Made by a program: the position numbers and the translations under genes. A model generated the notes under the pieces. That model saw only the letters and a list, made by a program, of their open reading frames with translations, made no database searches and was not told the DNA's origin. A stretch of DNA of 38,547 bases from Sideroxydans sp. GTDB lineage: Bacteria; Pseudomonadota; Gammaproteobacteria; Burkholderiales; Gallionellaceae. Within the stretch, counting starts at the first letter, position 1; every line of letters begins with the position of its first letter. The stretch is taken from NCBI GenBank assembly GCA_029850585.1, contig JARCRQ010000046.1, positions 1-38,547 of the forward strand, read 5' to 3'. Shown piece after piece: positions 1 through 38,547 of this stretch.

Positions 1-1497
1 CGCCACCGCCAATGAAATCAACATCCCCATCGAGGCGTTAATCGGAATCGGACTCATGTATGGCCCCATCAAGCCGCTCACAAACGCCATCGGTAGCAAG
101 GCGGCAATCACCGTAAAAGTCGCCAAAATGGTCGGACTGCCGACTTCATCGACGGCATCAGGAATGATTTCTGAAAGCGGTTGATGCGCGGCTAAAGCGC
201 GACGACGATGGATGTTTTCCACCACCACAATCGCGTCATCGACCAAAATTCCGATAGAGAAAATCAGCGCGAACAGCGACACGCGATTGAGCGTAAAGCC
301 CCACGCCCATGACGCGAACAAAGTCGCCGCCAAGGTCAGCATCACCGCAATGCCAACCACAAACGCCTCGCGTCGCCCCATCGTCAGCCACACCAGCAAC
401 ACTACCGCAGCAGTAGCAAACAACAGCTTTTTAATCAGCTTCATCGCTTTGTCGTTGGCTGTTTCGCCGTAGTTGCGCGTGATGCTGACATGCACATCGG
501 CGGGAATCACGCTGCCTTTTAATTCCTCGACGCGCGCTAATAATTTTTCCGCCACATCCACCGCATTCGCGCCCGGTTTTTTGCTAATCGCCACCGTCAC
601 AGCGGTGTATTCGCCCTTGGCAGTAATGCCTTTATCAGCCGCCGCTGCCCCCGCGCCCAGCCATACATAACTGCTCGGCTGATCCGCGCCATCAATCACT
701 TGCGCGATGTCGCGTAAAAATACGGGCTTACCCGCAAACACCCCCACCACCAGCTGCTGCACGTCTTGCGCATTCGTCAAAAAGCCACCCGTTTGCACCA
801 GCACTTCGCGATTGTCCTGCGCCAACATGCCTGCGTTTTGCGACACATTGGCGGCTTGCAACGCCGCGCGTACATCCTGAATGGTCAGCTGTACCGCGTT
901 CAAACTTTCGGCATTGAGCTGCACTTTGACCAAGCGTTGCGTGCCGCCCAAAGTATTCACCTCGCGCGAACCTGGCACACGTTTGAGCTCGTTTTCAATC
1001 GCGTGTGCCACTTGGGTTAGCTCAACACTGCCGCCCACCGCCTGCTCACGCCACAAGGTCAAGCCCAAAATCGGCACGTCGTCGATGCCACGAGCTTTAA
1101 TAATCGGCTGCATCACGCCTTGCGTAGGTGGCAACCAATCAGCGTGGGAATGCACCACGTCATACAGTTTCACGATGGACGGCACATGCTCCAGCCCGAC
1201 TTTGAACTGCACGGTAATCACCGCCATACCGGGTTGCGACACTGAGTAAACGTGATCCACACCCGCAATCTGCGCCAGCACTTGCTCGGCGGGGGCTGCC
1301 ACGGTTTGCGCCACATCGCGTGCCGACGCGCCAGGGTAGGCAATCATCACGTTCGCCATGGTCACATTGATTTGAGGCTCTTCCTCACGCGGCGTGACCG
1401 CGACGGCGAACACCCCCAACAACACCGCGACTAAAGCCAGCAGCGGGGTCATCGAAGAATGTAAAAAATGTTTGGCGATGCGTCCTGAAATACCCAT
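1..1497 (-). CDS. RND efflux transporter permease subunit, N-terminal half (runs off the window)
   Basis: My reading of the minus strand gives 499 uninterrupted codons from an ATG at 1497, preceded by an AGGA ribosome site, with no stop before the window edge. Residues about 15-35 form the first membrane segment, followed by a periplasmic porter region. Near the edge lies the fourth-helix motif GILVDDAIVVVEN, whose paired aspartates match the proton-relay pair of AcrB-type pumps. Full-length family members have about 1,030-1,050 residues, so this is roughly half. Members take substrates from the inner membrane or periplasm and pass them to an outer-membrane channel through an adaptor. No adaptor is adjacent here; the only one in the window is at 10397-11422. 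The VDDAIVVVEN motif fits multidrug-type (HAE) pumps better than CusA-type metal pumps. Substrate unknown. Confidence 0.9.
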   Translation of the reverse strand, partial: MGISGRIAKHFLHSSMTPLLALVAVLLGVFAVAVTPREEEPQINVTMANVMIAYPGASARDVAQTVAAPAEQVLAQIAGVDHVYSVSQPGMAVITVQFKVGLEHVPSIVKLYDVVHSHADWLPPTQGVMQPIIKARGIDDVPILGLTLWREQAVGGSVELTQVAHAIENELKRVPGSREVNTLGGTQRLVKVQLNAESLNAVQLTIQDVRAALQAANVSQNAGMLAQDNREVLVQTGGFLTNAQDVQQLVVGVFAGKPVFLRDIAQVIDGADQPSSYVWLGAGAAAADKGITAKGEYTAVTVAISKKPGANAVDVAEKLLARVEELKGSVIPADVHVSITRNYGETANDKAMKLIKKLLFATAAVVLLVWLTMGRREAFVVGIAVMLTLAATLFASWAWGFTLNRVSLFALIFSIGILVDDAIVVVENIHRRRALAAHQPLSEIIPDAVDEVGSPTILATFTVIAALLPMAFVSGLMGPYMSPIPINASMGMLISLAVA

Positions 1498-1557
1498 GAT
1501 TTTTTCCTCAGCAGTCAACTTTTTAATAGCTCACTATGATACAGTAAATTAGCATTT

Positions 1558-1570
1558 TCTTATTCTAAGA
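1558..1570. promoter_or_regulatory. Short perfect inverted repeat in the divergent RND/dioxygenase intergenic region
   Basis: TCTTA-TTC-TAAGA is a perfect 5+5 inverted repeat in the 97-bp AT-rich gap between the divergently transcribed RND permease and persulfide dioxygenase genes. Its placement suits an operator for either gene, but it does not clearly match the palindrome at 11462-11475. No clear promoter hexamers were recognised around it. Confidence 0.25.
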
Positions 1571-1594
1571 TTTTTTATCGCAGGAGTTTTCGAC

Positions 1595-2275
1595 ATGCTA
1601 TTCAAACAACTTTTTGATAACGACTCATCCACGCTGACGTATTTATTGGCGGGCGATGATGGACAGGCAGTGCTCATTGACCCCGTGCTAGAGAAGTTAC
1701 CGCGTGATTTAGCTCTGCTGAAAACACTGGGTTTAACGCTGGATTTTGTACTCGACACGCATATTCACGCTGACCACATCACCGCCTCGAATGCTTTGAA
1801 ACACGCCACGGGTGCGACCAGCGTGATTGCCAAAAATTGCGGCGCAACGGGTTACGACAGAGTGCTTCGCGATGGTGAAATTATCCAGTTTGGTGCGGAG
1901 CAACTGCGCGTGATTGCCACGCCGGGACACACCCAAGGTAGCTTGTGTTATCTGTGGCGCGAGCGTTTGTTTTCGGGCGACACCTTGATGATTAACGCGT
2001 GCGGACGCACCGATTTTCAAAGTGGCAATGCCGAGCAGATGTATCACAGCATCACCGAAAAACTATTTACTTTGCCCGATGAAACACTGCTCTATCCCGG
2101 TCACGATTACAAAGGTCGGCGCGTGAGTTGCATAGGCGAGGAGAAATTACTTAACACCCGCATCGCGGGCAAAACGTGCGCCGAATTTGTCGCCGTGATG
2201 CAAGGCCTGAATCTCGCCACGCCGAAGCGCATCCACGAGGCGGTGCCTGCTAATTTGTTGGGCGGCACTTCATAG
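1595..2275 (+). CDS. Persulfide dioxygenase, ETHE1-like metallo-beta-lactamase-fold protein
   Basis: This 226-residue protein has the metallo-beta-lactamase fold with THIHADH at residues 55-61, TPGHT around His112, SGDT with Asp129 and PGHD with His170. The CGRTDFQ signature at 136-142 is typical of ETHE1-type enzymes, which use one iron held by two His and one Asp (here probably His56, His112, Asp129). Such enzymes oxidise glutathione persulfide to sulfite in the cytoplasm. The start has AGGAG nine bases upstream. The gene diverges from the RND permease and its 3' end overlaps the convergent metR by 6 bp. With the SQR at 8958-10229 it would complete sulfide to sulfite oxidation. A glyoxalase II function is less likely because that family has extra metal ligands and a different C-terminal domain. 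Confidence 0.9.
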   Translation: MLFKQLFDNDSSTLTYLLAGDDGQAVLIDPVLEKLPRDLALLKTLGLTLDFVLDTHIHADHITASNALKHATGATSVIAKNCGATGYDRVLRDGEIIQFGAEQLRVIATPGHTQGSLCYLWRERLFSGDTLMINACGRTDFQSGNAEQMYHSITEKLFTLPDETLLYPGHDYKGRRVSCIGEEKLLNTRIAGKTCAEFVAVMQGLNLATPKRIHEAVPANLLGGTS

Positions 2276-3190
2276 CGCAACCACCCCCGGCAAGCGGTTA
2301 AAGCTGACGCTGCGCAAGGTGGCGACAAAATCTTGGATATAGGCGGCTTGTGCCATTGCCTGATTGGTTGCCGCATACAGCTCGCCGCGTAGTCCTTGTT
2401 TGCCGATGCGTTTGCCCACCACATAGCCCGTTTGCAAGTAACTTTGCACGGCCCAAGCAGGCATGGCGGCGATACCGCGCCGACTGGCAACCAGTTGCAA
2501 AATCGCGACCGTCAGTTCGGCAGTGCGGCGTTTGGGTTCGATGCCGCGCGGTTTAAGGAATAAGCGCACTACGTCGAGCATTTCATCTGCCACGGGATAG
2601 GTAATCAGCGTTTCATCAGCAAAATCGTGCGGCGTGAGATGGTCTTTTTTGGCGAGTGGATGCAAGCAAGAGACCAATCCGACAATTTCAAATCCGAACA
2701 GGGGATGGAATACTGCTTCGCTGGATTTTTTATATTCCGAGACGATGGCTAATTCGGCCTTGCTCTCGCGCAATAAGCTCAACGGATTAGCGTGAAAGCC
2801 CGACACCAAATCTAGCTCCACTTCAGGCCAATTTTGCCGATACACATCCATGGCGGGCATCAGCCACTCAAAGCAGGTATGACATTCCACGGCGATGCGC
2901 AATTTTCCTGCGCGACCTTGCACTAAGCGCGCCACATCCCGCTCTGCCTCATCCACCAATTCTTTGATTGCTTGCGCCAAAGTATGCAAGCGTTGCCCTG
3001 CGGGCGTTAAGCGTAAGGGTTGGGTTTTGCGCTCAAACAAAGGCGTGGCGTAATGCGTCTCTAATTGCTTAATTTGGTGCGATAGCGCGGACTGGGTGAG
3101 ATGCACCCGTGTTGCTGCGCCAGACAATGTGCCCGTTTCCAGCAACGCCAAGAGCGTCTGTAAATGACGGATTTCTAAAATAGACTGCAT
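2270..3190 (-). CDS. metR: LysR-family regulator of methionine synthesis MetR
   Basis: The 306-residue protein has an N-terminal winged helix-turn-helix (residues about 5-63, including SGAATRVHLTQSALSHQIKQ) and a LysR substrate-binding domain. ECHTCFEWLMPAM at 102-114 is a hallmark of MetR, whose co-inducer is homocysteine. It is divergent from metE with a 90-bp gap, the standard MetR-MetE layout, and would activate metE and repress itself. Its stop overlaps the 3' end of the persulfide dioxygenase gene on the other strand by 6 bp. A near-consensus MetR half-site pair overlaps its own start codon (3190-3202). Identification is firm; targets other than metE are unknown. Confidence 0.92.
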   Translation of the reverse strand: MQSILEIRHLQTLLALLETGTLSGAATRVHLTQSALSHQIKQLETHYATPLFERKTQPLRLTPAGQRLHTLAQAIKELVDEAERDVARLVQGRAGKLRIAVECHTCFEWLMPAMDVYRQNWPEVELDLVSGFHANPLSLLRESKAELAIVSEYKKSSEAVFHPLFGFEIVGLVSCLHPLAKKDHLTPHDFADETLITYPVADEMLDVVRLFLKPRGIEPKRRTAELTVAILQLVASRRGIAAMPAWAVQSYLQTGYVVGKRIGKQGLRGELYAATNQAMAQAAYIQDFVATLRSVSFNRLPGVVAL

Positions 3191-3202
3191 GAATTATTTT
3201 AA
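3190..3202. promoter_or_regulatory. Candidate MetR-binding site
   Basis: The sequence TGAATTATTTTAA differs at one position from the MetR consensus TGAA-N5-TTCA known from enteric bacteria. It lies in the divergent metR/metE gap and touches the metR start codon, a place suited to autorepression. A second, weaker TGAA-like stretch occurs near 3221-3233. A candidate only. Confidence 0.35.
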
Positions 3203-3258
3203 TGATGATTGGTAAAATAATGAGTTTGAATCATAACTTGTTTTTGTCCATCATGCCG

Positions 3259-3274
3259 CTCCTCAAAACAGGAG
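3259..3274 (+). promoter_or_regulatory. Stem-loop that pairs the metE Shine-Dalgarno sequence
   Basis: CTCCT (3259-3263) is complementary to AGGAG (3270-3274), the metE ribosome site, with a 6-base CAAAAC loop. A 5-bp helix of this kind could partly hide the ribosome site in the metE mRNA. It is short, so its stability is modest. Confidence 0.35.
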
Positions 3275-3280
3275 AACGAC

Positions 3281-5545
3281 ATGACGATAGCTCACACCCT
3301 AGGATTTCCGCGCATCGGCGCGCAACGCGAATTAAAACAAGCCGTCGAGGCGTATTGGCAAGGTCGCTCAAGCGAAGCCGAGTTATTGGCAACGGGTAAA
3401 AACTTGCGTGCCCGCCATTGGGCTTTGCAGCGTGAGGCAGGACTGAATTTAATTCCCGTGGGCGATTTCGCTTGGTATGACCAGATGCTCAATATGACGG
3501 CGATGTTAGGTGCTGCCCTCGCGCGTTTTGGTTTTGCAGCGCAACTGTCGCTCGCCGAATACTTTCAATTAGCACGCGGCAATGCCGCACAGCCCGCCAT
3601 GGAGATGACCAAGTGGTTCGATACCAACTACCACTACCTCGTGCCTGAATTTTCCGCCACGACCGAATTTAAGTTGAGCAGCGACTGGCTATTTGACGAG
3701 GTGAGTGAAGCGCAAGCATTGGGCGTGAACGCCAAGCCAGTGTTAATTGGCCCACTCACCTATTTGTATTTGGGTAAAGAAAAATCAGCGGGCTTAAATC
3801 GGCTGGATTTATTGCCGAAAATTTTGCCTGTGTATCAACAAATTTTGGCGCGCTTAAAAAAGCTGGGGGTGGAATGGGTGCAAATCGACGAGCCCATTTT
3901 GGCGTTAGAGCTGCCGCCTGAATGGCTGGCAGCGTTCCGCCCGACTTACGAAAAACTCGCGCTAGGCGCGCCTAACATCTTACTGGCGACGTATTTCGAA
4001 TCCGTGGTCGCACACCTAGATCTGTTGCAAGCCTTGCCTGTGGCTGGCTTACACATTGACATCGTGCGCGGCCCTGAACAGGCAACTGCATTTGCGCGTC
4101 ACTATCCAGAAAGTAAAATTTTGTCAGTCGGCATCGTCGATGGGCGCAATATCTGGCGCAACAATCTCGCCGCGTCCTTGCAAATTTTGCAGAGCTTGCA
4201 CGAGCAGTTAGGCGACCGTTTGTGGGTGGCAACCAGCTGCTCATTGCAGCATGTGCCCGTGGACTTGGCGCAAGAAACCAAGCTCGATAAAACCATTAAA
4301 AGCTGGCTGGCGTTTGCCACGCAAAAATGTGCTGAAGTGGCGACGCTGGCAAAGGGTGTGCAACATGGCACAGCCAGCATCGCGCCGCAATTAGCGCAGT
4401 CCTTAAAAGCAGGCGAGAGCCGCGTGTATTCACCGCTGATTTTTAAGCGTGAAGTGCGAGAACGAATTAAGAATTTGCAGCCTTGCGACGACCAGCGCCG
4501 TAGCCCGTTTGCCCAACGTATCGCGGCTCAACAAGCCGAGCTCAAACTGCCCGCGTATCCGACCACCACCATCGGCTCGTTCCCGCAAACTGCCGAAATT
4601 CGTCAAGCTCGCGCCGCTTTTAAGCAAGGCAAATTAAGCACGGCGGACTATCAAACTGCGATGCAAGGCGAGATCCGCCATGCCGTGCAGATGCAAGAAA
4701 AGCTGGGGCTGGATGTGTTGGTGCATGGCGAGGCAGAACGTAACGATATGGTGGAATACTTTGGCGAGCAGTTGCAGGGCTTTTGCTTTAGCGAATTTGG
4801 CTGGGTGCAAAGTTACGGCTCGCGCTGTGTGAAGCCGCCGATTATTTATGGCGACATCACGCGCGCTCACGCGATGACGGTGGAGTGGAGTCGCTACGCG
4901 CAAAGTCTGACCGACAAGCCCATGAAAGGGATGTTGACGGGGCCGATTACGATTTTGCAATGGTCATTTGTGCGCAACGATATTTTGCGTGCCGATGTGG
5001 CGATGCAAATCGCCTTGGCGATACGCGACGAGGTGCAAGATTTAGAACAAGCAGGCATCCGCATTATTCAAATCGACGAAGCCGCGCTGCGCGAAGGGTT
5101 GCCGATAAAACGGCGCGATTGGGCACATTACTTGGCTTGGGCGGTGCGCGCCTTCCGTGTCGCCACCAGCTGCGTGGCGGATACGACGCAGATACACACG
5201 CATATGTGCTACTCGGAATTCAACGATATATTGCCCGCCATTGCGGCGATGGATGCGGATGTCATCACCATTGAAACCTCGCGCTCGGATATGGAGTTGC
5301 TCGATGCGTTCAGCGCGTTCAATTATCCCAATGACATCGGCCCCGGCGTGTACGACATTCATTCGCCGCGCGTACCGAGTGCCGCCGATATGCTGCATTT
5401 GATGCACAAAGCGCGCGCCGTGATAGCCCCCGAACGGCTGTGGATTAACCCTGATTGCGGCTTGAAAACACGCGGCTGGATTGAGGTGGAAGCCGCACTG
5501 AAAAACATGGTGCAAGTCGCGCATGAACTACGCGCCGTCGCTTGA
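3281..5545 (+). CDS. metE: Cobalamin-independent methionine synthase
   Basis: At 754 residues this matches the usual MetE length (E. coli 753). It transfers a methyl group from 5-methyltetrahydrofolate-polyglutamate to homocysteine in the cytoplasm, the last step of methionine synthesis. The N-terminal barrel begins with [14 protein letters not shown]. The C-terminal catalytic barrel holds [10 protein letters not shown] (zinc His and Cys), the ITIETSRS segment with the zinc Glu, and NPDCGLKTR (second zinc Cys). The start has AGGAG seven bases upstream. The gene faces away from metR, its expected activator, and overlaps folB by 23 bp. Coupling to a folate gene is sensible because MetE uses a folate methyl donor. 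Sequence intact; no oddities seen. Confidence 0.97.
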
Positions 5546-5912
5546 AATAAGGTGTGTGCACGAGGAAAAACAGCTCTTCGTGCAGACGTTAGTCGGCGTG
5601 TATGAATGGGAACGAGCGGCGTTACGACCGCTCGTTTTGTCGTTGCAACTGCACAGTGGCGAGCCACTCAATTTATCGCGTGTACTCATCCATCAGCAGC
5701 TCACGACATGGCTTGCACCGTGCCGTTATCGTTTATTGGAAGCGTTGGCGGAACACCTCACGCAGCAGATGTTTGCCGCATGGTCGTGCCAAAAAATAGT
5801 GCTGGAAATGGAAAAGCCAGGGGCGTTAGGCGACATCGCACGAGTGGGGGTGTGCATTACTCGCGTTCGTTGTCATGCTGCGCAACATGCAAATTTTGTC
5901 GCGCTCAGCTAG
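5523..5912 (+). CDS. folB: Dihydroneopterin aldolase
   Basis: This 129-residue protein fits FolB, which converts 7,8-dihydroneopterin to 6-hydroxymethyl-dihydropterin and glycolaldehyde in folate synthesis. Family landmarks are LVGVYEWER near residue 23, [15 protein letters not shown] in the middle and the [15 protein letters not shown] stretch bearing the conserved lysine. Homologues are about 115-125 residues. The start shown overlaps metE by 23 bp and lacks a strong ribosome site, suggesting translational coupling; a later GTG near 5552 would be a shorter alternative. It converges on the TauE-like gene with a 20-bp gap. No separate terminator was recognised between the two. Confidence 0.82.
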
Positions 5913-5932
5913 GCAAGTATTGCGCTGAATTT

Positions 5933-6730
5933 TTACTGGGCAATTTTGTACAGTAGTGCCAACGACACCAGCACGATCAGCCCTGCGAAGGCTCGTAACA
6001 CATGCTGTTTGGGCAATCGTGCGGCGTAATGACGCGCTAGCACCATGCCGATTGCTGCCCCCGCAATAAATAGTCCCGCGCTGCTGGAAAATACGACCTG
6101 ACCGCTGCTCCATGCCGACAAAAATGCGCCACCTGATACCAGCGCGATGACCAGTAGCGACGTAGCAACGATGCTGTCTAAGCGGATATTGCTACAGCGC
6201 AACAGCGCGGGCACGATGATGAAACCGCCGCCCACACCGAGCAGTCCCGTGGTGAAACCCGTCAGCATTCCGATGGCGGTGAGCGTCAAAAAAGAACTCA
6301 CGTTCCAAACGATATAGCCTGTTGCGATTTGTATTTTGCGCACGTGCGGCAGCGTCGGTGCATCGCCATCCGCCCCGCTTGCCTTGCGCCACAAGCGTTG
6401 CGCGACGAGCAACAGCACCGCCGCAAAGCCTGCGATTAAATAGCGTTCATCGAGGCTGCGTGCCAAATGCTGACCGAGCGGCACCAGCAACATGCCCGTC
6501 GCGGCAATTAAGCTCGCGGCGCGATAACGCACCAAGCCGACCCGCCAGCCTTGCAGCGCACCGATTGCCGCCGCGCCGCCCACTGCCAGCAGCGCAATCG
6601 GGGCGGCTTGCGTCATCGACCAGCCCAACACCAAGGTCAAGGCAGGCACAGCAAGTATGCCGCCGCCCGCGCCCGTTAAACCAAGCACTAAGCCGATAAG
6701 CGCGCCGAGAGTGAGTGCCAATATCAACAT
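5933..6730 (-). CDS. TauE/SafE-family membrane exporter (probable sulfite or other sulfur-anion exporter)
   Basis: I chose the ATG at 6730, two bases after the stop of the upstream rhodanese gene, giving 265 residues; the longer reading adds 46 residues that overlap that gene. The protein has two homologous halves, each with the glycine-rich TauE signature (GLTGAGGG near residue 18 and GLLGVGGG near 170), and about eight hydrophobic segments. Family members move sulfite, sulfoacetate, taurine-derived or related anions across the inner membrane. It is the last gene of a minus-strand sulfur cluster, so export of sulfite or thiosulfate made during sulfide oxidation is the likeliest role; the substrate itself is inferred only from context. 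Confidence 0.87.
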   Translation of the reverse strand: MLILALTLGALIGLVLGLTGAGGGILAVPALTLVLGWSMTQAAPIALLAVGGAAAIGALQGWRVGLVRYRAASLIAATGMLLVPLGQHLARSLDERYLIAGFAAVLLLVAQRLWRKASGADGDAPTLPHVRKIQIATGYIVWNVSSFLTLTAIGMLTGFTTGLLGVGGGFIIVPALLRCSNIRLDSIVATSLLVIALVSGGAFLSAWSSGQVVFSSSAGLFIAGAAIGMVLARHYAARLPKQHVLRAFAGLIVLVSLALLYKIAQ

Positions 6731-6732
6731 GC

Positions 6733-7125
6733 TTAATGCTTGCCGCGCAACACTTCCAACCCCGCACCCTCCCAAGCATTCATACCGCCGCTGACATTGC
6801 TGAGTTGGCGATAACCCGCTAGACGCAACAGCTTGACCGCTTGAGCGGAGCGCATTCCCGAACGGCACATCACCGCGACAGGCTGGTCTTGGTAAGCCGC
6901 AAGGTTATTCATGCGCTGATTTAATTGTCCCAGCGGAATATGCGTCGTACGCGGCGCATGAATCAGCGCGTATTCGTGTGCATCGCGCACGTCTAGCAAT
7001 AGCCCGCCTTGTTGCTGTAAGGCTTGCGCTTGGCGGACATTGATAGTCGCGTGCCGCGCGGCTGCGCTAGGCTGATTGTGCGGGACGGTGAAAAGGGATT
7101 TTATTTTCAGCAATAGGCGTTTCAT
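6733..7125 (-). CDS. Cytoplasmic single-domain rhodanese
   Basis: The ATG at 7125 follows an AAGGA ribosome site and gives 130 residues. A basic N-terminus (MKRLLLKIKS) lacks a proper membrane segment, so a cytoplasmic or membrane-peripheral site is likely. The rhodanese domain (about 27-128) contains LLLDVRDAHEY, the persulfide-carrying Cys87 in MCRSGMRS, and SNVSGGMNAWE near the end. It would pass sulfane sulfur between carriers such as SQR product, glutathione and the dioxygenase. It is a close paralogue of the rhodanese at 7609-8007, with visible DNA-level similarity across the 3' halves, pointing to tandem duplication. It lies 19 bp after the c-type haem gene and 2 bp before the exporter. 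Confidence 0.92.
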   Translation of the reverse strand: MKRLLLKIKSLFTVPHNQPSAAARHATINVRQAQALQQQGGLLLDVRDAHEYALIHAPRTTHIPLGQLNQRMNNLAAYQDQPVAVMCRSGMRSAQAVKLLRLAGYRQLSNVSGGMNAWEGAGLEVLRGKH

Positions 7126-7144
7126 CGGTATTCCTTGAGGATAT

Positions 7145-7612
7145 TTAGGGATTGCTTTGGAGCTGCCAAGTCGCATGACAGGCAACGCATTTGGTCAGAG
7201 TGTTGGCAGTCATTTGCAAAATTTCTGGTGTGGGCGTGGTGCTTTTTGCCGCCGCCGCAATCGCTGCCATATCGCTACGCACACTCATGCCGAGCATTTT
7301 GAAATCCATCGGCAGCTTTGCCATCAATACCAGTTTTTCATCATCTGTTTCGGGCATCGCTGAAGCACTCGCCGCCTGAAAAACCAAGTCTCGATTACCT
7401 TGATTCGCGCCGTCTAAAATACCTTGCGTGCTGGATAAAAAAGTACGCATCTCAGCCAAAATCAAATTTCGCTCGGTACTTTTAAGCACAATCGCGGTGC
7501 GCCCATCTGTTCCTGCGCGCGTCTTGCCATACACAAAAAACCAAGTCAACACGGCGATGGTGATTAGCCAAAGTGCAAGTGCCAACAGCGTGAGCTTATG
7601 AGTGTTTATCAT
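7145..7612 (-). CDS. Membrane-anchored monohaem c-type cytochrome-like protein
   Basis: The ATG at 7612 overlaps the stop of the upstream rhodanese gene in an ATGA arrangement and gives 155 residues. One N-terminal membrane helix (about 7-28) anchors a mostly helical periplasmic domain. The only haem-binding motif, CVACH, is at 142-146 and close to the C-terminus, the placement seen in cytochrome c-prime. I do not recognise a named family beyond that. The preceding helices contain many methionines, and one could be an axial ligand. Sitting between two rhodanese genes suggests it takes electrons from, or senses, sulfur oxidation on the periplasmic side. That role is inference. Confidence 0.8.
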   Translation of the reverse strand: MINTHKLTLLALALWLITIAVLTWFFVYGKTRAGTDGRTAIVLKSTERNLILAEMRTFLSSTQGILDGANQGNRDLVFQAASASAMPETDDEKLVLMAKLPMDFKMLGMSVRSDMAAIAAAAKSTTPTPEILQMTANTLTKCVACHATWQLQSNP

Positions 7613-8007
7613 TTGGCGCGCACCACTTCCAACCCAGCACTTTCCCACGCATTCATGCCGCCGCTGACATTGCTGACTTGGCTATAGCCTGCGGCTTCGA
7701 GCAAGGCAACGGCTTTGGCGGAACGCTTGCCTGAGCGACACATCACAGCGATAGGCTTGTCTTTGAAGGGCGCGATTTCATTCAAGCGCGCGCTGAGTTC
7801 ACCGAGCGGAATCAGCGTCACGTTGGGCGCGTGAACTTCCGCGTATTCACTAAGCTCTCGCACGTCTAACAACAACGCACCTTGCTGCTGCATGGTTTGT
7901 GCTTGTTTGACCTCTATGCCCTGCGCGGCTTGCAGTTGATTCCAGCCGAACAATGCGAGCAAACCCGCGAGGGCTATCCATTGAATTTTATTAGCGTTAA
8001 ATTTCAT
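7609..8007 (-). CDS. Membrane-anchored or periplasmic single-domain rhodanese
   Basis: This 132-residue protein begins with a basic stretch and a hydrophobic segment (about 9-27, ending in LQAAQG), which reads as an uncleaved anchor or a signal peptide. The rhodanese domain follows with LLLDVRELSEY, catalytic Cys90 in MCRSGKRS and SNVSGGMNAWE. The domain should therefore be periplasmic, unlike its paralogue at 6733-7125. Rhodaneses move sulfane sulfur onto thiols, cyanide or sulfite. The gene begins 36 bp after the DUF3365 cytochrome gene and its stop overlaps the start of the next cytochrome-like gene, so the two are translationally coupled. Confidence 0.92.
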   Translation of the reverse strand: MKFNANKIQWIALAGLLALFGWNQLQAAQGIEVKQAQTMQQQGALLLDVRELSEYAEVHAPNVTLIPLGELSARLNEIAPFKDKPIAVMCRSGKRSAKAVALLEAAGYSQVSNVSGGMNAWESAGLEVVRAK

Positions 8008-8043
8008 GATTTTTCCTTAAAAATAGTGAGGCGATGAAGCGGT

Positions 8044-8607
8044 TTAGAGCGGGCGTTTGATGCTGACTGCGCCGCGTATTTGTCCCACGCTGTAGCCCGT
8101 TGCTTGGTCGTGTGGATAGTCGCTATGCAAACGCGCTTTGACATCATCGGGAATCGCCGTGCCGTGACACGCGACGCAGCCAGGTTGCAAGGCAATGGCT
8201 TTCATAAAACGATACGATTTTCCAGCCGGTTCTGAGACAATTTCGGAGGCTTCGATGGTCTCTGCTTTTTCGCCTTGAGCAGCGCGCGCGGCGAAATCTT
8301 GCAACTGTTTTTGTTCCCATGCGTCAGGTGTACCGAGCAACGGGTTGCGCACTTGCAAACTCACGCGCGTGAGCTTCCAGCCTGTTAGTCGTGATGCCTC
8401 ACCTGCCATGGCGGGAGCGATGTCTTTGCAAATTTGAACCGCAGCTTCGTAACCGCCTGCGCTAACCGCTTGTTGATTCGCAGCACCGAGTTTTTTCAAG
8501 AAGGGCATTGCAACAGCGCGGGCTTCGCTTTGATATTGGCTTAAATCATCCGCCAGCACGGTGCTGGTGACGAAAGCGCAAGTCATAAATAAGATGATTT
8601 TTTTCAT
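8044..8607 (-). CDS. Periplasmic DUF3365 (Tll0287-like) c-type haem protein
   Basis: The ATG at 8607 has GAGG upstream and begins a clear signal peptide (MKKIILFMTC to about residue 20, cleavage near VLA-DD). The mature domain matches DUF3365/Tll0287-like proteins, which are haem-bearing and PAS-like in fold: an N-terminal helix with CKDIAP near 60, TGWKLTRVSLQVRNP around 75-90, and CVACHG at 144-149 for covalent haem. A terminal segment with GYSVGQIRGAVSIKRPL is also characteristic. The total is 187 residues. Function is not established for the family; redox or gas sensing and electron transfer are the usual proposals. An intrinsic terminator (8634-8655) lies just upstream, so this gene may need readthrough or its own promoter. 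Confidence 0.88.
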   Translation of the reverse strand: MKKIILFMTCAFVTSTVLADDLSQYQSEARAVAMPFLKKLGAANQQAVSAGGYEAAVQICKDIAPAMAGEASRLTGWKLTRVSLQVRNPLLGTPDAWEQKQLQDFAARAAQGEKAETIEASEIVSEPAGKSYRFMKAIALQPGCVACHGTAIPDDVKARLHSDYPHDQATGYSVGQIRGAVSIKRPL

Positions 8608-8625
8608 GGTGAGATTCCTCAAGGT

Positions 8626-8655
8626 AAAAAAATGCCCGATAGCACAGCATCGGGC
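8626..8655 (-). terminator. Intrinsic terminator after the DUF2892 gene
   Basis: Read on the minus strand, GCCCGAT and ATCGGGC (8649-8655 and 8634-8640) form a 7-bp stem with an 8-base loop, followed at once by A and seven T residues. It sits 25 bp beyond the DUF2892 stop and 26 bp before the DUF3365 start, so it would end or weaken the adaptor-SQR-DUF2892 transcript. Confidence 0.82.
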
Positions 8656-8680
8656 AAAGTGTTGCGTCAACTAACTGCGA

Positions 8681-8872
8681 CTATTTTTTAATGCCGCAAG
8701 TGTTCATGCCGAGCAAGGTGTACGCAGGGCAAAAACCGATTGCGCCAGTCAACACCAACACCACACCGATGTAGCCCCACACGCCGACCACACCCGTCGC
8801 TGCCAAACCGATTAACGCCAATCCTGCAACTACGCGCAGGGCGCGGTCGATTGTTCCTGAATTACATTTCAT
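8681..8872 (-). CDS. Small DUF2892 inner-membrane protein (YgaP membrane-domain type)
   Basis: The 63-residue protein is almost wholly two hydrophobic helices (about 11-30 and 33-50) after a short MKCNSGTIDR lead. It ends in the family motif GFCPAYTLLGMNTCG with Cys48 and Cys59. DUF2892 forms the membrane part of the E. coli rhodanese YgaP, and free-standing versions are common beside rhodanese and SQR genes. A role in moving or anchoring sulfane sulfur at the membrane is an inference from those partners. AGGAG lies six bases before the ATG. It follows the SQR gene by 85 bp, a gap that contains a weak 6-bp inverted repeat (8917-8922 with 8944-8949). Confidence 0.88.
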   Translation of the reverse strand: MKCNSGTIDRALRVVAGLALIGLAATGVVGVWGYIGVVLVLTGAIGFCPAYTLLGMNTCGIKK

Positions 8873-8957
8873 AACATTCTCCTAAAGTGATTGTGGAACG
8901 GCACAATAAATCGAATCCTCGGCAATGTCTGTGATAAATCTCACCGAGGCTAATAAA

Positions 8958-10229
8958 TTATTTCAGCTTGGTAATACCCATCGCATCCATCACCAATTTT
9001 TCATACATCGGCTCGGAGGTGCCACGTTTCATTTTGCGCATGAAATACTTCTCAAAGGCAACTTTTGCGACATGCACCCACTTGCCCGACATCACCTTGG
9101 TGACATTGCGCGGTGGGATTTGTGGCAGGGCAATAAATGCCACGCCCGTGTCGCCAAAATCTGCCAAGCAAACGGTGTTCCACGTCGCTTGGCTGGTGGG
9201 TGGATTGCCCGTCAATTCGGAATGAATGTTGTGCGCCGTAGCGGTCACCATCGACTCAATCATGTAGCCTGTTTTAGGCGTGCCGACTGGCACAGGCGTT
9301 TTTTCAACAGGCGGAATCGCGATGCAGACACCGACTGCGTAAATGTTTTTGTACTTAGGATTACGCTGATGTTCGTCCACCAAAATAAAGCCGCGCGGGT
9401 TGGTCAAGCCTTCGATACCGAACACCGCGTCTATACCCTTAAAGGCAGGCAACATCATGCTGTAGGCGAACGGTAATTCGTGTTTGATTTTCTCTGCGCC
9501 TAGCTCATCGACTTCGGTCACGAACATTTTTCCCGCTTCGATTTTGGTCACTTTGGCATTGCAAATCCACTTAATCGAACGCTCGTTCATGGCTGATTCT
9601 AACAAGCCTTTTGAGTCGCCCACACCACCCAAACCGAGATGCCCGATGTAAGGCTCGGAGGTGACAAAAGTCATCGGCACTTTGTTGCGAATTTTGCGGC
9701 GACGCAGATCGGTTTCAACCGTAAACGCATATTCGTAAGCAGGGCCAAAACACGATGCGCCTTGCACCGCACCAATCACCACCGGCCCCGGATTTTTGGT
9801 AAAACCTTCCCACTCGCCATGCGATTTCATCGCGTGATCAACATCGCACACTGAATGCGTATGACCGCCGTGCGGACCTAAGCCTTCGATTTCGTCGAAC
9901 GCCAATTTAGGCCCTGTCGCAATCACCAAGAAATCATAATCAATAGTCGAACCATCATTTAATTCGAGACGATTATTGTCAGGATGCACGCGCTTCACAC
10001 CCGTAGCAATAAAGTTAATCCCTTTGCGTTCCAGATACGGGCGCACGCCAAAAGTAATGTCTTCTTTATCGCGCCACTTCACGCCCACCCAAGGATTAGA
10101 CGGGGTGAACTGGAAATTTTCGCTGTTAGAAATCACCGTGACTTTATCGCCCTTACGGATTTTTTCCTGCATCTCGTAAGCCATCGGCATCCCGCCTATC
10201 CCCGCGCCCATAATGATGATGTGTGCCAT
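8958..10229 (-). CDS. sqr: Sulfide:quinone oxidoreductase
   Basis: This 423-residue flavoprotein oxidises sulfide and passes electrons to the quinone pool while building sulfane sulfur on a cysteine. The FAD-binding GAGIGGMP follows the first strand, FLVIATGP is at about 100-107, and the end matches the amphipathic membrane-binding helices of the family (KVAFEKYFMRKMKRGTSEPMYEK). Cys128, Cys160 (GASCFGPAYEY) and Cys354 sit almost exactly where the Acidithiobacillus ferrooxidans enzyme has Cys128, Cys160 and Cys356, and overall identity to that enzyme looks high by eye. Two further cysteines, 223 and 302, are not part of that set. AGGAG precedes the start. It is second in a likely persulfide-regulated transcript, although a 140-bp palindromic element separates it from the adaptor gene. 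Confidence 0.96.
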   Translation of the reverse strand: MAHIIIMGAGIGGMPMAYEMQEKIRKGDKVTVISNSENFQFTPSNPWVGVKWRDKEDITFGVRPYLERKGINFIATGVKRVHPDNNRLELNDGSTIDYDFLVIATGPKLAFDEIEGLGPHGGHTHSVCDVDHAMKSHGEWEGFTKNPGPVVIGAVQGASCFGPAYEYAFTVETDLRRRKIRNKVPMTFVTSEPYIGHLGLGGVGDSKGLLESAMNERSIKWICNAKVTKIEAGKMFVTEVDELGAEKIKHELPFAYSMMLPAFKGIDAVFGIEGLTNPRGFILVDEHQRNPKYKNIYAVGVCIAIPPVEKTPVPVGTPKTGYMIESMVTATAHNIHSELTGNPPTSQATWNTVCLADFGDTGVAFIALPQIPPRNVTKVMSGKWVHVAKVAFEKYFMRKMKRGTSEPMYEKLVMDAMGITKLK

Positions 10230-10270
10230 TTTTTATTTCTCCTGAGTTATGTTTTTGATGCCAACTATTT

Positions 10271-10410
10271 GGGTGTCTCCAGAAATTCAAAGCTCTAAGC
10301 AAGGCTAGGCGCGAACAAAAAATTACGACGCCGCATAGTTAACTATGTAAGGAATAATTTTTTGTGAGCAACGACGTATTGCAACGAGATTTGGATTTAT
10401 GGAGATACCC
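10271..10410. repeat. Palindromic dispersed element, copy A
   Basis: The element runs from GGGTGTCTCC to GGAGATACCC. Its two halves are near-complementary over about 55 bases, leaving a centre that holds CATAGTTAACTATG, itself a small palindrome. The same sequence occurs in the opposite orientation at 16602-16742, with high identity including the central GCATAGTTnACTATGTAAGGA. It has no coding capacity, so it is a hairpin-type or MITE-like repeat. It fills the gap between the adaptor and SQR genes and overlaps the last four codons and the stop of the adaptor gene. Confidence 0.85.
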
Positions 10411-11422
10411 TACTTGTCATGCCCGCTTTTACGGGTTCGGTTGCCACTTGTTCACCTGCTGTTAACCCTGCCAAAACTTCTACGACATCTGCTTCACTAC
10501 TTTCACCTAAACGCACTTGGCGCAACTGTGTGCCGCCTTTGGCATCGACCACATACACCGCCACCACTTCGCTGCGACGCAGCACCGCGCTGGCAGGAAT
10601 CAATAGTTTTTTAGTTTTGCCCAACACAAATTGCGCGCGTACAAACATGCCGGGGTAAACGCCCGCTTGATTGGCGGGCAAATTCACGCGCACTTGCGTG
10701 CCATGCGTGCGGCTGTCCGCCAAGGGTTGCACGGTGACCGAAGCCGCTTTAATCACACGGTTTTGCGTCGGGATTTCAACCAGCACTTGCGGATTTTTGC
10801 CGATAGCGTCGAGCTGATATTGCGGAATCGACACCATCACGCGCATCTCGCTGGCATCAAAGCCCGTCATCAAAGGCTTACCTGGCATCACCGATTCACC
10901 CACCTCGACCAAACGCGCCGCCACCACGCCACCATAAGGTGCCGTGACCGTGGTGTAACCCTGCGACAAACTCGCCTGACTCGCACCCGCACGACTTGCT
11001 GCCGCCTGCCCTGCTGCCATGTCGAAATCGGCTTGCGCTTTATCGAGCGCGGCTTGGCTAATGAACTTTTGCACGAACATCACTTTGGCTCGCTCCAAAC
11101 TGACTTTGGCATTTTGCAAATTGGCTTGCGCTTGAGCTAGCTGCCCTTGGCTGCCCGCCAAGGCTTGCTCGGCTTCGCGTTCGTCGATGCGCAAAATCAC
11201 TTGCCCCGCTTTCACTTTGTCGCCCACTTCAAACAACACCGCTTTGACGCGTCCCGAAATTTGCGCCGCCACGGTGGTTTGCCGCGTCGCTTCGACCAAG
11301 CCTTCGGCACGATAGGTTTGCGCCACCTCGCTATACGCCACGGTTGCGGTTGCCAAGGGCTGCGCGGCTGCTACGCCGATACTCGCCAACAATAACGCTG
11401 CCAATACACTCATTTTTTTCAT
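10397..11422 (-). CDS. RND-type periplasmic adaptor (membrane fusion protein)
   Basis: I start at the ATG at 11422, which has GGGGTGGG upstream and opens a signal peptide (MKKMSVLAALLLASIGVAAA). An ATG 24 bases further upstream would lie only about five bases from the predicted transcription start. The 341-residue protein has the biotinyl-lipoyl-like motif VGDKVKAGQVILRIDE, a long alpha-hairpin rich in Ala, Gln and Lys (about 80-145), and a beta-barrel ending in GLTAGEQVATEPVKAG. Adaptors link an RND pump to an outer-membrane channel. The only RND permease seen is 9 kb away at 1-1497. The last four codons and the stop come from the palindromic repeat at 10271-10410, so the C-terminus may be altered. 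Confidence 0.88.
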   Translation of the reverse strand: MKKMSVLAALLLASIGVAAAQPLATATVAYSEVAQTYRAEGLVEATRQTTVAAQISGRVKAVLFEVGDKVKAGQVILRIDEREAEQALAGSQGQLAQAQANLQNAKVSLERAKVMFVQKFISQAALDKAQADFDMAAGQAAASRAGASQASLSQGYTTVTAPYGGVVAARLVEVGESVMPGKPLMTGFDASEMRVMVSIPQYQLDAIGKNPQVLVEIPTQNRVIKAASVTVQPLADSRTHGTQVRVNLPANQAGVYPGMFVRAQFVLGKTKKLLIPASAVLRRSEVVAVYVVDAKGGTQLRQVRLGESSEADVVEVLAGLTAGEQVATEPVKAGMTSRVSP

Positions 11423-11457
11423 CTTGCCCACCCCTAACATCATCAATTCAATCTATA

Positions 11458-11486
11458 AGAATATACTAATGTATAAAATAAGACAA
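11458..11486 (-). promoter_or_regulatory. Promoter of the adaptor-SQR transcript
   Basis: On the minus strand TTGTCT (11481-11486) and TATTCT (11458-11463) are separated by exactly 17 bases and precede the adaptor start by about 36 bp. The palindrome at 11462-11475 covers the spacer and the upstream end of the -10 region, the usual position for a repressor site. The -35 hexamer also lies in the U-tract of the upstream terminator. Confidence 0.6.
11462..11475. promoter_or_regulatory. Candidate operator for the ArsR/SqrR-type repressor
   Basis: TATAC-TAAT-GTATA is a perfect 5+5 inverted repeat with a 4-base centre. It is AT-rich and the right size for an ArsR-family dimer. It overlaps the predicted promoter of the sulfur transcript and lies 34 bp beyond the stop codon of the repressor gene itself. 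Binding is inferred, not seen. Confidence 0.5.
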
Positions 11487-11504
11487 ACACCTTAAAAGGT
11501 GCTT
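11477..11504 (-). terminator. Intrinsic terminator after the ArsR/SqrR-type gene
   Basis: Minus-strand reading gives AAGCACCTT and AAGGTGTTT arms centred at 11494-11495, a stem of up to nine pairs including one G-U, then a broken T-rich run (TTTGTCTTATTTT). It sits immediately after the repressor stop codon, so repressor and adaptor genes may be separate transcripts. Confidence 0.6.
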
Positions 11505-11508
11505 GTAC

Positions 11509-11814
11509 TTAGTTGGCGGTACAGAACACTTCGCGCATCAAACCCACCAGCTTCAAAGTGCGTGGATCGTTAATGCGGTAATACACAAAATTAGCTTCTT
11601 TGCGCGTCGCCAACACCTCTTTGTCGCGCAAGATTGCCAAGTGTTGCGAAATGTTGCTTTGCGTCGTGCCGACATTTTCCACGATGTCTTGCACGCTTAA
11701 TTCTTGATTGCCGAGCAAGCATAAAATTTTCAAACGCAGCGGATGCGCCATGGCTTTAATCGCTTGCGCGGCTTGTTCGATGTCTTGATCACGGTCTATT
11801 ACGGGATGTTGCAT
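11509..11814 (-). CDS. ArsR-family transcriptional repressor, SqrR/BigR type (persulfide sensing)
   Basis: I start at the ATG at 11814, with GAGG seven bases upstream; the longer reading adds 18 residues from a stem-loop-rich region. The 101-residue protein has a winged helix fold with the recognition segment TTQSNISQHLAILRD (50-64) and a wing YYRIND (78-83). Only two cysteines occur, Cys32 in LKILCLLG and Cys98 in REVFCTAN. Their 66-residue spacing equals that of Cys41-Cys107 in SqrR and Cys42-Cys108 in BigR, which sense persulfides by forming di- or polysulfide links. No ArsR-type metal box is visible. The gene heads the sulfide oxidation cluster, the expected target. Confidence 0.88.
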   Translation of the reverse strand: MQHPVIDRDQDIEQAAQAIKAMAHPLRLKILCLLGNQELSVQDIVENVGTTQSNISQHLAILRDKEVLATRKEANFVYYRINDPRTLKLVGLMREVFCTAN

Positions 11815-11859
11815 GGCATACCTCAAAATGAGTAAGGAGTAATTTTTGCAGCGTCTGAA

Positions 11860-11974
11860 GCATTGCAAGCCCGCAATGCCGCAAGGGCATTCCCACGCAA
11901 CTACGGAGCTTGCGCTCCTGTTGCTGAATGAAGGGCTTCGCCATGAAACATAGTCGCTGCGCTTCTTGTTTCAT
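11860..11974. repeat. Stem-loop-rich intergenic stretch (possible dispersed repeat)
   Basis: Three strong inverted repeats lie in series: GCATTGC/GCAATGC (11860-11866 with 11873-11879), a compound stem GCAAC..GGAGC/GCTCC..GTTGC (11897-11924), and ATGAAACA/TGTTTCAT (11943-11950 with 11967-11974). The stretch fills most of the gap between the divergent repressor and gpmI genes. It resembles a mosaic repeat, but only one copy is in the window. Confidence 0.45.
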
Positions 11975-12015
11975 GCGAAAATGCGCGCCTTGTTTTTAGC
12001 CAACTATCTTACCCG

Positions 12016-13557
12016 ATGAATATCACTCCTGTGCTTTTGATTATTTTGGACGGCTTCGGTTATCGCGAAGACCCTGATTACAACGCGATTGCCGCTGCGC
12101 ATAAACCCAACTGGGATAATTTTTGGCGCAATCATCCGCACACCCTGATTTCCGCCTCCGAAAAAGCCGTCGGCTTACCAAGTAAGCAAATGGGCAATTC
12201 TGAAGTCGGTCATCTCAACATCGGCGCGGGACGCGTGGTGTATCAAGACATCAGCCGCATTGATGTCGAAATCGAAGAAGGACAATTTTTCGACAACGTC
12301 GCGCTGAACGCCGCGATTCAAACCGCCATCAAAAATAATTCCGCGCTGCATATTCTCGGTCTGCTCTCTTCAGGCGGCGTGCACAGCCACGAAAGCCACA
12401 TCCTCGCGATGCTGGAAATGGCGGCGCGCAAGGGCTTGAAAAAAGTTTATTTGCATCCGTTTTTAGATGGTCGCGACAGCCCACCGAAAAGTGCCGAGCC
12501 ATCGTTGCTTGCCTTGCAAGCCTTGTGCGACAAGCTCGGCGTGGGACAAATTGCTTCCGTGGTGGGGCGTTTTTTCGCGATGGACCGAGACAATCGTTGG
12601 GAGCGCGTGCAAGCCGCTTACGACGTAATCAGCGCGGGACACGGCGCATTTAGTGCCGCGACAGCGGTGGAAGCGTTGGCGGCAGGTTATGCGCGCGGCG
12701 AGACCGACGAGTTTGTGCAAGCCACCAGCATTCATGCTTTAGGCGCGCCCGCCATCAAAATCCAGGACGGCGACGCGTTAGTGTTTATGAATTTCCGCGC
12801 TGACCGCGCGCGTGAAATTACCCGCGCTTTAAGCGATACCGACTTTGACGGTTTTACGCGCAGCTATTTTCCCAAGCTCGCCAATCTCACCACGTTAAGC
12901 AGCTACGGCGAAGACTTTAAGCAGCCTTGTGCTTACCGCGCCGATGCGCCGCAAAACACCTTTGGCGAATATATTTCGGGCTTAGGACTGAAGCAATTGC
13001 GCATCGCCGAAACCGAAAAATACGCGCACGTCACCTACTTTATGAATGGCGGCAAAGAGCAGCCGTTCGCAGGTGAAGACCGTATCCTCGTGCCTTCGCC
13101 CAAAGTGGCGACTTACGATTTGCAGCCCGAAATGAGCGCGTACGAACTCACCGACAAACTCGAAGCGGCGATTCTCTCCAAGCAATATCAAGCGATTATT
13201 TGCAACTACGCGAATGGCGATATGGTCGGACACAGCGGCGATATGGCGGCGGCAACCAAGGCGATTGAAACGCTGGACGTGTGCATCGGGCGCGTGGTCA
13301 AAGCCATGCAGAGCATAGGCGGCGAGGTCATCATCACCGCCGATCACGGCAACGCCGAGCAAATGATCGACCACGAAACGCATCAAGCGCACACCGCGCA
13401 CACCTTGAACCGCGTGCCGTTCGTGTACATCGGTCGCGCCGCGCATACCACCAGCACAGAGGGTGCGTTGCGTGATTTAGCACCGAGCTTGCTGTACATG
13501 ATGGGCTTGCCTAAGCCAGTCGAAATGACTGGGCACAGCCTGATTCAATTCGCCTAA
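12016..13557 (+). CDS. gpmI: 2,3-bisphosphoglycerate-independent phosphoglycerate mutase
   Basis: The 513-residue enzyme interconverts 3- and 2-phosphoglycerate in glycolysis and gluconeogenesis using manganese rather than a bisphosphoglycerate cofactor. It has Asp12 in LDGFG, the catalytic Ser62 in MGNSEVGHLNIGAGR, HPFLDGRDSPP near 146, the RxxRD-like FRADRAREI, and metal-binding ANGDMVGHSGD and TADHGNAEQM in the C-terminal half. Length and motif order are normal. No good ribosome site is visible before the ATG. The envC-type gene starts four bases after its stop, matching the gpmM-envC pairing known from E. coli, so the two are probably co-transcribed. Confidence 0.97.
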   Translation: MNITPVLLIILDGFGYREDPDYNAIAAAHKPNWDNFWRNHPHTLISASEKAVGLPSKQMGNSEVGHLNIGAGRVVYQDISRIDVEIEEGQFFDNVALNAAIQTAIKNNSALHILGLLSSGGVHSHESHILAMLEMAARKGLKKVYLHPFLDGRDSPPKSAEPSLLALQALCDKLGVGQIASVVGRFFAMDRDNRWERVQAAYDVISAGHGAFSAATAVEALAAGYARGETDEFVQATSIHALGAPAIKIQDGDALVFMNFRADRAREITRALSDTDFDGFTRSYFPKLANLTTLSSYGEDFKQPCAYRADAPQNTFGEYISGLGLKQLRIAETEKYAHVTYFMNGGKEQPFAGEDRILVPSPKVATYDLQPEMSAYELTDKLEAAILSKQYQAIICNYANGDMVGHSGDMAAATKAIETLDVCIGRVVKAMQSIGGEVIITADHGNAEQMIDHETHQAHTAHTLNRVPFVYIGRAAHTTSTEGALRDLAPSLLYMMGLPKPVEMTGHSLIQFA

Positions 13558-13561
13558 TTTC

Positions 13562-14734
13562 GTGAAACGAGTTGCGCGGCTCATCGCCCTCGCCTATTGC
13601 CTGTCGCTGGCAATAGGCGAGGCGTACGCCACGCAACAAGAAGAGCTGGAGAATTTGCGCAAACGCATCAGCACCATGCAGCGCGAGGTCGAACACACCA
13701 GCGAATCACGCGACGAAGCCGCTGATGCCTTACGCGAATCGGAGCGCGCGATTAGTGATAGCACGCGTCAAATCGCCGCACTGGCGACACAGCAACGCAT
13801 CGCCGACCACCAATTAAATCAACTGCAAAACCAACAACAGCAGCTCGACCGTAGCTTGGCGGGGCAACAAGCCTTACTCGGACGATTGTTGTATCAGCAG
13901 TATTTGGGCGGCACGCAAACTTACAGCAAGCTGATACTTAACAATCAAAACCCGAATCAAGTCGCGCGTGAAATTCAGTATTACGGTTATATCGCGCGTA
14001 ACCGTGCGGCTTGGCTGGCAAGTTTGCGTAAAAATTTGCAGCAAGTGCAAGCCGTGCGCAACCAAACCAGTGCCGCGCGTGCCGAGCTGAGTGATTTGCA
14101 AAATGAGCAAAAAGCCCAACAACGCGATTTGCAAAAACAACAACAAGCGCGTCAGCAAATGCTGCTTAAAGTTTCGCAAAAACTGCGCAGCCAACGCAGC
14201 GAAATTAAGCATTTGCAAGCCAATGAAAATCGCCTTGCGCAACTGGTCGAAAAGCTCACGCAAATGCTCGCCAAGCCGACGGGTAAATCTATTTTTCGCA
14301 ATGATAAATTGCCCGACAATCGATTTGCAGGTAAGCCCTTTGCGCAACTCAAAGGGCGGCTAGCGTTCCCTGTTACAGGCGACATCATCAATAGCTTTGG
14401 CAGCCTGCGTCCCGACAGCAGCGTGGCGTGGAAAGGTATCCAAATCAAAGCGGCGAATGGGCAAGCGGTCAAAGCGATTGCCTCAGGGCGCGTGGTATTT
14501 GCTGATTGGCTGCGCGGTTTCGGTAACTTGCTGATTGTTGATCACGGCACGGGCTATATGAGTTTATATGGCAACAACGAAACCTTGTTCAAGCAAGTCG
14601 GCGATGAATTACAAGGTGGCGAAACTATCGCCAGCGTCGGCAACAGCGGCGGCAATGAAGATTCTGGCTTATACTTTGAGCTACGTTTACAAAGCAAACC
14701 GCTCGACCCGCTGAAGTGGTTTACCAAAAAATAA
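13562..14734 (+). CDS. EnvC-like murein hydrolase activator (degenerate LytM domain)
   Basis: Translation appears to start at GTG 13562, four bases after gpmI, because it opens a signal peptide (MKRVARLIALAYCLSLAIGEAYA). Residues about 24-250 form a long coiled coil rich in Gln, Glu and Arg. The C-terminal M23/LytM domain (about 265-388) lacks the zinc ligands of active enzymes: WKGIQI replaces the usual His-containing segment and LYFELR replaces HVHFE. Such domains activate amidases such as AmiA/AmiB at the division site rather than cutting peptidoglycan. The 390-residue length and the gpmI neighbour support EnvC. A GC-rich terminator follows. The start has no convincing Shine-Dalgarno and may be coupled to gpmI. 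Confidence 0.9.
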   Translation: MKRVARLIALAYCLSLAIGEAYATQQEELENLRKRISTMQREVEHTSESRDEAADALRESERAISDSTRQIAALATQQRIADHQLNQLQNQQQQLDRSLAGQQALLGRLLYQQYLGGTQTYSKLILNNQNPNQVAREIQYYGYIARNRAAWLASLRKNLQQVQAVRNQTSAARAELSDLQNEQKAQQRDLQKQQQARQQMLLKVSQKLRSQRSEIKHLQANENRLAQLVEKLTQMLAKPTGKSIFRNDKLPDNRFAGKPFAQLKGRLAFPVTGDIINSFGSLRPDSSVAWKGIQIKAANGQAVKAIASGRVVFADWLRGFGNLLIVDHGTGYMSLYGNNETLFKQVGDELQGGETIASVGNSGGNEDSGLYFELRLQSKPLDPLKWFTKK

Positions 14735-14737
14735 CTG

Positions 14738-14767
14738 CCGCGCTCAAGCTCACATTGAGCGCGGTTT
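14738..14767 (+). terminator. Intrinsic terminator between the EnvC-like and CtpA-like genes
   Basis: CCGCGCTCAA (14738-14747) pairs perfectly with TTGAGCGCGG (14755-14764) around a 7-base loop, followed by TTT and further AT-rich bases. The 10-bp GC-rich stem is strong and the T-tract short. It lies four bases past the EnvC-like stop. Confidence 0.7.
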
Positions 14768-14792
14768 AATTGTCGGAAATAAGGAGCAACAC

Positions 14793-16178
14793 ATGCGTCG
14801 TTTAGAAAAAGTCGGTTTAATCGGATTGGGTTTGTTCGCGGGTGTCGCACTCACGATTCACTACACCGCAGTGGCGGAAAAAGACTCGGTGGCAACGCCG
14901 TTGCCGATTGAGGAATTGCGCGCCTTCTCCGAAGTATTTGCGCGCATCAAAAGCGATTACGTTGAACCCGTTGCCGACAAAACGTTGATTAACCAAGCCA
15001 TCAACGGCATGGTCAGCGGGCTCGATCCACACTCGGCGTATCTCGATGCCGACGCGTTCAAAGAATTGCAATCTTCTACGCAAGGCGAATTCGGCGGACT
15101 GGGTTTAGAAGTGGGTATGGAAGACGGCTTGGTCAAAGTCGTTTCGCCCATCGAAGACACGCCTGCCTATGAAGCAGGGGTCAAAGCGGGTGACTTGATT
15201 TTGAAGCTCGACGACACCTTGGTAAAAGGCTTGTCGCTCAACGATGCAGTGAAAAAAATGCGTGGTAAACCGGGCAGCAAAATCGTCTTAACCATCATCC
15301 GCAAAAACGAACTCAAGCCTTTAAGTATTACCGTTACGCGCGCCATCATTAAAGTGCAAAGCGTCAAAGCCAAGTTGCTCGAATCAGGCTACGCCTTCGT
15401 GCGCATCACCCAATTCCAAGAACACACTGGCGAAAACTTAGGCACAGCCTTGAATAAATTATTCAAAGAAAATAAAGGCGAAATGAAAGGCTTGGTGCTG
15501 GATTTGCGTAACGATCCAGGTGGCTTGTTGACTGGCGCAGTGGGCGTATCGGCAGCCTTCTTGGCAAAAGACGCGCTGGTGGTTTACACCGACGGTCGCA
15601 CCGACGATGCCAAGATGCGCCTGACAGCCCATCCTGACAATTATCTGCGCGGCAATGGCAAAAATGATTACCTCAAAGACCTGCCTGCAGCGGTGAAAAG
15701 CGTGCCGATGGTGGTGTTGATGAATGGCGGTTCGGCTTCGGCTTCGGAGATTGTCGCGGGGGCATTGCAAGACCATAAACGCGCCGTGATTATGGGCACG
15801 CAATCGTTCGGCAAAGGCTCAGTGCAAACGATATTACCGTTAGGCAACAACACTGCCGTCAAGCTCACCACCGCGCGTTACTACACCCCAGGCGGTCGCT
15901 CAATTCAAGCTAAAGGCATCGTGCCCGACATCGTAGTGGAAGACCCGTCAACCTCGGCATCCGACAATGCGTTCCGCCTACGCGAAGCCGATTTGGACAA
16001 GCATTTGAGCAACACCACGCAAGCGGAAGACAGTACCGATAGCAAAAAAGCTGCGCCTGTTGATGCCAAAACCGATGCCGCAAAAGTTGCCCCCGCCGAG
16101 TTTGGCTCGAAGAATGATTACCAGTTAAATCAAGCCCTCAACTTGCTTAAAGGGATGCAAATTTTGCACGGAAAATAA
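14793..16178 (+). CDS. ctpA: C-terminal processing peptidase, S41 family (CtpA/Prc-like)
   Basis: The 461-residue protein begins with a signal or anchor segment (about 7-27), so it acts in the periplasm. A PDZ domain spans about 98-182 (GLGLEVGMEDGLVKV), and the S41 core follows with GLVLDLRNDPGG at 233-244. The nucleophile serine lies in NGGSASASEI (311-320, probably Ser316), with Lys341 in QSFGKGS as the general base. The tail (about 405-445) is Asp/Lys/Ala-rich and probably disordered. Members trim C-termini of envelope proteins and cell-wall enzymes, which fits the EnvC-like neighbour. AAGGAG precedes the ATG. A terminator just upstream suggests partly separate transcription from gpmI-envC. 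Confidence 0.94.
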   Translation: MRRLEKVGLIGLGLFAGVALTIHYTAVAEKDSVATPLPIEELRAFSEVFARIKSDYVEPVADKTLINQAINGMVSGLDPHSAYLDADAFKELQSSTQGEFGGLGLEVGMEDGLVKVVSPIEDTPAYEAGVKAGDLILKLDDTLVKGLSLNDAVKKMRGKPGSKIVLTIIRKNELKPLSITVTRAIIKVQSVKAKLLESGYAFVRITQFQEHTGENLGTALNKLFKENKGEMKGLVLDLRNDPGGLLTGAVGVSAAFLAKDALVVYTDGRTDDAKMRLTAHPDNYLRGNGKNDYLKDLPAAVKSVPMVVLMNGGSASASEIVAGALQDHKRAVIMGTQSFGKGSVQTILPLGNNTAVKLTTARYYTPGGRSIQAKGIVPDIVVEDPSTSASDNAFRLREADLDKHLSNTTQAEDSTDSKKAAPVDAKTDAAKVAPAEFGSKNDYQLNQALNLLKGMQILHGK

Positions 16179-16191
16179 GTCAGGAGTTGCC

Positions 16192-16599
16192 ATGATAAAT
16201 ATCTGCGATATGCACAAACAACGTGAGCTGGTTTTTGCTACTGAACCAGCGGGGCAAGTCGCACGCGCCTATGCTTTGCTCAATGGTTTAGCGGATTGTC
16301 AGGTGGAACAAACAGCGCATGAAAATACGCTAGTGATTCATTACAGCTTGGAACATTTCACCTTGGCAGGCTTAGAGCGCGCCTTAGTGGAACAAGGCTT
16401 TGTGCTCGACAACAATTTGTTGCATCGCATCACCCGCCAAGTGATTCACTATTGCGAAGACACCGAGCTGCACAACATGAACGTGCCCGAACCCGTGACT
16501 AAAAAGCGCGAGAAAGAAATTTTTATCCAAGCCTACGATGCGCGGCTGCATGGCGATAAGGATGAAACAACTGCGCCAGAGCTACGTCACTACAAATAA
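16192..16599 (+). CDS. Uncharacterised 135-residue protein with an HMA-like N-terminal half
   Basis: I do not recognise a named family. AGGAG lies before the ATG, 13 bp past the ctpA stop. Residues about 20-75 (ARAYALLNGL through ALVEQGFVLDN) have the strand-helix-strand pattern and spacing of a small ferredoxin-like or HMA-type domain, but without the CxxC metal motif. The C-terminal half is charged and ends in HGDKDETTAPELRHYK. There is no signal peptide or membrane segment, so it should be cytoplasmic. The neighbours are an envelope protease and a MoeB/ThiF-type enzyme. A palindromic element begins three bases after the stop codon. Reality as a gene is well supported; function is not. Confidence 0.75.
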   Translation: MINICDMHKQRELVFATEPAGQVARAYALLNGLADCQVEQTAHENTLVIHYSLEHFTLAGLERALVEQGFVLDNNLLHRITRQVIHYCEDTELHNMNVPEPVTKKREKEIFIQAYDARLHGDKDETTAPELRHYK

Positions 16600-16601
16600 T
16601 C

Positions 16602-16742
16602 GGGCATCTCGCAAAATTCAAATCTCATCGCGATGCGTTGTTGCTCGCAAAAAAATGACTCCTTACATAGTGAACTATGCCGCGTCGTCATTTTTTGCTC
16701 GCGCCTAGCCTCGCTTCGATATTTGAATTTTTCGAGACACCC
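16602..16742. repeat. Palindromic dispersed element, copy B
   Basis: This is the inverted counterpart of 10271-10410, running from GGGCATCTCG to CGAGACACCC. Its arms are complementary over about 55 bases (for example ATTCAAAT with ATTTGAAT and GCTCGCAAAAAAATGAC with GTCATTTTTTGCTCGC, allowing mismatches). The centre holds CATAGTGAACTATG. It occupies most of the gap between the 135-residue protein gene and the E1-like gene. Confidence 0.85.
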
Positions 16743-16778
16743 TAAAATCGAAAAATCCCAAGCTCGAAAATCAAGAAC

Positions 16779-17531
16779 ATGAACGACTCGCAACTGCTGC
16801 GCTACAGCCGCCACATCCTGTTAGATGAAATCGGCATCGAAGGTCAAACGCGCATTTCATACGCCAAAGTGTTGCTCATCGGCGTAGGCGGCTTAGGCTC
16901 GCCTGCCGCGCTGTATCTGGCGGCAAGCGGGGTGGGGCAACTCACATTGTGCGACGACGACACCGTGGAGTTGAGCAATTTGCAACGCCAAATCGCGCAT
17001 CAAACTGAGGCAATTGGGCAACGCAAAGTCAGCTCCGCCGTCAGCACGTTACAAGGCATCAATCCCGATGTTGTGTATCAGCCATTAGCGATTCGCGCCG
17101 ATGCGCAGCAACTGGCAACGCTGATTCGTGACCACGATGTGGTGCTGGATTGCTCGGATAATTTCCCCACCCGCTACGCCATCAATCGCTTGTGCTATCA
17201 GTTACGGAAGCCTTTGGTGTCGGGTGCGGCGATACAGTTTGCTGGGCAAGCCAGTGTGTTTGATTTTCGCCGCACCGATGCGCCCTGCTACAACTGCCTA
17301 TATCCCGAAGACAGTGCAGCCGAAACACTGCGCTGTGCCACCACCGGCGTATTCGCCCCGCTGGTCGGCATCATCGGCAGCCTGCAAGCCAATGAAGCTC
17401 TCAAACTTATCATCGGTATCGAAACAGGCTTACACGCCCGCCTGCTCACCCTAGACGCGCTCACCCTGCAAATTCGCACCACCTCTTTCACCCAAGATGC
17501 GCGCTGCGCCGTGTGCGGCACAGCAACTTAA
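16779..17531 (+). CDS. MoeB/ThiF/HesA-family adenylyltransferase (E1-like)
   Basis: The 250-residue enzyme has the nucleotide-binding GVGGLGSPAALYLAASGVG (35-53), the acidic LCDDDTVELSNLQRQ segment and the DCSDNFPTRY loop at 124-133. Four zinc cysteines form two CxxC pairs (170/173 and 243/246). Cys186 in RCATTGVF is the usual catalytic-cysteine position. These enzymes adenylate the C-terminal Gly-Gly of ubiquitin-fold sulfur carriers such as MoaD or ThiS, for molybdopterin or thiazole synthesis. Length fits MoeB or ThiF without a rhodanese extension. No carrier protein gene is nearby, so MoeB and ThiF cannot be separated. No strong ribosome site was seen; a palindromic element lies 36 bp upstream. 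Confidence 0.9.
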   Translation: MNDSQLLRYSRHILLDEIGIEGQTRISYAKVLLIGVGGLGSPAALYLAASGVGQLTLCDDDTVELSNLQRQIAHQTEAIGQRKVSSAVSTLQGINPDVVYQPLAIRADAQQLATLIRDHDVVLDCSDNFPTRYAINRLCYQLRKPLVSGAAIQFAGQASVFDFRRTDAPCYNCLYPEDSAAETLRCATTGVFAPLVGIIGSLQANEALKLIIGIETGLHARLLTLDALTLQIRTTSFTQDARCAVCGTAT

Positions 17532-17537
17532 CCATCC

Positions 17538-17605
17538 TGTAGGAGGCCGATTTATCGGGCGATTGCTGCATGGTGAGCTATCGCCCGATAAATCGGCCTC
17601 CCACA
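17538..17605. repeat. REP doublet (inverted pair of GTAG/GTGG-type REP sequences)
   Basis: A 22-base arm (17542-17563) is repeated perfectly in reverse complement at 17580-17601 with a 16-base spacer; allowing one mismatch the arms are 26 bases. Each arm starts with GTAG or GTGG followed by a stem containing CCGATTTATCGG. That is the layout of RAYT-associated REP sequences known from Pseudomonas and relatives. No RAYT transposase gene is present in the window. Confidence 0.75.
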
Positions 17606-17625
17606 AAACCCAGCCCCCCAAACGT

Positions 17626-17653
17626 AAAAAAGCCGAGCGAACTCGGCTTTTTT
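17626..17653. terminator. Bidirectional intrinsic terminator between the E1-like and outer-membrane protein genes
   Basis: Six A residues, GCCGAG, loop CGAA, CTCGGC and six T residues (stem 17632-17637 with 17642-17647) form a symmetrical terminator between convergent genes, usable from either side. Confidence 0.9.
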
Positions 17654-17686
17654 GCTTTCTGCTAGCTCAGGCTTGCGCCCGATGTA

Positions 17687-17702
17687 TCGACCGTAAGGTC
17701 GA
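17687..17702. repeat. Short hairpin just past the outer-membrane protein stop codon
   Basis: TCGACC-GTAA-GGTCGA is a perfect 6-bp hairpin with a GTAA loop. An alternative larger pairing joins CTAGCTC (17662-17668) with GAGCTAG (17701-17707). Located seven bases beyond the omp-type stop, it may protect the mRNA 3' end upstream of the terminator at 17626-17653. Confidence 0.4.
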
Positions 17703-17708
17703 GCTAGA

Positions 17709-18305
17709 TTAGAAGTTGTACACGCCACCTACAGAAACCATTTTGATACCAGTATCTGCGCCAGCACCGTTGCCGACTTTAACTTTACCGAAGTCTTCGT
17801 ATTGCGCGCGGATAGCGAATTGTTTGTTGATGTTGTATTGACCGCCCAAACCAAAAGTCAGAGCTGTTTTAGAACCACTAGCTGCGCCAGTTGCGCCAAA
17901 GTTTGATGTCAATGTGTAATCAATTTTAGAGTTCGCAAAACCCAATTTACCAAACACGCCAAATGTATCGTTGATGGCATAGTTTGCTACACCAGCAACT
18001 TGCAATGATGAAGATTTAACCGTTTCTTGAGCAGTTAAACCGCCGCCCAAATTACTGTCGATGATTGAGTTGCCAATCATTGCGTAACCTGCTTCAACCG
18101 CGAACATAGGTGTGATGTTGTAACCACCTGCGAAACGGAATGCACCTGGGTTAGGGAAGGCTGTCGTGCCGTTAGGGCCGCCATTCGCATTGCTAAATGA
18201 CACTGAACCCAAATCTACTGCACCGTAGAATTTACCTGTGTTATCCGCCAATGCTGGCGTAGCAACTACAGCAGACAACAATGCAACTAAAGCGATTTTT
18301 TTCAT
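17709..18305 (-). CDS. Outer-membrane beta-barrel protein (OmpA-like barrel domain)
   Basis: I start at the ATG at 18305, which opens a typical signal peptide cut after ALA (MKKIALVALLSAVVATPALA-DN); the longer frame adds 29 implausible residues. The 198-residue protein alternates short amphipathic strands: FYGAVDLGSVSF, FRFAGGYNITPMFAVEAGYA, SSLQVAGVANYAIND, FGVFGKLGFANSK, ALTFGLGGQYNINKQFAIRAQYEDFG and a last strand ending in VGGVYNF. A terminal Phe is a standard sorting mark for the BAM machinery. This fits an eight-stranded barrel without a peptidoglycan-binding domain. Specific role unknown. A clear promoter lies upstream and a bidirectional terminator downstream, so it is probably transcribed alone. 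Confidence 0.88.
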   Translation of the reverse strand: MKKIALVALLSAVVATPALADNTGKFYGAVDLGSVSFSNANGGPNGTTAFPNPGAFRFAGGYNITPMFAVEAGYAMIGNSIIDSNLGGGLTAQETVKSSSLQVAGVANYAINDTFGVFGKLGFANSKIDYTLTSNFGATGAASGSKTALTFGLGGQYNINKQFAIRAQYEDFGKVKVGNGAGADTGIKMVSVGGVYNF

Positions 18306-18358
18306 TTGATTAGTCCTAAAAATAAAGTGAGTAAAACACTGCAAAACGCAGCGCAGGC

Positions 18359-18386
18359 ATGGTAGGGGGGGTAGCCCTTGCGTCAA
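18359..18386 (-). promoter_or_regulatory. Promoter of the outer-membrane barrel gene
   Basis: On the minus strand TTGACG (18381-18386) and TACCAT (18359-18364) are 16 bases apart, about 55 bp before the start codon. The spacer includes an unusual run of seven C residues. Between here and uvrA lies a small hairpin TGTGGT/ACCACA (18402-18419) followed by T residues in the plus direction. Confidence 0.55.
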
Positions 18387-18520
18387 GCACAATCAGCGTT
18401 TTGTGGTTTTAATACCACACTTTTTAATCGCATCGGGTGGCACGGCAGCCGTAAATGCCGTTAGTGCAAGCGCGCATTCTCGCGTATATTCGCGCGTCAT
18501 TTTTCACCCACATATCCAGC

Positions 18521-21340
18521 ATGGAACTCATCAAAATTCGCGGGGCGCGTACCCATAATCTGAAGAATATCAGCCTCGATTTGCCACGTCATAAATTGGT
18601 GGTCATCACCGGTTTGTCGGGTTCGGGTAAGTCTTCATTGGCGTTCGATACTTTGTATGCCGAGGGGCAACGCCGCTATGTGGAATCGCTGTCGGCGTAT
18701 GCGCGGCAGTTTTTGCAGTTAATGGAAAAGCCCGATGTGGATTTGATTGAAGGCTTGTCGCCCGCTATCGCCATCGAGCAAAAAGCCACCTCGCACAATC
18801 CGCGCTCGACGGTCGGCACGGTCACCGAGATACACGATTATTTGCGGCTGTTGTTTGCGCGCGCTGGCGATCCGTACTGCCCCGATCACGATTTAGTGTT
18901 GCAAGCGCAGTCGGTCGGGCAGATGGTCGATCACGTTTTAGCGTTACCCGAAGGCACTAAAGTGATGATCCTTTCGCCGCTAGTGGTGGAGCGCAAAGGT
19001 GAGCAGGTCGAGCTGTTTGAAGAGTTGCGCGCGCAGGGTTTTGTGCGGGTGCGGGTGAACGGCAAAGTTCACGACATGGACGATTTGCCCAAGCTGGAAA
19101 AGAATAAAAAACACACCGTCGAAATCGTGGTTGATAGATTGAAAGTCAATATCGAATCCAAACAGCGACTAGCGGAATCGTTCGAGACGGCGTTGCGTCA
19201 TGCCGAGGGTCGCGCGCTGGCGGTGGAAATGGACACGGACAAAGAACATTTGTTTTCAGCGAAATTCGCCTGCTCGATTTGCAGTTATTCGCTGCCCGAA
19301 CTTGAGCCGCGTTTGTTCTCGTTCAACAGTCCGATGGGTGCCTGCCCAAAGTGTGACGGGCTAGGCAACATCAGTTTTTTCGATCCCAAACGCATTGTCG
19401 CGTTTCCCACTTTGTCGCTCTCCAGCGGCGCAATTAAAGGCTGGGACAGACGCAACCAGTTCTATCACCAACTGCTCGCCGGGCTTGCCAAACATTACGA
19501 TTTTGACATCGAGCAGTCGTTTGAATCGCTGCCCGAAAAAATCCAGCAAGTGGTTTTGTACGGCAGCGGCAAGACCGAAATCGCCTTCCAATATATGAAT
19601 GAACGCGGCAAAGCCACGCTGCGCGAACACGCGTTTGAAGGCATCGTAAATAATTTTGAACGCCGCTATCAGGAGACCGATTCGCCCACCGTGCGCGAGG
19701 AGTTGGCGAAGTATATGAACGGCTGCGCTTGCCCAGAATGCAAAGGCACGCGGCTGCGCGTCGAGGCGCGTCATGTGCGCGTTGCCGACCAACATATTTA
19801 CGAGATTAACGCGCTGCCGTTAAGCCAGGCGTTGGCGTTTTTCAAAGACTTAAAACTGCAAGGCAACAAGGCTGCCATCGCGGAAAAAATCGTCATCGAA
19901 ATCGCCAACCGTTTAACTTTTTTGAACAACGTCGGGCTGGATTATTTGTCGCTAGAACGCTCCGCCGAAACCCTGTCGGGTGGCGAAGCACAGCGCATCC
20001 GTTTGGCATCGCAAATCGGCTCTGGCTTAACGGGTGTGATGTATGTGCTGGACGAGCCGTCCATCGGCCTGCATCAGCGCGACAACGATCGCTTGCTGGA
20101 CACGCTGAAGATGTTGCGCGACATGGGCAACAGCGTCATCGTGGTTGAGCATGATGAAGACGCCATACGCCATGCCGATTATGTGGTGGATATGGGACCC
20201 GGTGCGGGCGAACACGGCGGCATGATAGTCGCGGAAGGCACGCCCGATGAAGTGTGCGCCAACCCAAATTCGCTGACGGGCGATTATCTGACTGGACGAC
20301 GCACAATTCCCATGCCCGCGAAAATGCTCAAGCCCGATGCGGAACGGATGCTCACCATCACTGGCGCGTGTGGTAATAATCTCAAAGATGTCACGCTGAA
20401 TCTGCCAGTCGGATTGCTGGTGTGCGTGACGGGCGTGTCGGGCTCGGGCAAGTCCACGCTGATTAACGACACGCTGTATCCCGCCGTGTCGCACCATTTG
20501 TACGGCAGCAACACCGAACCTGCGCCGCATCGCAACATTACTGGGCTGGAATTTTTCGACAAAGTCATCAATGTCGATCAATCACCGATTGGTCGCACGC
20601 CGCGCTCTAATCCCGCCACTTACACGGGTTTATTTACGCCCATCCGCGAGCTGTTCGCAGGTGTGCCGAGCGCGCGCGAACGCGGTTATGGGCCAGGGCG
20701 TTTTTCTTTTAACGTCAAAGGAGGACGTTGCGAATCGTGTCAGGGCGACGGCGTGATTAAAGTCGAGATGCACTTTTTGCCCGACGTGTATGTGCCGTGC
20801 GACGTGTGCCACGGCCATCGCTACAACCGCGAAACGTTGGAAGTGCAATACAAAGGTAAAAATATCCATCAGATTTTGGGCATGACGGTGGAAGTCGCGC
20901 ACGAGTTTTTCAAACCTGTGCCGCTGATTGCACGCAAGCTGCAAACCTTGCTGGACGTTGGTTTGGGCTATATCACGCTGGGACAATCTGCCACCACTTT
21001 GTCGGGCGGCGAAGCGCAGCGTGTAAAACTTTCGCTGGAATTATCCAAACGCGACACGGGACGCACGCTATATATTTTGGATGAACCGACCACAGGGCTA
21101 CATTTTCACGACATCGCGCTGCTGCTAAAAGTCATCCACAAACTGCGCGATCAAGGCAACACCGTGGTGGTCATCGAACACAATCTCGACGTGATTAAAA
21201 CGGCGGATTGGGTGATTGATTTAGGCCCCGAAGGCGGCTTCGGCGGCGGGCGCATCGTGGCGGAAGGCGCGCCCAAAGACATCGCGAAAAACAAACACAG
21301 CGTGACGGGCAAGTACTTACAAGCAATTTTGAAACGCTAA
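18521..21340 (+). CDS. uvrA: Excinuclease ABC subunit A
   Basis: I use the ATG at 18521 ([17 protein letters not shown]), giving 939 residues against 940 in E. coli; the longer frame adds 22 residues with no family counterpart. UvrA dimers find bulky DNA lesions and load UvrB in nucleotide excision repair. Two ABC modules are intact: Walker A GLSGSGKS at 31-38 and GVSGSGKS near 640, with signature [16 protein letters not shown] and [15 protein letters not shown]. Zinc modules appear as CSIC..CPKC and CESC..CDVC. It leads a probable uvrA-DUF2238-arfB unit, the next start being three bases away. No LexA box was recognised upstream. Confidence 0.98.
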
Positions 21341-21343
21341 ATT

Positions 21344-21952
21344 ATGAAACGTGAACCAGCTCTCATCGGGGCAGCCTTAACGCTCATCGCCGTCCTAGTA
21401 TTTTCCGCGCTGCATCCTTACGACCGCACCACTTGGTTGATGGAAGTCGCGCCGATTTTCATCGCGCTGCCCGTGATGGCGATAACATATAAACGCTTCC
21501 CATTGACCACGCTGTTGTACGGTTTAATTTTCGTTCACGCACTTATCCTCATCACCGGTGGCGCATACAGTTACGCGCGTGTGCCGCTGGGATTTTGGCT
21601 ACAAGATGCGCTGCATCTAAGCCGCAATCCTTACGACAAAATCGGACATTTCGCGCAAGGCTTCGTGCCCTTCATCGTCGCGCGTGAAGTCTTGTTGCGC
21701 GGCGGCTATCTCACGCACAAGCGCATGACCGGATTTTTGTCGGTATGCGCCGTGATGTTTATCAGCTCCAGCTATGAATTGATTGAGTGGTGGTCAGCAC
21801 TGGCACTCGGTCAGGGCGCGGACGAATTTCTTGGCACGCAAGGCGACCCTTGGGACACGCAATCAGATATGTTTTTTGCCTTGATAGGCGCGAGCGTTGC
21901 TTGGCTAACTTTATCGCGCTGGCATAATCGCCAAATTGCGCGCATGAAGTAA
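21344..21952 (+). CDS. DUF2238 (YjdF-like) integral membrane protein
   Basis: The 202-residue protein has about six hydrophobic segments. Family features are the DKIGHFAQGFVPFIVAREVLLRGG stretch (about 105-128), SSSYELIEWWSALALGQGADEFLGTQGDPWDTQSDM (about 144-179) and a final helix before a basic tail. These match DUF2238, the E. coli YjdF family of inner-membrane proteins with conserved His, Glu and Asp residues but no proven function. The start follows the uvrA stop by three bases, so it is almost certainly in the same transcript. arfB follows 11 bases after its stop. No link to repair is established. Confidence 0.88.
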   Translation: MKREPALIGAALTLIAVLVFSALHPYDRTTWLMEVAPIFIALPVMAITYKRFPLTTLLYGLIFVHALILITGGAYSYARVPLGFWLQDALHLSRNPYDKIGHFAQGFVPFIVAREVLLRGGYLTHKRMTGFLSVCAVMFISSSYELIEWWSALALGQGADEFLGTQGDPWDTQSDMFFALIGASVAWLTLSRWHNRQIARMK

Positions 21953-21963
21953 CTTTTGCTGCG

Positions 21964-22374
21964 ATGGAAGTTGCCAAACTCATCAAAATCCCTGACACCG
22001 AGATCGAACTGAATGCGATTCGCGCCCAAGGTGCGGGCGGGCAAAATGTCAACAAAGTGTCCTCGGCGATTCATCTGCGCTTCCACATCAACGCCTCGTC
22101 GCTACCCGATGAGCTCAAAGAAAAACTGCGCGAGCTGGCGGATAGACGCATCTCGACTGACGGCGTGATTGTCATCAAAGCGCAACGGCATCGCAGCCAA
22201 GAAAAGAATCGCGCCGATGCGTTAGAGCGACTGCAATTTTTAATTGTGAGTGCTAACGTCACCATCAAAAATCGCACACCAACCCGCCCCACGCGCAACG
22301 CCAAACGCCGCCGACTGGTCAGTAAAACCCAACGCGGCGAGCTCAAAACATTACGCGGCAAAGTGATGGAATAG
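21964..22374 (+). CDS. arfB: Peptidyl-tRNA hydrolase ArfB (ribosome rescue)
   Basis: This 136-residue protein carries the release-factor GGQ motif in RAQGAGGQNVNKV (20-32), which hydrolyses peptidyl-tRNA on the ribosome. Its C-terminal tail is basic and disordered (PTRPTRNAKRRRLVSKTQRG), the part that enters the empty mRNA channel on stalled ribosomes. No stop-codon recognition domain is present, and the length matches E. coli ArfB/YaeJ (140), so it is not a truncated RF1 or RF2. It is the third gene after uvrA and ends close to a terminator that faces the convergent SPFH gene. Confidence 0.94.
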   Translation: MEVAKLIKIPDTEIELNAIRAQGAGGQNVNKVSSAIHLRFHINASSLPDELKEKLRELADRRISTDGVIVIKAQRHRSQEKNRADALERLQFLIVSANVTIKNRTPTRPTRNAKRRRLVSKTQRGELKTLRGKVME

Positions 22375-22377
22375 CAC

Positions 22378-22405
22378 AAAAAAAGCCCGCCAAAAGTAGC
22401 GGGCT
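22378..22405 (-). terminator. Intrinsic terminator of the cysK-SPFH unit
   Basis: Read on the minus strand, GCCCGC and GCGGGC (22399-22404 with 22385-22390) form a stem around an 8-base loop and are followed by seven T residues. It lies 30 bp past the SPFH stop and just after the convergent arfB gene; the plus-strand direction lacks a T-tract. Confidence 0.85.
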
Positions 22406-22417
22406 GCGAGACGGGCT

Positions 22418-22439
22418 AATAGTTCTAACTAGAACTATT
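22418..22439. repeat. Perfect 9-bp inverted repeat over the SPFH stop codon
   Basis: AATAGTTCT and AGAACTATT with an AACT loop form a hairpin that includes the stop codon of the SPFH gene. It lies beside the terminator at 22378-22405 and may strengthen it or stabilise the 3' end of the mRNA. Confidence 0.5.
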
Positions 22440-23274
22440 TGTTCACATTGATAAACGGTATGGTGCCGCCTGTCACATTGGGCAAATGTCCATCCCATTT
22501 TTCTAACGCGAGGCGTTGATTTTCGACTTCGCGCAGACGAATCATTTCTGGCGTGACTTGCTGACGTTGCAACGATAACGACTCGGCTTCGGCTTTGGCA
22601 CTTGCCACCTTTTGTTTCGCTTCAACCTCAATGCGCTGCAAGTCGCGTTCAGCTTTTAGCTTCAGTTGCTCGGCGGTAGTTTTCGCTTCAATCGCCTGAT
22701 TAAAGCTAGGCGAAAATTGGAAATTCACAATCGAAAATTCATCAATCGCGATGCCGTGGCGGGTCATCCGTTCTTTCAATGCCGCGCTAATCATGTCGCG
22801 CACTTCGGCACGTTTACTAATCAATTCTTCGGCGGTGTATTTCGCGGTCGTGGCTTTTACCGCTTCTTGCACGGCTGGAATAATAATGCGGTCGCCCACC
22901 GTAGAAAGATTACCAATCGCCTGAAAGGTCTCGGCGACGCGTTCAGGAATCAGATGGAAATTCAGCGCGATTTTGATATGCACTTGCTGCATATCTTTCG
23001 ATGCCGAATCACCATCGCCCTCGCCCTTTTGTATCTGCACGTTAATCTCGTGAATAGCTTGCATGACGGGAATGCGCAGGTGCAAACCCTCCCCTAATAC
23101 AATTTGATCCACCTTGCCAAAGTTCGTAATCACGCCACGATTCCCCGCGTTAATCACCACGAACGGGTTAATCAGGGGCAGCACAATAAACACCAACACG
23201 GCAGCCAACACGAGCCACTTCAAGCCACCGAAACTGCGCAATTTATCGTTAAAACTATTTTCAAAACCAGCCAT
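22435..23274 (-). CDS. Prohibitin/SPFH-domain membrane protein
   Basis: The 279-residue protein has a single N-terminal membrane helix (about 18-38), an SPFH domain beginning with VINAGNRGVITNFGKV and running to about 205, and a charged coiled coil (AEQLKLKAERDLQRIEVEAKQKVASAKAEAES, shown here only as the region about 208-240). It ends in a short segment with PNVTGGTIPFINVNK. Length and order fit bacterial prohibitins rather than HflC or HflK, which pair with each other. Such proteins form ring-like scaffolds around membrane proteases such as FtsH. AAGGAG precedes the start. It follows cysK by 26 bp in the same direction. Confidence 0.9.
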   Translation of the reverse strand: MAGFENSFNDKLRSFGGLKWLVLAAVLVFIVLPLINPFVVINAGNRGVITNFGKVDQIVLGEGLHLRIPVMQAIHEINVQIQKGEGDGDSASKDMQQVHIKIALNFHLIPERVAETFQAIGNLSTVGDRIIIPAVQEAVKATTAKYTAEELISKRAEVRDMISAALKERMTRHGIAIDEFSIVNFQFSPSFNQAIEAKTTAEQLKLKAERDLQRIEVEAKQKVASAKAEAESLSLQRQQVTPEMIRLREVENQRLALEKWDGHLPNVTGGTIPFINVNK

Positions 23275-23300
23275 ATTGTTCTCCTTGAGTGAGTCAAAAT

Positions 23301-24272
23301 TTACAACGCCATACCCTTTTCATCAAACAAGCCATCAAATAACACCGTCGTTAAATATCGTTCGCCTGAATCAGGCAAAATTACCACGATTGTTTTGCCT
23401 GCATGTTCAGGACGCTTTGCCAAGCGCACGGCTGCCGCAACAGCGGCACCACACGAAATGCCGCACAAAATACCTTCCTCTTTTGCCATACGCCGCGCGT
23501 ATTGCACCGCTTCTTCATTGCTCACTTGTTCGATTTGATCGACCAGCGACATATCCAAGTTATTTGGCACAAAGCCCGCGCCTATGCCTTGAATTTTATG
23601 CGGCGCGGGTTTAATCGGCTCACCCGCACGGAGCTGCGAAATAACGGGGCTGGCAGATGGTTCGACGGCGACAGAAAGCAATTTAGCATTGTGTTTTTTA
23701 AGGTAGCGCGACACGCCCGTAAGCGTGCCGCCCGTGCCGACACCCGCAACAAAAATATCGACTTTGCCAGCGGTGTCCGTCCAAATTTCAGGGCCAGTAG
23801 TGCGTTCGTGAATGGCAGGGTTAGCGGGGTTATTAAACTGCTGCAACAACACATATTTACTATCCGACGCGGCGATTTCTTCGGCTTTGGCGATTGCGCC
23901 ACTCATGCCTTTTGCGCCCTCAGTCAGCACTAACTTCGCGCCATACACCGCTAACAATTTACGACGTTCGATGCTCATCGTTTCTGGCATGGTCAGCGTC
24001 AGCGGAATACCGCGCGCGGCGGCGACAAACGCCAAAGCAATGCCCGTGTTACCGCTGGTGGGTTCGACGATTTCCTTGCCTGCGCCCAACACGCCGCGCT
24101 GCTCGGCATCCCAAATCATTGCCGCACCGATACGACACTTCACCGAATAAGCGGGATTGCGACCTTCAATTTTCGCCAAGATAGTCGCGCCTGCACCATC
24201 GCTGACGCGATTCAAACGCACCAAAGGCGTGTTGCCGATAGATAAAGAATTGTCGCTAAACCAGTTGGACAT
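23301..24272 (-). CDS. cysK: Cysteine synthase (O-acetylserine sulfhydrylase)
   Basis: The ATG at 24272 has GAGGAGGGG upstream and yields 323 residues; the longer frame adds 23 unsupported residues. The enzyme joins sulfide to O-acetylserine to make cysteine in the cytoplasm. Lys45 in [14 protein letters not shown] carries pyridoxal phosphate, with [12 protein letters not shown] at about 73-84 binding substrate and [14 protein letters not shown] binding the cofactor phosphate. The SVKCRIG form and length fit CysK rather than CysM. The gene takes up sulfide assimilatively, complementing the dissimilatory cluster at 6-11 kb. It probably shares a transcript with the SPFH gene. Its promoter was not clearly identified. 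Confidence 0.96.
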
Positions 24273-24375
24273 GTCGCCCCTCCTCACAAAATTTTCACAA
24301 AAAAAGCAGCGGTGATTTTTACACAGGCGAGGATTTTTCACCCAGCTTTTTTAGCTCGCCAGTAAATGCTGGACG

Positions 24376-24403
24376 AAAAAAAACCGAGCGAACTCGGTTT
24401 TTT
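24376..24403. terminator. Bidirectional intrinsic terminator after rplQ
   Basis: Eight A residues, CCGAG, loop CGAA, CTCGG and six T residues (24376-24403) end the S10-spc-alpha transcript, 21 bp beyond the rplQ stop. Stem and loop nearly repeat the terminator at 17626-17653. Confidence 0.9.
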
Positions 24404-24424
24404 GTACCAGTGCAATCTCGCTAA

Positions 24425-24811
24425 TTACTCAGCATCTACTACAGTTGCATCGGCTGGGCGATCCATCAATTCGATCAATGCCATCGGAGCGTTGTCGCCC
24501 TGACGGAAACCGAATTTCAACACGCGTAAGTAACCGCCATTGCGTGTTGCGTAACGAGGACCGAGTTCATCAAACAACTTCGTTACCATTTCGCGATCAC
24601 GCAAACGCGCAAAAGCCAAACGACGATTTGCCAAACTAGGCGTTTTGCCCAGTGTCAGGATCGGTTCTGCCACACGGCGCAGTTCTTTAGCCTTAGGCAA
24701 AGTTGTTTTAATCAGCTCGTGACGCAACAGAGAAACTGTCATGTTGCGGAACATAGCCAAACGATGGCTGCTGGTACGATTGAGTTTTCTTAAACCTGAA
24801 CGATGACGCAT
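24425..24811 (-). CDS. rplQ: Large-subunit ribosomal protein L17
   Basis: At 128 residues it opens with [20 protein letters not shown], the conserved basic start of L17, and carries [17 protein letters not shown] in the body. The C-terminus ends in the acidic DATVVDAE, an extension seen in many proteobacteria. L17 sits near the exit of the peptide tunnel. It is the last gene of the ribosomal series, 36 bp after rpoA, and is followed by a strong terminator. Confidence 0.98.
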
Positions 24812-24847
24812 GATGTGCCTTTCTTACTTCTTAAGTTGCCAGACTGC

Positions 24848-25816
24848 TTAAACCGCAGCAACAGGCCAATTTTCCAGTTTCATACCGAGCGACAAATTGT
24901 GCTCTGCAAGAACCTGCTTGATTTCATTAAGCGATTTGCGACCGAGGTTAGGCGTGCGCAACAAATCGTTTTCGGTGTATTGAATCAGATCGCCAATGTA
25001 GTGAATGCTTTGTGCTTTGAGGCAGTTTGATGAACGTGGAGTCAATTCCAAATCATCTACTGGGCGCAACAACACAGGATCAACCTTAGGAGTTTGCACT
25101 TTTTCAACAACTGGCTCAGTACCTTCCAAAGCTGCGAACACTGAGAATTGATCAACCAAAATACGCGCCGCATTGCGGATTGCTTGTTCTGGATCAATCG
25201 CGCCGTTGGTTTCAATGTGCATGACTAATTTATCTAAGTCAGTACGTTGTTCCACACGTGCACTCTCAACTTCGTAGCTGACGCGGCTCACTGGGCTGAA
25301 CGACGCATCTAAAGCGATGTGTCCCACTGCGCGAGTTTCGTTTGGTACTTGACGTGAGATAGCTGAAACATAACCACGGCCTTGTTCGACCTTGATTTGC
25401 ATGTCCAATTTACCACCCGCTGTCAAATGCGCGATAACGTGTGCTGGATTAACGATTTCAACATCTGCGTTGCCGCTAATGTCTGCTGCCGTTACCACCC
25501 CTGCGCCCTCTTTTTTCAAAGTCAGCACGACTTCTTTAGCATTGTGCAAACACAGCACCACGCCTTTTAAGTTCAACAACAAATCAACCACGTCTTCTTG
25601 CACGCCATCAATCGTTGCGTACTCGTGCAACACACCAGCCATCTTCACTTCGGTAGGCGCAGCACCGGCCATAGAAGACAGCAAAATGCGACGCAAAGCA
25701 TTGCCTAAAGTGTGGCCATAACCGCGTTCAAAGGGTTCCATCACCACTTTTGCTTGGGTGGCGGAAATTCTTTGCACATCAATGATGCGCGGTTTCAAAA
25801 ATTCATTTTTAGACAT
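24848..25816 (-). CDS. rpoA: RNA polymerase alpha subunit
   Basis: The 322-residue protein has the N-terminal dimerisation domain (about 1-235) with [17 protein letters not shown] near 34-50, a linker, and the C-terminal domain (about 248-322) with two helix-hairpin-helix elements ([21 protein letters not shown] and [14 protein letters not shown] regions). Alpha dimers start polymerase assembly, and the C-terminal domain contacts UP elements and activators such as LysR-type regulators. GGAG precedes the start. It is flanked by rpsD (17 bp gap) and rplQ, the classic alpha operon order. Confidence 0.99.
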
Positions 25817-25833
25817 TCGCTACTCCGCGTGGA

Positions 25834-26463
25834 TTACTTGGAATACAACTCAACCACGAGCTTCTCGTTGATGGTTGCAGGCAATTCGGAACGCTGAGGC
25901 TTAGCTTTGAAAGTACCTTTGAAAGCCTTAGTGTCCATTTCCAACCATTCTGGGAAGCCGCGTGATTCAGCCGCAGCCAAAGCTGCTTTGATACGCAACT
26001 GAGCTTTAGACTTTTCCGCCACTTCAACTACATCACCAGGACGCACTTGATACGAAGGAATGTTGACGCGCTGACCGTTCACCAACACCGCATTGTGACG
26101 AACCACTTGACGCGCTTCTGAACGCGATGCGCCGAAGCCCATACGGTAAGTCACGTTGTCCAAACGCGATTCCAAAATTTGCAACAGACTTTCGCCCGTG
26201 ATGCCGCGTGAAGCAGTCGCTTGCTTGTAGGTCAAACGGAATTGCTTTTCCAGCACGCCGTAGATGCGACGAACTTTTTGCTTTTCACGCAACTGAGTGC
26301 CGTATTCTGACAAACGGTTATTTTTCTTTTGTCCGTGCTGACCAGGTGCATAAGCACGACGCTCAATGGAACATTTATCGGTAAAACACTTTTCGCCCTT
26401 CAGAAACAGCTTTTCGCCTTCGCGACGGCACTGACGGCATTTTGGGTCAAGATTTCTAGCCAA
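25834..26463 (-). CDS. rpsD: Small-subunit ribosomal protein S4 with N-terminal cysteine motif
   Basis: This 209-residue S4 has Cys9, Cys12, Cys26 and Cys31 in its N-terminus ([10 protein letters not shown] and KCFTDKC), a four-cysteine zinc-type motif lost in many proteobacterial S4 proteins. The body has [10 protein letters not shown], the [18 protein letters not shown] stretch and the RNA-binding S4 domain (about 97-160, [22 protein letters not shown] region). S4 starts 30S assembly on 16S rRNA and in enteric bacteria represses the alpha operon. It lies 17 bp from both rpsK and rpoA. Confidence 0.98.
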
Positions 26464-26480
26464 GATGTACTCCTAGTAAA

Positions 26481-26870
26481 TTAGATACGACGCTTTTTAG
26501 GCGGACGGCAACCGTTGTGCGGCACCGGGGTAATATCAGAAATGCTAGTGATCTTAAAACCAGCAGCATTCAACGCACGCACAGCGGATTCACGGCCAGG
26601 GCCAGGTCCTTTGATGCGCACTTCAATATTCTTAACGCCACATTCAGCAGCAGCTTTACCCACAACTTCAGCCGCAATTTGAGCTGCAAAAGGAGTGCTT
26701 TTACGCGAACCTTTGAAGCCTTGTGCGCCGCTAGTTGACCAAGCCAAAGTATTGCCTTGACGATCAGTAATGGTAACGATGGTGTTGTTAAATGATGCGT
26801 GAACGTGTGCAATTGCTTCAGCAACGTTCTTTTTAACTTTTTTGCGTACTTTCGTAGCTGGCTTAGCCAT
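26481..26870 (-). CDS. rpsK: Small-subunit ribosomal protein S11
   Basis: The 129-residue protein has the family segments [16 protein letters not shown] (about 29-44), [16 protein letters not shown] and the C-terminal [13 protein letters not shown]. It binds the 30S platform beside the mRNA exit channel together with S18 and S21. The gene is 29 bp after rpsM and 17 bp before rpsD. Normal length; AGGAATAG-like ribosome site upstream. Confidence 0.99.
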
Positions 26871-26899
26871 AATCTATTCCTCTAATGCGTTATAGCGAA

Positions 26900-27265
26900 T
26901 TACTTCTTAGCACCGGCGATAGCCTTACGCGGACCCTTACGAGTGCGCGCATTAGTGCGAGTGCGTTGGCCACGACATGGCAAACCACGACGATGACGTT
27001 GACCGCGATAGCAACCCAGGTCCATCAATCGCTTGATGTTCATGGTTGTTTCACGACGCAAATCACCTTCAACGGTAAACTTGGCTACTTCGTCGCGAAG
27101 TTTTTCAACTTCTGCGTCGGTCAAGTCTTTCATCTTGGTGGTGGTCTTTACGCCAGCCGCTGCACAGATACTGAGTGAGCGAGTGCGTCCGATACCGTAA
27201 ATTGCAGTCAAAGCAATTACAGCGTGTTGATGGTTGGGGATATTCACCCCTGCAATACGTGCCAT
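26900..27265 (-). CDS. rpsM: Small-subunit ribosomal protein S13
   Basis: The 121-residue protein begins [26 protein letters not shown], the helix-hairpin-helix start of S13, and ends in a basic tail with [19 protein letters not shown] that reaches the tRNA sites. S13 lies in the 30S head and bridges to the large subunit. It opens the alpha-operon part of the series; a TATAAT element 30 bp upstream is a candidate internal promoter. Confidence 0.99.
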
Positions 27266-27294
27266 GCAGCTACCCTATATTTGAAAAAACGAAG

Positions 27295-27300
27295 ATTATA
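27295..27300 (-). promoter_or_regulatory. Candidate -10 element of an internal alpha-operon promoter
   Basis: A perfect TATAAT on the minus strand lies in the 59-bp gap between rpmJ and rpsM, giving a start about 24 bases before rpsM. The -35 region is poor (nothing close to TTGACA at 16-18 bases), so the call rests on the -10 hexamer and on the known alpha promoter at this place in E. coli. Confidence 0.4.
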
Positions 27301-27324
27301 ACACCGAAATTGGCTAACGCCGAA

Positions 27325-27438
27325 TTAACCTTGGCGTTGCTTGTGACGTGGCTCTGTGCAAATCACACGAACCACACGTTTACGAATAACAATTTTGCAA
27401 TTACGGCAAATTTTCTTAACTGATGCTTGAACTCTCAT
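27325..27438 (-). CDS. rpmJ: Large-subunit ribosomal protein L36
   Basis: This 37-codon gene reads [20 protein letters not shown] then [17 protein letters not shown], which is L36 of the zinc-binding type: Cys11, Cys14, Cys27 and His32 form the CCCH ribbon. AGGAG lies eight bases before the ATG. It sits 18 bp after infA and 59 bp before rpsM, the usual place. L36 is bound near the base of the large-subunit stalk region. Confidence 0.97.
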
Positions 27439-27456
27439 TATTTTCTCCTAACTGAA

Positions 27457-27675
27457 CTATTTGGCGCGGAACACAATGCGCGCTTTACTCAAATCATACG
27501 GGGTCAATTCAACCGTTACTTTATCGCCAGGCAAAATACGAATGTAATGCATACGCATTTTCCCTGAAATATGACCGAGTACCACATGACCATTCTCTAA
27601 CTTGATGCGGAAAGTCGCATTGGGCAACGACTCTTCGATTTCACCTGCCATTTGAATCACATCTTCTTTAGCCAT
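27457..27675 (-). CDS. infA: Translation initiation factor IF-1
   Basis: The 72-residue OB-fold protein ([20 protein letters not shown] at the start, [19 protein letters not shown] in the middle) binds the 30S A site during initiation. Its start overlaps the secY stop by one base, so translation is probably coupled. The place between secY and rpmJ is characteristic of betaproteobacteria and Gram-positive bacteria, whereas E. coli has infA elsewhere; this is the main taxonomic clue in the window. Confidence 0.98.
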
Positions 27676-28991
27676 TAGCGTGTAATCCCGGCTTTGAAAT
27701 TAGCTTTCTTTAATAGATTCTCGTATTGGTGAGTCATCAAATAAGACTGCACTTGCGCCATAAAATCCATCGTAACCACCACCAAAATCAACAGTGAAGT
27801 ACCACCAAAGTAGAAGGGGACATTTTTCCAGACCACCAAAAACTCAGGCAGCAAACAAACTAAGGCGATATAAATTGCCCCAACCAACGTCAAGCGCAAC
27901 ATAATTTTCTCGACATATTTAGCTGTTTGCTCACCAGGACGTATGCCAGGCAAGAAAGCACCGCTTTTCTTCAAGTTATCAGCTGTTTCTTTTGGGCTAA
28001 ATACCAACGCCGTGTAAAAGAAGCAAAAGAAGAAAATCGCAGCAGCATATACCATCACATAAATCGGCTGACCTGGCGACAACTTATCACTAATTTCTTT
28101 CAACCAATTCATGCCATGCCCTGCACCAAACCAACCCGCAATCGTCGCTGGGAAAAGAATAATACTGGAAGCAAAAATCGGAGGAATCACGCCCGCCATG
28201 TTAATTTTCAATGGCAAATGTGACGATTGACCGCCATAAACTTTGTTGCCAACTTGGCGTTTTGCATAGTTCACTAAAATTTTGCGCTGACCACGTTCAA
28301 CTAGCACCACAAAATAAACAACTGCAATCGCACCAAAAAACAAAAACAACACAAACGGAATCGAAAAAGCACCTGTTCTAGCCAGCTCCAAAGTGCTGCC
28401 AATCGCATTCGGCAAACCAGCCGCAATTCCTGCAAAGATAATCAGCGAAATACCGTTACCTAAACCACGCTCAGTAATCTGCTCACCCAACCACATCAAG
28501 AACATTGTCCCTGACACCAAAGTAATCACCGTGGTCATCTGAAACATGCTACCTGGGTTCGGCACCAGCCCTGGCTGAGCTTGCAATGCAACAGCAATGC
28601 CCAACGCTTGGAATATCGCTAAAGCGAGTGTGCCGTAACGGGTGTACTGCGTGATTTTGCGCTTGCCTGCCTCACCGTCTTTTTTCAACTGTTCAAGATG
28701 CGGCACGGCGATTGAAGCCAATTGCATAATGATAGAAGCCGAAATGTACGGCATGATACCGAGCGCGAAAATTGCGAATCGAGACAAAGAACCACCAGAA
28801 AACATATTGAACATACCCAATATGCCATTCTTTTGCGACTTGAATAAATCCGCCAATACCGCTGGATCAATACCTGGAACGGGGATGTGCGCACCAATAC
28901 GGTACACCACCAACGCCCCCAGCAAAAACCATAAACGCTGGCTTAAATCACCGTACTTACCTTTAGTAACACCTTTGGCTGCTGTGCTCAC
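27675..28991 (-). CDS. secY: Protein translocase subunit SecY
   Basis: The 438-residue protein has ten hydrophobic segments. Landmarks are the cytoplasmic start with [28 protein letters not shown], the plug-region [26 protein letters not shown], and the cytoplasmic loop [15 protein letters not shown] around 255. SecY forms the protein-conducting channel with SecE and SecG. It begins 8 bp after rplO and its stop overlaps the infA start by one base. Length is typical (E. coli 443). Confidence 0.99.
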
Positions 28992-28999
28992 GGCGTTCC

Positions 29000-29434
29000 T
29001 TACTCGGTGATGCTGCCGCCGGCCGCTTCAACTGCTGCGCGCGCACCTTTGGTAATCAGCAAACCTTGCAAAGTTACTGCACGAGCGATTTCGCCGCACA
29101 AGAAAACTTTAGCTTGCAATGCATTCGCATGAACAATGCCAGCCGCTTTCAACGACAACAAGTCGATAGTAGCGATAGGCATCGCTTGCAAGTCTGACAA
29201 GCGCACTTCAGCCGTGTCGTTGCGGGTCAATGACACGAAGCCACGTTTTGGCAAGCGACGTTGCAAAGGCATTTGACCACCTTCAAAACCGACTTTATGA
29301 AAACCACCTGCACGAGATTTTTGACCTTTATGACCGCGACCGCATGTCTTACCCAAACCAGAACCAATGCCACGACCAACGCGACGTTTGTAATGTTTAG
29401 CACCTGCGGCAGCTTGTATCGTATTGAGTTCCAT
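29000..29434 (-). CDS. rplO: Large-subunit ribosomal protein L15
   Basis: The 144-residue protein has the glycine- and basic-rich N-terminal extension of L15 ([26 protein letters not shown] region at about 16-41) and the globular C-terminal half with [17 protein letters not shown]. The extension threads into 23S rRNA. It lies 2 bp from rpmD and 8 bp from secY, the standard spc order. Confidence 0.98.
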
Positions 29435-29436
29435 CG

Positions 29437-29622
29437 TTACGCTCCAACCTTAACCATATAAAACACTTTGTTAATCATGCCACGCACGCATGGAGTGTCT
29501 TCTAATTGAACTGTGTGGTTGATGCGACGCAGACCCAAACCGCGAATTGTCGCGCGATGAGACTCAGTCGTTCCAATCAAACCCTTGACTTGCGTCACTG
29601 TAATTGTTTTGGCTTTAGTCAT
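29437..29622 (-). CDS. rpmD: Large-subunit ribosomal protein L30
   Basis: The 61-residue protein ([20 protein letters not shown] then [18 protein letters not shown]) is a normal-length L30 with the ferredoxin-like fold. It sits between rpsE (3 bp gap) and rplO (2 bp gap), so the three are probably translationally coupled. Many bacteria lack L30; its presence here is ordinary for proteobacteria. Confidence 0.98.
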
Positions 29623-29625
29623 TTC

Positions 29626-30147
29626 TTACCCCAAAATTTCATCAAGATTTTTGCCGCGTTTCGCTGCAATTTCTGATGGTGAATTCAATGCTTGCAAACC
29701 GTTCAAAGTAGCGCGAACGACGTTGTAAGGATTGCTAGAACCGATACATTTCGCCAACACATCTTTAACGCCTACCGCTTCAAATACCGCACGCATCGCG
29801 CCACCAGCAATAATGCCCGTACCTTCAGACGCTGGCTGCATCAACACTTTAGCTGCGCCGTGTTTACCGATAACCGTGTGGTGCAAAGTGCCGTTTTTCA
29901 AATTGATTTTCACCAAGTTGCGACGCGCTTCTTCCATCGCTTTTTGCACAGCAACTGGAACTTCTTTCGACTTTCCTTTGCCCATCGCAATACGACCGTC
30001 GCCATCACCAACCACTGTCAGTGCTGCGAAACCCATGATACGTCCACCTTTAACAACCTTGGTGACACGATTCACAGCGATCATTTTTTCGATCATGCCG
30101 TCGTCGCGTTCTTCTTGCTGCTGATTCTTACCTTGTGGCTTAGCCAT
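29626..30147 (-). CDS. rpsE: Small-subunit ribosomal protein S5
   Basis: The 173-residue protein has the double-stranded RNA-binding-like N-terminal domain ([20 protein letters not shown], about 17-36) and the C-terminal domain with [24 protein letters not shown]5 lies by the mRNA entrance and affects decoding accuracy. The N-terminal lead [16 protein letters not shown] is a little longer and more polar than in E. coli. It is 13 bp after rplR. Confidence 0.98.
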
Positions 30148-30160
30148 TATTCAACTCCAA

Positions 30161-30517
30161 TTAGAACTGCAAGCCATGTTCGCGCGCTGCATCTGCCAAC
30201 GCTTTAATGCGACCATGATAACGATTACCCGAGCGGTCAAAAGCCACTTGAGCGACACCAGCAACTTTAGCTTTTTCAGCGATACGCTTGCCAACTACGG
30301 CTGCCGCTGCGGTGTTACCACCATTCGCCAAATCTTTACGAACTTCAACTTCAGCAGAAGACGCGCTAGCTAAAATCTTGCTACCGCAAGCAGAAATGAT
30401 TTGTGCGTAGATATGCAAATTGGTGCGATGCACAGCCAAACGAACTGTTTTCTTTTCAGCAATGCGGGCACGGGTTTTGCGTGCTCTGCGCTGACGTGAT
30501 TCATTTTTGTTCAACAT
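30161..30517 (-). CDS. rplR: Large-subunit ribosomal protein L18
   Basis: At 118 residues, with a basic N-terminal tail ([17 protein letters not shown]), [16 protein letters not shown] and a C-terminal [24 protein letters not shown], this is L18. It binds 5S rRNA together with L5 and L25 at the central protuberance. Spacing is 11 bp after rplF and 13 bp before rpsE. Confidence 0.98.
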
Positions 30518-30528
30518 ATACGCCTCAA

Positions 30529-31062
30529 TTATTTCTTCTTGGTTTCTTTAAGAACGATAACTTCATCGCTGTAACGCACACCCTTGCCTTTGTAAGGCTC
30601 AGGTTGACGATAGGCGCGAATTTCAGCAGCAACTTGACCAACACGTTGCTTATCAGCACCCTTCAACACGATTTCAGTTTGCGTTGGTGTTTCAACCTTC
30701 ACACCCGCTGGCATTTTGTGCGCAACGGGGTGAGAGAAACCCAAAGTCAAATTCAAAGTATCGCCAGCAGCAGCAGCACGGTAACCCACGCCCACCAACA
30801 ACAACTTACGCTCAAAGCCCTTGCTCACACCAACCATCATGTTCGCTAACAGCGCGCGAATCGTGCCTGACATCGCATCCGCTTCTGTTGAATCGTTCAT
30901 TGCTTTAAACAATAACGCATCACCTTCACGAACTACCGCCACAGAGCCATTCAATGGTTGAATCAAAGTACCCATTGGACCTTTAACTGACACTTGAGCA
31001 GCCGACAACACAACCTCAACACCCGCAGGTACAACGACAGGATTTTTAGCAACTCTTGACAT
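30529..31062 (-). CDS. rplF: Large-subunit ribosomal protein L6
   Basis: The 177-residue protein starts [17 protein letters not shown] and has the two repeated L6 domains (about 1-80 and 83-170); the second contains [23 protein letters not shown] and the end has [19 protein letters not shown]6 lies near the sarcin-ricin loop and the factor-binding site. AGGAG precedes the start. Gap to rpsH is 9 bp. Confidence 0.99.
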
Positions 31063-31071
31063 AATTCCTCC

Positions 31072-31470
31072 TTAAGCCACGAGACACAAAAGCTCGCCGC
31101 CGATACCGTTGGCGCGCGCTTTGCGATCTGTCATCAAACCCTTAGAAGTTGAAACAATCGCGATACCGAGACCGTTCATCACCTGAGGAATATCTGCCGT
31201 ACCTTTGTAAACGCGCAGACCTGGCGTGCTAACACGCTGAATCTTTTCGATTACGGGACGACCGCTATAGTATTTAAGACCAATTTCCAAAGTTGCTTTA
31301 CCGCCGTCGCCAGCAACAACTTTGTAACCATCTACATAACCTTCTTCTTTCAAAACGTCCGCAATGGCAACTTTGATTTTTGAAGAAGGCATAGCTACCG
31401 TTACTTTTTCCGCCATTTGCGCATTACGAATGCGCGTTAACATGTCGGAGATTGGATCACTCATACTCAT
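31072..31470 (-). CDS. rpsH: Small-subunit ribosomal protein S8
   Basis: The 132-residue protein contains [16 protein letters not shown] at the start and the C-terminal RNA-binding [27 protein letters not shown] second ATG two codons in would give the more common 130-residue form, but AGGAG is better placed (six bases) for the first. S8 binds helix 21 of 16S rRNA and in E. coli represses the spc operon by binding mRNA near rplE; I did not find a convincing mimic of that site here. Confidence 0.98.
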
Positions 31471-31479
31471 AAATTTCTC

Positions 31480-31785
31480 CTACCAACTTGCCTTAACGAT
31501 ACCTGGAATCTCACCGCGCATTGCAAATTCGCGAACTTTAGTACGACCCAAGCCAAACTTACTAAACGTGCCGCGTGGACGACCAGTCAATGCGCAACGA
31601 TTACGCAAACGCACCGGACTTGAATCACGCGGAAGAGCTTGTAACTTAGCGCGCGCTTCAGCACGCTCCGCGTCACTCGCCTTGAAGTTTTCGATGATTG
31701 CTTGCAACGCTGCGCGCTTGGGTGCGAATTTCGCAACCAGCTCACGACGCTTCAGGTCACGATTGATAACTGCCATCTTAGCCAT
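31480..31785 (-). CDS. rpsN: Small-subunit ribosomal protein S14 (long, zinc-free type)
   Basis: The 101-residue form lacks the CxxC pairs of short zinc-binding S14, so it is the long type usual in proteobacteria. Key segments are [20 protein letters not shown] and [25 protein letters not shown] near the end. S14 sits in the 30S head beside S3 and S10. Gaps are 10 bp from rplE and 9 bp to rpsH. Confidence 0.98.
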
Positions 31786-31795
31786 TAGTCTTTTC

Positions 31796-32335
31796 TCATT
31801 TCTTTAAAGGAAGTTTGAACGCCATCAAAAGAGCCTTAGCTTCTTCATCGGTCTTTGCTGAAGTGGTGATAGTGATATTCATCCCACGCAAAGCATCAAT
31901 TTTTTCGTATTCAATTTCAGGGAAAATGATTTGCTCTTTAACGCCCATGTTGTAGTTACCACGACCATCAAAAGACTTACCTGAAATACCACGAAAATCG
32001 CGAATACGCGGAATTGCAACAGAAATCAGACGATCCAAGAACTCGTACATGCGCTCTTTGCGCAAAGTAACCTTACAACCTACCGGATAACCAGAACGAA
32101 TCTTGAAACCCGCAATTGATTTCTTAGACAATGTAATAACTGGCTTCTGACCTGCGATTTTTTGCATATCGCCAACCGCAAATTCCATCACCTTCTTGTC
32201 CGCAACCGCTTCGCCCACACCCATATTCAGGGTGATTTTTTCGATACGCGGCACTTCCATCACAGACTTGTAGCCAAACTGCACCATCAAATCTTTAGCG
32301 ACCTTTTCTTTATACAACTCATGAAAACGAGCCAT
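31796..32335 (-). CDS. rplE: Large-subunit ribosomal protein L5
   Basis: The 179-residue protein shows [20 protein letters not shown], the [14 protein letters not shown] motif, [24 protein letters not shown] and the C-terminal [20 protein letters not shown]5 carries 5S rRNA into the large subunit and touches the P-site tRNA. It follows rplX by 13 bp. Length and motifs are normal. Confidence 0.99.
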
Positions 32336-32348
32336 GCTTTAATACCCC

Positions 32349-32663
32349 TTAAGCCTTGATTACTTCGCCATTAGACTTGAACACACGCACTTTGTGCCCA
32401 TCTTCAAGCGTCTTAAAACCAACACGATCAGCCTTCTTGGTTGCGGCATTGAAAATCGCAACATTTGAAATATGAATCGGTGCTTCTTGCTCAACAATTC
32501 CGCCAGACAAACCTTTAACCGGGTTAGGCTTTTGGTGTTTTTTAACTTTATTGATGCCGCCAATCAAAAGATGGTCGCCCAACACGCTGATAACAGCACC
32601 GCGACTACCTTTATCTTTGCCCGCGATAACAATCACGTCATCATTTTTCTTGATTTTATTCAT
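32349..32663 (-). CDS. rplX: Large-subunit ribosomal protein L24
   Basis: The 104-residue protein has the KOW motif near the N-terminus ([22 protein letters not shown], about 7-28) and the [27 protein letters not shown] middle typical of L24. It is one of the two proteins that start 50S assembly. The gene is 27 bp after rplN and 13 bp before rplE. Confidence 0.98.
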
Positions 32664-32690
32664 AGCTTCCTCTGCTCGACGCTTTATCGC

Positions 32691-33059
32691 TTACAGCACT
32701 TCTGGCGCAAGCGATACAATCTTCATAAACTTTTCAGTGCGCAATTCGCGAGTAACAGGTCCGAAAATACGCGTGCCAATTGGCTCCAACTTTGCGTTTA
32801 ACAACACCGCTGCATTACCGTCAAATTTAACCAAAGAACCGTCACTACGACGCACACCCTTAGCTGTACGCACCACAACCGCGTTGTAAACCTCGCCTTT
32901 TTTGACGCGACCACGAGGCGCAGCATCTTTGATACTGACTTTAATAACATCACCCACAGAAGCGTAACGACGCTTAGAGCCGCCCAACACCTTGAAGCAC
33001 ATTACCGAACGCGCACCGGTGTTATCGGCCACGTCTAAAACTGTTTGCATTTGTATCAT
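32691..33059 (-). CDS. rplN: Large-subunit ribosomal protein L14
   Basis: This 122-residue protein starts [27 protein letters not shown] and contains [26 protein letters not shown] and [13 protein letters not shown], all standard for L14. It contacts 16S rRNA in an intersubunit bridge and the silencing factor RsfS. It is the first gene after the strong internal promoter at 33153-33180, so it heads the spc-type unit here. Confidence 0.99.
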
Positions 33060-33079
33060 TATTTAATCTCCAACTTTTT

Positions 33080-33135
33080 CCGCTAGCGGCGGCCAGTTTT
33101 GGAACCCGTTAAGGGTCAGAACGCCGCGAACGGCG
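33080..33135 (-). promoter_or_regulatory. Structured leader upstream of rplN
   Basis: Within the predicted 5' leader, the minus strand encodes CGCCG-TTCG-CGGCG (33122-33135), a stem with the very stable UUCG tetraloop, an ACCC/GGGT stem near 33103-33116 and a CCGCTAGCGG palindrome (33080-33089). No terminator-type T-tract follows them. They may be a ribosomal-protein binding site or protect the 5' end. Confidence 0.5.
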
Positions 33136-33152
33136 ATGAAACGAAGCCGCGC

Positions 33153-33180
33153 ATTATATGCAATTTTTTGAGGAATGCAA
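33153..33180 (-). promoter_or_regulatory. spc promoter (upstream of rplN)
   Basis: On the minus strand TTGCAT (33175-33180) and a perfect TATAAT (33153-33158) are 16 bases apart in the 133-bp gap between rpsQ and rplN. The start would be near 33146. Position matches the known spc operon promoter of E. coli. Confidence 0.8.
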
Positions 33181-33192
33181 GAAGAATTACAA

Positions 33193-33456
33193 CTAAATTG
33201 CCGCGCCCTTAACCAAGAGCTTAGCGACACGCCAAGCCTTTGTTTTTGCTAATGGACGACACTCTTCGATCAAAACTTGATCTCCCGTGTGGAATTCATT
33301 TGCTTCGTCATGAGCGTGGTATTTTTTCGACACACGGATGATTTTGCCCAGCAACGGATGTTTAACTTTACGTTCGATCAAAACGGTTACCGTTTTGTCC
33401 ATCTTATCGCTGACCACAGTACCCGTTAAGGTACGTTTAAGTTTAGCTTCGCTCAT
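33193..33456 (-). CDS. rpsQ: Small-subunit ribosomal protein S17
   Basis: The 87-residue OB-fold protein has [20 protein letters not shown], the [11 protein letters not shown] stretch and [20 protein letters not shown]17 binds the 5' domain of 16S rRNA early in assembly. It is the last gene of the S10 part; its start overlaps the rpmC stop by 4 bp and a 133-bp regulatory gap follows. Confidence 0.98.
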
Positions 33457-33647
33457 TTCTGGGCTTCCTTCTGTGTCAATACAGTCTTTACGCGAGCAAT
33501 TGCGCGACGTACATTGCGAATTTCGCTGGTTTTACCCAGTTGCTGAGTCGCCACTTGCATACGCAAACCGAATTGCGCTTTAGTTAACGAGATCAATTCA
33601 GCTTGCAACGCTTCGACTGATTTGGTTTTTAATTCTGTCGCATTCAT
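33453..33647 (-). CDS. rpmC: Large-subunit ribosomal protein L29
   Basis: The 64-residue, two-helix protein ([27 protein letters not shown] and a C-terminal [15 protein letters not shown]) is L29, at the tunnel exit beside L23, where trigger factor and SRP dock. It starts one base after the rplP stop and overlaps rpsQ by 4 bp, indicating coupled translation. Confidence 0.98.
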
Positions 33648-33648
33648 A

Positions 33649-34065
33649 TTAAGTCCCTACCTGTCTAACCACAAAAGTGGTTGCCAAAGGCAATTTAGCT
33701 GAAGCCAATTTGAACGCTTCACGAGCCAACACCTCATCCACGCCGTCCATTTCATACAACATTTTGCCTGGTTGAATCTCAGCAACGTAGTACTCAGGGT
33801 TACCCTTACCGTTACCCATACGAACTTCGGCAGGTTTTTGTGAAATTGGCTTGTCTGGGAAGACGCGAATCCAAATCCGACCACCACGTTTAATGTGACG
33901 AGTCATAGCACGACGTGCCGCTTCGATTTGGCGAGCCGTCAAACGACCACGCGCAACTGCTTTCAAACCGAAATCCCCGAAACTTACTTGATTACCGCGT
34001 GTTGCAATGCCAGTGTTACGGCCTTTTTGCTCTTTGCGGTATTTTCTTCTAGCTGGCTGTAGCAT
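33649..34065 (-). CDS. rplP: Large-subunit ribosomal protein L16
   Basis: The 138-residue protein starts [19 protein letters not shown] and contains [29 protein letters not shown] and the R-M-G-N-G-K-G-N-P loop near 81-89, whose arginine is hydroxylated in E. coli. L16 contacts A-site tRNA near the peptidyl transferase centre. Its first 17 bp overlap the end of rpsC, a rather long coupled overlap. Confidence 0.99.
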
Positions 34066-34756
34066 GTTTTACTCCTGCCTTTCTAACGCGTTTTTCTGGT
34101 TCAGCCGCAACAGGAGCAACTTCCTGAGCACCGATTTCACCTTTGAATACCCAAACCTTAACGCCAATAATGCCGTAAGTGGTTTGCGCTTCTGAAGTAC
34201 CGTAGTCAATGTCGGCGCGCAAAGTATGCAATGGCACACGTCCTTCGCGATACCATTCTGAACGAGCAATTTCAATCCCATTCAAACGACCTGCACTCAT
34301 GATTTTGATGCCCAATGCGCCTAAGCGCATCGCATTTTGCATCGCACGTTTCATCGCACGACGGAACATAATGCGCTTTTCCAATTGCTGAGTAATCGAA
34401 TCCGCAATGAGTTGCGCATCAATTTCTGGCTTACGAACTTCTTCGATTGCCAAGTCAACTGATTGCAAACCCATACGCTTACGCAATTCAGCGCGCAACA
34501 CTTCAATGTCCTCGCCTTTTTTGCCGATAACCATACCTGGACGCGCTGTGTAAATGGTTACTTTCGCGCTTTTTGCAGGACGCTCGATAACAATTTTAGA
34601 AATACCAGCGGGTGCCAGTTTTTTCTTCAGGTAAGCACGAACTTCAATGTCTTTTAACAACAGTTCAGAGAAGTTTTTGCTATTTGCGAACCACTTAGAA
34701 TCCCAGTTCTTACGAACGCTCAACCGGAAACCGGTTGGATGAATTTTCTGTCCCAT
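34049..34756 (-). CDS. rpsC: Small-subunit ribosomal protein S3
   Basis: The 235-residue protein has the [24 protein letters not shown] start, a KH domain with the GxxG-type loop in [16 protein letters not shown] (about 76-91) and the C-terminal [21 protein letters not shown]3 lies at the mRNA entrance and helps helicase activity. The C-terminal tail ([20 protein letters not shown]) is Ala/Glu/Lys-rich. AAGGA precedes the start. It follows rplV by 9 bp. Confidence 0.99.
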
Positions 34757-34765
34757 AATTTATCC

Positions 34766-35101
34766 TTAGTTCCCGACGTGAACGGTGATATGACAAGTTT
34801 GCTTTTCGATTTTATTGCCACGGCCTTTAGCACGAGCAATAAAACGCTTCAAAGAAGCAGCCTTATCAATGTAGATAGTAGTCACTTTTAAGGTGTCAAT
34901 ATCTGCACCGTCATTATGTTCAGCATTGGCAATCGCAGAATCCAAAGCCTTCTTGATAATTCCCGCACCCTTTTTCGGGCTGAAAGACAAAATGTTCAGA
35001 GCCTGAGCAATTGGCAAACCGCGAATCTGATCCGCAACCAAACGAGCTTTTTGAGCTGAAACGTGTACGTTTTTCGCTACTGCTTTAGTAATAGTCATCA
35101 T
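34766..35101 (-). CDS. rplV: Large-subunit ribosomal protein L22
   Basis: At 111 residues with [23 protein letters not shown] and the long loop ending [30 protein letters not shown], this is L22, whose beta-hairpin lines the peptide tunnel. Two adjacent ATG codons (35101 and 35098) are possible starts; AAGGGG is slightly better spaced for the second. It is 6 bp after rpsS. Confidence 0.98.
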
Positions 35102-35107
35102 CGCCCC

Positions 35108-35389
35108 TTATTTCTTGACTGCGGCTTTTTTATCAGCAGCATGTCCTTTGAAGGTACGCGTCAAGGAAAACTCACCCAACTTATGACCCACCATGTTTTC
35201 GGAAACATAAACGGGAATATGCAACTTACCGTTATGCACTGCGATTGTCAGCCCAACGAACTCGGGCAACACCGTCGAGCGGCGCGACCAGGTTTTCACT
35301 GGACGCTTGTCATTGGTAGCGCGAACTGTCTCAATTTTCTTGAGCAAATGCGCGTCAACGAATGGACCTTTTTTAATGGAACGTGCCAT
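35108..35389 (-). CDS. rpsS: Small-subunit ribosomal protein S19
   Basis: The 93-residue protein starts [20 protein letters not shown] and contains [30 protein letters not shown] and [19 protein letters not shown]19 sits in the 30S head and pairs with S13. Gaps are 13 bp from rplB and 6 bp to rplV. Length and motifs are normal. Confidence 0.99.
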
Positions 35390-35402
35390 GTATTCTTACC
35401 CC

Positions 35403-36230
35403 TTAAACCTGAAAGCGACGACGTACAATCATGCCAGTAGTACGCTTGTTGCGGCGTGTGCGGAAGCCCTTAGCTGGAACACCCCATGGACTAACTGGAT
35501 GACGACCTGCTGCAGTCTTACCTTCACCACCACCGTGTGGGTGATCAACTGGATTCATAACCACACCGCGAACGGTAGGACGAACACCGCGCCAACGCAT
35601 TGCACCCGCTTTACCAATCGAACGCAAACTATGTTCCGAGTTACCTACCTCGCCCAAAGTTGCTTTGCAATCAATATGCACTTTGCGAATTTCGCCTGAA
35701 CGCAAACGTAATTGAGCATAGCTGCCTTCACGCGCCAACAACTGCACTGAAGTACCAGCAGAACGCGCCAACTGCGCACCTTTGCCTGGCAACATTTCGA
35801 TGCAATGAATGGTTGAGCCGACTGGAATGTTACGCAAAGGCAAAGCGTTACCCGCTTTGATTGGTGCTTCCGAACCACTCATAACTGCCGCGCCAGCCAC
35901 CATGCCTTTAGGGGCAATGATGTAACGACGTTCGCCGTCTGCGTAGCACAACAGTGCAATGTTGGCAGTGCGGTTAGGGTCGTATTCCAAGCGTTCCACG
36001 GTTGCTGGAATGCCATCTTTATTACGCTTGAAATCAACCAAACGGTAATGCTGCTTATGCCCACCGCCCATATGGCGAGTGGTGATATGGCCGTTGTTGT
36101 TACGACCTGCAGTTTTAGATTGGCTTTCCAGCAAAGGTGCGTAAGGCTTACCTTTGTGCAAATCAGGATTCACTACGCGCAAAACGCCGCGCTGTCCTGG
36201 TGTAGTTGGTTTTAGTTTAATCAATGCCAT
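35403..36230 (-). CDS. rplB: Large-subunit ribosomal protein L2
   Basis: The 275-residue protein has an OB-like and an SH3-like domain. Landmarks are [26 protein letters not shown], the [38 protein letters not shown] segment (about 201-238) containing the conserved peptidyl-transferase-proximal histidine, and a basic C-terminus. L2 is essential for subunit joining. Gaps are 5 bp from rplW and 13 bp to rpsS. Confidence 0.99.
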
Positions 36231-36235
36231 GATGC

Positions 36236-36553
36236 TTATCCTTGCTCACTTGCAGCGAAATTGATTTCTTGACCAGCGGCCAAACAAACATATGCCTTTT
36301 TCCAGTTATTGCGACGACCGACAAAACGGCCAGTACGCTTAACTTTGCCTTTAACATTAGCAATTTGCACACTGTTAACGCTCACTTTGAACATCATTTC
36401 AACAGCGGCTTTTACTTCGTGTTTATTTGCATCAGTTGCAATCTGGAATATCACTTGCTCATTTTTTTCCGCAACGAATGTTGCTTTTTCCGAAATGATG
36501 GGGGCAACCAACACCTTCATCAAACGCTCTTCGCTAAATTTTTGGGTAATCAT
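36236..36553 (-). CDS. rplW: Large-subunit ribosomal protein L23
   Basis: The 105-residue protein reads [21 protein letters not shown] and has the tunnel-side loop with [32 protein letters not shown]23 forms the docking site for trigger factor and SRP at the tunnel exit. The start overlaps the rplD stop by 4 bp. A Met 11 residues in is an alternative start, but the coupled one resembles the E. coli N-terminus. Confidence 0.98.
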
Positions 36554-37176
36554 GCGAACATCTCCTCAATTTTAGCGACTGCGTTACGCGTAACCACTAC
36601 GCGCGGGAAACGCACCAAACTCACTGGATCAGCCTGATAAGCCTCCAAAACCAATACATTAGGTAAGTTGCGTGAAGACAAATACAGATTTTCATCCAAA
36701 GAGTCAGTAATCACCAACACACGCGTATCAGACAAACCCAACGCTTTGATTTTGTCAGCGAATTGCTTAGTTTTAGGCGAATCAACCGACAAGCTCTCAA
36801 CCACCACCAAGCGATTTTCAGCCACCAGTTTAGACAAAATCGCTGCAAAACCTGCGCGATACATCTTACGGTTAACTTTTTGCTCGTAGTTTTCAATTCC
36901 TGTGTTCGGGAAAATCTTACCACCACCACGCCACAAAGGACTGGATGACATACCTGCACGCGCACGACCCGTACCTTTTTGCGCAAAAGGCTTTTTAGTC
37001 GTATGACGAACTTCCGCACGATTTTTTTGCTTGCTGTTGCCCGAACGAGCATTAGCTTGATAAGCAACCACCAATTGATGCACCAAATCTTCGTTGTACT
37101 CACGACCAAACAACTCGTCGGAAGCACTCAAAGCCGCGCTCGATTGACCCTTATCGTTAATAACTTTAAGTTCCAT
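36550..37176 (-). CDS. rplD: Large-subunit ribosomal protein L4
   Basis: The 208-residue protein has the long internal loop (about 40-95, [30 protein letters not shown] region) that reaches the peptide tunnel and the C-terminal [19 protein letters not shown]. In E. coli L4 also binds the S10 operon leader to stop its own synthesis; a structured leader is present here at 38221-38269. It overlaps rplC by 1 bp and rplW by 4 bp. Confidence 0.98.
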
Positions 37177-37820
37177 TACACACCTGCCTTAACTGCTGGA
37201 CGCACCACAATACTGCTGTTGATACAACCAGGAACTGCGCCTTTAACAAGCAACAATTGGCGCGCCGCGTCAACGCGCACGATTTCCAAATTTTGCACTG
37301 TTCTTTGCACATCACCCAAGTGACCCGTCATACGCTTACCTGGAAACACACGACCTGGATCTTGAGCCATACCGATAGAACCCGGTACGTTATGCGATTT
37401 AGAGTTACCGTGCGATGCACGACCCGACTTAAAGTGGTGACGCTTAATCGTACCCGCGTAACCCTTACCTTTAGTCGTACCCGTAACATCCACCAGCTGA
37501 CCCGCTTTGAATATCTCCACGCTCACTACCGAACCCAAGGTGAGCTCAGCCAACTGCGCAGGAGATACCGTGAATTCTTTCAATTTACTACCCGCTTCCA
37601 CACCCGCACGAGCGTAATGCCCAGCAGCTGCTTTAACCACGCGAGTAGCGCGACGTACGCCGTGTGCGAGCTGCACAGCAGTGTAGCCGTCCGCATCCAC
37701 AGACTTAAGCTGTGAAATACGATTATTGGACACTTCCAGCACAGTTACTGGCAACGATGAACCGTCTTCAGTAAATACGCGGGTCATGCCAATCTTGCGA
37801 CCGACAAGTCCTAAGCTCAT
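37176..37820 (-). CDS. rplC: Large-subunit ribosomal protein L3
   Basis: The 214-residue protein starts [20 protein letters not shown] and has the conserved [53 protein letters not shown] stretch (about 116-168), including the glutamine that PrmB methylates in E. coli. L3 starts 50S assembly. AGGA precedes the start. It lies 70 bp after rpsJ, a gap with a clear hairpin (37843-37864). Confidence 0.99.
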
Positions 37821-37842
37821 TTGATTTCCTCTTGATTTAAGG

Positions 37843-37864
37843 GGTCAACTACAATTGGTTGACC
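37843..37864. repeat. Perfect 7-bp inverted repeat in the rpsJ-rplC gap
   Basis: GGTCAAC (37843-37849) and GTTGACC (37858-37864) flank an 8-base centre in the 70-bp gap between rpsJ and rplC, where most bacteria have a short spacer. No T-tract follows in either direction, so it is not an obvious terminator. It could be a processing site or protein-binding hairpin. Confidence 0.5.
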
Positions 37865-37890
37865 GATAATTACGACACAAACAACAACAA

Positions 37891-38202
37891 TTACTGCAAC
37901 TTAATTTCTACATCCACGCCCGCAGGCAAATCCAACTTCATCAAAGCATCCACTGTTTTATCAGTAGGATCAATGATATCCATCAAACGCAAATGGGTAC
38001 GAATTTCAAACTGATCGCGCGAAGTTTTATTAACGTGCGGTGAACGCAACACGTCAAAACGCTCAATTTTGGTAGGCAATGGCACAGGACCATTTACCAC
38101 AGCACCAGTGCGCTTAGCCGTATCAACAATCTGCGCCGCAGATTGGTCGATTAAACGATAGTCGAATGCCTTGAGGCGAATACGAATTTTTTGACTTGAC
38201 AT
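37891..38202 (-). CDS. rpsJ: Small-subunit ribosomal protein S10 (NusE)
   Basis: The 103-residue protein starts [34 protein letters not shown] and ends [13 protein letters not shown], the standard S10. It assembles in the 30S head and also acts with NusB in antitermination. It is the first gene after the S10 promoter at 38279-38307, with a leader of about 70 bases that contains two stem-loops. Confidence 0.99.
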
Positions 38203-38220
38203 ATTTTTCTCTTACTTTGT

Positions 38221-38269
38221 GCGGCAATGCCGCTAATTAAAGAACGAAAACGCGTGATTTAATCACGCG
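38221..38269 (-). promoter_or_regulatory. Structured S10-operon leader
   Basis: The leader contains CGCGTGATT/AATCACGCG (38251-38259 with 38261-38269) and GCGGCA/TGCCGC (38221-38226 with 38228-38233), both perfect stems though with single-base centres, so real loops would be larger. In enteric bacteria the same position holds the L4-binding attenuator; these stems differ in sequence and the function is inferred. Confidence 0.5.
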
Positions 38270-38278
38270 AGGGCGCGC

Positions 38279-38307
38279 ATTGTATCTGCACTAGGAGCTT
38301 GATGCAA
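38279..38307 (-). promoter_or_regulatory. S10 operon promoter
   Basis: On the minus strand TTGCAT (38302-38307) and TACAAT (38279-38284) are exactly 17 bases apart in the 205-bp gap between tuf and rpsJ. The start would be near 38272, at the edge of the leader stems. It indicates transcription of the ribosomal operon separate from tuf. Confidence 0.75.
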
Positions 38308-38407
38308 CAGAAAATCAGTTTTTAGTCATTAGTCACTAGCAGTTACCTAGCTCATCAGAGTCATCTGGTTTGCCAAAATGAACTTCTAGCGACTACCTAC
38401 TAACTGA

Positions 38408-38547
38408 TTACTCGATGATTTTAGCAACCACACCCGCACCAACGGTACGACCACCTTCACGAATCGCGAAGCGCAAACCTTCTTCCATCGCAACAGGGTT
38501 GATCAAGGTAACCGTGATGCTAACGTTGTCGCCTGGCATCACCATTT
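38408..38547 (-). CDS. tuf: Elongation factor Tu, C-terminal end (runs off the window)
   Basis: The minus strand encodes [20 protein letters not shown] followed by [25 protein letters not shown] and a TAA at 38408-38410, the final 45 residues of EF-Tu (third domain). It carries aminoacyl-tRNA to the ribosome. tuf directly before rpsJ is the usual str-S10 junction. No clear intrinsic terminator was seen in the 205-bp gap, so part of its transcript may continue into the S10 operon. Confidence 0.97.

What the first reader, a model, noticed from the sequence alone, without database searches (positions are those of the whole stretch)
11458..11814. SqrR/BigR-type persulfide sensor next to a promoter-overlapping palindrome
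The 101-residue ArsR-type protein has exactly two cysteines, Cys32 and Cys98, 66 residues apart, the same spacing as the sensing pairs of SqrR (41/107) and BigR (42/108). Just past its terminator, a perfect TATAC-TAAT-GTATA palindrome covers the spacer and -10 edge of a well-spaced promoter (TTGTCT-17-TATTCT) leading into the adaptor-SQR genes. This predicts persulfide-controlled sulfide oxidation. The operator half-site is not one I can match to a published box.
Basis: partly seen in the sequence, partly recalled or inferred. Interest (0 to 1): 0.7.

Follow-up and report, generated by a model that had tools for sequence, protein, structure and literature searches.

The report
Persulfide-type repressor with efflux-pump operator
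A bacterial gene switch that looks like a sulfur sensor sits beside sulfide-oxidising and efflux-pump genes; the DNA mark it probably binds is a different one from that first proposed, and the same mark recurs beside such pump genes in many related bacteria.

Summary
The two-cysteine ArsR protein is real and looks like a sulfane-sulfur sensor of the HlyU/SqrR/BigR class: Cys32 lies in helix 2, Cys98 at the end of helix 5, both invariant in 51 of 51 aligned sequences. Relatives point to another operator on the same promoter: ATTAG-N6-CTWAT at 11455-11470, overlapping the -10 box. In 80 named relatives this dyad follows arsR in 26 of 36 loci with an RND-adaptor gene and in 0 of 44 without (Fisher p = 3e-13; loci are related). 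The constant neighbour is an RND adaptor and pump; SQR is less constant (1 of those 36). Here the unit is split: adaptor and SQR lie beside arsR, while the pump lies at 1-1518 opposite a persulfide-dioxygenase gene, with the assembly's only other perfect dyad (1548-1563) between them. Best reading: a persulfide-released repressor of an efflux pump and, in this genome, of sulfide-oxidation genes. Persulfide sensing is inferred from homology; nothing was tested biochemically. The box shares the 4-8-4 geometry of the SqrR/YgaV box but not its letters. The pump's substrate is unknown.

The parts
11509..11814 (-). ArsR-family repressor, 101 aa, Cys32/Cys98 (gene including stop codon)
   Evidence: HTH_5 50.1 bits; HTH_metalloreg subfamily cut-off met; AF2 model mean pLDDT 89.6 with Cys32 in helix 25-34 and Cys98 one residue after helix 84-97
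11483..11506 (-). terminator-like hairpin after arsR; the -35 of the next promoter starts inside its 3' arm
11481..11486 (-). -35 element TTGTCT
   Evidence: read; TTG 15-18 bases before the dyad in 18 of 20 and 17 of 26 relatives
11458..11463 (-). -10 element TATTCT, inside the operator dyad
   Evidence: relatives
11455..11470 (-). predicted operator, minus strand ATTAG-TATATT-CTTAT
   Evidence: one of two perfect ATWAGNNWWNNCTWAT sites in the 1.97-Mb assembly; conserved dyad in relatives
10397..11422 (-). RND periplasmic adaptor (MFP); ATG at 11422, ORF open to 11446
   Evidence: TIGR01730 RND_mfp 211 bits, over cut-off
8958..10229 (-). sulfide:quinone oxidoreductase
   Evidence: phmmer 1.4e-171 to solved sulfide-quinone reductases such as 3sz0; no NCBIfam SQR cut-off met (best 106 of 525 bits)
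8044..8670 (-). Tll0287-like protein
   Evidence: PF11845
7609..8007 (-). rhodanese, N-terminus signal-like by eye
   Evidence: PF00581
7145..7648 (-). unassigned protein with one CVACH (CxxCH) motif, possibly c-type cytochrome
   Evidence: no family; motif read
6733..7185 (-). second rhodanese
   Evidence: PF00581
5933..6868 (-). TauE/SafE-type exporter
   Evidence: PF01925 132 bits
1548..1563 (.). second predicted operator, + strand ATTAG-CATTTT-CTTAT, in the divergent gap
   Evidence: the only other perfect site in the assembly
1..1518 (-). RND pump permease, cut by the contig end (probable ATG at 1497)
   Evidence: PF00873 277 bits; 82-88% identical to the RND gene behind dyad and adaptor in 18 same-genus loci
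1595..2275 (+). ETHE1-type persulfide dioxygenase (PDO)
   Evidence: phmmer 5.3e-74 to 4ysb and 2.2e-60 to ETHE1 4chl; no NCBIfam cut-off met

Best explanation
The ArsR protein is a repressor of the two-cysteine, sulfane-sulfur-sensing class. The reduced dimer binds ATTAG-N6-CTWAT and covers the -10 box of the adaptor-SQR promoter and the gap between the RND pump and the PDO gene. When persulfides accumulate, Cys32 and Cys98 are bridged by sulfur, the dimer leaves the DNA, and the cell makes the adaptor, SQR, rhodaneses, a TauE exporter and the RND pump, perhaps also PDO. Shown by sequence: the Cys pair, the dyad, its conservation with the adaptor-pump unit, its overlap with the promoter, and the split arrangement here. 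Inferred: that this protein binds this dyad, that persulfide is the signal, that binding represses, that 5933-11422 is one operon, and which gene the second dyad serves.
For: Cys32 and Cys98 invariant in 51 of 51 aligned sequences, that is the window and 50 of the 80 named loci; spacing 66 found by script in 79 of 80, the 80th (L208) being a wrong-frame hit of the script; L208 is among the rows. Sequence and fold nearest to HlyU, with SqrR, NolR and BigR among the best. Dyad in 26 of 36 adaptor loci and 0 of 44 others; best dyad score at least 9 of 10 in 31 of 36 adaptor loci, 0 of 43 others and 0.9% of shuffles. The N6 spacer varies while both half-sites hold, and 5 of 8 loci whose pumps are only distant relatives (RND 40-42% identity) still carry the strict dyad. 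Genus scan with an 18-letter pattern, up to one mismatch: 42 sites in 33 of 41 genomes against 1 site for the reversed pattern; the nearest recognised gene is the adaptor at 25, a rhodanese at 8, a TolC-type gene at 3. Only two perfect ATWAGNNWWNNCTWAT sites in the own assembly, both here. Chance of such a dyad in the two gaps 0.16% and 0.12% by shuffling. Persulfide sensing by this class: PMC10509353 and PMC12423496 (passages and one section).
Against: No binding or reactivity data. 10 of 36 adaptor loci lack the strict dyad (8 keep a degenerate one with 15-18 of 22 letters, 2 have none). In the genus, 15 of 21 orthologue loci have a site within 400 bp behind arsR, 6 do not or could not be read. 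Own-genome sites with up to one mismatch are no more frequent than the reversed control (37 against 45), so the count of two perfect sites is not itself significant; their position is. PDO loci of 6 relatives: 0 of 6 have a dyad upstream. SQR accompanies the unit in only 1 of 36 adaptor loci of the fairer set, and of the 19 SQR copies lying away from arsR (L115-L133) one has a dyad; this weakens the tie to sulfide oxidation. The own genome has no soxB or dsrA match (the 14 control genomes gave no match over the cut-off either, so there was no positive control).
Confidence: 0.68

Rival explanations
1. The first reader's palindrome TATACTAATGTATA is the operator, with a box special to this genome.
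For: Perfect 5-4-5 palindrome over the spacer and -10 edge; none in 100 shuffles of the window.
Against: Absent from all 30 other loci tested; any perfect 5-4-5 palindrome has a 9.6% chance in this spacer; the second site at 1548 does not contain it; the conserved dyad overlaps it and explains its ATTAG part.
Confidence: 0.04
2. The dyad and protein belong together, but the signal is not persulfide: a thiol-oxidation or pump-substrate signal, the pump being an ordinary drug or stress pump.
For: The most constant target is an RND pump that resembles multidrug pumps; SQR is absent from the unit in 12 of 20 picked loci and in 35 of 36 adaptor loci of the fairer set; two-cysteine ArsR proteins of another cluster sense peroxide (PMC10509353, passages).
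Against: Sites also stand before rhodaneses (8 of 42 genus sites), and here the genes include SQR, PDO, rhodaneses and TauE; the Cys pair lies in helices 2 and 5 as in the persulfide cluster, not in helix 3 as in the peroxide sensor RexT.
Confidence: 0.19
3. A metal or metalloid sensor controlling an efflux pump.
For: The generic HTH_metalloreg subfamily model is met; some RND pumps export metals.
Against: No Cys in helix 3 (41-48) and no His in helix 5 (84-97) of the window protein; the RND sequence has a DDAIVVVEN motif that I recall as typical of multidrug-type pumps.
Confidence: 0.04
4. The dyad is the site of another regulator that happens to be near arsR.
For: No binding data; genomes of the genus hold other ArsR paralogues; G001 has a site but no close orthologue; in six of 21 genus loci no site was found behind arsR.
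Against: In 80 named relatives the dyad is found behind arsR in 26 of 36 adaptor loci; its 4-8-4 geometry is that of the SqrR/YgaV box.
Confidence: 0.05

Closest known systems
HlyU (Vibrio), persulfide-responsive ArsR protein
   Same: Best sequence and fold match (phmmer 1.4e-17; Foldseek 1e-8); two cysteines at the same places; release by persulfides shown for HlyU (PMC10509353, passages)
   Different: HlyU activates hemolysin from a 17-bp site, TAATTCAGACTAAATTA, 173 bp upstream (PMC4330345, passages); here a dyad overlaps the -10, which predicts repression
SqrR (Rhodobacter capsulatus) and YgaV (E. coli)
   Same: Cys pair, fold, and box geometry: ATTC-N8-GAAT (PMC9774250, passages) against ATTA-N8-TTAT here and mostly ATTA-N8-TAAT in relatives; YgaV also binds over the promoter of its operon; in two genomes of the genus arsR is followed by a YgaP-like membrane gene by similarity
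   Different: Inner letter of each half-site; main neighbour an RND unit
BigR (Xylella, Agrobacterium, Acinetobacter)
   Same: Two-cysteine sensor with sulfur-oxidation targets, among them a dioxygenase (PMC5823870, abstract and one passage; PMC7315123, passages)
   Different: NCBIfam BigR model not met (75.9 against 155 bits); 27-29% identity in the fold alignments
NolR (Sinorhizobium)
   Same: Fold (4omz, 4omy). The NolR box is recalled as (A/T)TTAG-N9-A(T/A), which shares the ATTAG half-site; the paper was not held
   Different: Symbiosis targets; the box spacing as recalled differs

Membership tests
Two-cysteine sulfane-sulfur-sensing ArsR proteins (SSN cluster 4 of PMC10509353) | ArsR winged-helix fold | tested here: met
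   Pfam HTH_5 over cut-off; AF2 model and Foldseek
Two-cysteine sulfane-sulfur-sensing ArsR proteins (SSN cluster 4 of PMC10509353) | One Cys in helix 2 and one in helix 5 | tested here: met
   Cys32 in helix 25-34, Cys98 one residue past helix 84-97; invariant in 51 of 51
Two-cysteine sulfane-sulfur-sensing ArsR proteins (SSN cluster 4 of PMC10509353) | No CxC metal site in helix 3 and no helix-5 metal ligands | tested here: met
   read from sequence, alignment and model
Two-cysteine sulfane-sulfur-sensing ArsR proteins (SSN cluster 4 of PMC10509353) | Placement in that similarity network | not tested
   no network or tree was made; only pairwise and fold matches
Two-cysteine sulfane-sulfur-sensing ArsR proteins (SSN cluster 4 of PMC10509353) | Polysulfide bridge on treatment with persulfide and loss of DNA binding | not testable with these tools
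   needs mass spectrometry and a binding assay
BigR equivalog (NF040642) | Curated score cut-off 155 bits | tested here: not met
   75.9 bits
SqrR/YgaV operator | ATTC-N8-GAAT | tested here: not met
   same 4-8-4 geometry but ATTA-N8-TTAT in the window and mostly ATTA-N8-TAAT in relatives
Persulfide dioxygenase (ETHE1 type), gene 1595-2275 | Sequence relation to solved persulfide dioxygenases | tested here: met
   ETHE1 4chl 2.2e-60, 4ysb 5.3e-74; NCBIfam cut-offs not met; activity not tested

The most novel reading that the evidence does not exclude
In Gallionella-like iron oxidisers and in Thiobacillus-type sulfur oxidisers, a persulfide sensor controls a dedicated tripartite RND pump through the ATTAG-N6-CTAAT box, and the pump exports sulfane sulfur (polysulfide, persulfide or elemental sulfur) made by SQR and other enzymes: a missing exit route for sulfur, worked together with PDO, rhodaneses and TauE.
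Probability: 0.14. Interest if true: 0.75.

Novelty: new member of a known kind. Interest (0 to 1): 0.45.

Why it matters
The regulator class is known, and a 2025 paper already lists RND pumps among neighbours of such regulators (PMC12423496, section 2.1 read). Not found in print in the searches (an open-access library only) is this conserved operator, which lets the regulon be read off genomes: adaptor and pump, in some genomes an outer-membrane channel, rhodaneses or SQR. It makes the question of what such a pump exports directly testable, and it shows a unit that split while both halves carry the box.

Tried and rejected
PDO as an ancestral target: 0 of 6 relatives' PDO loci have a dyad in the upstream sequence held (158-300 bases, which completes, where five of them were not placed), so the second dyad probably belongs to the pump. 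SQR as the core target: of 30 SQR loci (L104-L114) lie behind the adaptor; of the other 19, taken as stand-alone because they lie elsewhere than the arsR locus, only L130 has a dyad within 300 bp; in the 80 named loci SQR was seen in 1. Autoregulation: a site of the form ATAAG/ATCAG-N6-CTAAT or CTGAT lies 80-110 bp before arsR in L142, L145, L146, L174 and L176, and one at 166 bp in L158; in the window the best upstream match is weak (14 of 22 letters). Sox and reverse-Dsr oxidation in the own genome: no match (no positive control among the 14 control genomes). In one search the RND reference was translated in a wrong frame, so its 'RND' labels are void; one search repeats the work in the right frame. 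Of 42 genus sites, 2 (G022:C195, G001:C17) stand before nothing I recognised, 1 runs into a contig end (G051:C104), 1 (G014) before a short ORF that I read as DUF302-like ahead of the adaptor (a 38-aa piece gave no Pfam hit), 1 (G003:C57) before a YgaP-like membrane gene and 1 (G002) near an OsmC-like gene.

Full report
What is in the window. The minus strand from 11814 carries arsR (101 aa, Cys32 and Cys98), a terminator-like hairpin (11483-11506), a promoter and an RND adaptor (MFP) gene, then SQR, a Tll0287-like protein, a rhodanese, a CxxCH protein, a second rhodanese and a TauE exporter. SQR is a clear relative of solved sulfide-quinone reductases (3sz0, 1.4e-171). A gene read as gpmI is divergent to arsR. 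No RND permease follows the adaptor here. One lies at 1-1518, cut by the contig end, divergent from a persulfide-dioxygenase gene (1595-2275; ETHE1 4chl 2.2e-60).

The sensor. The best sequence matches among solved proteins are HlyU, then BigR, SqrR and NolR; a model with mean pLDDT 89.6 matches HlyU, SqrR and NolR best. Cys32 is in the second helix and Cys98 directly after the fifth, the arrangement given for the persulfide cluster of ArsR proteins (PMC10509353, passages). Both are invariant in 51 of 51 sequences (the window and 50 of 80 named loci); a script found the 66 spacing in 79 of 80, the last (L208) being a wrong-frame hit and included. The protein is not a BigR equivalog by NCBI's cut-off (75.9 against 155 bits) but fits the wider class by the features tested. 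Helix 3 has no cysteine and helix 5 no histidine.

The operator. In the same genus, 15 of 21 orthologue loci (L003-L023) have within 400 bp behind arsR a site matching AATATTAGTATATTCTAATATT at 15 or more of 22 letters; five have none and one could not be read. The window has TACATTAGTATATTCTTATAGA. In 80 named relatives (titles include Gallionella, Sideroxydans, Sulfuricella, Thiobacillus, Hydrogenophilus, Thiohalobacter and Sedimenticola) the strict dyad lies within 400 bp downstream of arsR in 26 of 36 loci that have an adaptor gene and in 0 of 44 that do not (p = 3.3e-13). A dyad score of 9 or 10 of 10 letters is reached in 31 of 36 adaptor loci, 0 of 43 others, and 0.9% of dinucleotide shuffles. 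The spacer letters vary while ATTAG and CTAAT stay. A TTG starts 15-18 bases before the dyad in 18 of 20 genus and order loci and 17 of 26 named ones, so the dyad overlaps the likely -10, as expected for a repressor.

The targets. The genus scan, up to one mismatch, found 42 sites in 33 of 41 genomes against 1 for the reversed pattern. The nearest recognised gene is the adaptor at 25, a rhodanese at 8 (Pfam checked for one), a TolC-type channel at 3 (Pfam OEP for the one tested), and other or none at 6. In 20 loci fetched because they carried the site or an orthologue, all 20 have adaptor then RND pump, 8 with SQR between them; arsR itself is in 17 of the 20 stretches. The RND gene of the 18 same-genus loci is 82-88% identical to the window's pump fragment. 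In the fairer set of 80, 35 of 36 adaptor loci have an RND gene (in the other the contig ends soon after the adaptor), only 1 has SQR, and in 8 of the 36 adaptor and pump are distant relatives (30-33% and 40-42%), 5 of them with the strict dyad. So the box follows the pump unit more than SQR. In this genome the unit is split. Of perfect ATWAGNNWWNNCTWAT sites the 1.97-Mb assembly has two, both here: one before adaptor-SQR and one between pump and PDO; sites with up to one mismatch are no more frequent than the reversed control (37 against 45). By shuffling, a dyad has a 0.16% and 0.12% chance in these two gaps. 0 of 6 relatives' PDO loci have a dyad, which points to the pump as the owner of the second site; whether PDO is also controlled is open.

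Mechanism. Shown: the anatomy above. Inferred from the class (PMC10509353, PMC9774250 passages; PMC12423496 passages and section 2.1): reduced dimer bound to DNA; sulfane sulfur bridges the cysteines; release; transcription of adaptor, SQR, rhodaneses, TauE, pump and perhaps PDO. What the pump exports is unknown. By sequence it is nearest to multidrug-type pumps, so an ordinary stress pump, with or without a persulfide signal, is a live rival.

Relation to what is known. The deduced SqrR box ATTC-N8-GAAT (PMC9774250, passages) and this box, mostly ATTA-N8-TAAT in relatives, share the 4-8-4 layout and differ by one letter per half-site. The 2025 paper (section 2.1 read) names RND pumps, SQR, PDO, rhodaneses and TauE as neighbours of two-cysteine ArsR regulators, so the type of regulon is foreseen; the operator and its link to the pump were not found in the searches. 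Primary papers on NolR, SqrR and BigR were not held.

Noticed in passing
window 22435-37820: Of ten proteins tested here, six are ribosomal proteins, one SecY, one RNA polymerase alpha, one a PLP enzyme and one a Band-7 protein: an ordinary ribosomal cluster and neighbours.
   Followed up: partly
L142, L145, L146, L174, L176 about 80-110 bp upstream of arsR: A second dyad-like site (ATAAG/ATCAG-N6-CTAAT or CTGAT) suggests autoregulation in some relatives; the window has only a weak match there.
   Followed up: partly
L062, L070, L076: The same box stands before a TolC-type outer-membrane gene in three genomes of the genus, so the whole tripartite pump may be in one regulon there.
   Followed up: yes
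L010, L018, L019, L073: In some relatives arsR is followed by a YgaP-like membrane gene and not by the adaptor, which recalls the E. coli ygaVP pair; confirmed by similarity in L010 and L073, the others read from DNA.
   Followed up: partly
window 3281-5545 and 2270-3190: A gene read as metE with a divergent LysR-type gene lies between the PDO gene and the sqr genes; the LysR family was confirmed, metE only read from the translation.
   Followed up: no
loci such as L151, L153, L163, L201: The same arsR clade without adaptor and pump has a rhodanese-like gene nearby and no dyad within 400 bp downstream; its operator there is unknown.
   Followed up: no
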